From: Woeseiaceae bacterium
GTDB taxonomy: Bacteria > Pseudomonadota > Gammaproteobacteria > Steroidobacterales > Woeseiaceae
Assembly: GCA_030066655.1 (NCBI GenBank)
Contig: JASJBE010000015.1
Coordinates: forward strand, 1-43,572
Direction of reading: 5' to 3'
DNA length: 43,572 bases
The notes under the pieces are model-generated. The model ran no database searches, was not told the origin of the DNA, and worked only from the letters and a program-made list of their open reading frames with translations. Positions within the stretch are counted from its first letter, which is position 1; each line of letters begins with the position of its first letter. Made by a program: the position numbers and the translations under genes. This document shows positions 1-43,572 of the stretch, in pieces.

Positions 1-1047
1 GGCTACACTCGAGCCATCGATCGCCTGATACTGGTCTTCGGAGTCTTCGTTGGACTCGTCGGAATGGGCATGCACTGAAACAGTCAACGCTGTGTCAATC
101 GCCGAGACTATACGTGCTGTTTTTTCCTTTTCCCGGTGGTCGCGCAGAGCATCCAACGCACTTTCCGTGGCCATTTTAGCGAGCAGCTCAACCATCCCCG
201 CTCGCATCGTCACATTACCCTTGCTGAGGAGTTCGACTGCCATAGGCTCAAGCGTCTGTCCATCGAATGCGCTCAAGACAGAGCCGGCCATTTCGCGGAC
301 CGCTTTTGAACTATCTCCGGCGAGGTCCAATACGAAGCCCCGGTACTCTGGAGTATCCGCCAGGCCGAACGTGTGCAGGTCCTGGATAAGCCTGGCTCTT
401 GAGGTCGCGTGAATCCTGCGCCCGGCCTCGATGAACTCCGAAGCGTATTGCTGCGCGAGCGGCTTGATGTCGACTACCTTCCTGTACAGGTCTCCGGTGA
501 TCGAGCCATATCGGTTTTTTTCGTTATACAGGACGTCAACAAAGTCAACGACGGTGCCCCCCAGCAATGCTGTCATTTCTTTCGCAGTTTCAAGCGATAA
601 GCCGTTCGCACTGATCTTCACCGGCTTCGGTGGCCATCTGTTGCTGTCTCGCTTGACGCCTTCGAAGGCTTCAGAGAAGAACACTCGTACCAAGCGGTTG
701 GCTTTCGCGCTGCCAGCGGCACTTTCTGGCAGATCTTTGCACGATGCCGACAACAGCTCCGTGTAGCGCTTCGCAAGCTCAAGATCGCAGGGTTCGTCCT
801 GGGCCAGCATTCGTCGACGATTCACACTCGGCGAGTTGTGCATCAGGTAGCCCTTGCAGACTTCGAGCTCTGATCCGCTGCACTTCGTCGAGACTGTTGA
901 TAAAACGGTCTCGTTGTCGCCTGACATCACGTAACTACAGGCCTTGTCAGCCAGGTCCTTCTGAACATCATTGAGCCGCTTCAGGTCAGATGCGATGACC
1001 CGTGATCGAGAGTCTACTGCGATCTTCAGTTTGTCCAGGAATTTCAA
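1..1047 (-). CDS. Unknown helical protein, C-terminus outside window
   Basis: An uninterrupted minus-strand frame of 349 codons runs off the left edge, so the C-terminus is missing. In-frame stops lie just upstream. The best start is a TTG at 1047 (N-terminus MKFLDKLKIAVDS), preceded by AGGGAG about 10 nt upstream. No signal peptide or membrane segment is visible, so a cytoplasmic protein is likely. Residues about 248-305 are regular amphipathic helices resembling HEAT repeats (REMAGSVLSAF, AVELLSKGN, GMVELLAKM, SALDALRDH). The visible end (about residue 325 on) is very acidic and serine-rich. I do not recognise the family; large HEAT-containing proteins such as the DUF4132 type are one possibility. 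Codon usage is natural in this frame, while the plus-strand ORFs opposite are Ser/Arg-rich shadows. Confidence that it is coding is good; function is unknown. Confidence 0.75.
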   Translation of the reverse strand, partial: MKFLDKLKIAVDSRSRVIASDLKRLNDVQKDLADKACSYVMSGDNETVLSTVSTKCSGSELEVCKGYLMHNSPSVNRRRMLAQDEPCDLELAKRYTELLSASCKDLPESAAGSAKANRLVRVFFSEAFEGVKRDSNRWPPKPVKISANGLSLETAKEMTALLGGTVVDFVDVLYNEKNRYGSITGDLYRKVVDIKPLAQQYASEFIEAGRRIHATSRARLIQDLHTFGLADTPEYRGFVLDLAGDSSKAVREMAGSVLSAFDGQTLEPMAVELLSKGNVTMRAGMVELLAKMATESALDALRDHREKEKTARIVSAIDTALTVSVHAHSDESNEDSEDQYQAIDGSSVA

Positions 1048-1586
1048 CGCTTCGTATCTCCCTTACGAACTCGATTAGCGATTGTCTCGCTCAATCTTTA
1101 CCGCCTTTTTCAGCAAGTCTTGGTGTCCGCCTGGCTTTCGCCGCCATCGCGTCGGCCAACAACCACCGGAATGCGAGCAACGAAAATATAACCGAGCCCA
1201 GCCATTATTACCCATCGAGACCCAAAGCAAAAAAGCCGGACACCGATGAGTGATTGGATTTTTGGGGGGCGCGTTTGGCGGGATTAATTGTAATCATTGA
1301 CATACCGTGGGGGCGCTCGGTGCACACATTGCCCCACGCTGCTCAACGATGCAGAGCCGATTCACGCAAACCTCCCCTAATCACAATCGGTGAATGATCA
1401 ATTTGAACCACCCCGGGGTTTCACGGAGGCTCGATCCTGGGAGAGGATTGAGCTAGCCAAAGGCAAGCGAGCTGAACTCGGTCGAAGCGCGTGATTCGCA
1501 CCGTGGTCGTCCGCCTGAATCCTGGTTCTCGGAATGAGTCTGCGAGGTAGCAGCTCGCCCGAAACTGCCAGTGTTGTCGACCATGC
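1048..1586. other. Intergenic region, 539 bp
   Basis: No convincing gene lies between the unknown minus-strand gene and the end of the porin gene. An AATATA block at 1185-1190 (TATATT on the minus strand) could be a -10 element for the left-hand gene, but no good -35 partner is visible. A hairpin-forming sequence sits at 1429-1453 (10-bp arms with one imperfect pair, 5-nt loop), without a T tract. A TTGACA at 1297-1302 has no -10 partner. Confidence 0.5.
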
Positions 1587-2822
1587 CTAGTTACGGCCGG
1601 TATTAAAGCCCCAGCGCATTCCGAGTATGACCTGGTTGCCATTCTCGGTACCGTCTTCGTTTCGACCCGAACTGATGCGCGATTCGAGATAGATCATTCG
1701 GGCAAACCCGTCGAACAGGTAGCGTGCACCCAGTACTCCATACTCGATCCGGTACTCGCCCGCCTGCAACTCGTCTGAATCCGGGTCCAACTTGTTCAGT
1801 CCCGCCAGTATCCAGACGTCCTTGGCAACCCGAAACTGACCGTAGAATTCGACACCTTCACCGTCAAAATACGTCATCGTATCCGTGGTGTGCAGGTTGG
1901 AGGTTCTTGACCAGGTTGCCCCCAGGTACAAATCGTCGTTATTCCAGCGGGCGCCAAGCAACCATGCTGACAGATCACCGTCGAGACCGTTGCGGTCGTC
2001 GAGAGGAATTCCCGCCAGGTCAATTTCGCCCCGGTTGTAGGCAATCCCGACGTCGACGTCACTCGCAATCCCGAGAATCGAGCTGATCCCATAGGCCTGG
2101 TCGTACTCAAAACCGATAAGACCCGGGATCTGCTGTCTCGCCTGTACCTGCAGATTGATCTCGAGCGGCATTCGACTGGCTTTGTTACCGAAGACCTCGA
2201 AGTTCAGTCGACCTTGCAGGACATCGTCTGCCCGACCGGTGCCCGATGCACCGCCGTCCGTCTGTGCGTTGTATGCGCCGCTCGCCCGACCGCCCACTGA
2301 GTCGAAACGGTCGGTGAATGCTGCAACCTGGTAGTAGGTGGACCAGTTTTTGCCAAGGGCAATGACGTTCTCGCCAAGCTGCATCCCTGCGTATCCCACG
2401 CGGGTGAATACTGTCCTGCCGATCTCCTGGTCGGCCCGTGCCGGAGCGGAATCGACGCGTAGCTCTTCCAGCAGGTTGAACCCCGCCTCATATCGGGCAA
2501 ATAGCCACCGCTGAGGGCCCGTTTCGTACCAGCCGTCTATGCCAACCCGGGACCCGAAGTCCTCGAAGACGTTGTCCGAATCGGTTCGTCGATTTCGAAT
2601 ACGAATGCTGCCATAAACGTCAAACTTCGTCGCGTTGCCGAACGAAGCCAGGACTGCCTGCTTCTTCTGGGCGAACGGGTCTTCATTCGCTTCCAGCTCC
2701 CGCTCGTCACTTGTTCTGGCGTCCGAATCCGTCTCCGGGTTGTCGCTTTGAGAATACGCCGGCATGCAGAAGCACGCGAAGACCACAAGGTTCAATAGCC
2801 GCAGTGCGTGTTTCGTCGTCAT
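1587..2822 (-). CDS. Gram-negative porin (outer-membrane beta-barrel)
   Basis: A 411-residue protein with a typical signal peptide (residues 1-24, ending PAYSQ), a short charged linker, then alternating beta strands to the end. The features are those of general trimeric porins (OmpC/porin_4 type): FDVYGSIRIRN at the first strand, DFGSRVGIDG, FARYEAGFN, VGYAGMQLGE and ALGKNWSTYYQ, the last matching the porin motif before the constriction loop. The C-terminus ends RWGFNTGRN instead of on a terminal aromatic residue, slightly unusual for BAM recognition. Expected role is passive diffusion of small hydrophilic solutes across the outer membrane; selectivity cannot be read from sequence. It is transcribed alone, divergent from the lipoprotein hydrolase at 2925 with about 100 bp between them. 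Confidence 0.9.
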   Translation of the reverse strand: MTTKHALRLLNLVVFACFCMPAYSQSDNPETDSDARTSDERELEANEDPFAQKKQAVLASFGNATKFDVYGSIRIRNRRTDSDNVFEDFGSRVGIDGWYETGPQRWLFARYEAGFNLLEELRVDSAPARADQEIGRTVFTRVGYAGMQLGENVIALGKNWSTYYQVAAFTDRFDSVGGRASGAYNAQTDGGASGTGRADDVLQGRLNFEVFGNKASRMPLEINLQVQARQQIPGLIGFEYDQAYGISSILGIASDVDVGIAYNRGEIDLAGIPLDDRNGLDGDLSAWLLGARWNNDDLYLGATWSRTSNLHTTDTMTYFDGEGVEFYGQFRVAKDVWILAGLNKLDPDSDELQAGEYRIEYGVLGARYLFDGFARMIYLESRISSGRNEDGTENGNQVILGMRWGFNTGRN

Positions 2823-2924
2823 AGTCTGTATTATGCCCCGCTGCGGCGCCCAACCGGCAAGAGATTCTATGGTCGAGCGCGTATACTACCGATTTGACTC
2901 GAAGACCGTTGAAGGATGCGCGCT

Positions 2925-4226
2925 ATGCTCGTGGCTCGAAAACACTACGCCGTAATCGTCGCGACACTGGGCGCAATCTTTCTCACGGCATGTTCAGGCC
3001 CGCAGGTGCAACCGCTCATGCCGACACCGGTGGTCTTTTCGGAACTTGGCTTCAGTCCATTGGAGCATATCCCGGAGAGTGAACGCTGGACGCCACGGCG
3101 CGTCTACTATGCAACCACCCGGCAACGCGACGACAACCTGCAACGCATAGACTACGGCAATACCGAGGGCGACAAGATCCTTCTCGGCATGACGCTCATC
3201 GGGTTCGGAGGACCTGACCTCTCGTGGTCGGATCTGAGCGAGTATTCTCGGCAAGGCGAGCGCTCTGACATCGTCGACCTTTCAATCGCCGGGCTGGTCG
3301 AAATCGGACCATACACACCGGCCGAGAGCGGGGGCGCAACTGCGGACGACTCAGGCGCGCTGTCGTGGTTCATGTCCGATCTCAACGCCTCCATTGAGTC
3401 GGCGAGAGACAGGGACCTGCTGATCTATGTTCATGGTGCGAAGGTCAATTTCTACAACGCCAGCGCCTTCGCAGCACAGTTGGATCATTTCATGGGGCGT
3501 GACATGACGTCTATCGCGTTTTCATGGCCCACGCGGCAGAACATCCTCGCCTACGCTGCCGGGTCAGACGTACAGCGGGCCTATCGAACAGCGCCTGCGC
3601 TGGCATCGTTGCTCGATGAACTTGCAAAACGCTCTTCAGCAAGACGAATCCACATCGTCTGCTGGAGCGCCGGGGGCCGCGTGGTTACGGCGGCCCTGAA
3701 GCACCTCTACGATCAGCATGCCGGGAGTGGAGAGGATATTCGAGAGCGCTTTCGTATCGGGACGGTCTACTTCGCTGCCGCAGACGTACCCGACGGCGAG
3801 TTCATCGATGCCCTCCCGTCGATCAACGACCTTGCCACTCGGATTATCGTCACAGAATCCTCGAAGGACGGTGCACTCGACGTTGCGAAGTCCATCATGG
3901 GCGGCGGCGCACGCATAGGTCAACGGGACCACGAACTGACGCCCGAGCAGCTGACAGTCATCGAACAGGCTGACCGACTCGAGGTCGTCGACGTATCCCA
4001 TGGCTGGGAGGACCGGGGTTTCGACATCACCGGGCATCGATACTGGTTCGATCATCCCTGGGCAAGTAGTGACGTCGTCCTGTCGATTCGGAGCGACTTT
4101 AGCCCGCAAGATAGGGGGTTGACGAAGGCGGCGGAGGAGTTCCTTTGGAAAATCCCCGCAGACTACGTCGAACGCCTGCGTAAAACGATAATGCGTGAAG
4201 ACCTGATACTGCGTGAGCAAGACTAG
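2925..4226 (+). CDS. Alpha/beta-hydrolase lipoprotein (DUF900-like)
   Basis: A predicted outer-membrane or periplasmic lipoprotein of the alpha/beta-hydrolase DUF900/COG4782 type (esterase/lipase-like). The start at 2925 is preferred over the ATG at 2916 because GAAGGA lies 8 nt before it. A lipobox LTAC places the acylated cysteine near residue 23. Family landmarks are RRVYYATTR, LIYVHGAKVNFYNAS (oxyanion region), FSWPTRQNILAYAA and the nucleophile elbow CWSAGGR, where Ser is about residue 248 and Cys replaces the first Gly of GxSxG. The late VSHGWEDRGFDITGHRYW probably supplies the catalytic His. The substrate is unknown. It lies 23 bp before the double-barrel MipA gene on the same strand, suggesting a two-gene envelope operon. 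Confidence 0.85.
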   Translation: MLVARKHYAVIVATLGAIFLTACSGPQVQPLMPTPVVFSELGFSPLEHIPESERWTPRRVYYATTRQRDDNLQRIDYGNTEGDKILLGMTLIGFGGPDLSWSDLSEYSRQGERSDIVDLSIAGLVEIGPYTPAESGGATADDSGALSWFMSDLNASIESARDRDLLIYVHGAKVNFYNASAFAAQLDHFMGRDMTSIAFSWPTRQNILAYAAGSDVQRAYRTAPALASLLDELAKRSSARRIHIVCWSAGGRVVTAALKHLYDQHAGSGEDIRERFRIGTVYFAAADVPDGEFIDALPSINDLATRIIVTESSKDGALDVAKSIMGGGARIGQRDHELTPEQLTVIEQADRLEVVDVSHGWEDRGFDITGHRYWFDHPWASSDVVLSIRSDFSPQDRGLTKAAEEFLWKIPADYVERLRKTIMREDLILREQD

Positions 4227-4249
4227 CCAGGCTACGCACTGAGCATCCC

Positions 4250-5791
4250 GTGGCGGCGCGTCGACCCAGCATCAGGTGCATTACGTTTCTGGCCCTCCTC
4301 GCGGCTTGGCCGGTCGGCGCGAACGGACTGCTCGATACCATTCGCGAGCTTGACCTCAACGACTACGCAATTGGTGCCTTAGCCATTACGTCCGAGTCGG
4401 TCTACGTTGGCGTCGAGGACTTTGACGGCGTGTTCCCGCTGCCAATGACGTGGCGCAATGCGATCGATAATGACGAGAGACTGTTCGTGCGGGACACGGA
4501 TGTCGGTCTGCGCACGTTCTTCGGCGACGGCTGGAACGCCGGCGTCGTGCTTGGCGTACAAACAACAAGCTATGGTTCCGGGGAAAGCCTGGCTCTTGCG
4601 GGCATGGCGCGCCGGGACTGGACGATCCAGGGGGGCTTTACCGTGGGTCGACCTGTGCTTGGTATACAGGTCGATGCCGACGTGCAGACCGACCTGCTCG
4701 GCGAACACAACGGGCAGGAATATACGATCAGACTCGCGAAGCAGTTCGACTTCGGCCGTCACTACATCGTGCCTCAGCTGGCGATTCGGCACCAGAGCGA
4801 TCGGTTTATTAACCACTACTACGGCGTCAGGCAGGAGGAGGCGCTACCAACGCGGCCCGCTTACGCGCCCGGCTCCGCGACGTCGCCGCAGCTGAAGCTC
4901 GAGTGGGGCTGGCGCGTGTTACCGCACTGGTTTGTCACGCTGACCGGCGGTGTCGAGTTCCTGCCGGACGAGATTCGCAACAGCCCGATCGTCGACAAGA
5001 ACAGGAGGTTCACGTTGAGCGCCGGGCTGGCCTACGACGCCGCGGCCCTGGTAGCAGCCAACTCCGGCGACGGGCTGTCTAACGGTCTGCAAGTCGAGGC
5101 CGCGCTCGGCGCGTTCCTCGTGGACGCCGGAACAACGGTGTTTCTGCGGTCCGGAAACGCGTCGTCTCCTGTGAGTCTCGAACGCGATTTCGATGTCGAG
5201 AACAGTGAGCTGGCTTTCCCGGCGTCCCTGACGTGGCGAATCGGCGGGTTCCACAGGTTGAGATTGAATTACGCGCAACTCAAGCGTAACGGCGCATCGG
5301 ACATTACCGTGGACGTGGATGTCGGCGACGTTACGTTTCCGGCCGGCGACAACGTACTCAGCAGTTTCGACACGACCCTCTATTCGCTTGCCTACGGGTT
5401 TTCACTGCTGCGCGACGCGCAGAAAGAGCTGACGATCTGGGGCGGCGTCAATGTCGCCGAGGTTCGCTATCGCGCAACCGGTGGCGTCGGCGACGTGCGC
5501 GCCGAGACGAGGCAGCTTCTTCCCACGTTGGGTCTGGATCTCGACGCGAATTTCACCGACAAGCTGTCCCTCGAAGCCGCCCTGTCCTTCTACCTGCTCG
5601 ACTTCAGCGATCACAGTGGGGACATGCTGAATTTCAGATTCGGCGGAAGTTATCGCATCACGCCGTCGCTATCAGCCAACCTCGGCTGGCAGTACTATCG
5701 TCAGGACATACGAACGGCCGACCCCTCGTTCTTCGGCGAGTATCGATTCGAGTATCGGGGCCCGCAGCTGACGCTGAGCGCCCGCTTTTAG
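4250..5791 (+). CDS. MipA/OmpV-family protein fused to a second beta-barrel
   Basis: A 513-residue protein with GTG start, signal peptide (residues 1-25, ending PVGANG) and two barrel-like halves. Residues about 30-265 match MipA/OmpV (MltA-interacting scaffold) proteins, with the family signature HYYGVRQEEA, RPAYAPGS, LEWGWRVLPHWFVTLTGG and SPIVDKNRRFTLSAGLAYD. Typical MipA proteins end there at about 250 residues. Here about 240 further residues form another strand-rich segment (LRLNYAQLKRNG, TLYSLAYGFSLL, TIWGGVNVAEVRY, FRFGGSYRITPSLSANLGWQYY) ending LTLSARF with a terminal Phe, the outer-membrane assembly signal. The ribosome-binding site is weak; translation may be coupled to the lipoprotein gene upstream. 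Role is unknown, but envelope scaffolding or export is likely. The MipA half is confident; the nature of the C-terminal half is inferred. Confidence 0.8.
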   Translation: MAARRPSIRCITFLALLAAWPVGANGLLDTIRELDLNDYAIGALAITSESVYVGVEDFDGVFPLPMTWRNAIDNDERLFVRDTDVGLRTFFGDGWNAGVVLGVQTTSYGSGESLALAGMARRDWTIQGGFTVGRPVLGIQVDADVQTDLLGEHNGQEYTIRLAKQFDFGRHYIVPQLAIRHQSDRFINHYYGVRQEEALPTRPAYAPGSATSPQLKLEWGWRVLPHWFVTLTGGVEFLPDEIRNSPIVDKNRRFTLSAGLAYDAAALVAANSGDGLSNGLQVEAALGAFLVDAGTTVFLRSGNASSPVSLERDFDVENSELAFPASLTWRIGGFHRLRLNYAQLKRNGASDITVDVDVGDVTFPAGDNVLSSFDTTLYSLAYGFSLLRDAQKELTIWGGVNVAEVRYRATGGVGDVRAETRQLLPTLGLDLDANFTDKLSLEAALSFYLLDFSDHSGDMLNFRFGGSYRITPSLSANLGWQYYRQDIRTADPSFFGEYRFEYRGPQLTLSARF

Positions 5792-5798
5792 TACCTAT

Positions 5799-7097
5799 TC
5801 ACATCTCTCGCGCTGCATCCAGAATTGCCGGCACTGCCTCAAGGAACAGCATGGCATTCATACGGTGCGTCTCGGTTTGCGGGTAGCCGCCATTCATCGC
5901 GATGACGATACCGGTATCTTTCTCCATGATCAGCGACTGGCCATGTATTCCAATGAACACCATGATGCGGTGCCCCTTGATGTCGAGCACGCGGATCTGG
6001 TCCTTGTACCAGCCGTTCGGCGCCAGCGCCGCTTCCTTGCCGAACTTCCAGGCCGCTCGCACCTTGTCGTTGCCTTTCCACACGGCATCGATGAACGCCT
6101 TCGGAACGACCTGCTCGCCGACGTAATTCTTGCCGTCATTGAGCATCAACCGACCGAATCGTGCGAGATCGCGCGTGGTCATGTTGAGGCCCCCCGATGC
6201 CACGACGAATCCGGTTGGGTCCGCCATCCAGAAGGCATCGTTCTCCATGCCGACCCGCTTCCAGATCTTTTCCTGCAGATAGGTATGAATGCCCTGCCCG
6301 ATCGCGGCTTCGGTCACCAGACCGAGGATTTCGGTGTTCGGGTCCTGGTACTGGTAGTGGGTGCCGATGTCGTACTTGCGTTTCTCGATCGTACGCAGAT
6401 ACTCGGAGACACCCTTGAGGCCGCTGTCGTTGGGCCCGTTCCATTCCTGGGACTCTGTGAACTTCGGGTCCCAGGACAGGAATGGCGGCGTTGGGATATC
6501 CAGCCCCGAGATCATGTCCGCAGCATCCTGAACCGGGACGCCCTCGAAGGCCGTGCCCTCGAACTCCGGCAGATAAGACTCGATCGGCTTCGTCATGTCC
6601 AGCTGTCCGTCGCTGACGGCGATGCCGGCAAGGATCGCCGTGAACGACTTGGTCACCGACATGTCGAGGTGGGTCGAGTCCTGGTCCATGCCGTTCCAGA
6701 AATGCTGGTGCAGCAGGCGGTCGCCTTTGAGCACCACCATGGCGTGATTCTTCAGGCGATCGCGCAACAGGGTCTCGAGGTTCAGCCTGCCATCGGCGTC
6801 GTTGCCGTGCAGCGTGCTCAGATCGAGCGCCGTGCCATCGCCGCGCCAGGCCTCGGGCGCCAACACGTCTTCGCCGCTGCCCAATAGCCCGCGACTGATG
6901 CGATAGTGGCGCGTGAACCGATAGGCGTTCGGGAATGTGACGGCGGCAAACTCGGGGCTGTCCCAGTGTTCCTGCGTGACGCCAATCGCGGCAGCCTGTT
7001 CCAGAAACACCTCGTCAGGTGGCAGCAGCTCGGCGGCACTGACCGCCTGCACCGTTATGAGGGTAGTCATTACGACAGTCAGATAGGCTCTTCGCAT
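5799..7097 (-). CDS. Beta-lactamase-fold serine hydrolase (NylB-like)
   Basis: An exported 432-residue penicillin-recognising-fold hydrolase, the group that includes class C beta-lactamases, EstB esterases and 6-aminohexanoate-dimer hydrolase. The signal peptide covers residues 1-21. The catalytic SxxK is S147-V-T-K150 within LDMSVTKSF; the second motif is YQYQDPNTE (Tyr248/250 and Asn254), resembling NylB-type enzymes. The start at 7097 is supported by GGAG 5 nt upstream. Probable activity is hydrolysis of amides, esters or D-amino acid peptides in the periplasm; sequence cannot separate these. It is the last gene of the minus-strand cluster from 14187 and a close paralogue of the gene at 10609-11889 (shared HWDSPEF/NWDSPEF, STHLDMSV.KSF and PAILDA end). 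It converges with the MipA gene, leaving only 7 bp between stops. Confidence 0.88.
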   Translation of the reverse strand: MRRAYLTVVMTTLITVQAVSAAELLPPDEVFLEQAAAIGVTQEHWDSPEFAAVTFPNAYRFTRHYRISRGLLGSGEDVLAPEAWRGDGTALDLSTLHGNDADGRLNLETLLRDRLKNHAMVVLKGDRLLHQHFWNGMDQDSTHLDMSVTKSFTAILAGIAVSDGQLDMTKPIESYLPEFEGTAFEGVPVQDAADMISGLDIPTPPFLSWDPKFTESQEWNGPNDSGLKGVSEYLRTIEKRKYDIGTHYQYQDPNTEILGLVTEAAIGQGIHTYLQEKIWKRVGMENDAFWMADPTGFVVASGGLNMTTRDLARFGRLMLNDGKNYVGEQVVPKAFIDAVWKGNDKVRAAWKFGKEAALAPNGWYKDQIRVLDIKGHRIMVFIGIHGQSLIMEKDTGIVIAMNGGYPQTETHRMNAMLFLEAVPAILDAAREM

Positions 7098-7143
7098 GTA
7101 AGCTCCATGTTCGAAATGTAGGTATTGTCCTCAATGATCACGC

Positions 7144-8892
7144 CTAAAAACTCACCTTCTTCGTCCCCTCATAGACCTTGCGTCCCTCGAACCAGGTCTC
7201 ACGGACAATGGCCTTGTGGATTTCGTTCCTGGGGATCTCAAACAGGTTGCGGTCGAGCACGATAAAGTTCGCGCGTTTACCCGGCCGGATGCTGCCGATC
7301 TCGTCTTCCATGAACATCGCGTAGGCCCCGCCCATGGTGTAGGCATACAGCACATCATCCAGATCTGCCGCGCTGTCAGCACCAAGGATCGGATCGTCCT
7401 CGCCCGCGCCCGGTGCACGCCGCGTCACCAGCGTTTCGGTGTTAAGCAAGGGATCGGCTTTCGAGTCTTTGTAGTCCGATCCAATCGCCACGTTTATGTC
7501 AGCACGCTGGACTAGCCCAAACGGCCAGACGTCCTGCAGCCTCTCTGGCCCAAGATCGTCGAGTGCCGCGTTGGTGATTGGGCTTGGGTACCAGTGGGCC
7601 GGCGAAAACTCGACCACGACGTTCGCGTATTTCATGCGATCGTAGTCGGCCGGATCAACAATCATGCTGTGCGCGATCTGGTTGCGCAGGGCGCGCACCG
7701 CTTCGACGCCGTGTTCCGCCATCGCCATCTCGGTGCCTTCCAGCACGATCTCGCCCCCGCGGTCGCCGGTCGAATGCACCATCACATGCAGGCCCATGCC
7801 GTTATACTTCACGATTTTATCGCGCAGCACGTCCGGCGGGGTGGCCGGTAGACCGTAATTGTCAGTACCAAGATACGCCTCTTTGACCAGCATGGTCTGG
7901 CCGAAGACCACGCCGTCGATGAAGAGCTTGACGCCATCAATCCTGAAGTTGTCGGATTCATACAGTTTGTGGTTCCGGATCAGTTCCGCGTTGGAATACT
8001 GGCGGTAGAAGTCGACCTCATAAATGACCATTGACAACTGTGCGTCGAGCGCCCCGCGTCGATCCAGTGTTTGCAGCGCTTCAGCCCAGATGTGATCCCC
8101 TTGAGCGAGCTTTACGCCAGTGATGCCCAAAGCGTGCATGCGCGGGAATACTGCTGCCCCCGCGGCAGTGACCTGCTCCAGGGTATAGTTCGGCGAAAAG
8201 CGGAATACTTCTTGCATCGCAGTCTCATAAAGAAGACCGTTTGGCGTACCGTCTTCGTTGCGGCCGAAATAGCCACCGACCGGATCCGGCGTGTCCTTGG
8301 TGATACCGGCGAGTTCAAGCGCTTTTGAATTGGCTACCGAGACATGCCCGGTCTCGTCTTCGATGATGATGGGGCGGTCCGGAATGATGGTGTCCATGAG
8401 GGCCGCATTGATCGGCGTGTCGGCAAAGGTCGCGTAAGTAAATGCCGCGCCGATCAACCACTCCCTGTCCGGGTTGGCATCGGCAAAGGCCTTAACGCGT
8501 TCTGAGAACTCTTCAACGCTCAGAACCCGGTCGACAGGGAGTTCCAGGTCGACGTCGATAAAGAGCTGCGAACGAAGAGGATGTGAGTGCGCATCATTGA
8601 AGCCGGGCATCACGAACCTGCCGCCAAGATCGATGATCTTCGTATCCTTGCCCTTGAGTTTCTCAACCTCGGCCCGGCTTCCCACCGCCGAGAAGCGCCC
8701 GTTCGAGAGTGCAAAGGCGTCGGCCCAGGGCTGGCGCTTTTCTACCGTGTAGACCCTGGCGTTGACGAAGATAGTATCGGCTTCGTTGGTCTGTGCTGCG
8801 ACAGCGCCGTATAGCAGACACGCGGCGAAGAAGCCCCACATAAACTGCCGAGTGGATGGAAGAACCACGAAGCTTGCAGATTTCGATGACAT
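7144..8892 (-). CDS. YtcJ-type amidohydrolase (Amidohydro_3)
   Basis: A metal-dependent amidohydrolase of the YtcJ/Amidohydro_3 family, 582 residues from the chosen start. Features are the N-terminal beta element (TIFVNARVYTV), the HxH metal motif in FNDAHSHPLR, VHSTGDRG with a further metal His, HSMIVDPAD, and the late metal Asp in IGSDYKDSKADP. The first possible ATG (8922) overlaps the small ORF upstream; the ATG at 8892 is better because GAGGAG ends 7 nt before it. An N-terminal hydrophobic stretch after basic residues, ending AVAAQ, predicts export, unusual for cytosolic amidohydrolases but shared with both paralogues in this window (12463-14187 and 33322-35091). Likely reaction is hydrolysis of an amide or N-acyl bond; the substrate is unknown. 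Confidence 0.88.
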   Translation of the reverse strand: MSSKSASFVVLPSTRQFMWGFFAACLLYGAVAAQTNEADTIFVNARVYTVEKRQPWADAFALSNGRFSAVGSRAEVEKLKGKDTKIIDLGGRFVMPGFNDAHSHPLRSQLFIDVDLELPVDRVLSVEEFSERVKAFADANPDREWLIGAAFTYATFADTPINAALMDTIIPDRPIIIEDETGHVSVANSKALELAGITKDTPDPVGGYFGRNEDGTPNGLLYETAMQEVFRFSPNYTLEQVTAAGAAVFPRMHALGITGVKLAQGDHIWAEALQTLDRRGALDAQLSMVIYEVDFYRQYSNAELIRNHKLYESDNFRIDGVKLFIDGVVFGQTMLVKEAYLGTDNYGLPATPPDVLRDKIVKYNGMGLHVMVHSTGDRGGEIVLEGTEMAMAEHGVEAVRALRNQIAHSMIVDPADYDRMKYANVVVEFSPAHWYPSPITNAALDDLGPERLQDVWPFGLVQRADINVAIGSDYKDSKADPLLNTETLVTRRAPGAGEDDPILGADSAADLDDVLYAYTMGGAYAMFMEDEIGSIRPGKRANFIVLDRNLFEIPRNEIHKAIVRETWFEGRKVYEGTKKVSF

Positions 8893-8896
8893 CCTA

Positions 8897-9046
8897 TTAC
8901 TCCTCTGTTTGATCCAACGCATGGAAGATCGTCATCATAACCTGGTCAAAGTAGGTGGCTTGATCTTCCCTATGGGATGTTACGTCGCCCGCTAATCCGT
9001 TAGTGGCGATATTAGCGCGCAAAACGCCGAGAGCAGCTTGGTTCAT
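8897..9046 (-). CDS. Possible small protein, 49 residues
   Basis: A short ORF fills the gap between the serine hydrolase ending at 9060 and the amidohydrolase starting at 8892. ATG at 9046 follows TAAGG by 8 nt and begins 13 nt after the upstream stop. Its last two sense codons (GAG GAG) are the ribosome-binding site of the amidohydrolase, so the spacing suits translational coupling. The sequence begins MNQAALGVLRANIATNG and ends TIFHALDQTEE. There is no signal peptide or recognised domain. It may be a genuine small protein, a coupling leader, or chance; without homologues these cannot be told apart. Confidence 0.4.
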   Translation of the reverse strand: MNQAALGVLRANIATNGLAGDVTSHREDQATYFDQVMMTIFHALDQTEE

Positions 9047-9059
9047 GATGTATACCTTA

Positions 9060-10451
9060 TCAGTTTGCCATTTGAGCTTGCTCTGCGGCCGAGAAAGCAC
9101 CGTCAATGATGTTGAAAAACGTTGCAATCATCGTTGGGCCCGATGGCTTACCAAAACTCGAGAAAATAGAGATTGTATTGCCGGTCTTCCAATCGATAAC
9201 GTTAAACTGCCCGTTCACGCCGACCATGGCCGATACCTTGCGACCATTGATGCTCACGGTCCGAAACTGATTCGTATAGAAGCCATCCGGGTCGGCGACC
9301 TGCTCTTGGTTGTCCTTAAATTGCCAGGCTTGGCGAACTTCATCGTTACCGTTTTTCACCTGCTCAACAAACCACGTTGGGATGAGTTGCTGGCCTTTGT
9401 AATTCTTGCCGCCGTTCGCCATGAGCTGAGCCATAAGCGCGAAATCACGGGTCGTCGGGTTTACGCCTCCCGAATACGGCATACGGCCATGGTTCAGATC
9501 CGAGTAAACAGCCAACGGTGATTGGAACCCACCCTGGGTCCAGAGTTCGGATTCCATGAACTCATTATATGACTGACCCGTCGCTCGCTTTACTGCGCGC
9601 TCAGTGACCAGGCCCAGGATTTCAGTGTTTGCGCACTTGTAATTGTAGCCCTCGCCGTGAGCGTTACCCAGCTTCACGTTTTGACCGAGCACTTCAATAA
9701 AGTCCTCGATGCCGTCCAGACGACCGTGGGCACCCTTTCTGTTGATGGGTTTTCCGTTCTCATCAACGTCAAAGCCGTTATATCCGGCGGCTAAAGGCAT
9801 CGACCAATCCCACGTAGACCATTCGCCCATTGACCAGTGATAGTCGTTGGCATCGTCATGTTCAGCGTCGATTGTGCGCACGCCTGCTCGCATGTCGGCA
9901 AAATGCTGCACGATTGCACCCTCGAGTGGCGTACCTTCAAACTCTGGAATCCACTTTTCGATTGGGTCCGTCATCTGGAAGTAGCCTTTTTCAGCAGCAA
10001 TTGATGAGGTCATTGCGGTAAATGACTTGCCGGCAGACATTGCATGGTTGGCTGTATTGATATCAGTGCCGTTCCAATAGTCTTCAGCCATGATCTTTCC
10101 GCTCTTGTCCATAAGCACAAAACTATGGACGTTGGCGCGGTCGCGCATAAAGGTATACAGATCGATAGGTTTTGTGCCCCCAAATACCTGCACTTTGGTG
10201 ATGTCCACCTGCACCTCAGACTTGGTCATTGGCGCTTTTTGCAAAGGGTCATTGGCAATGTAAGCGTGGCGGTGATAGAGGTGCGCGTCAGGATAGGTGA
10301 AGGCGCCCAGGTGTTGCTCTTCCCAGTTGGCGATACCCGCGCCGAACACGTTGAGGCCTTCTTCAACTTCTTTAACGGGATCGTGATAAGTTACCGCGGT
10401 CGCCGAAGTCGCGAAGCCCAACACTAATAGAGCAAACAAGGCTCGATTCAT
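9060..10451 (-). CDS. Beta-lactamase-fold serine hydrolase, divergent paralogue
   Basis: An exported 463-residue serine hydrolase of the penicillin-recognising fold. Signal peptide is residues 1-19 (ending TSATA). The catalytic motif is S139-A-G-K142 in AMSAGKSF; the second motif is YNYKCANTEILG (Tyr269/271, Asn275). It is less like the other two hydrolases of the cluster. The segment between Lys142 and Tyr271 is about 25-30 residues longer and rich in Trp, Asp and Gly (MGEWSTWDWSMP, GYNGFDVDENG), which probably reshapes the substrate pocket. Start at 10451 is supported by GGAG 7 nt upstream. The gene sits between the hydrolase at 10609 and the small ORF, on the same strand, consistent with co-transcription. 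Substrate unknown; amide or ester hydrolysis expected. Confidence 0.87.
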   Translation of the reverse strand: MNRALFALLVLGFATSATAVTYHDPVKEVEEGLNVFGAGIANWEEQHLGAFTYPDAHLYHRHAYIANDPLQKAPMTKSEVQVDITKVQVFGGTKPIDLYTFMRDRANVHSFVLMDKSGKIMAEDYWNGTDINTANHAMSAGKSFTAMTSSIAAEKGYFQMTDPIEKWIPEFEGTPLEGAIVQHFADMRAGVRTIDAEHDDANDYHWSMGEWSTWDWSMPLAAGYNGFDVDENGKPINRKGAHGRLDGIEDFIEVLGQNVKLGNAHGEGYNYKCANTEILGLVTERAVKRATGQSYNEFMESELWTQGGFQSPLAVYSDLNHGRMPYSGGVNPTTRDFALMAQLMANGGKNYKGQQLIPTWFVEQVKNGNDEVRQAWQFKDNQEQVADPDGFYTNQFRTVSINGRKVSAMVGVNGQFNVIDWKTGNTISIFSSFGKPSGPTMIATFFNIIDGAFSAAEQAQMAN

Positions 10452-10522
10452 TGTCTCTCTCCCGTTTGGGGTGTGATATTTAACGACCGGGCGCTACTTC
10501 GCCCGATCGGCGTCGCATGCCA

Positions 10523-10560
10523 GCACTCGTGCGCGAAGCTGAGTTCATACGCACGAGTGC
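10523..10560. repeat. Perfect 11-bp inverted repeat, 16-nt loop
   Basis: GCACTCGTGCG (10523-10533) is matched exactly by CGCACGAGTGC (10550-10560), separated by 16 nt. It lies in the 157-bp gap between two serine-hydrolase genes of the minus-strand cluster. No T tract follows on either side, so a simple intrinsic terminator is not indicated. An mRNA-stabilising or processing hairpin, or a protein-binding palindrome, would fit. Confidence 0.6.
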
Positions 10561-10608
10561 CAGCGCTGTTCCGGGTGGCGCTCACTTGAGGCTTCGGCTG
10601 CCTTGGGG

Positions 10609-11889
10609 TCAATTCGACGACACGGCATCGAGGATTGCCGGAGTGAATTGATGGAACTGCATGGCGGCGAATCGGGGCGTCTCTGCCATGGGATACGCAC
10701 CGTTCAATGCGATCACGGTGTTCGTTTCCAGGTTCATGGCGCACATCTGGCCGTTGACGCCGACCATCGCAAGGACGCGGTAACCACCCACCTCTAGAAG
10801 GCGGAACTGGTCCTTGTAGTACCCGTCGGCCAGTGCCGACTCCTTACCCTTCAGCCACGCGCTACGCACCTTGTCGTTGCCTTCCCAGAGATCGGAAACG
10901 AACTTGGCCGGCAACACCTGCTCTCCCTTTTCGTTCCTGCCCTCATTCAGGAACAGCAAACCCACGCGCGCGAGATCTTTGGTGGCCATGTTCATGCCAG
11001 TTGAACCCATTGCCAGGCCTTTCTTGTCCGACATGAAATGCGCATCGGCGGCGATACCTGCTTTCTGCAACAGGTCCTGCTCGAGAATCGTCGTGAAAGA
11101 CTCACCGGTCGCGCGGTCGACAATGAGACCCAGCAATTCACTGTTAACGTCCTGGTAGTCGTACTTCTCGCCCATGGCGTAGTCCTGACGCTCCGTGATC
11201 AGCGGGAAGAAGTCCATCGTGCCGTTCGGATAGGCTGCGGACTTCTCCTGGCCGTAATAGCCCTGCGCCTCGGACAGGCGCGTGTCCCAGTACTTCTCAG
11301 CGGTGCCAGCCGCGAGCACGACCGCAGTACGCATGTCAGAGACTTCCTGCACGGTTGCGGTCTCAAAGGCCGTGCCCTCGAGCTCCGGCACGTACTGGAT
11401 TGCCTTGTCGTCCCACTCAAGCAAGCCCTTGCCGACAGCGATCGCCGCGGCCATGGCGGTGAAAGACTTGGATACGGACATGTCGAGGTGAGTGGAGAAC
11501 TCATCCAGCCCGTTTCCATAGTGTTCGTGCACAATCTTGCCGTCCTTGATGATGACCGCATTGTGGTTCTGCATACGGTTCATCAGGAAGTCTTTTGCAG
11601 AGATGGGACCATCGAATTCCTGGACCATAACCCGTTCGAGATCCAGCGGCTTATCGCTACTCTCGAGTTCACGGACGTAATCGCCTTTGTGCAACGTGTA
11701 GCTGTGTGCAAACTTGTACACGTGCGGCATCGAAGACGAAACGAATTCGGGCGAGTCCCAGTTCTCGCCAGTCATTCCGATTGACGCCGCAGCCTCTATG
11801 AATTCCTGATCCGGCTGCTTGAACGTCGTTGCCTGAACGCTGGACGCCAGCAACGTCAGAATGACCAGGATTGATAGCTTGGTGCTCAT
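10609..11889 (-). CDS. Beta-lactamase-fold serine hydrolase (NylB-like)
   Basis: A 426-residue exported serine hydrolase closely related to the one at 5799-7097. Signal peptide is residues 1-20 (ending SSVQA). SxxK is S138-V-S-K141 within LDMSVSKSF; the Tyr motif is YDYQDVNSELLG (Tyr243/245, Asn249). The C-terminal strand region KDQFRLLEVGGYRVLAMVG corresponds to KDQIRVLDIKGHRIMVFIG in the paralogue, and both end in PAILDA. The start at 11889 has AAGGA 8 nt upstream. Likely periplasmic amidase, esterase or peptidase. The two close paralogues are not adjacent but separated by a divergent hydrolase and an amidohydrolase, so they did not arise by a simple recent tandem duplication. The lipoprotein gene lies 54 bp upstream on the same strand. 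Confidence 0.88.
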   Translation of the reverse strand: MSTKLSILVILTLLASSVQATTFKQPDQEFIEAAASIGMTGENWDSPEFVSSSMPHVYKFAHSYTLHKGDYVRELESSDKPLDLERVMVQEFDGPISAKDFLMNRMQNHNAVIIKDGKIVHEHYGNGLDEFSTHLDMSVSKSFTAMAAAIAVGKGLLEWDDKAIQYVPELEGTAFETATVQEVSDMRTAVVLAAGTAEKYWDTRLSEAQGYYGQEKSAAYPNGTMDFFPLITERQDYAMGEKYDYQDVNSELLGLIVDRATGESFTTILEQDLLQKAGIAADAHFMSDKKGLAMGSTGMNMATKDLARVGLLFLNEGRNEKGEQVLPAKFVSDLWEGNDKVRSAWLKGKESALADGYYKDQFRLLEVGGYRVLAMVGVNGQMCAMNLETNTVIALNGAYPMAETPRFAAMQFHQFTPAILDAVSSN

Positions 11890-11943
11890 AGCGTTATTCC
11901 TTTGAAATAGTATTTGTGGAATAGTAATTTCGACGACATCGGC

Positions 11944-12423
11944 CTAGCCGGTCGCGTGAGGTTTACAGGGTGCCAGCACGCACAAGCGGTCGAGAATATG
12001 CTTGGCGCGATTCTCTTTCCAGCCACCGGTGACCCCCTGAGTCGTGTCGACGCGCGCATACACGGTGAAAGCGCCTGAGGCGGCCTCGAGGTAAACGCCG
12101 GCAACGGACCCGTACTCATTCGCACGCAGGCCCCGCTCGGCAAAAACGACGCCGTTAGAGCGATCCGTCTTCACCGGTGTGTAACCACTGCCCTGCAATG
12201 CCTCAGCGATCAATGCGATGAGCTGTTCCGTCGATTCAGACTCGACGACGGTCAGGTAATCAGCGCTACTCTCATTATTGTTGGATGCGTCGTCAATGCT
12301 GTTTTTTCTGGCAGACACATCGTCAAAATCGATGTCCGCGCTCGACGCGCGGAAGTCTTTCAGATTCGCAACCGAGGCGCACGCACCCAACAAAACGGCA
12401 ACTAGCGGGACCATTATTCTCAT
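11944..12423 (-). CDS. Small predicted lipoprotein of unknown function
   Basis: A 159-residue protein with a short lipoprotein signal: MRIMVPLVAVLLGAC places the acylated Cys at residue 15. The mature part is Asp/Ser/Asn-rich up to about residue 60, followed by a compact alpha/beta region (STEQLIALIAEALQGSGYTP, GVYLEAASGAFTVYARVD). I do not recognise the family. It lies in the minus-strand hydrolase cluster, 39 bp after the amidohydrolase gene at 12463, and is probably co-transcribed. Residue 18 after the Cys onwards contains no obvious inner-membrane retention Asp at +2 (the residue after Cys is Ala), so outer-membrane sorting is expected. A role with the neighbouring periplasmic hydrolases is inference from position only. 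Confidence 0.75.
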   Translation of the reverse strand: MRIMVPLVAVLLGACASVANLKDFRASSADIDFDDVSARKNSIDDASNNNESSADYLTVVESESTEQLIALIAEALQGSGYTPVKTDRSNGVVFAERGLRANEYGSVAGVYLEAASGAFTVYARVDTTQGVTGGWKENRAKHILDRLCVLAPCKPHATG

Positions 12424-12462
12424 GTTCTTTTCCCAACGTGGTAAGGAGTGCAGCTGCTCGAT

Positions 12463-14187
12463 TTAGTCGCGCTCCACCTGTTTTTCATTGGTATGCACCA
12501 ACTCGCCCTCGAAGAACACCTGTTTCGCAAACCGCTTGTGTATCTGGTTGACCGGAACATCAAACGGATTCCGATCGATCACCAAGAAGTTGGCGTTCTT
12601 GCCAACTTCGATCGATCCGGCCCTGTCTTCGATACGCATGATGCGTGCGGCATTAATGGTGTAACCCTTGATCGCCTGCGGCAAAGAGATAGTTTGGGCA
12701 GGGTCGAACTTGTCCTGGATCTCTGCGGCGCCCTGCTGGCTGCGGGTCATGGCCTGCTCGATATGCAGGAAGGGGTTCATTGGCGCCTGGATCCAGTCGC
12801 TGGCGATGGTGTAATTGACGCCGTTGTTCACCGCATCGGCCATAGGCCAAATACGTCTGAGTTGGCTCATTTCCAGATCTTGCGCGGCCACATCGAATAA
12901 CTGCAAGCCAAGGAATACGTTGGGGGAGAACTCGAGAAAGCCGTTGACGTGCCGCAGCCGTGGAATGTCGGCCGGATCTACCATCATGGCATGGGCTACC
13001 TGGTTTCTGAGGTTTCGGACTTTCTCCAGGCCGTTGATCTCTGCCGACTCCTCCATGGCCCTGATCTCGAGCTCGAGGCCCCTGTCGCCCATGGTGTGAG
13101 TGGCGACGGACAGCCCCAGGCCGTTCCAACGCACCATGTCGTCCCGGTACTGCTCATAGGTCGTGAAGGTCTTGCCGAAGTCGGTGCCATCCCCGATGAA
13201 TGGCTGTTTAACCGCAATGGCACGGCCGAAGGGCGTCGAATCGATGAAGAGCTTAACCCCGTCGACTTTGTAGTGTTCGGTCTCATACTCGTCCCGCGCC
13301 AGGATCGCGTCGTCGTTGCGAAAACCGAAATAGAAATCCTCCTGATAGGGAAAGTGACGAACGTCCATTTTCAGCTCGCCCTCCTCATCAAGCCGCTTGA
13401 ACGCCGCCATCTGCACCTCATCGCCTTCCAGCACCTTGATGCCCGTAAAGCCGAAAGACGTGATGATGCCGGTCGCTTTCTTGGCCGCGTAGTAGACGTC
13501 GTCGAGCTCGAACCGTGGATGATGCCTTAGCACCAGCTTGATCGCCGGCGCCGCGTTGAGACGGCCTGTTGGCTGCCCGTCTGCGTCGCGCGCAATGCTG
13601 CCACCGACAGGGTCCGGCGTATCTGCGGTCACGCCCGCTATCTGCAGCGCCCTCGTGTTCGCGACCACGACGTGACCACCGTCGTCCTCGATAACCACAG
13701 GGCGATCGGCGACATATTTGTCGAGGAAATGGCGGTCCATCGCAATGCCGGAGCCCAGGAAATAGGTCCAGGAAAACGCAGCACCGTAAATCCACTCTTT
13801 GTCGGGGTTCTTGTCGGCGTAAGCTTTGAGTATCTCCCCAAACTCCGCGGGGGTGCGTGGTATGAAATTATCGTTACGGAAGAGCACATCTTCCATCATG
13901 ATCACTCGCACCGGGTGGGTGTGGCTGTCGATCATCCCGGGCATCATGAACTGGCCTTCCATATCCACCATCCGGGTCGACTTGGTCGCCAGTGCTTTCA
14001 CCTCGCTGTCGCTACCAACGGCCACGAACCTGCCGTCTTCAACGGCAATGGCGCTGACCCACGGTTGGTTCGGATTGACCGTGTACACCTCGGCGTTGAA
14101 ATACACCGTATCCACCGCCATAGCATTCATCGACGTTAATGCCAACACGCAGATCAGTGTTCTAACCAGCATTTCTCTAACCAACAT
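12463..14187 (-). CDS. YtcJ-type amidohydrolase (Amidohydro_3)
   Basis: Second exported Amidohydro_3 enzyme of the cluster, 574 residues from the chosen start. The open frame extends to 14247, but the ATG at 14187 is preceded by AGAGGA at 7 nt and gives a good signal peptide ending SMNAMA. Motifs: DTVYFNAEVYTV, MIDSHTHPVR (HxH metal site), ATHTMGDRG, HAMMVDPADIPRL and IASDWIQAPMNP (metal Asp). About the usual length for the family. The N-terminus contains a near-perfect 15-bp tandem duplication that makes MLVREMLVRT, giving a second possible start at 14172. It is probably the first gene of the cluster running down to 5799; the outer-membrane gene upstream is 118 bp away. Substrate unknown, an amide or N-acyl compound expected. 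Confidence 0.88.
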   Translation of the reverse strand: MLVREMLVRTLICVLALTSMNAMAVDTVYFNAEVYTVNPNQPWVSAIAVEDGRFVAVGSDSEVKALATKSTRMVDMEGQFMMPGMIDSHTHPVRVIMMEDVLFRNDNFIPRTPAEFGEILKAYADKNPDKEWIYGAAFSWTYFLGSGIAMDRHFLDKYVADRPVVIEDDGGHVVVANTRALQIAGVTADTPDPVGGSIARDADGQPTGRLNAAPAIKLVLRHHPRFELDDVYYAAKKATGIITSFGFTGIKVLEGDEVQMAAFKRLDEEGELKMDVRHFPYQEDFYFGFRNDDAILARDEYETEHYKVDGVKLFIDSTPFGRAIAVKQPFIGDGTDFGKTFTTYEQYRDDMVRWNGLGLSVATHTMGDRGLELEIRAMEESAEINGLEKVRNLRNQVAHAMMVDPADIPRLRHVNGFLEFSPNVFLGLQLFDVAAQDLEMSQLRRIWPMADAVNNGVNYTIASDWIQAPMNPFLHIEQAMTRSQQGAAEIQDKFDPAQTISLPQAIKGYTINAARIMRIEDRAGSIEVGKNANFLVIDRNPFDVPVNQIHKRFAKQVFFEGELVHTNEKQVERD

Positions 14188-14305
14188 TTCTTTGTCCTCT
14201 CGACTTCCCGGCGAAAACGCAGCGACACGAATGGTCGTTCGCTTCATCTTCTCGCTCCCAACAGTCTCTCACGATAATTCTCGAAGTCTCGCGCCATGGC
14301 CCGTC

Positions 14306-15118
14306 CTATGGAAAGAACCATGAAATCCCGAATTTGAGCTGGTAATCGTTGCCGCCATCCGGCGCTTCTACCAGCGGGTAGACTCCGGCGTTCATGTCCA
14401 GCAAGTACCCGCCATCCAGAATGAAGGTCTTGCCGAAAGTTGCTCCGATCGGTATGACCCAGTCTTTCGAGTCCCAGTCGTAGCTCCACGTATTCGAGTA
14501 GCCGATATAAGAGCCCCCTCCCAGGAATTCCTCGAAGCTGTAAAAAGCGATCGGCTGTATGGTCGTGACGGAGAAGTCACCTTCGCCCCAAAGGTGTCCG
14601 ACAACGCCGCCATAGGCGAGATTGCCGGCGAATTGGAAGCCAACCACGGCGACGCCCGCGCCATTGCCTGGTCCGCCAAACCCGTCCTTGGCCGTATCGA
14701 GCGATACCTGGACGCCATAGCCCAGCTTGAACACGCCGGGATCGACTTCGGGAACATAGAAGCCCTGGACTACCGTATCGCTGTACCCGTAATCCGTGCC
14801 GCCCGTACCGTCGGGTATCCCGATGTATGGGAGCAATCCGCGCAAAATGACGTTCGCACTGTCGCCCTCAATCGTAAAGACCGGTTGGAGCTGATAGTTG
14901 TAGGTCCTGTTGTCGCTATTCGGTCCGAATCCGATCGTGTTGTCAGTCAACAGCGCGTTGATCGGGGCGAGCGGATCCTGCGCCTTCCGTGCCGCCTGGC
15001 ATGCCTCATCGCAATCCTCGTCAGCCAGCGCGGGAATGGCGATGGAAACCAAAAGAAGAGCGGCGGCCAGTTGGCGGCCAATCGAGCTGGAAATTGAGAA
15101 CAGTTTACGAATCATCAT
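14306..15118 (-). CDS. Putative outer-membrane barrel (transporter-like)
   Basis: A 270-residue predicted outer-membrane protein. Signal peptide is about residues 1-32 (ending PALADE). After DPLAPINALLTDN come amphipathic strands such as TYNYQLQPVFTIEG, FKLGYGVQVSLDTA and YQLKFGISWFF; the chain ends FFP, one residue off a terminal aromatic. The layout resembles the small transporter-like barrels often mislabelled neuromedin U, in which DP(L/T)A precedes the barrel; that assignment is from memory of the family. Two adjacent ATGs (15118 and 15115) follow GGAG by 10-13 nt. The neighbours are the amidohydrolase cluster downstream and the PAP2-barrel gene upstream on the same strand, with gaps of 118 and 138 bp. 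Function unknown; channel or lipid/solute passage is possible. Confidence 0.7.
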   Translation of the reverse strand: MMIRKLFSISSSIGRQLAAALLLVSIAIPALADEDCDEACQAARKAQDPLAPINALLTDNTIGFGPNSDNRTYNYQLQPVFTIEGDSANVILRGLLPYIGIPDGTGGTDYGYSDTVVQGFYVPEVDPGVFKLGYGVQVSLDTAKDGFGGPGNGAGVAVVGFQFAGNLAYGGVVGHLWGEGDFSVTTIQPIAFYSFEEFLGGGSYIGYSNTWSYDWDSKDWVIPIGATFGKTFILDGGYLLDMNAGVYPLVEAPDGGNDYQLKFGISWFFP

Positions 15119-15256
15119 GTTTGCGCGACTCCGATAGAGAAGTTGACAATGGCTGGATTCCTCGGCCAGCAGTGTGAGGCTCTTGGAGTTCCAATCGCCC
15201 GAGTAAGTTCAAAACGCCGCAGGCGTGCCAGCGAGACCCGGCCAACGAGCTGTGCG

Positions 15257-16567
15257 TCAGAAGAAATCATGAGAGACCGTCAGCACCAGGTCGCCGACCT
15301 GCAGCTTGTTGTAGACATCATCAGAGCTCACCTCCCGGTCTATGTAACGAGCGCCGATGCCCATGGACCATCCGGGAGCGGCCCGCCAATTCAAGAGCAT
15401 GGCTGCATTCAGGTAGCGGTCACTTCCCGGGAAACCGTCCGCCTGAAGCTCCGCTTCGAGCCGTTTTGTCAGGCGGTGCTGAAACCGCAATGAGGCTATC
15501 GCCTTGATATCTTTGACGTCGGCTGTCGCAGAGTCGATGACTGTCTTGTTTCGCGCTGTTCCGAAGAACTGCGTAATGCCCAACAGCGTCTGCTGGTAGC
15601 TTGCACCCCCACCTATGCGCACGATCGTTCGACTGGAATCGTACAAACGGTATCGGTAGACGGCCCTGGCTTCGATGAAATTGTATCTGGCCTCGAAATC
15701 CGAATCCGGAACGGGTACGAAGACCGTCCCTGCAAACAGGGCCGGTTCGGAAAGAACCGATGCCGTGTCGAATTCGATGAGTTCCATCGGCGCCAGGTAA
15801 GCCGACCATTCGTGACGATTGGCGAAGTAGTCAAACGACACCCGGGAAGTGAAGTCGAACTCCGTCTCCGCAGTCGCAAGGTCGATGGGAAATCCGACGT
15901 CACGAGGAGACCGGAACAGGTTCGTGTCCTGGGTGACCGGACCCCACTCGACGCCGTACCGAAACCTCGGCTTGCGTCCGTCATCCGGTTGCGGCAGTCG
16001 TTGCCCGTCGAACTCATAGCGCACATCGAAACCGTAGCCGTCATCGAATGCCGCCGGCCGAACAGCCATGCTGTTCGCATACGGCGATGTGAAATACCAG
16101 TTCCACATCAGCCCATTGCTGGCGCCGGCGAGGACGTCGTCACGAAAGTGCTTGTTGGCGCGGATGCGCGTATACCCTACGAAGGCGGCTGCCAACGTCG
16201 CAGGTATTCCCCAGGCATTGCCGTAGCGAGTGCGAATGAACTCGGAGCCGGCAAACGCTGCTGTGGTATGCCCCGACGGGAAGGAGCGGCTGTCGGTTGC
16301 ATCGGGGCGACCACGCTCGGCCACCTGCTTGAAAAAGTGTGCCGATACACCTGCCGCGCCAAGTGCCTTCGTCAGTTGAATCGCACCTTCTTTGTCACCC
16401 TGCGCCCACGCACCGAGGTAACCGCCGACGGGCAGCAGAATCTGCACCCAGTCCCCCGCCTCGGCGAGGTCCGCGACTTTGTCTGAATTAGCTTTCGAGT
16501 CGGCAGCAAAACTCATCGCCAGGGACGCGACAAGAATGGAACAAAGTCTGTACCTGCCCCTACCCAA
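15257..16567 (-). CDS. PAP2-family phosphatase fused to predicted beta-barrel
   Basis: A 436-residue protein with two parts. Residues about 25-160 hold the complete PAP2 acid-phosphatase signature: K80 through R87-P88 (KxxxxxxRP), P97-S-G-H100 (PSGH), and R134/H140/D144 (RxxxxxHxxxD). This predicts removal of phosphate from a lipid or small phosphate ester by a phospho-His intermediate. Residues about 190-436 are strand-rich with alternating aromatic residues (FRYGVEWGPV, EWSAYLAPMELIEF, IRIGGGASYQQTLLGITQFFG, WSMGIGARYIDRE) and end VSHDFF with a terminal Phe, as in outer-membrane barrels. TTG at 16567 is the first possible start; a stop precedes it. The signal peptide region is SILVASLAMSFAAD. 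Fusion to a barrel would place the phosphatase at the outer membrane; the topology is inference. Confidence 0.83.
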   Translation of the reverse strand: MGRGRYRLCSILVASLAMSFAADSKANSDKVADLAEAGDWVQILLPVGGYLGAWAQGDKEGAIQLTKALGAAGVSAHFFKQVAERGRPDATDSRSFPSGHTTAAFAGSEFIRTRYGNAWGIPATLAAAFVGYTRIRANKHFRDDVLAGASNGLMWNWYFTSPYANSMAVRPAAFDDGYGFDVRYEFDGQRLPQPDDGRKPRFRYGVEWGPVTQDTNLFRSPRDVGFPIDLATAETEFDFTSRVSFDYFANRHEWSAYLAPMELIEFDTASVLSEPALFAGTVFVPVPDSDFEARYNFIEARAVYRYRLYDSSRTIVRIGGGASYQQTLLGITQFFGTARNKTVIDSATADVKDIKAIASLRFQHRLTKRLEAELQADGFPGSDRYLNAAMLLNWRAAPGWSMGIGARYIDREVSSDDVYNKLQVGDLVLTVSHDFF

Positions 16568-16886
16568 TTCCCCGCCCTATCGGCAAGGGACTGTCCGGCT
16601 CGAGCCGGTCGAGCTCGATGACGGCAGACAGGCAATCAACGGCATCACGCCTGGCACTCAGTGGCTCAGTGAGCAGTGGCGCTGGCTTGGCCAAATGCAT
16701 GCGATCGCTCCTGATTGTCTTCTTCGTTGAACGGAGAATGTTGCAACTCGCCGGTTGCTGTTTTCTTTTTGCGAAATGCGATACCAGTCGCGCCGTGGTA
16801 CCGTGGCTGGATGCCGAGCACTTTTCCTTCTCGTCGAGAGTATTTGATGCGGTTGAATTTGTCGAGCGTTTGAAGGTACCTCGGCC
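16568..16886. other. Divergent intergenic region, 319 bp
   Basis: This region separates the PAP2-barrel gene (-) from the B12-regulator transcription unit (+). No gene is supported: the minus-strand frame across it lacks family features and overlaps the regulator. A T-rich stretch at about 16760-16770 and AT-rich steps near 16840-16860 could belong to promoters, but I cannot place a -35/-10 pair with confidence. As the shared upstream region of a MerR-type regulator, it is the natural place for that regulator's operator. Confidence 0.4.
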
Positions 16887-16964
16887 ATGAATCAATCGAA
16901 ATGGCTGTTTTCGGCGAAGATGCTGATTCAGGGAAGCCGCCGGCGCCTCGGCATAGCTCAATGA
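16887..16964 (+). CDS. Possible 25-codon leader peptide before B12 regulator
   Basis: ATG at 16887 follows GAAGG by 10 nt and opens a 25-codon frame (MNQSKWLFSAKMLIQ, then Arg-rich) that ends with TGA at 16962-16964. The stop overlaps the preferred regulator start at 16961 as ATGA, an arrangement typical of translational coupling. The regulator start itself has no good ribosome-binding site, which fits coupling. No homologue can be judged at this length, so a chance ORF remains possible. Confidence 0.35.
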   Translation: MNQSKWLFSAKMLIQGSRRRLGIAQ

Positions 16965-17770
16965 CAAACTGGATAAGATCAGGCAAGGCAGGTGGGATAT
17001 TGGGCGTTAGCCCGACAACCCTGCGGCGCTGGGCTGACGAGGGCCGACTTCCGTACACAACTACTGCCGGCGGGCATCGGCGCTTTGACCGCGCAGCCAT
17101 CGAACAGCTCGTGGCTCAACACGAGGTATCGCCGGGCGATTCGGCGCAGGCGTTCGACTTGCTGCGCATGCTGAGACAAGCCCGCATCGAAGAGATTCGT
17201 GACGAGATTCTGGCATTGCGAGCAACCGAAGAAGACTGGTTTGCCGTGGCCGATATTCTCGGCCGGTTGATTGCGGAAGTCGGCCGCTGCTGGGCCGATG
17301 GCGAGCTCTCCGTCATCGATGAGCACCTGTTTACCGGCAAGCTGGCTCAATCGCTAGCCCTCGTGGCTGTTGACTTTGATGTCGGGAGGGACGCTCCGAT
17401 CGGCCTGCTGGCTACCGTCTCCGGCGAGCGCCATACGCTCGGCCTTTCACTGGCGTCATTGTGTCTCCGATCCGCGGCCATCGACGCTCATTGGATTGGC
17501 GCCGATACGCCGTCCGCGGAGTTGGTTCAGTTTATCGGGGACTCGGCCGAGCCCCCGCAACTGATCGCTCTGTCGGCATCCGCATGGTCGACAGACCATG
17601 CGATGCTCGAACGAGCATGTCGTGAGATTGGCGCGGTGTGTCAAGAACGTGGGACGACGCTACTGATCGGTGGGAAAGGCTACTGGCCGGAACAGCTCGA
17701 ATACGGTGAGCGCTGCGGCTCTTTTGCAGATCTGAAACAAGCTCTTGGGAAAGTCGGCCTGATCGGGTGA
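16961..17770 (+). CDS. MerR-type regulator with B12-binding domain (CarH/LitR-like)
   Basis: A cytoplasmic transcription factor with a MerR-type winged HTH (AGGILGVSPTTLRRWADEG, then AGGHRRF) followed by a helical cap and a Rossmann B12-binding domain. The adenosylcobalamin photoreceptor motifs are present: W-x9-EH in RCWADGELSVIDEH, and ExHxxG in GERHTLG, whose His would be the lower cobalt ligand. The later SxL is SAS, and GG is in LLIGGKG. Length (269 residues from 16961, 289 from an ATG at 16901) fits CarH. In known CarH proteins AdoCbl-bound tetramers repress DNA in the dark and light releases them. The residue after the motif Trp is Ala, whereas Thermus CarH has the His that forms bis-His ligation after light, as I recall. 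No carotenoid or photolyase gene is near, so targets are unknown. The start at 16961 is chosen for its ATGA overlap with the leader ORF. Confidence 0.85.
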   Translation: MTNWIRSGKAGGILGVSPTTLRRWADEGRLPYTTTAGGHRRFDRAAIEQLVAQHEVSPGDSAQAFDLLRMLRQARIEEIRDEILALRATEEDWFAVADILGRLIAEVGRCWADGELSVIDEHLFTGKLAQSLALVAVDFDVGRDAPIGLLATVSGERHTLGLSLASLCLRSAAIDAHWIGADTPSAELVQFIGDSAEPPQLIALSASAWSTDHAMLERACREIGAVCQERGTTLLIGGKGYWPEQLEYGERCGSFADLKQALGKVGLIG

Positions 17771-17832
17771 ATCAAGCTCGGCGCACCGTCGGTCGCGAGC
17801 CGGGCATCCGGTTTGTTTCTCCGCGCCCGCTG

Positions 17833-17874
17833 TGCTGGCAGTCACCCGAATGCAAGCCTTACGGTGACTGCCAG
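17833..17874. terminator. Perfect 13-bp hairpin between convergent genes
   Basis: GCTGGCAGTCACC (17833-17845) pairs exactly with GGTGACTGCCAGC (17862-17874) across a 16-nt loop. It lies in the 114-bp gap between the end of the B12 regulator (+) and the end of the DUF3313 gene (-), the usual place for a bidirectional terminator. No T tract follows on either side, so Rho-independent action is uncertain; a 3'-end stabilising hairpin is the alternative. Confidence 0.5.
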
Positions 17875-17884
17875 CCTGTGACCG

Positions 17885-18589
17885 CTAGCCTTCCAGCGCT
17901 TCCTCGAGTTCGGAGCGGAGCTTGCTGGCCGCACGTCGTGCCCAGCGCCTGATGTCCGCCATAACGCTTGCCCTGGTTGCAGGCATGGTGAATTCGTCGA
18001 TACGCCCGGAACCGGACTGAATCGTACGGCGCTCGGATATGACGGCCACGACTTCCCCGTCGCGGGAGTCGATGAGCTCGACCATCAACGTCGCCTCGCC
18101 AACGCTGGCCAGGTAAATCTCGCTACGCCCGACCGTCCTGGGCGGCACGCGCGAGATGATGTCGAGCAGCGCTCCGCGCATAATGAGTGTATTCGGGCCG
18201 ATGTCGTCGACGATTCGAAGGTTCTTCGCTTTCTGCAGCTCCCCAACGAAAGCCTCGGACACGACCTCCTCGAAACTCTGCCGGTCCGCCTCGCTGATAC
18301 CGAATTCCCGCTGGCGAGAGTTCATCATGGTGAGGCGGCTACGACGAGCCGGGCCAACGTCCCGATACTGGAATTCGGCCTCCCAGAGAAACAGCGAGTC
18401 GAAGCGTGTCCAGTCGGTATTCGGATTAATCCACGTCTCACGGAAACCCGATTTGCCTTTCTCGAGGTGGCTATACGCTTCCGCCGTATCCGCCGGCGTC
18501 TCGTCCTGCGCCACCGCGGCGCCGAGGAAGAAAACGCCCAGAATAAGAACAAGTCCTTTCATGTTTTTCACATTTTTCTCCAACATCAT
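17885..18589 (-). CDS. Exported DUF3313-like protein
   Basis: A secreted or periplasmic protein resembling DUF3313 (mostly outer-membrane lipoproteins of unknown role): KSGFRETWINPNTDWTRFD near the mature N-terminus, then SFEEVVSEAFVGELQKA, LIMRGALLDIISRVPP and SVGEATLMVELIDSRDGEVV. The open frame begins at 18757, but the upstream part is Arg/Cys-rich and unlike a protein. ATG at 18589 has GGAG 9 nt upstream and precedes a good signal peptide (MKGLVLILGVFFLGAAVAQ). A second GGAG and the ATG at 18562 lie just inside, because a short motif (TTGGAGAAAAA) is duplicated 21 nt apart. Unlike most of the family there is no lipobox Cys, so it should be soluble. It may be co-transcribed with the DUF4136 gene 258 bp upstream. 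Confidence 0.78.
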   Translation of the reverse strand: MMLEKNVKNMKGLVLILGVFFLGAAVAQDETPADTAEAYSHLEKGKSGFRETWINPNTDWTRFDSLFLWEAEFQYRDVGPARRSRLTMMNSRQREFGISEADRQSFEEVVSEAFVGELQKAKNLRIVDDIGPNTLIMRGALLDIISRVPPRTVGRSEIYLASVGEATLMVELIDSRDGEVVAVISERRTIQSGSGRIDEFTMPATRASVMADIRRWARRAASKLRSELEEALEG

Positions 18590-18847
18590 CTTCTTTTTCT
18601 CCAAGGTCATTCTCTCGCCGGCACGCCGAATACGCATTGCGTCCACCGGGTGCTGGCGTACTGTACTGCACAATACGCGAAGCGCTTTGCGAGCGCGAGG
18701 CACCGGGGAGCGCCTCGCGACGAACGGGTTTGACCGGCAAACGGCACCAGAATTCACCTGTTTGTCCTCTGAGCCGGGTGTGCGGCGACACAGGATTTCG
18801 CTCGTTCGTGATTCGACGCGCTGTTGCGTCGACGAGCCAGACGCGGC

Positions 18848-19417
18848 TCAGCGGCTGGGGAAATCCTTCATGATCGCCGCGATCGCGTCGTCGACGGACT
18901 TTTCCAGGTTCTGAATCGCACTATCGGTCACGCGGCCGCTCACGACGCCTTCCCATACGAGTTTCTTGCTTTTTGCGTCCACCACGTCCACGTTCAGCGT
19001 TCCGACCGTGTACTGATCGATCTGGGTCTCGTAGGCCCCGTAACCCACCCACGGATTGTAGTAGAACGGGTCCCGGTACGCGTAGTACGCGCTCATCGAC
19101 GGAACGGTTCGCGTTCGGATCTTCTCTTTCGTGTGAACGTAGAAGTTGATGAGGAGGTCGGGCGAATCAGAGTACGAGTAGCCACGCCGATCGAGTTGCT
19201 GTGCGGTCGCTACTTTCAGAAAGTTGCTCAAGATCGACTCGTAGCCTGACCCGTCCGTGGCCAGCGATTCGAAGTACCCGAAGGTCGAATACTGGCTGAA
19301 GTCCGCGCCCGGTGCCGAGCGCGTCACCGTGTTAGGCGCCGACGCACAGCCGGACGTCACCAGAATGGTAGCGACCATAGCCATAATGCCGATCCTGCTG
19401 CGTTCCATAAGCTTCAT
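18848..19417 (-). CDS. DUF4136 lipoprotein
   Basis: A 189-residue lipoprotein. ATG at 19417 has AAGGAG 9 nt upstream and starts a lipoprotein signal (MVATILVTSGC); the longer frame to 19549 is spurious. The mature region has DUF4136 features: FSQYSTFGYFES, LLINFYVHTKEKI, a Tyr-rich segment (YYAYRDPFYYNPWVGYG), YTVGTLNVDVVDAKSKKLVWEG and SVDDAIAAIMKDFP at the end. DUF4136 proteins are outer-membrane lipoproteins with no settled function. It pairs with the DUF3313-like gene downstream on the same strand. Divergent from the GAP-family gene at 19564 with about 146 bp between. Confidence 0.85.
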   Translation of the reverse strand: MKLMERSRIGIMAMVATILVTSGCASAPNTVTRSAPGADFSQYSTFGYFESLATDGSGYESILSNFLKVATAQQLDRRGYSYSDSPDLLINFYVHTKEKIRTRTVPSMSAYYAYRDPFYYNPWVGYGAYETQIDQYTVGTLNVDVVDAKSKKLVWEGVVSGRVTDSAIQNLEKSVDDAIAAIMKDFPSR

Positions 19418-19563
19418 ATTTGCTATTCTCCTTGCTCTTCGAATGGGTTCACGGGCAGACGCTACAGCGTAGCAGAAGCAAAAATGCCGTGATCCAGCGC
19501 GATCGCCCGCGGCAAGATGGGGCAGCTTGTGGGTACACGGCAGTGCCATGTTAATTTACATGC

Positions 19564-20226
19564 ATGCTCGAACTGACGCTAGTCCTCATCCCGATTCTAC
19601 TGGTCGACGCCGTGAACCCGGTGCTATTCGCACTACTCGTCTTCGCCACTACCACGTCCTGGCCGATAGCCAACAGCTCGGCACTTCTCATCGGACACAC
19701 GATTGCGTACTTCGCTGCGGGCGTAGCTGTCTCGTTCGGGATTGACGGTATCGCCACTCGCCTCGAGAATCCGCAAGATATTGACTTCGCGATCGGTTCG
19801 CTGGTCGGCGTCGCGCTGGTTGGCGCATTCTTTAGCATCCGCACAAGGAAGCCGGCGGGTGCGCCCGAGCCTGCCTGGGAGCCGACGCCGTTGAAATGTT
19901 TCGGCTACGGGGCCGTCGTCAACTTCATCGGTCTCCCATTCGCGCTGCCTTATCTCGGCGCCGTGAGCCAGATTGTCCAGGCTGATCTCGGGCCGGGGCC
20001 TTCACTCCTCGCACTCGGCGCGTACAACCTCGGCTACGCTGCCCTGTTCGCAATCGTGCCGGCCGCAGTCGCGGTCGCCGGCGAACGGGCGAGGCCTTTT
20101 CTCGACTCCGCCGGGAGCAAGCTCGAGCGCGCGTCAGATTTCATTATGCCCTGGCTGATCCTGGCACTTGGCCTGTGGCTGATAGTCGATGCCGGCTATT
20201 TCTTCATTGTCGGCCGGCCGATGTAA
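19564..20226 (+). CDS. GAP/Sap-like integral membrane protein
   Basis: A 220-residue inner-membrane protein with about six hydrophobic segments (LVLIPILLVDAVNPVLFALLV at the start, then LIGHTIAYFAAGVAVSFG, IGSLVGVALVGAFF, VNFIGLPFALPYLGAV, LLALGAYNLGYAALFAIVP and MPWLILALGLWLIVDAGYFF). The architecture and the NP in the first helix recall GAP/SfLAP and LysE-related exporters. Such proteins are thought to move small molecules or lipids, but none of the motifs here identifies a substrate. It is a single gene with the porin-like TraF gene convergent on the other strand, 56 bp away. No clear ribosome-binding site was found. Confidence 0.7.
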   Translation: MLELTLVLIPILLVDAVNPVLFALLVFATTTSWPIANSSALLIGHTIAYFAAGVAVSFGIDGIATRLENPQDIDFAIGSLVGVALVGAFFSIRTRKPAGAPEPAWEPTPLKCFGYGAVVNFIGLPFALPYLGAVSQIVQADLGPGPSLLALGAYNLGYAALFAIVPAAVAVAGERARPFLDSAGSKLERASDFIMPWLILALGLWLIVDAGYFFIVGRPM

Positions 20227-20282
20227 TCGACGTCGATGCAATCGACGTTGGCGGGCCGGGTGCATGACCGGTCCTGGATCTC

Positions 20283-21746
20283 TTACCAGTTGAACTGCAC
20301 TCCGAGACTGACCATCAGACCCTGAGGCAAATTCTGGCCATCGATTCGGACCGTATCGAGCGCCGATGCGACATCGATATTCAGATGCCTGAAAGCAGTC
20401 GCGCCCGCGTTGACGTAACCTAATTCGGTGCCGGCCAGGTTCTGGCGATAGCCGAACCGGAGGTTGGACAACCACGACGACTCAAAGTCCAGCGCTACGC
20501 TGGCCGTCGCCCACTGAAACCTGTCACCCATGGCGTCGGTTGCCGGATCTGCGTCGAAACCCAGATGGGCTGCCCACTTGCGATTGCGGCCGAAAAGCGA
20601 CGCCTCGAGCTTGAGTTGTCTGTCCATGACGTAGCGTTGGTCGCGCTCGAGGAAGCTGATGAGTGCCGTGTCGCGGTACGGCGCAAGGTCCACGCTGGGG
20701 AAATCGAACGTCGGTTGATTGACGTTGGTCAATTGCGCGCCGAGTTGATAGGTTTCTCCCACCCACAACAGACCAATATCCAGTCCCGCATCGGTGGCCG
20801 AGCGAAAATCGGCATCGCGAATCGACTTGAACAGCTCCTCGGAATCAGTGATATCACCGAGTCTCGCGCTGAGCCGCGACAGCTCCATCAAGTAGAGCCT
20901 CGCTTCGATGCCGACGTACAGGCGCCCGTTCGGCGAGGACCATGCCGGCCGGCTGTATCCGAAACCGACGTCTGTCAGTCTTGCCGCCTTTGTGATTAGC
21001 GAACTATCGTTGTCGAGGAGGACGATTGTGTTGCCGCTGGCAGGGTCCACGCGGACGGACACCTGGTCGCTGAGCGCGACTTCCCCCGAGAGGTCGCCGT
21101 TTGCTTCTTCGATCCACCGTTCGAGCTCTGCAATTGCCCGATCAACGTCGAAATCGATCGGCACAGACACACCATAGGCTTTTGAAACGCCGGACCAGCC
21201 CACGTGTGTTGTCCATGTTCCGCCGAGAAACTCGTTGTTCCATGCGATGGGAATGTCCGCGGCGAGCCAGGTCTTTCCATAGCCCTCGCTTGCAATCAGC
21301 GCCAGGATGCCGGCCTGCGTCGTAATCTCTCTCCTGATCGCGTCAATGGCGGGGCGAATGTTCGGATCGATCGCATCGATTATCCTGCCGATGTCGATGC
21401 CAGGATCCGGACCGGGCCGCCCTCCTCCCGACGGCTTGTAGCCGCCGGAGATTTCATCGACAAACTCAAACACATTCTCGAGGTTGCCGTACTCCAGCCC
21501 GGCCGCTCCGCTCAGGACCGCCCGGCTTTCGCTATTCTGCTGTTCCGCCTGTCGCATGGCCGGCGTCGCCGGATTGCCAGCTATTGATCGGATATCCGAA
21601 CGCGACGTCACGTCACCAAGCGTCAGGTGGGAACCAAGCGGCTGAAATACCGACTGCGCCGAAGCGGTGGTAAACAACAACCACCCAGCTGCTGTTGCCA
21701 ACATCCTCAATGATTGACGAGCCATCATTCGCCGTCTGCTTGCCAC
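20283..21746 (-). CDS. TraF-like outer-membrane protein (TraF_2 type)
   Basis: A 487-residue exported protein that resembles the TraF_2 family (annotated as conjugal transfer TraF, PF13729): FQPLGSHLTLGDVTSR and SIAGNPATPAM at the mature N-terminus, a central helical segment (IDIGRIIDAIDPNIRPAIDA), then paired strands (RLYVGIEARLYLMELSRLSA, TDAGLDIGLLWVGETYQLGA) and a barrel-like end MVSLGVQFNW with a terminal aromatic. The signal peptide ends TTASAQ. GTG at 21746 is the first start; an ATG at 21728 is an alternative. No other conjugation gene is present, so a transfer role is unlikely here; members of this family occur as solitary chromosomal genes. The likely role is an outer-membrane protein of unknown function. 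Confidence 0.65.
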   Translation of the reverse strand: MASRRRMMARQSLRMLATAAGWLLFTTASAQSVFQPLGSHLTLGDVTSRSDIRSIAGNPATPAMRQAEQQNSESRAVLSGAAGLEYGNLENVFEFVDEISGGYKPSGGGRPGPDPGIDIGRIIDAIDPNIRPAIDAIRREITTQAGILALIASEGYGKTWLAADIPIAWNNEFLGGTWTTHVGWSGVSKAYGVSVPIDFDVDRAIAELERWIEEANGDLSGEVALSDQVSVRVDPASGNTIVLLDNDSSLITKAARLTDVGFGYSRPAWSSPNGRLYVGIEARLYLMELSRLSARLGDITDSEELFKSIRDADFRSATDAGLDIGLLWVGETYQLGAQLTNVNQPTFDFPSVDLAPYRDTALISFLERDQRYVMDRQLKLEASLFGRNRKWAAHLGFDADPATDAMGDRFQWATASVALDFESSWLSNLRFGYRQNLAGTELGYVNAGATAFRHLNIDVASALDTVRIDGQNLPQGLMVSLGVQFNW

Positions 21747-21836
21747 GCGGTCCCAGCCACCAACGTCACCAAAGATATTCTCGAGAATACGTTACGCACG
21801 ACTGAAATGCATTCGTTACATCTGGAACGCGATGCG

Positions 21837-22895
21837 CTAGTCGCTGGCAATTGTTTGACCGTCGGCTTGCTCGCGTTGGCCTGTCTCAGAAATTTTCTGG
21901 TACTCGCCTGGCGTCACGCCCACCCACCGCTTGAACGCTTTGGCGAAATTGCTCTGATCGGCGAAGCCCATAAGGAAAGAGATCTCCGCCTGGGTCAGTT
22001 CGCCCGCGCGCAAGTAGCGTTCGGCGAGACCGCGCCGAGTCGAGTCGAGAATCTGCCGGTAGTTCGTGCCCTCCGCATGCAGCTGTCGCTGCAACGTCGC
22101 CCGGCTGCGATACAGCTTATCGGCGACCGTTGACTGGTCGGCGCGTCCGGACGGCAGCAACTGAATGATCTGCTTACGTACATCGGCAGACACCGTGCTC
22201 ATGTCGAGCGTTTCCAGGTATCGATCGGCGATCTGATCGGACGCATCGAGTATCTCTGGGACTGATCCGGGCAGCGGCTGCTCCGCGTCCGCAAGGGCAA
22301 AGTACAGCTTCTCGACCTCCGCCTCGTACACGATCGGGCACCGAAACAGTCTGTCGTATTCGATGCTGCTTTCATCTTCGGCGACGACCAGCTCCACGCC
22401 GACCGGATGCACGGGACGGCGTGCAATGGCCTCGCAGAGCCTGATGAGCGCGACGTAGCCCGCATCGCTGGCCGCTTTGTGCGGCACCAGCGCCGCATTG
22501 GGAAACGACTCGACAATTACCACCGCATCCTCGTCCCTTTGCAGAGTGATTTCTGTCTCCTCCGTCGATAGCACGGCGACGAAACGACAGAGGCGCTCGA
22601 ACGCGTCCGAGAGCGTCGCGCTCGCCATCCACGAATGGCCGAGTACGTAGAAGTCGGTTGGCCTCGAACGCTCGCCGACGCGGAATCCGAACAGCGGGTC
22701 CTGCGTCGTATCGACCGCGAGCGCCCAGAGCTCGCACATCTTCCGGTACGGTACGCGCGCTCCGGGACGCAGGAACGTGGCCGCGTCGATACCCACCTTC
22801 GCGAGCAGCGGCGCCGGGTCGGTGGCGTAATCGTCGCGCAGCGTCTCGGCCAGCAGCCGTGGCACGTTCGCCAATGTCGAATATTCGCAGAGCAT
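21837..22895 (-). CDS. AraC-family transcriptional regulator
   Basis: A 352-residue regulator with an N-terminal arabinose_bd-type domain (PF12625; landmarks PYRKMCELWALAVD, FGFRVGERSRPTDFYVLGHS) and a C-terminal AraC double-HTH from about residue 250 (VADKLYRSRATLQRQLHAEG, LTQAEISFLMGFADQSNFA, KAFKRWVGVTPGEY). The effector is unknown. It diverges from the unknown gene at 23038 with 142 bp between, so that gene is a candidate target. The extreme C-terminus (after GEYQKIS) is a polar extension. No strong ribosome-binding site precedes the ATG at 22895. Confidence 0.92.
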   Translation of the reverse strand: MLCEYSTLANVPRLLAETLRDDYATDPAPLLAKVGIDAATFLRPGARVPYRKMCELWALAVDTTQDPLFGFRVGERSRPTDFYVLGHSWMASATLSDAFERLCRFVAVLSTEETEITLQRDEDAVVIVESFPNAALVPHKAASDAGYVALIRLCEAIARRPVHPVGVELVVAEDESSIEYDRLFRCPIVYEAEVEKLYFALADAEQPLPGSVPEILDASDQIADRYLETLDMSTVSADVRKQIIQLLPSGRADQSTVADKLYRSRATLQRQLHAEGTNYRQILDSTRRGLAERYLRAGELTQAEISFLMGFADQSNFAKAFKRWVGVTPGEYQKISETGQREQADGQTIASD

Positions 22896-23037
22896 CTGCT
22901 ATTGCATCGATCCCTATCAGGCCAATGTTTTCAAGGGCTTACAGGCTGAGGCGTATCAACCAGACCCTGAGTCGAACGCACCAGACCGGACTCGCCGATA
23001 CCGGGAAACTGACATTGTCACATGACAGGAGACCGAG

Positions 23038-23754
23038 ATGAACGCACACGCACAAAGCAAGCCCGAGCCCAAGACCATCAATGAGATGATCCTCAAGGAG
23101 GTGTCGACGTTGCTCTTCAACCTGGGTACCGATGACGCCAGCCTGCTTGGTGGTCTGGATCAGTGGACGCGGCGTCGAGTCGTATCCAACATCATGGCAA
23201 AGACGGAACTCGTACTTGAGTCCGCCAACCCGGTCGAGCACTGCTACCAGAATCTCATCCGCGAAATCGATCTTGAAGCGGAAATGGGCGTGCTATTGGC
23301 CAACGACGAAATAGGCCCCGATTCACTCAGACAGATGTGTGAGGAACCGGGCGTTTCGGGAGAGCTCTACCATGAGATGGAGCGATTCGCACCGACGATG
23401 TTCGACGATGAGTACCGTCACTCGGCCGGCGACCTCGACCTGGTCTGGGCATCGGTTCAGGCGCGATTCGACCGGGCGCAGCTGGAGGCCGACGTATCCG
23501 AAGTGATCATGCAGTTCTTCGTCGACAGTTCAGAAGCGGCACGCGACATGAGCACTGCGATGCGCTCGATGTTCTATGCGTTCCACGAGGAAGGGATTCG
23601 CCGCCAGTTCGATCTGCCTTCGCTGCTCGATGAACGCGAGACGCACGATTTGTTCGTCATGGTATCGGAACTGCTTGTGCGCGCCGGCAGCTACGAAGAC
23701 AGGACCGATTCGATCGCTGCCCGAACCGGCGCCTACTACATCCCCCTGAGCTGA
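23038..23754 (+). CDS. Unknown soluble protein, 238 residues
   Basis: I do not recognise this family. The ATG at 23038 has AGGAGA 6-8 nt upstream. No signal peptide or membrane segment is present. It is acidic and mostly helical, with repeated Met/Phe-containing helices (EMILKEVSTLLFNLG, DVSEVIMQFFVDSSEAARDM, SMFYAFHEEG, DLFVMVSELLVRAG). It is transcribed alone, divergent from the AraC regulator, and ends in a strong terminator 20 bp after the stop. The AraC neighbour may control it. A cytosolic regulatory or stress protein is plausible, but nothing specific supports that. Confidence 0.8.
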   Translation: MNAHAQSKPEPKTINEMILKEVSTLLFNLGTDDASLLGGLDQWTRRRVVSNIMAKTELVLESANPVEHCYQNLIREIDLEAEMGVLLANDEIGPDSLRQMCEEPGVSGELYHEMERFAPTMFDDEYRHSAGDLDLVWASVQARFDRAQLEADVSEVIMQFFVDSSEAARDMSTAMRSMFYAFHEEGIRRQFDLPSLLDERETHDLFVMVSELLVRAGSYEDRTDSIAARTGAYYIPLS

Positions 23755-23774
23755 TCGATTGATCGGCAGACTAG

Positions 23775-23798
23775 CGGGCCTTCGGGCCCGTTTTTTTT
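23775..23798 (+). terminator. Rho-independent terminator
   Basis: Stem CGGGCC (23775-23780), loop TTCG, stem GGCCCG (23785-23790), followed by eight T (23791-23798). A TTCG tetraloop on a GC stem with a T tract is a textbook intrinsic terminator. It ends the transcript of the unknown gene at 23038-23754. Confidence 0.95.
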
Positions 23799-23967
23799 GT
23801 CCGCCGCACCACCGAACCACCACATCTGCATCGGTTCGACCGTCTAGATCGTACGCGTTCCAGGTAGCGTACACCGCGGGTGCCCGGAGACCCGACCCTT
23901 CTCGCGGTGTTTCGTCGATATGCAACTATCGCTACAATTTCGATGTGAGCAGAATTGAGTACCCTCT

Positions 23968-26900
23968 TTGAAAAAGCTCCTGTTCCTGATTTCGATCGCA
24001 CTGACCGGTGCTGTAGCCGCGCAGACTGCTGACTCTCCCATTCCCTCTGTTCGTTCCAACGGCGACGTCGGCAGCGAGCAGATCGACGTGGCTATTCAGA
24101 ATATCGAAGCGCGCGAAGGGCTCGACGACGAAACGCGTGACCTGGTTATCAGTCAGCTGCGCGATGCACAGGCACAGATCGGCAACAGGCGGGCCGCGGA
24201 ATCGGCCGCCGCCGCATTCGCCATGGCGTTGGACGCGGCTCCGGGCGAAATCCGTCAACTGCAGGAGATCCTGGCGCAGCAACCGCCTTGGGATCCGACG
24301 ACAGCCTCCCTCGGTATTCGTGACGACATGCTGCTGAGTGAAATCGAACAGGTGCTCGCGCGCGAGATGGCCGATCTCGCAGCCGCCGAAGCCGACCTTG
24401 AGGGACTCGAGTCGCAACTTGCCGACCAGGCAGACAGGCCTGCCGTTGCCCGCCAGCGCATCAATGAGCTACGCAGTATCCGCGACGACCTGACAAACCT
24501 CATCGATGCAACACCGCCGCCCGCCGAACTTGCGATTCTCACCGATGCTCGCAAACTGGCCGCGGCGCTCAGACGCGATGTCGGCGCTGCCCAGATCGAG
24601 CAGCTCGAACAGGAAATCTCGAGCTACGGCGTGCGCCTCGACCTGATGCGCGCGCGGCGTGATGTCGCCGCGCGTGGGGCGGTCGAACGACGTGACAGGG
24701 TCGACTTCCTGCAGCAGATCGTTAATAGCAGGCGGCAGATTTCCGTAGCCGAGGCACAGGCAGACGCGATCGAGGCGGAGCTGGCCGCGGCTGACAAGCA
24801 TCCCGCGATCAAGGAGATTGCGGAAGAAAATGCGGCGCTCACACGTGAGCTGCCCTCCATAGCAGCCGAAATCGAGCGCGCGACCAGTCAGCTCGCCGAA
24901 ACCGAACGCGAGGCGCAGCGGATCGAACAGAGCCTGACGCGCATGCGCCAGCGCCTCGAGATCGGCGGCGCAAGGCAGGCTGTCGGCCAGCTGCTCCTCG
25001 CGGAGCGCCGTGACCTGCCGCGATTCACACAGTATCGCAGCGATGTCCGTACGCGGCGCGAGGCGCTGTCGACGATCGGCCTTGCGCGAATACGCATCGA
25101 AGAGAAAAGTACGGAGCTTGCTGCGTTTGACGAGGTTGTCGCCCAGACGATGCGCAACGTATCGCAAGATGTCTCGGACGAGCAACGGTCGTCGATCCGC
25201 AGCGAGGTCGTTCGGCTGCTTGAAGACCGGCGCGAACTTCTCGATAAGGCCGCGAGTACATACCGCAGCTACCTGCGCGTGCTCGGCGATCTCGACATAG
25301 CGCAGGAGCGCCTCGTCCAGTCGACAGACGAGTTCCGCGACTTCCTGGACAGGAATCTGCTGTGGACTCCCAGTACCCCCATTGGCGATGTCAACACAGT
25401 TGCCTACTTCGGCGAAGCCCTGAGCTGGGTATTTTCACCGACGCGATGGATGGATTCGATCAACGCGCTGTTCCAGGCGCTGCGCAGCCGCGCCGCCGCC
25501 ACTATCGCTGCGTTGCTGCTGCTGTCCGCCGTCGTGCTTTTGCGACGGCCGCTCAAAGCGCAGTTTCGGTCGATTAGCAGTAAGGTCGGCCGTCTGTCGA
25601 CGGACCACATCGGCCTGACAATCAGAGCGCTCGCCATTTCGGCCGTCATTGTGCTCCCCCTCCCGCTCGCGCTGGCATTGCCCGGTTGGGCGCTACAACA
25701 TGCGTCGATGCCGACGGATTTCACCGTCGCGTTGTCGCTGGCGTTGCTCGCCGTGGCGCCGTTTCTATACAACCTGCTGCTGTTGCGCACGATATGCGAG
25801 GAGCAGGGTGTGGCGCGCGTGCATTTCGGCCTGCAGGAACAAAATCTCGCAATAACGCGCCGACAGCTCGACAAGCTGATCTTGTTCGGCGCTCCTATCG
25901 TGTTCATAGGCGTGCTCGCATACGAGTCGCCGTCAGCGGCCCACCGCGCCAGCCTCGGCGGACTGGCCTTCGTCGCGTTCATGGTTGTTTTTGCCCTGGT
26001 CATTCGACGGCTCGGCGATCCGCGTGAATCAGTTGCGCAAACCTACTACGACAAGCGGCCCGAGAGTTGGGTCACGCGTCTCAAGTGGGTTTGGTTTTCG
26101 ATCAAGACACTGGGACCGATCGCGCTTGCGCTGCTCGCTTTCGCAGGCTACCTGTACACCGCATTGATGCTCACCGACCGGATCATCAGCACGATATGGC
26201 TTGTGCTCGGGATCGTCCTTGTGAATCTGATCGTCCTGCGGTGGTTGGCGTTGGCGCGGCGCAAGATTGAATGGCAACTGGCGCTGGAAAAGCGCGAGGC
26301 ACGCAAGGCGGAACAGGACAGCGAGAGCGAACAGGGAGCAGACAGTGAAATACCCGTCGTCGAGCCCAAACCGCTCAATCTGGACACAGTCGATCAGCAG
26401 ACTCGTCGCCTCCTGAAGGCGGGCCTGCTCGTGGTCGGAGTGTTATTCGGATGGGCGATCTGGTCCGACCTTCTCCCGGCGCTGCAATTTCTCGAAAACG
26501 TATCGCTGTGGTCGCGGTCCGTGACGATCGACGGCATGGCGACACCGGCCCCGGTCACACTGGCCGATCTGTTGCTTGCGCTGATCGTCGCCGGTACAAC
26601 GGTGATTGCGTCGAGGAACCTGCCCGGCCTGATGAATATCGCGCTGCTGCAGCGACTCAACATGGACGCGGGCAGTCGCTATACGGTCAACACGCTACTG
26701 CGCTACGCGGTCGTAACGATCGGCGTCATTGGCGTGTTCAGCATCATCGGCTGGAACTGGTCGCGCATTCAATGGCTGGTCGCGGCGCTCTCGGTAGGTC
26801 TCGGCTTTGGCCTGCAGGAGATCGTCGCCAACTTCGTGTCGGGTCTTATCATCCTGTTCGAACGGCCCGTGCGGGTCGGCGATACCGTAACCGTCGGTGA

Positions 26901-27381
26901 GCTGACCGGCACCGTTACAAAGGTCCGGATTCGCGCAACGACGATTACCGACTGGGACCGTAAAGAGATCATCGTTCCCAACAAGAATTTTATAACCGAA
27001 CAGGTCATTAACTGGACGCTCACGGATCCCATCACTCGCGTCATTGTGCCGGTTGGCATCTCCTACGGCTCCGACGTGGATCTCGCGACCCGGGTGATGG
27101 AAGAGACGCTGCATGCAATGCCCCTCGTGCTCGACGAGCCGGCGCCGCGCGTCTATTTCCTGGGATTCGGCGACAGCTCCCTCGATTTCAGACTGTACGT
27201 GTATTCGCGACAGCTCAGCGATCGACTGCCGCTTACACACGCCGTGCACAACGAGATTCTGGCAGCGCTGCGTGAGAACGGCATTGAAATTCCGTTCCCG
27301 CAGCGGGATCTCTACGTCAAGTCGCTGAATCTCGATGGTGCGGATCCGAGCCAGTTCGGGAAGTCGAAAGGGGAACAGTGA
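23968..27381 (+). CDS. MscK/KefA-like mechanosensitive channel
   Basis: A 1137-residue channel of MscK type, matching the usual length of about 1100. The signal peptide (residues 1-18) is followed by a periplasmic coiled-coil domain of roughly 480 residues (MscS_porin type, many EIEQVL, RIEQSLTRMRQRLE helices), then several membrane segments (about 495-850) and the MscS core from about 905. The pore helix and beta domain are diagnostic: GLGFGLQEIVANFVSG, then LFERPVRVGDTV, RIRATTITDWDRKEIIVPN and VINWTLTD. The channel opens under membrane tension to release solutes. TTG at 23968 is used because a stop lies just upstream in frame; the ribosome-binding site is weak. It overlaps the downstream TAXI-type gene by 4 nt, so the two are probably translated together. 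Confidence 0.92.
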   Translation: MKKLLFLISIALTGAVAAQTADSPIPSVRSNGDVGSEQIDVAIQNIEAREGLDDETRDLVISQLRDAQAQIGNRRAAESAAAAFAMALDAAPGEIRQLQEILAQQPPWDPTTASLGIRDDMLLSEIEQVLAREMADLAAAEADLEGLESQLADQADRPAVARQRINELRSIRDDLTNLIDATPPPAELAILTDARKLAAALRRDVGAAQIEQLEQEISSYGVRLDLMRARRDVAARGAVERRDRVDFLQQIVNSRRQISVAEAQADAIEAELAAADKHPAIKEIAEENAALTRELPSIAAEIERATSQLAETEREAQRIEQSLTRMRQRLEIGGARQAVGQLLLAERRDLPRFTQYRSDVRTRREALSTIGLARIRIEEKSTELAAFDEVVAQTMRNVSQDVSDEQRSSIRSEVVRLLEDRRELLDKAASTYRSYLRVLGDLDIAQERLVQSTDEFRDFLDRNLLWTPSTPIGDVNTVAYFGEALSWVFSPTRWMDSINALFQALRSRAAATIAALLLLSAVVLLRRPLKAQFRSISSKVGRLSTDHIGLTIRALAISAVIVLPLPLALALPGWALQHASMPTDFTVALSLALLAVAPFLYNLLLLRTICEEQGVARVHFGLQEQNLAITRRQLDKLILFGAPIVFIGVLAYESPSAAHRASLGGLAFVAFMVVFALVIRRLGDPRESVAQTYYDKRPESWVTRLKWVWFSIKTLGPIALALLAFAGYLYTALMLTDRIISTIWLVLGIVLVNLIVLRWLALARRKIEWQLALEKREARKAEQDSESEQGADSEIPVVEPKPLNLDTVDQQTRRLLKAGLLVVGVLFGWAIWSDLLPALQFLENVSLWSRSVTIDGMATPAPVTLADLLLALIVAGTTVIASRNLPGLMNIALLQRLNMDAGSRYTVNTLLRYAVVTIGVIGVFSIIGWNWSRIQWLVAALSVGLGFGLQEIVANFVSGLIILFERPVRVGDTVTVGELTGTVTKVRIRATTITDWDRKEIIVPNKNFITEQVINWTLTDPITRVIVPVGISYGSDVDLATRVMEETLHAMPLVLDEPAPRVYFLGFGDSSLDFRLYVYSRQLSDRLPLTHAVHNEILAALRENGIEIPFPQRDLYVKSLNLDGADPSQFGKSKGEQ

Positions 27382-28640
27382 CTCGGATGGCCAAACGAAT
27401 ACCCAACGTTCGTTTTTCCTTCGCCGCAGTCCTTGCGTCGCTTTGCATCGCGCTCGCGGCCTGCGAGAAGCCTGCCGTCGAAGTCAAGTTGATCACGCCG
27501 CTGCAAGAACTCGACAAGGTCATTGCAGAGCAGATTACCACGCTGGTCGACGAGGACTCGGGCGTCGAGGTCACGCTTATTCCGCCCCCGGAAGGCGGCG
27601 TTTCAATACTCGACGCGTTACGGAGCGGCTACGGCGACATCGCGTTTGCGACAAACAACAAGCGCTACCGCGAAGGCATTACAACGATCATTCCGCTGTA
27701 CCCCAGCATCCTGCACATCGCATCTCGCGCGCCCCAAATGCCCGACACGATGCACGACCTCCTGGACGGCTCGACCGTATATGCCGGCCCCCCGGGCTCG
27801 ATACCGAGGCTGCTCGGCGAGGATTTTGCGACCGACCTCAACCTGGAAGACAAGGTCGTATTCGCCGACACGCTCGATCCGGCCCTCGTCGACGTGATCA
27901 TGGTGTACGCGCCCATCGATCGCGGACGCGTCATGTCGGACACGTCGCTCAGTGGATTCACGATGGTCTCACTCGGTCATCCCGACGATATCGGGAAGGG
28001 CTCACCGGTCGACAGTGCCGTGCTGCTCAACCCCCGACTCAGACCGTTCATCGTGCCCGTGGATACTTACGGCGACCTGACGCCCGAGCCTATTGTGACG
28101 CTTGCCGTAGACAATCTGATTGTCTCGCGGGAGGACCTTGAAGACACCGTGGCGTACGATCTCTTCGCCGAGATACAACGACTGCGATCGTCGCTGTTTA
28201 GCGAACGACCGGAGCTGTTTCAACCTCTTGACGAGAGCATGTCCGGATCCAATTGGGCGTTCTCGATCCATCCGGGCGCGATTGATTTCCTGCAGCGAAA
28301 CGAACCAACCTTCATCGAACGCTATTCAGGCGTCGCCGAGGTGCTCGTAACGCTGCTCGTCGCGGCAATCAGCGGCGGAATTGCCGTTGTCCGGATCTAC
28401 CATATTCGGCGCAAGAACCGCATTGATCGGTTTTACGTCGACGTCATCGAAGTGCGTGATTCTGTCGGCCCCGATGCGAGTCGCGACGAACGAAACGCGG
28501 CTGTTGAAAAAATTCGTGAGCTGCAGAATCACGGCTTCGAATTGTTGGTCGATGAAAAGCTCTCTGCGGATGAGAGTTTCCGGATCTTCATCGAGCTTTC
28601 CAACGACTCGATCGAGGAGATCCAACAGACGTTACGGTAA
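27378..28640 (+). CDS. Membrane-anchored TAXI-type substrate-binding protein
   Basis: A 420-residue protein with an N-terminal lipobox (IALAAC, Cys29 from the GTG) and a TAXI/NMT1-like periplasmic binding domain (ITPLQELDKVIAEQI, GYGDIAFATNNKRYREG, TIIPLYPSILHIASR, GSTVYAGPPGSI, VPVDTYGD). TAXI proteins normally deliver ligands to TRAP transporters. Here a transmembrane helix at about 319-340 (LVTLLVAAISGGIAVV) and a cytoplasmic helical tail follow, so the binding domain is fixed to the inner membrane and could signal across it. No TRAP permease gene is nearby. GTG at 27378 overlaps the stop of the MscK-like gene (GTGA); an ATG at 27387 is an alternative. A sensor or accessory of the channel is suggested by the gene overlap only. 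Confidence 0.8.
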   Translation: MTRMAKRIPNVRFSFAAVLASLCIALAACEKPAVEVKLITPLQELDKVIAEQITTLVDEDSGVEVTLIPPPEGGVSILDALRSGYGDIAFATNNKRYREGITTIIPLYPSILHIASRAPQMPDTMHDLLDGSTVYAGPPGSIPRLLGEDFATDLNLEDKVVFADTLDPALVDVIMVYAPIDRGRVMSDTSLSGFTMVSLGHPDDIGKGSPVDSAVLLNPRLRPFIVPVDTYGDLTPEPIVTLAVDNLIVSREDLEDTVAYDLFAEIQRLRSSLFSERPELFQPLDESMSGSNWAFSIHPGAIDFLQRNEPTFIERYSGVAEVLVTLLVAAISGGIAVVRIYHIRRKNRIDRFYVDVIEVRDSVGPDASRDERNAAVEKIRELQNHGFELLVDEKLSADESFRIFIELSNDSIEEIQQTLR

Positions 28641-28676
28641 CGAAGTGCCCCGAGCGGTTACGAAGCGCAACTGCAG

Positions 28677-29231
28677 CTACTGGTCGTAGCGTTTGAACCG
28701 GAAAAACGTGCCCGCCGCGGAGAACTCCGCCATCAGGCCCAGATTGGTGAGCGCAATGATCGCCACACCCTGATTGTAAGCGGGGGTTGCGCTGGCTCCG
28801 AACGTGACCAGATCCACCCCCGCCTGACCGGTGAACTGAAAGTCACCGCGCTTTAAACCGTCCAGCGATTCCTTGTCCTTGAAGAAGATGATCAACGTGA
28901 AATTCTTGACACCGGCCTGGATGCCCGAGCTGCCCTGCCAGTAGGTCACCGTGCCCACGGCCTCGTCCTGCTCGATGACCACGCCCTTGCCGTAGGCGCC
29001 ACCGAAGCCGACGGCGAGCCGCGTGATGCCGGGCCACACGGCAACTGCATAGGCGTCGTCGAAGAACGGCTGACTTCGCTCGACCTTAGCTTTGATCCTC
29101 GTGACGGCCTTGGCGGCGCGCTCCTGTAGCCGATCTCCAGAGTCGGGTTCCCAATCAGCGATTGCAGTCGTGCTCAATGCGAGAGCTATCATCGCGACGA
29201 AGGTACCCGTGGTTTTCCTCCGACTATTCAT
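28677..29231 (-). CDS. SYLF-domain (YSC84-like) exported protein
   Basis: A 184-residue protein with signal peptide (ending TTAIAD) and a SYLF/Ysc84-type lipid-binding domain: AYAVAVWPGITRLAVGFGGAY, GKGVVIEQD, TYWQGSSGIQAGVKNFTLII, FQFTGQAGVDLVTFGA. Bacterial SYLF proteins are periplasmic and associate with phospholipids, with roles mostly undefined. The ATG at 29231 overlaps the stop of the MipA-type gene upstream as ATGA, so the two are co-translated; a start at 29252 inside that gene is less likely. Together they form an envelope operon. It converges with the TAXI-type gene, 36 bp apart. Confidence 0.88.
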   Translation of the reverse strand: MNSRRKTTGTFVAMIALALSTTAIADWEPDSGDRLQERAAKAVTRIKAKVERSQPFFDDAYAVAVWPGITRLAVGFGGAYGKGVVIEQDEAVGTVTYWQGSSGIQAGVKNFTLIIFFKDKESLDGLKRGDFQFTGQAGVDLVTFGASATPAYNQGVAIIALTNLGLMAEFSAAGTFFRFKRYDQ

Positions 29232-30652
29232 GATCCTCTGCCCATGGCGCATTCGAAATGGGCCGTGACCCAGTCGGACCCTCCCGCTACGTCACCGAGG
29301 ATATCCGACGTCCCGAAAATCCCGGAACGATGCACGACGGTCACGCCTGCGTAGCAGTCCCGCATGCTTCTGGCCTTGAACAGCCGCCGCAACGGAAAGT
29401 CGAGTTGTAGCTCGAGGTAGTTAAGGAACCGCGACGTGTTGCTGCCGCGCCGCGCCTGCTTGCGCTGTTCGGCGATCGGCACCTTCTCCGCATAGGACAT
29501 TCCGAAGCCAAAGCCGTAGCGGAAGACCTCCTCGTTACTCCACGGCGAGTAGCCTTTGCCCGTCGCCATTATGTAGAGCGCAGAGCTCCAGAAGTCCTCG
29601 TTGCCCTCGTCTTCCTCAAAGTGCCGGAAGAGCGAGAGCTTGCCCGTGAAATCGACGCGCGGGCCGTCCGTGAGCAGCCTGCCGAACGTGATGCCGCCCA
29701 CGTCGGTGTCTGCGAGGTCGCTCTCGCTGAAATCGCCCTGGTCGATCTCGCCGACGATGTTGCCATCCGCCTGGTACCCGTAGTTCAAGCGCCACGACCA
29801 CTCGCCGGAGCGCTCCGGGGTAACGAATCGCTCCGGCTTGCGGACGTTGCCAAAAACGTAGGTACCGCCGGCAAAGAAAACCGACTGCGAGTCTTCTTCC
29901 AGGAGCGGGCTGTCGGCGACAACCGTGTCGACGCCGCCAAATCCGATGTTTCCGAAAAACTGTACTCGGTCCGTTAGCCACCACGTCGTATTGAGGCCGA
30001 ATGCAACCCATTGGGATTCGCCAGGCGTATAGGCCGGGCGGTCGGGCCGCGCCTCAGCTTCGCTGACACCGAAGTAGTAGTCGGTGAGCTTGTCGTCATT
30101 CCATGCCCAGCTGACGAACGGTGAGAACGACAGGCTGCCGCGATCGAAGGTGTAGCGGTAGGAAACCTCGGCGCTCTGCCCCTGGTGACGACCGAGAGTA
30201 TCGGTCAGGTAGTTGGCGTTGAGCGCACCCCATCCGCCGCGCAGCCGCAACTCGACACCGCCATCGACCGTCTGCCTGCGTGTCTCGATGCCCTCGAAGA
30301 ACGCATTGCGGTCCGGATCAAGCTTCTGAAAGCGGTAGCGGCCCATTACATTCAGCTCAATGTTGTCCGTTTGCAAGATGTGCACGCCGCCCGCCGAGCC
30401 GCGGAAGAAAAGGTATCTGCCGTTGTAGAGGTAGAGCGGAACCAGGTCGAACTGGCGCTGATCCTCGTTGTCGGCCGCGATGTAGAGATCCTGGCCGAGG
30501 CGCAGACCGCCGCCGAGCGCGGCGGTACCCTCCGGTGTGTTGAAAAACGGTATCTCCGCCACCTCATACTGCGCGTAGGCCGGATACATGCCCGACACAA
30601 TCAATACGAGCACGACTCGACACAAAACGGTGCTGGCTTCAGCTGCGTTCAC
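29228..30652 (-). CDS. MipA/OmpV-type protein with extra C-terminal domain
   Basis: A 474-residue protein with GTG start at 30652 (GGGG 7 nt upstream) and signal peptide ending PAYAQ. The frame stays open to 30967, but that stretch is not protein-like and runs into the TetR gene. Residues about 30-255 are MipA/OmpV (FNTPEGTAALGGGLRLGQD, SLSFSPFVSWAWNDDKLTDYYFGV, RPAYTPGESQWVAF, ADSPLLEEDSQSVFFAGGTYVF). About 220 more residues follow (SWRLNYGYQADGNIVGE, VFRYGFGFGMSYAEKVP, YLELQLDFPLRRLF, CYAGVTVVHRSGIFG, GSDWVTAHFECAM), unlike the tail of the other MipA protein at 4250. The CYAG..HHRSG-like end recalls small lipid-A-acting or acyloxyacyl hydrolase-like barrels but I cannot confirm this. The stop overlaps the SYLF start. 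A hairpin at 30691-30712 lies in its leader. Confidence 0.78.
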   Translation of the reverse strand: MNAAEASTVLCRVVLVLIVSGMYPAYAQYEVAEIPFFNTPEGTAALGGGLRLGQDLYIAADNEDQRQFDLVPLYLYNGRYLFFRGSAGGVHILQTDNIELNVMGRYRFQKLDPDRNAFFEGIETRRQTVDGGVELRLRGGWGALNANYLTDTLGRHQGQSAEVSYRYTFDRGSLSFSPFVSWAWNDDKLTDYYFGVSEAEARPDRPAYTPGESQWVAFGLNTTWWLTDRVQFFGNIGFGGVDTVVADSPLLEEDSQSVFFAGGTYVFGNVRKPERFVTPERSGEWSWRLNYGYQADGNIVGEIDQGDFSESDLADTDVGGITFGRLLTDGPRVDFTGKLSLFRHFEEDEGNEDFWSSALYIMATGKGYSPWSNEEVFRYGFGFGMSYAEKVPIAEQRKQARRGSNTSRFLNYLELQLDFPLRRLFKARSMRDCYAGVTVVHRSGIFGTSDILGDVAGGSDWVTAHFECAMGRGS

Positions 30653-30957
30653 GCAGTTACCCCGTGCGGCTTTCCTGGACTGATGTTCGACTCCCAAACA
30701 GGCAGTTGGGAGCCCCGTTAAAATGAACCCGACTGCAAGTTCATCATATTTCGACGCGCAGGACGAGTCGGCCGACGATCGCGAGCACTGCGAGCCCTCG
30801 TACGTATCCTGTGCGGCGACGACGGCCCTGATCAAATGGGAAGAGATTCGGTTTTGTGAGATGATATTTGGCGGAACATCGACAGTTCGACGCGATTCGA
30901 CGTACCGGCAATTCGTGGAGATTCCAGAATCGGTAACGCAATTACAGGACAGCAACG
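30653..30957. promoter_or_regulatory. Divergent regulatory region, 305 bp
   Basis: This region lies between the MipA-type gene (-) and the TetR regulator (+) and holds no supported gene. It contains a 7-bp perfect inverted repeat at 30691-30712 (CTCCCAA/TTGGGAG, 8-nt spacer), 38 bp upstream of the MipA GTG. Near the TetR start are two direct TTCGACG copies at 30886 and 30896 (10 bp apart) and GAAC/GTTC arms at 30874-30888. TetR regulators usually bind palindromes in their own divergent promoters, so either site is a candidate operator. I cannot place exact promoters. Confidence 0.4.
30691..30712. repeat. Inverted repeat CTCCCAA/TTGGGAG
   Basis: CTCCCAA (30691-30697) and TTGGGAG (30706-30712) are exact inverse copies with an 8-nt spacer. 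It lies 38 bp upstream of the MipA-type start, in the leader or promoter. It could be a regulator-binding palindrome or a small RNA hairpin. Confidence 0.45.
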
Positions 30958-31620
30958 ATGAGTGCAACGCCGGAAAAAGCGAAGTCAGGCGCCAAACAAC
31001 GTATGTATGCCAAAGGAATCACGCGTCGCGAAGCCCTCATCGACACGGCTGCGGAACTGCTCGAAACACGCTCTGTCGACGACATATCGTTGAAACTGAT
31101 CGCCGATACCGCCGATATCGCCGTTGGCTCGGCCTACCATTTCTACCAGAACTCCAATGAGGTCTTTGCGGCCCTGGCGCGCCGATTCGGATTGGAACTT
31201 GCCGCTGAAATCGCAGCGCCCTACGGCGAGGTCGAGTCGAGCTCCTGGCAAACCATGTGGTGTACTGCAATCGACCGCGCTGTCGCCTTGTATCGGGACA
31301 AACCTGCCTATGCCCGATTGATCATCGGCGGAGAGGCACCCTCCGAAATCAAACTCAGCGATCGTGAGAACGATGAACAGATCGGTGAGCTTTTCGCCGA
31401 AATCATCGGCCGCAACTTCGAATTCCAGGATTTCCCGGGGCGCAACGGGATCTTCTTTATCGCGGTCGAAATCGTCGACCTTGTATTGAGCCTGTCCATG
31501 ATCCGGCTTGGCCATATCTCGGAGAACATGGCGGACGAAGCCAAGCGCGCGTCGATCGCCTATTTGAGAACCTACCTGCCCGAGACCATGCCGGTTCGCG
31601 CCTCGCAAGACAAAGACTAG
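30958..31620 (+). CDS. TetR/AcrR-family transcriptional regulator
   Basis: A 220-residue TetR-type repressor. The N-terminal HTH is ALIDTAAELLETRSVDDISLK followed by IADTADIAVGSAYHFYQNSNE; GSAYHFYQN is the recognition-helix motif (typical GxxYxHF). The rest is a helical ligand-binding domain ending in a charged tail. ATG at 30958 has AGGA 8 nt upstream. It diverges from the MipA/SYLF operon, which it may repress, and converges with the acyl-CoA ligase gene 49 bp away. Regulation of the amine-type catabolic cluster downstream is possible but not shown. Confidence 0.93.
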   Translation: MSATPEKAKSGAKQRMYAKGITRREALIDTAAELLETRSVDDISLKLIADTADIAVGSAYHFYQNSNEVFAALARRFGLELAAEIAAPYGEVESSSWQTMWCTAIDRAVALYRDKPAYARLIIGGEAPSEIKLSDRENDEQIGELFAEIIGRNFEFQDFPGRNGIFFIAVEIVDLVLSLSMIRLGHISENMADEAKRASIAYLRTYLPETMPVRASQDKD

Positions 31621-31668
31621 CGCCCGCCCGATATCACCAGATCCGGCTGACAGATGGCCGGTGGCGTT

Positions 31669-33297
31669 CTATGCGGGCAGCTGGTAGTCGTGAAACTGCT
31701 CCCTGAGCCGGAGCTTGCTGACCTTCCCGGTCGCTGTATGAGGGATTTCCTCGACAAACACCACGTCATCGGGCATCCACCATTTGGCAACCTTGCCGTC
31801 CATGAATTCGAGAACGGTGTCTCTCGAAAGATCCGCATCTGCAGCCGGGACCACGATCAGAACCGGGCGCTCGGTCCATTTCTCATGTGGGACTCCGATC
31901 ACGGCTGCCTCGGTCACGTCGGGATGCGCGACGGCGACGTTTTCAAGTTCAATTGAACTGATCCACTCTCCGCCGGACTTGATGACGTCCTTGGTTCGAT
32001 CGGTGATCTGCATATACCCGTCATTATCGATCGTCGCCACGTCGCCCGTATCGAACCAGCCATGCTCGTCGAACGCATCACTTTCATCGAGTTTGTAATA
32101 AGCGTCGGCGATCCAGGAGCCACGGACCTTCAGTGCGCCGAACGCCTTTCCATCCGTCGGTTGCAGCTCGCCCCCATCATTGACCACTTTGAGCTCAACC
32201 CCGTAGGGCGGCCTGCCCTGCTTGGCACGAACATGCTGTTGTTCATCGTGGCCGAGATTCTCGAATCCGTCCTTTGGAGCACACACCGTGCCGAGCGGCG
32301 ATGTCTCCGTCATGCCCCAGGCGTGGTAGGTATCGACGCCATGCTTCTCACGAAACTCGTCCATGATAGAGAGCGGGCACGCTGCTCCGCCCACCAACGT
32401 GCGATTCAGCGAACTTAGCGTCCGGCCCTCATTCTCGAGATGCTGCAGCAGGCCGAGCCAGACTGTCGGAACACCTGCCGCGATCGACACCTGCTCGTTC
32501 TCGAGCAATTCGACCAGGGTTGCCGGATCCGCTGCCATCGGACCCGGCAGCACGAATTTGGCGCCGACCATCGGCACCGAGTAGTTCAGGCCCCACGCAT
32601 TCGCATGGAACATCGGAACAACCGGCAAGACACAATCGCTGGCGCTGAGCGACATCGTGTCTGGCAGCGCGCTCGCGTAGCTGTGCAAAACGTTGCTGCG
32701 ATGACTATAGAGCACACCTTTCGGATTGCCCGTCGTACCCGACGTGTAGCACAGCGAACTCGCCGCGTTCTCATCCAGATCGGGCCATTCGAAATCGGCC
32801 TCGCCTGAATCGAGAAGCTCTTCGTAGCACAGAGCCCCCGGAATCGAGGTCTCCGGCATGTGCTTCCGGTCGGAGAGGACCACGAAGTGCTCAACACCCT
32901 TCACTCGGTCAATGATGTCTTCAATCAACGGAACGAACATTGGGTCGAGGAACAGGCAACGGTCCTCCGCATGATTGACGATGAACACGATCTGTTCTGC
33001 GAACAGGCGCGGGTTGACCGTGTGGCAAACGTATCCCGCGCAGGAAATCGCGTAGTACAGCTCGAAATGACGGTGGTCGTTCCACGCGAGTGTCGCGACG
33101 CGGTCGAACGAATCGAGTCCCAGCCCGGACAGGGCGCTGGCCAATTGCCGCGCCCTGCGAAATGCATCACCGTAGGTATAGCGGTGCCGCGCGTTATCGT
33201 GCGTAACCGACAATATTTCCCTGCCTGAATGCTGGCTGTCGGCATGACGCATGATCGACGTTATCGTCAATGCGCTGTCCATCATTAATCCACGCAT
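31669..33297 (-). CDS. AMP-forming acyl-CoA ligase (DmdB/AlkK-like)
   Basis: A 542-residue adenylate-forming acyl-CoA synthetase that activates a carboxylic acid with ATP and CoA. Motifs: P-loop [11 protein letters not shown] (184-194), acid-binding WGMTETSP (327-334), hinge GWFDTGD (413-419) and catalytic Lys525 in TATGKVSK. The flow of motifs and size resemble medium-chain/3-methylthiopropionate ligases (AlkK/DmdB group), so a medium- or long-chain fatty acid or thio-acid is likely. The start at 33297 has GGAG 7 nt upstream. It is the last gene of the minus-strand unit with the TonB receptor, APH-fold kinase and amidohydrolase (24-bp gap), suggesting it activates the acid released by that amidohydrolase. 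It ends converging with the TetR gene. Confidence 0.92.
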
Positions 33298-33321
33298 TAT
33301 TGCTCTCCCCGAATTATGCCG

Positions 33322-35091
33322 CTACTCGGCAGCCCGCTCGCCGTAGAAATCAATGACTTCATGTTTCTGTGACTGGTTGTAGACCTCGCGCCCGCCGACG
33401 AAGGTCCTGACGACCTCGGTCTCGTGGACTTCGTGGATCGGGATGTCAAAGATATTGCGGTCAACGACGATGAAGTCCGCGGCCTTACCTTTCTCGATCG
33501 AGCCGATTTCGTGTTCCTGCTGCTGTGAGTACGCGCCGCCGGCCGTGTACAGATACACGGCTTCCTCAAGCGTAATCGCGTGCTCGGCGTGCAGGGCCGG
33601 ACCGGTGGTAACACCGGGCGCGCGCCGGGTCACCATGGTTTCCAATGCCGTCCAGGGATTCGCCTGCGTGACCGTCCAGTCAGAACCAACGGACAGTGGG
33701 GCACCGCTGTCGAGCAGCTCTCTCATCGGGTAAAGCCAGCCAATCCGCTCTTCACCGATGTCCGGAGTAATTACATCGACCGCCGGCGTGTAGTACCAGA
33801 AGACCGGTGAAAACTCGGCAATGACATCCAGTTCTGCAAAGCGTGGTATGTCGGCCGGGTTGAGTATCGCGGTGTGCGCCACGGCGTGGCGAAGTGTGCT
33901 TCCACGCTTGCGTAACTCCTCGACACCGTCGAGTACGTGCCGTGCCGCGCCATCCCCAGCCGCGTGGGCACGCACTGTCAGCCCCATTTCGTCGTAAGCT
34001 ATGAGTCTTTCTGTGAACAGGTCCGGATCGATGCGCCAGGGGCCGAAGTCGTCCTCGGTGCCCTCGTATGGCTCCGTCAGAACAGCTGTTCTTCCAGCCG
34101 CGCCGCCATCCAGTACGAACTTGACGCCAAGTAGCCTGACGTTTTCCGACGTGTACTCGTCCGGATTCGCGATGACTTGCCTGGACTTTTCCTTCATCCA
34201 CTCATTGACCCAGTCGGACGGGTCTGTGACGAAAGACGAAACCCGCAGCGTCAGGTCGCCGTTCTTGTCGAGCAGGACATACGACTCCATGTACCACTCG
34301 CGGCTCCATACATCGGTGATCGACGTTATACCGAGACTATTCAGATACTGAAAAATCGGAACGATCCGCTTGTATGCAATCTCCGTTGCCGGCGGTTGAT
34401 CTTTAAGATACTCCTCCCACACGACGTGGGCCGCCGTTTCCCGGACCAGGCCCGTGAGTTCCCCATTCTCGTCGCGCACGAAGTAGCCGCCAGGCGGATC
34501 CGGCGTGTCTTTCGTAACCCCAAGCAGCTCGAGCGCCTTGGTGTTGACCAGCGCGGCGTGTCCGCTGACTTCCCAGAAATACGCGGGCCGGTCGTCGACC
34601 AGCTCGTCGATGATGGATTTATGGGACGGCTTGTCAAACATGCGAATACTGCTGCCGTCATCCCACATGTAGTCGATGCTTCCACCGTAAACCCAGGGAG
34701 CATCCGGATTGGCCTGAAGGTAGGCGCGTACGGCAGCGGCAAAGTCGTCGTAAGAGTCTGCCTCGGCGTCGATATTGACGTTATAGTAACTCTCCGCGGC
34801 AAGGTCTGGATGAATGTGATCGTCAACCAGGCCTGGCAACACGAGCCGTCCTTGCAAATCCTCCATCCGCGTCGATTCGCCACGCAAACCGGCCAGCGAC
34901 TCGCTTGACCCAACGCCAACAAACCGTCCATCCCTGACGGCAAATCCGCTCGCCCACGGTTGGTCGCGGTCAACGGTATAGACGAGACCGTTTTCGTAGA
35001 TGACGTCGGCGGCGAATTCCGATCGCGTTGGTTCGGAGCACGCCCCGAGTAACGCAGACAAAACCAACAGCGCAAGCTTCTCTCTGCTCAT
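33322..35091 (-). CDS. YtcJ-type amidohydrolase, predicted lipoprotein
   Basis: Third Amidohydro_3 enzyme in the window, 589 residues, with a lipoprotein signal (LVLSALLGAC, Cys18 from the ATG). Motifs: DVIYENGLVYTV, LVDDHIHPDL (HxH), RAHAAGDGA (metal His), HTAILNPADIPRF and VGSDWTVTQANPW (metal Asp). TTG at 35097 immediately follows the stop of the kinase gene; the ATG at 35091 is preferred but has a weak ribosome-binding site. Lipid anchoring suggests it acts in the periplasm, at the inner face of the outer or outer face of the inner membrane, where it would meet a substrate imported by the TonB receptor. Probable reaction is hydrolysis of an amide or N-acyl bond. It belongs to the unit 38531-31669. 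Confidence 0.88.
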   Translation of the reverse strand: MSREKLALLVLSALLGACSEPTRSEFAADVIYENGLVYTVDRDQPWASGFAVRDGRFVGVGSSESLAGLRGESTRMEDLQGRLVLPGLVDDHIHPDLAAESYYNVNIDAEADSYDDFAAAVRAYLQANPDAPWVYGGSIDYMWDDGSSIRMFDKPSHKSIIDELVDDRPAYFWEVSGHAALVNTKALELLGVTKDTPDPPGGYFVRDENGELTGLVRETAAHVVWEEYLKDQPPATEIAYKRIVPIFQYLNSLGITSITDVWSREWYMESYVLLDKNGDLTLRVSSFVTDPSDWVNEWMKEKSRQVIANPDEYTSENVRLLGVKFVLDGGAAGRTAVLTEPYEGTEDDFGPWRIDPDLFTERLIAYDEMGLTVRAHAAGDGAARHVLDGVEELRKRGSTLRHAVAHTAILNPADIPRFAELDVIAEFSPVFWYYTPAVDVITPDIGEERIGWLYPMRELLDSGAPLSVGSDWTVTQANPWTALETMVTRRAPGVTTGPALHAEHAITLEEAVYLYTAGGAYSQQQEHEIGSIEKGKAADFIVVDRNIFDIPIHEVHETEVVRTFVGGREVYNQSQKHEVIDFYGERAAE

Positions 35092-35097
35092 AGTCAA

Positions 35098-36120
35098 TCA
35101 GCCGCCGTCTACGATGTCACTGGCAACGGCGACCGCCGCTTCGATGATCACTGCGGCGATGTCTTCCATTTCCTCGGTTACCCCGCGTGTGTGCATCCAG
35201 CCCAGGTAGGTAAACAAGCGCGCCATGATGAAAAACGGCAGGTATGCGAGATCCTCGTCCGGAAGTTCGTGCTCGGATCGATAGCCCTCGACATAGGCGC
35301 CCAGCGCCTCATCGAAATGTGGCTCTCCCAACAGAACGAACAGCGAGGTCGCAAGCTCGAACATGAACCAGCCGTATCCTGCATCGTCGAAGTCGATCAG
35401 CTGGGGATTATCTCCTTCGATTACGACGTTCTCAGGAAGAAAATCGGCGTGGATAAGCCCGTAGTTTCGTTCCGACCGGCCGAACTCGATAAGCTGGGCG
35501 CGAATGATCTCTCTCGCCTCCGCGATCAGCCCACGCTCTTCGCCGGTCAGTCTTTCGTTCTCCCAGAAACGCCCCCAGACCGGCTGCTCGCCAACGAGCC
35601 CTTCGACGTCCCAGTGATGCCGGGTAAACCCTTCCGGTACAGCCCATTCGCTCGAGAAGCGGTGCAGGCGACCAGCGAGCTTTCCTAGCTTTCGATAGTT
35701 GACCGCAATGTCGTTGGCGCTGGCTTCGATGCCTTCTTCGATCGTGCCCATAGCTTCGCCGTCGATCCATGCGAGCAGATCAACTTGCCTTGGCTCGGGG
35801 ACCGACGCGATGGAAACCGTGTCGAAGAGCTCGCCGGTCAGGGTTGGCTGGACGGCGGGGGTACTGATGCCCGCTGCGTCCAGCGCAGCCATCCACTGCA
35901 ATTCTGATCTCAGCTCGGCGTCGCTGTGATAGCCGGCGCGGTGGATGCGTAAGGCGAATTTCTCACCTCCCGGCTGCTCCACACCGAATACCGCGTTTTC
36001 ACGCATCTTGATGAGTGTGAGTTTCGCCTCATTGATGCCCCAGCGATGCAGTGCCGCCCCGGCCAGCAGCTCGTATGCCCTGCCCTGGTCCGCGGACGAT
36101 AGTGAGTAGAAATCGTTCAT
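35098..36120 (-). CDS. APH-fold small-molecule kinase (homoserine kinase-II/SrkA-like)
   Basis: A 340-residue phosphotransferase of the aminoglycoside phosphotransferase/choline kinase superfamily. The Brenner catalytic loop is LIHADFLPENVVI (His224, Asp226, Asn231), and LIDFDDAG (241-248) carries the metal Asp. ATP-lobe features are ENAVFGV and KFALRIHRAGYHS. This family phosphorylates hydroxyl groups of small molecules (homoserine, choline, ethanolamine, hydroxylysine, protein Ser/Thr). It lies 8 bp after the TonB-receptor gene and directly abuts the amidohydrolase, so it probably acts in the same pathway. In animals, related kinases pair with class III PLP phospho-lyases; here such an enzyme is encoded at 40422. 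The substrate is not shown by sequence. Confidence 0.9.
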   Translation of the reverse strand: MNDFYSLSSADQGRAYELLAGAALHRWGINEAKLTLIKMRENAVFGVEQPGGEKFALRIHRAGYHSDAELRSELQWMAALDAAGISTPAVQPTLTGELFDTVSIASVPEPRQVDLLAWIDGEAMGTIEEGIEASANDIAVNYRKLGKLAGRLHRFSSEWAVPEGFTRHHWDVEGLVGEQPVWGRFWENERLTGEERGLIAEAREIIRAQLIEFGRSERNYGLIHADFLPENVVIEGDNPQLIDFDDAGYGWFMFELATSLFVLLGEPHFDEALGAYVEGYRSEHELPDEDLAYLPFFIMARLFTYLGWMHTRGVTEEMEDIAAVIIEAAVAVASDIVDGG

Positions 36121-36128
36121 CGTATCGC

Positions 36129-38531
36129 CTAGAACCAGTTGTATTCGAAGCTGACGCCGTAGGTCCTCACCTTGCCGGCCATACCGAACGTCATATCGTT
36201 GCCCCAGTTCTTGCTGGGTTGGTAGAACTCGTCTCCGATGTTCTTACCCCACAAGGCGAGAGCCCACCTGGCATCGTCGCTCATCAACGTGATGCGCCCA
36301 TTCACTACGAACCAGTCCTCGGCGATCATGTCCTCGTAGACCACGAGGTCGCCGGCGTCGCCCAGGATCGTTGAGTACTTGTCGGAGTAGTTGAAGTCCG
36401 TCGCGAAACGGAGCGTCATTTTGTTCGCCAAGTCCACGGTGTACGCAACTACGCCGCTGTACTGCAGATCGGGGGTCTGCGCCAGCTCGCGGCCCGCGAG
36501 GTCTTCGCCATAGAAATCCGTGTACTCGATGACTTCACTGTCGAGGAACATTGCCGCAAGACGGATTTCCAAAGCGTCAGTCGGGAGCCAGTTCCATTCC
36601 AGTTCGAGCCCCTGAACTTCGGACTTCGGTACATTCGTCAGTCGAACCAGTGGGCCGAAGAGCGTGTCGACGCTGTCGTATGCCTGCTTGTCATCGTAAT
36701 CGTAGAAGAACGCGGCACCATTGAGCTGCATGGCTCCGTCGGCCAGCGTGGCCTTTGTCCCGAGCTCGTAGGCCAACAGTGTCTCTTCCTTGTAGGCGGT
36801 CATTGCGCTCCAGTCGTTTACCGGCGACCCGTTGTAACCGCCCGACTTGAAACCGGAGCTGATACTCACGTAGACGAGCACGTCGTCGCGCGCAAACCAG
36901 TCGAGACCGGCCTTTCCGGAGAAGTTGTCGGTCTGGATTTCTTCGCGGAACAGCGGATTGTCGATCTCGCCCGTCGCCGGATTTACGGCAGAGCCGTCGA
37001 TAGACAGGCACTCGTTCGGTTCGAACGGAACGAATCCGGGCTGGCTCAACAGGAAGACGTTGTTGTACAGCCAGGCAATATCACCGCCGTGATCATGGGT
37101 ACAACCAACCCACTCACGAGTCTCATCCGTGTATCGAGCGCCCAGTGTGAGGCGGAAACCATCACCGAACTCGAACTCGGCGTGTCCGAACACACCCAAC
37201 GCGTCGGTTTCCTGCTCGTACGCCGTTCTGAACGCATTGAACCCCAGTCCACCGCCACCGGCACCCGTGTTCGAGACGTCGCCGATGAACTCATCGTCTA
37301 CCGTGTCACTGGAGAGGTAGATACCACCGACCCAGGTCACGCTGCCACCGCCGTTGTAGCTGAGGCGCAGCTCCTGGCTCACGCCGTCAATGTCGCTCTC
37401 CATGAAGCTGTCCCACATGGCGAGCGGGGTGCCGTCCCAATCCTGGTCCTCGCTGCGCTCGAAGCGGCGGTATCCCGTGATCGACGTCAGGCCGTAAGCT
37501 TCGTTGATATCCCAGTTGATCGTGAGTCCGACGCCTGAGTTCGTGTTGTCGCGAACCGGACGTGTACCCCAGTCAGCCAGGGACGCGTCCTTGCTTGTCG
37601 GCGCGTATTGCAGGACATCGGCGAACCCGGCGAAGTTCGGATCCAGCGGAAGTTCTGCGAGGAATGCCAGGACAGGATACAGCGTCGGGTTGTTCGTCGT
37701 GGCGACCCCGGGCTGGAAATTGACGGGGACGGCGGCACTGGTCAATTCCTGCACGAATGCGGCCTGGCCGTCCGAACGGTCGCGATTTCCGTTGACGTTC
37801 AGCGTGACGTCTACGGTGTTCGATGGCGTCCATCGCAACAATAGGCGCGCGCCGACCTCGTCGATTTCACCCAGCTTGTCGCCCGGGCGCGAAACGCTTT
37901 CCTGCCAGCCTTCGCCCTGCTGTGTCGAGGTGACGGCCAATCTCGCAGAGAGCTGATCGCCAAGCCCGCCACTGACGAACGCGTCGGTGCGAAAATACTC
38001 GAAATTGCCGGCATCCAGCGTAACTCCGGCTTCGAATTCCTGAGTCGGCTTCTTGCTGATGATATTGATAGCGCCGCCCGTGTTATTGCGACCGTAGAGA
38101 TCGCCCTGCGGGCCCTTCAGCACCTCGATTCGTTCCACGTCGAACATGACACCCTGCGTCATGACCGGATACGGCAGCGCAACATCGTCTAAGTAGACGC
38201 CCACTGTCGAGTTGCTGCCGATGCTGTAGTCGTCGAAGCCGACGCCCCTGATCGTGTAGATCGGGATGCCAGACGGCTGAGTTTCAGTGATTACAAACCC
38301 TGGCGTGATATTGGCCATTTCCGTCGCATCGACAATACCCATTTCGGCCATCTGATCGCCGGTTATGGCCGAGATGCTGATGCCTACATCATTAAGGTTC
38401 TGCTCTCTGCGCTGTGCCGTCACCGTGACCTCGTCGAGCACGCTGTCCTGCGCGATTGCGAGATCCGCCGCCAGAAGTGACGTCAAAAGTACCGCCGCCA
38501 GACCTGCTGGCTGGTGTTTCTTGAGCTTCAT
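36129..38531 (-). CDS. TonB-dependent receptor
   Basis: An 800-residue outer-membrane TonB-dependent receptor. Signal peptide ends DLAIAQ; a TonB box-like segment (VLDEVTVTAQRREQNLNDVG) precedes the plug (ISAITGDQMAEMG, TRGVGFDDYSIGSNSTVGVYLDDV, IEVLKGPQGDLYGRNNTGGA). The barrel follows and ends FEYNWF with a terminal Phe. The ATG at 38531 has GGGGGG 3-8 nt upstream. The architecture is the sugar/vitamin/organic-ligand type seen in many marine proteobacteria, not clearly siderophore. It is first in a four-gene unit (receptor, kinase, amidohydrolase, acyl-CoA ligase), so its ligand is probably the compound the others break down. Upstream palindrome TCGAA/TTCGA (38546-38559) may be an operator. 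Confidence 0.95.
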   Translation of the reverse strand: MKLKKHQPAGLAAVLLTSLLAADLAIAQDSVLDEVTVTAQRREQNLNDVGISISAITGDQMAEMGIVDATEMANITPGFVITETQPSGIPIYTIRGVGFDDYSIGSNSTVGVYLDDVALPYPVMTQGVMFDVERIEVLKGPQGDLYGRNNTGGAINIISKKPTQEFEAGVTLDAGNFEYFRTDAFVSGGLGDQLSARLAVTSTQQGEGWQESVSRPGDKLGEIDEVGARLLLRWTPSNTVDVTLNVNGNRDRSDGQAAFVQELTSAAVPVNFQPGVATTNNPTLYPVLAFLAELPLDPNFAGFADVLQYAPTSKDASLADWGTRPVRDNTNSGVGLTINWDINEAYGLTSITGYRRFERSEDQDWDGTPLAMWDSFMESDIDGVSQELRLSYNGGGSVTWVGGIYLSSDTVDDEFIGDVSNTGAGGGGLGFNAFRTAYEQETDALGVFGHAEFEFGDGFRLTLGARYTDETREWVGCTHDHGGDIAWLYNNVFLLSQPGFVPFEPNECLSIDGSAVNPATGEIDNPLFREEIQTDNFSGKAGLDWFARDDVLVYVSISSGFKSGGYNGSPVNDWSAMTAYKEETLLAYELGTKATLADGAMQLNGAAFFYDYDDKQAYDSVDTLFGPLVRLTNVPKSEVQGLELEWNWLPTDALEIRLAAMFLDSEVIEYTDFYGEDLAGRELAQTPDLQYSGVVAYTVDLANKMTLRFATDFNYSDKYSTILGDAGDLVVYEDMIAEDWFVVNGRITLMSDDARWALALWGKNIGDEFYQPSKNWGNDMTFGMAGKVRTYGVSFEYNWF

Positions 38532-38545
38532 AATCCCCCCGGATT

Positions 38546-38559
38546 TCGAATATGTTCGA
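38546..38559. promoter_or_regulatory. Palindrome in the divergent TBDR/ALDH promoter region
   Basis: TCGAA (38546-38550) and TTCGA (38555-38559) form inverse arms around TATG. It lies 15-28 bp upstream of the TonB-receptor ATG, in the 129-bp AT-rich region shared with the aldehyde dehydrogenase gene. Position and symmetry fit a repressor operator, but short palindromes arise by chance. Confidence 0.3.
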
Positions 38560-38660
38560 GATTTAGGGCAGCATTACAGAAACTTTTCGGGTTTACAAGC
38601 GGAAAGTCGCAATTTTACCGCTTCATAATTGCTTAAAAACCATTTCTATTCTAAATTTAG

Positions 38661-40400
38661 ATGCACCAAACACGACTGATCGGCCATGTGATGACAAAGG
38701 ACGCTCTGGAACAGGCGATTCTCGACCTTCGTTCCAATAAGAATCAGTGGGCACGGGTAAGCGTCGCGGATCGAATCGACATCCTGACCCGAATTCGCAC
38801 CGCAACCGCCGACGCTGCCAGCGAATGGGCTGCTCTCGCTTGCAACGGCAAGCAAATACCTGCCGGGTCAGAACTCGAAGGCGAAGAATGGCTCTCGGGA
38901 CCGTACCCTCTCATCCTGGCCTGCACGGCACTTATCAGGACGTTGCGGGGCATACAGGAGAACTCAGTCGCGAACGAACTCTCTACACGCCAGGTGACGA
39001 ATGATCAGATTGCGGTTCGTGTTGTCCCTGGCGATATCTGGGACCGGCTGGTTCTCGGGGGCGTCACCGCTGACGTCTGGATGCAGCCAGGCGTCAGCGC
39101 TGCAAACCTGAGAGAGAACATCGCAACAACCTACGAGCAGCCGGACTGTTGTCGCCGAGGCAGCGTCTCGCTGGTGCTGGGCGCTGGGAACATCAACGCG
39201 ATTGCGCCCCTGGACTGCTTTCAAAAACTGTTTGTTGAACACTCCGTCGTAGCGCTCAAATTAAACCCTGCTAATGCGTATATGGAGCCCGTTCTTACAC
39301 GGTGTTTGCAGCCCTTGATCGATGCGAACGCGCTGAGAATTGTCACCGGTGGCAGCGACGTTGGCAGCAGTCCGTGCAATCACGAACTTGTCGATTCGAT
39401 ACATATTTCGGGCGCGGGACAAACGCACGACGCGATCGTCCGGGGCACCGGCGAAGAAGCGGCCCGAGAAAAGAAGGACGGGACGCCGTTGAATCCATGG
39501 CCGTTTACGTCTGAGCCCGGGGCTGTATGCCCGACAATCGTCGTACCGGGAGGCTGGAGTCGTCGCGACCTCAAGTACCAGGCGCAACAGGTTGCGACAC
39601 AAACACTGCACAACAGTGGATTCAACTGCGTTGCAACGAAAGTACTCGTTGTGCCGCGCAAGTGGAATCAGTGTGATGAGTTCCTCGAAGCGCTGCGAGC
39701 GGAGTTTCGGAACTCACCGGGCCGGCCGCTACACTACCCGGGTTCTGGAAACAGGATAGATGAAGTGCCTGGCGGCTATCCGGGCGCTGATGAATTCTCG
39801 GTCAGCGACGATTGCCGCCGGGTTCTGACCGAGGTTGATAGCAGAGACTGCGGTCTGGATCCGGAGCGAGAAGAAATATACGTGCCCGCGCTCGCCATCA
39901 AGTACATCGATGCACCCGATACGGAGAAGTACCTGCGCGCGGCGATCGGATACTGCAATGAAGAGCTTCATGGCACGCTCGGCGCGAACATCGTTATACA
40001 TCCGTCGACGAAGAAACTTCTGGGCTCGAACTGGAACGAAATGCTCGCATCGCTCCAGTACGGATGCATTGCCATAAACACCTGGACCGGGCTGGGGTTC
40101 CTGCTTGTCACGACGCCCTGGGGCGCGTACCCCGGGCACACTTTGGACGACGTGCAGAGTGTAATCGGTTTTGTTCAAATCACTTATATGTTGAACAAAG
40201 TCGAGAAGACTGTCATTGAGGCGCCGTTTCGTCCGTTTACGCGGAGTTTTTTCAGCACGCGGTCTGCGTCGCTCCCGAAGCCTCCCTGGTTCGTGGCCCA
40301 CAAGCGGGCGGCGAACCTTCGCAAGCTGCTGTCGCAATTTCAGGCACGTCGAAGCCTGCTGCGGGTGCCCAGGATCTTCGTAAACGCGTTGTCAGGCTGA
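38661..40400 (+). CDS. Aldehyde dehydrogenase family protein
   Basis: A 579-residue protein of the aldehyde dehydrogenase superfamily, longer than the usual 480-500. The catalytic Cys323 lies in SGFNCVATKVLVV; Glu285 in TSEPGAVCP is the likely general base, and Lys200 and Asn179 (GAGNINAIAPLD) correspond to the NAD-binding and catalytic positions. The segment VDSIHISGAGQTHDAIV is typical of the family branch. Expected reaction: NAD(P)-dependent oxidation of an aldehyde to an acid. No strong ribosome-binding site precedes 38661; an ATG at 38691 is an alternative. It is divergent from the TonB receptor and lies 21 bp before the class III PLP enzyme, which could generate its aldehyde substrate. 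Confidence 0.9.
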   Translation: MHQTRLIGHVMTKDALEQAILDLRSNKNQWARVSVADRIDILTRIRTATADAASEWAALACNGKQIPAGSELEGEEWLSGPYPLILACTALIRTLRGIQENSVANELSTRQVTNDQIAVRVVPGDIWDRLVLGGVTADVWMQPGVSAANLRENIATTYEQPDCCRRGSVSLVLGAGNINAIAPLDCFQKLFVEHSVVALKLNPANAYMEPVLTRCLQPLIDANALRIVTGGSDVGSSPCNHELVDSIHISGAGQTHDAIVRGTGEEAAREKKDGTPLNPWPFTSEPGAVCPTIVVPGGWSRRDLKYQAQQVATQTLHNSGFNCVATKVLVVPRKWNQCDEFLEALRAEFRNSPGRPLHYPGSGNRIDEVPGGYPGADEFSVSDDCRRVLTEVDSRDCGLDPEREEIYVPALAIKYIDAPDTEKYLRAAIGYCNEELHGTLGANIVIHPSTKKLLGSNWNEMLASLQYGCIAINTWTGLGFLLVTTPWGAYPGHTLDDVQSVIGFVQITYMLNKVEKTVIEAPFRPFTRSFFSTRSASLPKPPWFVAHKRAANLRKLLSQFQARRSLLRVPRIFVNALSG

Positions 40401-40421
40401 CTGCCCGCAAGGACGACTCCA

Positions 40422-41795
40422 ATGACCGGCTCCTCAGACTCCGACACCAAGGGCTTCGAAAGACTGGGCCACGTCAATTTCAGCGGTCAATACGACACCG
40501 ATGCAGTGGACAATGCCGAGCTGATTGAACGCCGGAACAAGTATTTCGCCGGAAGTTTCCTGTTCTTTCACAACCCCGTTCACCTGGTACGAGGAGAGGG
40601 TGTCTGGCTGTACGACGATCAAGGGAGGAAATACCTGGATGCGTACAACAACATTCCGAACGTAGGCCACTGCCACCCCAGGGTCGTCGACGCCATTTGC
40701 GCACAGGCCAGGCAACTCAATACACACACCCGTTACCTCCACGAGAACATCATCAACCTTGCAGAGCGAATTGCGGGCACGACACCCCAAGGGCTGGACG
40801 TGTCGTTGTTCGCGTGCAGCGGGACCGAGGCCTGTGAGCTCTCCCTGCGGCTGGCCCGGCAGGTCACCGGCAATTCCGGGATTATCGTGATGGAAAGCTC
40901 CTACCACGGTAATTCCAAACTTGTCGGGGAAATGTCGACAATCACGTACGCGCCGGACGCCCGGCCAACCTGGATCGCGACTGTCGAACCGCCCAATGCG
41001 TATCAGGGACCCTTTCGCGACGGAGATGGCGATCTTTCCTGCAGGTACGCTGACCTGGTCGACGACGCTATTTCGCAGTTGCAAGACAGCGGTCATGGCG
41101 TCGCAGCATTCGTCTGCGATGCGATTTTCGATTCGCAAGGTACGCTCGAGGCCCCGAAGGACTATTTCAAACTCGTCTACGAGAAAGTCCGGGCGGCTGG
41201 TGGTCTGTGTATTGCGGACGAGGTCCAGGCGGGTTTCGGCCGTACAGGCAAATACTGGGGATTCGAACACTACGATGTCGTGCCCGACATTTTGTTCGCT
41301 GGCAAGCCGATGGGCAACGGTCATCCGACGTCCCTCGTCACAACGCGACGCGACATAGCCGACAAGTGGGCAGAAAACGATGCCTACTTCAATACTTTTG
41401 GCGGCAATCCCGTCAGCGCGGCCGCAGCAGATGCCATGATGGCCGTCATGGAGGACGAGAATCTTGTCGAAAACTGCGCCGAAGTCGGAAGTTACCTGCG
41501 CGCGAGACTTGAAGCACTTGCCGACAGGCATACGATCATCGGCAATGTGCGCGGCCGCGGCCTCTTCCAGGGCATCGAACTCGTCAAAGACCGTGAAAGC
41601 CGCGAGCCGGCGCCTGAGGTGGCCGCCAGGATTCCTGACCGCATGAAGGACGAAGGTGTGTTAATCGGGCTTACCGGGCGTTATGGAAACGTGTTGAAGT
41701 TTCGTTTTTCGCTCGTCGCGACTCGAGAAAACGTCGATACACTGTTTGCCGCACTGGACAAGGTAATTCGCGATGCACCGAGGACGATGTCCTGA
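40422..41795 (+). CDS. Class III PLP enzyme (aminotransferase or phospho-lyase)
   Basis: A 457-residue class III PLP-dependent enzyme. Lys295 in LFAGKPMGNGHP forms the aldimine; Asp266 in IADEVQAGFGRTG pairs with the pyridine N; ACSGTEACELSLRLAR binds phosphate, and NTHTRYLHENIINLAERI is the segment also seen in AGXT2, ethanolamine-phosphate phospho-lyase and phosphohydroxylysine phospho-lyase. Those eukaryotic enzymes remove phosphate and ammonia from phospho-amines to give aldehydes. That chemistry would suit the nearby kinase (35098) and aldehyde dehydrogenase (directly upstream). An omega-amino acid transaminase is the main alternative; the discriminating residues cannot be checked here. 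Start at 40422; the gene overlaps the DNA glycosylase by 23 nt. Confidence 0.92.
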   Translation: MTGSSDSDTKGFERLGHVNFSGQYDTDAVDNAELIERRNKYFAGSFLFFHNPVHLVRGEGVWLYDDQGRKYLDAYNNIPNVGHCHPRVVDAICAQARQLNTHTRYLHENIINLAERIAGTTPQGLDVSLFACSGTEACELSLRLARQVTGNSGIIVMESSYHGNSKLVGEMSTITYAPDARPTWIATVEPPNAYQGPFRDGDGDLSCRYADLVDDAISQLQDSGHGVAAFVCDAIFDSQGTLEAPKDYFKLVYEKVRAAGGLCIADEVQAGFGRTGKYWGFEHYDVVPDILFAGKPMGNGHPTSLVTTRRDIADKWAENDAYFNTFGGNPVSAAAADAMMAVMEDENLVENCAEVGSYLRARLEALADRHTIIGNVRGRGLFQGIELVKDRESREPAPEVAARIPDRMKDEGVLIGLTGRYGNVLKFRFSLVATRENVDTLFAALDKVIRDAPRTMS

Positions 41796-42414
41796 TTTGA
41801 GCTCGATTTCGCACTCACCCACGCACGCACCCGCGGAAAGGCTCCCGGCAGATTTCTACTTGCGCGATGCCGTCGAAGTCGCCCGCGATCTTCTTGGCAA
41901 GGTTCTCTGTTCGCATTTCGACGGGCAATTGACCGAGGCCGTGATCACCGAAACGGAGGCTTACGCCGGCACCGGGGATCGTGCCAGCCATGCCTTCGGT
42001 GGCCGCCGCACGGCGAGGACCGAGCCGATGTACCGCGAGGGCGGCGTTGCTTACATCTATCTCTGCTACGGCATCCATCACCTGTTCAACGTCGTGACTG
42101 GCAAGCGAGACGATCCTCAAGCCGTATTGCTTCGCGCGGGTGAACCTCTGCGAGGCATCGATGAAATGCGAGTGCGGCGCAACAAAACAGCTGGCAAGTC
42201 GAAGCTGATGGCGGGGCCCGGATCGCTGTCGCAGGCCTTGGGCATTCACACGAAGCTCAGTGGTGTAAGCCTCTTTGGCGACGAATTGTGGATTGAAGAT
42301 CACCAGCTCGTCGTGACTGACGAGGACATCGTCGTCGGCCCACGAATCGGCATCGACTACGCTGGCGACGACGCGGCGAGACCGTATCGATTCGTCCTTA
42401 CGAGTATGCCGTAG
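41773..42414 (+). CDS. mpg: DNA-3-methyladenine glycosylase (AAG/MPG family)
   Basis: A base-excision repair glycosylase that removes alkylated purines such as 3-methyladenine. The family signature is intact: LPADFYLRDAVEVARDLLGK, ITETEAYAGTGDRASHAFGG (with the catalytic Glu in the TEAY context), YREGGVAYIYLCYGIHHLFN, LLRAGEPL, and LMAGPGSLSQALGI. Length (about 205-213) matches bacterial members. The ATG at 41773 lies inside the end of the PLP-enzyme gene; a TTG at 41797, 2 bp after that gene's stop, is an equally possible start because the first eight residues are not conserved. Placement in the catabolic unit is probably coincidental. Confidence 0.95.
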   Translation: MHRGRCPDLSSISHSPTHAPAERLPADFYLRDAVEVARDLLGKVLCSHFDGQLTEAVITETEAYAGTGDRASHAFGGRRTARTEPMYREGGVAYIYLCYGIHHLFNVVTGKRDDPQAVLLRAGEPLRGIDEMRVRRNKTAGKSKLMAGPGSLSQALGIHTKLSGVSLFGDELWIEDHQLVVTDEDIVVGPRIGIDYAGDDAARPYRFVLTSMP

Positions 42415-42513
42415 GAATGGCTACTCGTCCCATAGAGTTCCCTGTTTCCGCACATAAAGCACTGACTTGTCGCGATCATGCCGATTCCAATGGGGCAATA
42501 GTCCTGCCGAAAA

Positions 42514-42542
42514 CTTGACGTTTCTTGACATTGCTTGATAGT
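42514..42542 (+). promoter_or_regulatory. Promoter with three phased CTTGA repeats
   Basis: CTTGAC, CTTGAC and CTTGAT occur at 42514, 42524 and 42534, exactly 10 bp (one DNA turn) apart. The first contains a -35-like TTGACG (42515-42520), and a -10-like GATAGT (42537-42542) follows 16 bp later, so the repeats fill the promoter. The antitoxin ATG at 42552 is 10 nt further on. Evenly phased short direct repeats in the promoter are typical operators for ribbon-helix-helix antitoxins, which autoregulate. Confidence 0.55.
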
Positions 42543-42551
42543 GTGAGCCTT

Positions 42552-42764
42552 ATGCCCAGCATCAAGATAAGTTCCAAAGTCGAACAAGCCGAATGGAAGG
42601 CACTGCAGGATCTCGCCAAGGAGTCCCATCAGAGCATTTCCGGCCTGCTCACTGAGGCAATCAGCGATTACGTACGTAAACGCCGATTGCGTCCTGCTGT
42701 AATGGATCACCTCGAAGACGCGATGCAGGAGAACGAAGAGCTGGGCCACCGACTTGCCCGATAG
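42552..42764 (+). CDS. Ribbon-helix-helix antitoxin
   Basis: A 70-residue protein beginning MPSIKISSKVEQAEWKAL, with an RHH DNA-binding fold (beta strand IKISSKV, then LQDLAKESHQSISGLLTEAI). The C-terminal part (YVRKRRLRPAVMDHLEDAM) is charged and helical, as antitoxin parts that wrap the toxin are. ATG at 42552 is used; a TTG at 42525 lies in the promoter repeats and is unlikely. It overlaps the toxin start by 11 nt, the standard antitoxin-first order. It should neutralise the Doc-like toxin and repress its own promoter. Confidence 0.85.
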   Translation: MPSIKISSKVEQAEWKALQDLAKESHQSISGLLTEAISDYVRKRRLRPAVMDHLEDAMQENEELGHRLAR

Positions 42765-43140
42765 CGCAGTTCAATTCCTGTCGCTTGATGAAGTGCTCGC
42801 GATTCAGGAGCGACTGATCGAGCGATTTGGCGGCGACCACGGTATTCGCGATCAGGGCCTCCTGGAAAGTGCCCTCTTTCGCCCGCAGACCGGTTACTAC
42901 ACACATATCGAAGAGATGGCGGCAGCGATGTTCGAGTCCCTGCTAATCAATCGCGCCTTCGTGGATGGCAATAAGAGAGTCGCTTTCTTCGCCACCGACG
43001 TATTTCTGCGTCTGAACGGTTGGAAGCTTGTCCTCACTGCCGACGAAGGCGAACAGTTTATCGTCGGCATGCTCGAAGCCAACGACTGTTCGTTTGAAAA
43101 GATTCTTCCCTGGATTCGCGAACACATAGTCAAAAAGTAG
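42754..43140 (+). CDS. Doc/Fic-family toxin with altered motif
   Basis: A 128-residue Fic-fold protein of the death-on-curing (Doc) type. N-terminal FLSLDEVLAIQERLIERFGG and GIRDQGLLESALFRPQ match the family; the Fic motif region reads INRAFVDGNKRVAFFA. In Doc and Fic enzymes the motif is H-x-F-x-(D/N)-(A/G)-N-(K/G)-R; here Arg67 occupies the usual catalytic His, while Phe, Asp, Asn, Lys and Arg remain. Doc phosphorylates EF-Tu and Fic enzymes AMPylate. Loss of His would normally weaken both, so the toxin may be attenuated or use a different chemistry. TTG at 42754 overlaps the antitoxin stop. Identification as a toxin-antitoxin pair is solid; activity is uncertain. Confidence 0.82.
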   Translation: MPDSAVQFLSLDEVLAIQERLIERFGGDHGIRDQGLLESALFRPQTGYYTHIEEMAAAMFESLLINRAFVDGNKRVAFFATDVFLRLNGWKLVLTADEGEQFIVGMLEANDCSFEKILPWIREHIVKK

Positions 43141-43144
43141 CGGC

Positions 43145-43572
43145 ATGGGCTACATCTCAGCTTTGTTCGCAGTAAAAGTCGCGTATATCGCGACTGCTGA
43201 CGTTGCGGCGCCGCAAGCGAAGCGGCGAGCACTTTGTCGAACTGTGGGAATCGATGCAGACAGCGCGGTCGATCCGAAACAGATGATCCGGGATACGACG
43301 TTCTTCGGTTTTCTCGAACACATCGCGCGCGAGTACCAGGACGGTCGGTCTATCGCGATTCGTGTAGGCGCCTCGATGCGCTGCGACGACTACGGTGCAT
43401 TTGGCCTGGCGTTCAAATCGGCCATCGACCTTTGGGGATCGTTTCAACGGGTACAGCGATACGGGAAGGTCGTTACCAGCATAGCGAATTACATTGTCGA
43501 ACCTGGGAACGGGTCGTCCTTCATGGCGCTACGCCCTGATGATGAAACGCGTCTCGGTTTACGAATGACCAA
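43145..43572 (+). CDS. AraC-family regulator, N-terminal part only
   Basis: An open frame of 142 codons starting 5 bp after the toxin stop and running off the right edge. The visible part (MGYISALFAVKVAYIATADV, then GFLEHIAREYQDGRSIAIRV, RCDDYGAFGLAFKSAIDL, FQRVQRYGKVVTSIANYIV) is the arabinose_bd-type N-terminal domain (PF12625) of AraC regulators, so the AraC HTH should follow outside the window. The start is uncertain: ATG at 43145 has no clear ribosome-binding site and a TTG at 43163 is possible. It is unlikely to belong to the toxin-antitoxin unit. Confidence 0.85.
   Translation, partial: MGYISALFAVKVAYIATADVAAPQAKRRALCRTVGIDADSAVDPKQMIRDTTFFGFLEHIAREYQDGRSIAIRVGASMRCDDYGAFGLAFKSAIDLWGSFQRVQRYGKVVTSIANYIVEPGNGSSFMALRPDDETRLGLRMT

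What the first reader, a model, noticed from the sequence alone, without database searches (positions are those of the whole stretch)
31669..41795. Possible N-acyl amine catabolic system with a kinase plus phospho-lyase route
Seen: TonB receptor, APH-fold kinase, lipoprotein amidohydrolase and acyl-CoA ligase on one strand, packed with gaps of 24 bp or less, and an aldehyde dehydrogenase plus class III PLP enzyme on the other strand from the same 129-bp region. Established: APH-fold kinases and class III PLP phospho-lyases act in sequence in ethanolamine and hydroxylysine breakdown in animals; acyl-CoA ligases activate fatty acids. Inference: the amidohydrolase frees an acid (then CoA-activated) and an amino-alcohol (phosphorylated, split to an aldehyde, oxidised). 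N-acylethanolamines or related N-acyl amino-alcohols would fit. I know of no described bacterial locus with this gene set.
Basis: partly seen in the sequence, partly recalled or inferred. Interest (0 to 1): 0.72.

Follow-up and report, generated by a model that had tools for sequence, protein, structure and literature searches.

The report
Hydroxy-amine kinase and phospho-lyase locus
A bacterial gene cluster that probably takes up a hydroxylated amine, tags it with phosphate, strips off the phosphate and ammonia to leave an aldehyde, and burns the aldehyde for energy; relatives of its kinase and lyase usually sit side by side, some of them next to genes for breaking down aromatic acids.

Summary
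The six genes are real and where stated. The class III PLP enzyme falls in the phospho-lyase clade (A1RDF1, human ETNPPL), not with transaminases. The kinase falls in a clade in which 33 of 36 other loci have a class III PLP gene or fused domain within 1.4 kb (29 of the phospho-lyase type). So amine -> amine phosphate -> aldehyde is well supported by homology, and this core recurs in several bacterial classes. The six-gene set is not conserved: full-length ALDH is found in none of 148 relatives, the ligase belongs to a common family, the amidohydrolase to a large one. N-acylethanolamine as substrate has no specific support. Two leads point elsewhere: relatives of the kinase-lyase pair occur in hpa or paa clusters (8 of 36, all on plasmids) or beside methylamine-dehydrogenase-like genes (5 of 36), hinting at beta-hydroxy-arylethylamines; and the ALDH family recurs beside an acyl-CoA ligase (7 of 16 loci), so the ligase may serve the ALDH product. 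Against the aromatic reading: PaaA/C, HgmA and LigB were not found in this genome (91% complete), nor hpa/paa markers in 19 clade loci from its class. Best reading: a linear beta-hydroxyamine route, substrate unknown; a new variant of a known kind.

The parts
31669..33297 (-). acyl-CoA ligase (DmdB-like / long-chain-fatty-acid ligase subfamily)
   Evidence: NCBIfam NF005426 818 bits against cut-off 822; NF004674 793 against 766; best PDB 6ihk, E 1.6e-198; a relative at E<=1e-150 in 100 of 149 genomes, own included
33322..35097 (-). Amidohydro_3 metallohydrolase with a lipobox (LLGAC, read by eye); probable envelope hydrolase of an amide or other bond
   Evidence: Pfam E 1.2e-83; metal-site motifs DDHIH, VKFVLDGG, HAAGD, GSD; nearest relatives 39-40% identical
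35098..36120 (-). APH-fold small-molecule kinase
   Evidence: Pfam APH 94 bits; HADFLPEN and DFD motifs; best PDB 6ef6, E 2.8e-50; clade tree
36129..38531 (-). TonB-dependent receptor
   Evidence: Pfam plug and barrel
38532..38660 (.). divergent intergenic region, presumed to hold the promoters of both arms
   Evidence: 129 bp between divergent starts; no promoter-like site found in it
38661..40400 (+). divergent 579-aa aldehyde dehydrogenase
   Evidence: Aldedh E 9e-10; N177, E285 and C323 invariant in 7 family members; Foldseek to GapN 2id2, E 4e-16, on a model of mean pLDDT 70
40422..41795 (+). class III PLP enzyme, predicted phospho-lyase
   Evidence: GKPMGNGHP motif, R104 and K426
30958..31620 (+). 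TetR-family regulator, possibly of this locus
   Evidence: TetR_N and TetR_C_22; convergent with the ligase gene; no shared operator found

Best explanation
The locus encodes a linear catabolic route for a beta-hydroxyamine. The TonB receptor brings in the amine or a conjugate of it (inferred). The lipoprotein amidohydrolase may free the amine in the envelope (the weakest step, inferred). The kinase phosphorylates the hydroxyl group beta to the amine. The PLP enzyme eliminates phosphate and ammonia, leaving an aldehyde. The divergent ALDH oxidises it to an acid, and the ligase makes the acyl-CoA. No step is shown biochemically: kinase and lyase rest on homology, clade and neighbourhoods; ALDH and ligase order on recurring neighbourhoods; the substrate is unknown. 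Contexts in the kinase clade lean to beta-hydroxy-arylethylamines (phenylethanolamine, octopamine and the like), but the ring-degradation genes I looked for were not found in this genome.
For: The PLP enzyme lies in one clade with A1RDF1 and ETNPPL (35 rows, 100/99); its sisters are PLP domains of ~790-aa ORFs (L074, L075), L074 shown to be an APH-PLP fusion. 17 positions are identical in all 35 clade rows and rare (<30%) in 15 outgroup rows; 9 of them (N76, N100, R104, L106, V256, G261, F323, N324, K426) also differ in the 7 more distant class III rows. The kinase lies in a 37-row clade (100/100); of the 36 other loci 33 have a class III PLP gene or fused domain within 1.4 kb on the same strand, 29 of them 40-51% identical to the window's. 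A canonical ALDH gene is directly beside the pair in L058, L060, L061, L164 and L174, and about 4 kb away in L059. The window's ALDH family has an acyl-CoA ligase directly beside it in 7 of 16 loci examined, about 4 independent cases because L076/L077, L117/L118 and L119/L120 are near-copies. Aromatic contexts: hpa/paa genes in 8 of 36 clade loci, 0 of 9 kinase loci outside the clade, 0 of 13 ALDH loci; methylamine-dehydrogenase-like genes in 5 of 36; in G081 a paa set about 13 kb from the pair.
Against: PaaA/C, HgmA and LigB were not found in the own genome (91% complete). In G055, G077 and G088 the paa genes are on other contigs than the pair. In 4 clade loci (L062, L064, L065, L125) the PLP partner is another class III group (25-28% identity); the two tested, L062 and L125, are nearest putrescine/acetylornithine transaminases. 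Three clade loci show no PLP gene (L066, L072, and L071 at a contig end). The window ligase lies outside the clade of ALDH-paired ligases. The window's kinase and lyase are on opposite strands and 4.3 kb apart, unlike the adjacent pairs. No kinase or lyase was seen in the 16 ALDH loci (by BLAST in 9; by annotation in 7). No activity has been measured.
Confidence: 0.55

Rival explanations
1. One reading: an N-acyl amino-alcohol such as N-acylethanolamine is split by the amidohydrolase; the ligase activates the acyl acid, and kinase, lyase and ALDH burn ethanolamine via acetaldehyde.
For: Same gene content; kinase, amidohydrolase and ligase packed on one strand with gaps of 24 bp or less. Two relatives' loci (L058, L061) have kinase, phospho-lyase and ALDH with an amidase (PF01425; lipobox read by eye), an ActP-like symporter (718.7 bits against cut-off 750 in L061) and TonB receptors.
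Against: The amidohydrolase is one of a large family, nearest relatives 39-40%, and is not an amidase-signature protein (that FAAH is one is recalled). The closest solved kinase, 6ef6, branches apart; no known ethanolamine kinase was placed in the tree. The ALDH family recurs beside a ligase in stretches where no amidohydrolase is listed.
Confidence: 0.17
2. Two unrelated units side by side: an operon TonB receptor-kinase-amidohydrolase-ligase and an ALDH-PLP pair, brought together by chance or transfer.
For: The arms are divergent; full-length ALDH is in none of 148 relatives; ligase and amidohydrolase belong to large families; the PLP enzyme's closest relatives sit in ORFs with no BLAST match to the window's kinase.
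Against: Kinase and phospho-lyase are each the single match in the genome at the thresholds used yet share a locus, and such pairing is the rule in the kinase clade. G+C of the six genes is 0.576-0.594, window 0.584.
Confidence: 0.18
3. A sub-case of the best explanation: the substrate is an aliphatic 1-amino-2-alkanol; the phospho-lyase gives an alkanal, the ALDH an alkanoic acid, the DmdB-like ligase the acyl-CoA.
For: In Polaromonas the ALDH and a ligase lie with an FA_desaturase/ferredoxin/reductase fusion, a GMC oxidoreductase and OmpW, which I read as an alkane-type operon; the window ligase is DmdB-like; the ring-degradation genes looked for were not found in this genome.
Against: Where the kinase clade's contexts are telling they are aromatic, and 6ef6 (recalled as an aminopropanol kinase) is outside the clade.
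Confidence: 0.25
4. The PLP enzyme is an ordinary omega-transaminase and the kinase an unrelated phosphotransferase.
For: Generic annotations of both families in public records; some clade kinases are paired with transaminase-like class III proteins.
Against: Clade, clade-specific residues and neighbourhoods.
Confidence: 0.05

Closest known systems
Ethanolamine-phosphate phospho-lyase ETNPPL (6tor) and bacterial phospholyase A1RDF1 (5g4i; the name A1RDF1 is recalled)
   Same: PLP enzyme clade and clade-specific residues; expected elimination of phosphate and ammonia
   Different: substrate unknown; the window enzyme sits in its own sub-branch with PLP domains of relatives' longer ORFs
Aminopropanol kinase/phospho-lyase route of the RMM/AAU microcompartment (6ef6; identity and context recalled, not read)
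   Same: APH kinase plus class III lyase plus ALDH logic
   Different: kinase in a separate clade; no shell-protein family among the 29 window proteins scanned
Kinase + phospho-lyase pairs in hpa/paa clusters (Mesorhizobium AR07, Rhizobium CIAT894 and brockwellii, Agrobacterium CFBP7129, Ruegeria THAF33)
   Same: same kinase clade; adjacent lyase of the same clade
   Different: adjacent on one strand; canonical ALDHs where one is present; hpa or paa genes; no TonB receptor annotated in the stretches shown
Relatives' loci L058-L061 and L164: PLP, kinase, ALDH and methylamine-dehydrogenase-like genes, sulfatase in 3 of 5, TonB receptor in 4 of 5
   Same: kinase, lyase and ALDH, mostly with TonB receptor; amidase in L058 and L061
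   Different: different ALDH and amide-hydrolase families, plus the amine dehydrogenase
GMC-ligase-ALDH operons of Polaromonas pPNAP01 and Sulfitobacter; ligase-ALDH pair of Klebsiella
   Same: the rare ALDH family and a ligase 47-51% identical to the window's
   Different: no kinase or lyase annotated; their ligases form a clade of their own

Membership tests
class III PLP phospho-lyase (ETNPPL/A1RDF1) | sequence clade with characterised phospho-lyases, apart from other class III enzymes | tested here: met
   35-row clade, 100/99 (long branches flagged by the tool)
class III PLP phospho-lyase (ETNPPL/A1RDF1) | clade-specific residues incl. R104, K426 | tested here: met
   that R104 and K426 bind phosphate is inference
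class III PLP phospho-lyase (ETNPPL/A1RDF1) | releases phosphate and ammonia from an amine phosphate | not testable with these tools
   needs enzyme assay
aminopropanol kinase of the RMM/AAU microcompartment | kinase groups with 6ef6 | tested here: not met
   a 37-row clade with 100/100 support excludes 6ef6
aminopropanol kinase of the RMM/AAU microcompartment | shell-protein genes nearby | tested here: not met
   none among the 29 window proteins scanned; not all window ORFs were scanned
N-acylethanolamine hydrolase (FAAH type) | amidase-signature family (recalled) | tested here: not met
   the window enzyme is Amidohydro_3
N-acylethanolamine hydrolase (FAAH type) | hydrolyses N-acylethanolamines | not testable with these tools
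   needs enzyme assay
aldehyde dehydrogenase superfamily | ALDH fold with catalytic Cys, Glu and Asn | tested here: met
   model only moderately confident (mean pLDDT 70)
3-methylthiopropionyl-CoA ligase DmdB | NCBIfam NF005426 cut-off (822 bits) | tested here: not met
   818 bits, just below; passes NF004674 (793 against 766)
   full-length ALDH in 1 of 149 genomes, the own one; for other members; many genomes are incomplete drafts

The most novel reading that the evidence does not exclude
The kinase and phospho-lyase pair is a general bacterial entry route for beta-hydroxylated aromatic amines (phenylethanolamine, octopamine, noradrenaline, synephrine) into arylacetate catabolism, running parallel to amine oxidases and quinoprotein dehydrogenases; the window carries a rearranged version fed by an outer-membrane receptor and a lipoprotein hydrolase and drained by an alkane-pathway-type ALDH and an acyl-CoA ligase.
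Probability: 0.28. Interest if true: 0.72.

Novelty: new variant of a known kind. Interest (0 to 1): 0.5.

Why it matters
In the annotated records read here the PLP genes of such pairs are called aminotransferases and the kinases phosphotransferases or homoserine kinases. The clade and neighbourhood evidence gives these pairs a testable function and names likely substrates, some of them signalling amines of plants and animals. It would also give a role to a rare, divergent ALDH family. For the window itself the outcome is more modest: a plausible beta-hydroxyamine route of unknown substrate.

Tried and rejected
PLP as omega-transaminase: rejected on clade and residues. Six-gene conservation: not found. 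Aminopropanol microcompartment membership: kinase clade differs. Ligase as inherited partner of the ALDH: the window ligase is outside the ALDH-paired clade. Operator search in the 129-bp region and before TetR: no shared 8- or 9-mer, no perfect inverted repeat with arms of 6-9 and spacers of 0-8. Promoter scan: 3 found against 3.2 expected, none in the 129 bp. Amidohydrolase search at E<=1e-120 was too strict and was repeated at 1e-70. Text searches, of which I saw the listed rows only, gave PMC8154272 on a related class III lyase and otherwise nothing on point among those rows; the library holds open-licence papers only, so this is no proof of absence in print.

After the required check I changed: the number of clade-specific residues (17, of which 9 against both comparison groups, not 11); the ALDH of the relatives' loci (best NCBIfam match is aminobutyraldehyde dehydrogenase, 392 bits, then phenylacetaldehyde dehydrogenase StyD, 363, both under their cut-offs), which I had called StyD-like; ALDH adjacency in L059 (about 4 kb, not adjacent); and added that all 8 hpa/paa loci are on plasmids. 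For this the probability of the novel case was lowered from 0.30 to 0.28 and that of an aromatic substrate from 0.40 to 0.38.
Full report
Observation. On the minus strand TonB receptor, kinase, amidohydrolase and ligase are spaced 8, 0 and 24 bp apart; on the plus strand ALDH and PLP genes are 21 bp apart; the starts diverge across 129 bp. Families were confirmed with Pfam and NCBIfam. The ALDH is so divergent that phmmer finds no solved relative at E<=0.001, but a model from 7 sequences (mean pLDDT 70) matches ALDH structures (best 2id2, GapN, E 4e-16, TM 0.55, 15% identity), and N177, E285 and C323 are invariant in the 7. A TetR gene lies convergent to the ligase.

The PLP enzyme. Best solved relatives are the phospho-lyase 5g4i and human ETNPPL 6tor (357 and 343 bits); the next, an isoleucine epimerase, has 196. 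In a 58-row tree it lies in a 35-row clade with both (100/99); its nearest rows are the PLP domains of L074 and L075 (100/98), ORFs of 789 and 792 aa. L074 was shown to be an APH-PLP fusion; L075 was not scanned. The tool flagged long branches among the outgroups. 17 positions are identical in all 35 clade rows and rare in 15 outgroup rows; 9 of these also differ in 7 more distant class III rows.

The kinase. Best solved relative is 6ef6 (E 2.8e-50), which I recall as the aminopropanol kinase of a Mycobacterium microcompartment (not read here). In a 48-row tree the window kinase is in a 37-row clade (100/100) that excludes 6ef6. I examined 45 kinase loci: all 16 non-own places, all 10, and 19 of the 93 plasmid records. 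Of the 36 inside the clade, 33 have a class III PLP gene or fused domain within 1.4 kb on the same strand; the three without are L066, L072 and L071 (the last at a contig end). In 29 of the 33 it is 40-51% identical to the window's PLP enzyme; in L062, L064, L065 and L125 it is another class III group (25-28%), and for L062 and L125, the two scanned, the nearest families are putrescine and acetylornithine transaminases. That is unexplained. Of the 9 kinase loci outside the clade, 4 (L135, L169, L170, L172) have a class III gene within 150 bp. The kinase itself is patchy: 15 of 149 relatives at E<=1e-15 and 11 of 274 class genomes at E<=1e-40, own included in each.

Neighbourhoods. With fixed identity cut-offs, hpa or paa genes lie within about 9 kb in 8 of 36 clade loci, 0 of 9 kinase loci outside the clade and 0 of 13 ALDH loci (some loci are short). 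Softer cases not counted: L123 (protocatechuate dioxygenase), L134 (an annotated hpaD), L127 (tyramine oxidase), L132 and L059 (phenol hydroxylase), and G081, whose paa set lies about 13 kb from its pair; in G055, G077 and G088 the paa genes are on other contigs. Five loci (L058-L061, L164) hold PLP, kinase, ALDH and relatives of both methylamine dehydrogenase chains; in L061, the one scanned, both chains pass Pfam's but not NCBIfam's cut-offs, and the ALDH is nearest aminobutyraldehyde dehydrogenase (392 bits) and then phenylacetaldehyde dehydrogenase (363), both under cut-off. That the amine dehydrogenase acts on aralkylamines is my inference. Aromatic contexts occur on both sides of the first split drawn in the kinase clade; the window kinase sits between them, but that split is weakly supported (84/62 and 83/64) and the root is a midpoint.

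Is the set conserved? In 149 genomes (own included) full-length ALDH is found only in the own genome, with a 54-residue fragment in G009; the kinase in 15; the PLP in 89 at E<=1e-60; the ligase in 100 at E<=1e-150; the amidohydrolase in 1 at E<=1e-120 and in 67 at E<=1e-70, best non-self identity 39-40%. The TonB receptor was not searched genome-wide.

ALDH and ligase. A scan of the 84,980-species collection with patterns from this one protein (close relatives only) gave 6 ALDH loci, the class sample 3 non-own of 274 genomes, the plasmids 17 records, of which 7 were read. Of these 16 loci, 7 have an acyl-CoA ligase directly beside the ALDH (L076, L077, L116-L120; about 4 independent cases). 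Five of the 7 have a GMC oxidoreductase too (L116-L118 annotated, L076 by NCBIfam, L077 by its near-identical ORF); Polaromonas adds an FA_desaturase/ferredoxin/reductase fusion and OmpW. No kinase or lyase was seen in the 16 (by BLAST, by annotation; three of them have only 1.5-kb flanks). The 7 ligases form one clade (100/100) that excludes the window ligase, so the window's pairing is a separate recruitment or a coincidence. In G009 the ALDH remnant (C231:2732-2893) lies about 6 kb from a ligase gene (C231:8951-10558).

Against the aromatic reading: in the own genome (91% complete) PaaA/C was not found, while 91 of the 149 have it, nor HgmA, nor LigB. Other ring-cleavage families were not searched there.

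Conclusion. My estimates: kinase-to-aldehyde core 0.8, ALDH as the next step 0.65, ligase after the ALDH 0.5, amide hydrolysis 0.35, aromatic substrate 0.38. N-acylethanolamine remains possible but unprivileged.

Papers. PMC8154272: passages seen; [quoted passage not shown] Other papers: search listings only. The publications of 5g4i and 6ef6, the animal phospho-lyase work and older work on bacterial amino-alcohol breakdown are recalled, not read.

Noticed in passing
L062:8939-11269, L064, L065, L125:7645-8949, L169, L172: Kinases paired or fused with a second class III group (25-28% identity to the window PLP; nearest putrescine/acetylornithine transaminases for L062 and L125): perhaps an independent phospho-lyase, or a transaminase acting on the phosphorylated amine.
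   Followed up: partly
L058-L061, L164: Recurring locus of PLP, kinase, ALDH and methylamine-dehydrogenase-like genes, often with TonB receptor and sulfatase; two copies have an amidase.
   Followed up: partly
L119 and L120 (Klebsiella pneumoniae): The rare ALDH family sits with an acyl-CoA ligase as a two-gene unit beside potABCD and pepT, apparently chromosomal DNA in records labelled plasmid.
   Followed up: no
G009:C231:2732-2893 (L010): A 54-residue ALDH remnant about 6 kb from an acyl-CoA ligase gene on the same contig of a same-genus genome.
   Followed up: no
window 5799-14247: Three beta-lactamase-family serine hydrolases and two further Amidohydro_3 enzymes, all on the minus strand.
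   Followed up: no
window 41773-42414: The 3-methyladenine DNA glycosylase ORF as listed overlaps the end of the PLP gene by 23 bp; its true start may lie downstream.
   Followed up: no
window 42754-43140: Doc-type Fic toxin gene (TIGR01550); a neighbouring antitoxin was not looked for.
   Followed up: no
L129, L130, L134, L137-L139: These Rhizobiaceae and Roseateles loci with the kinase-lyase pair also carry a second class III gene, a Tm-1-like ATP-binding protein and a HAD hydrolase of unknown role.
   Followed up: no
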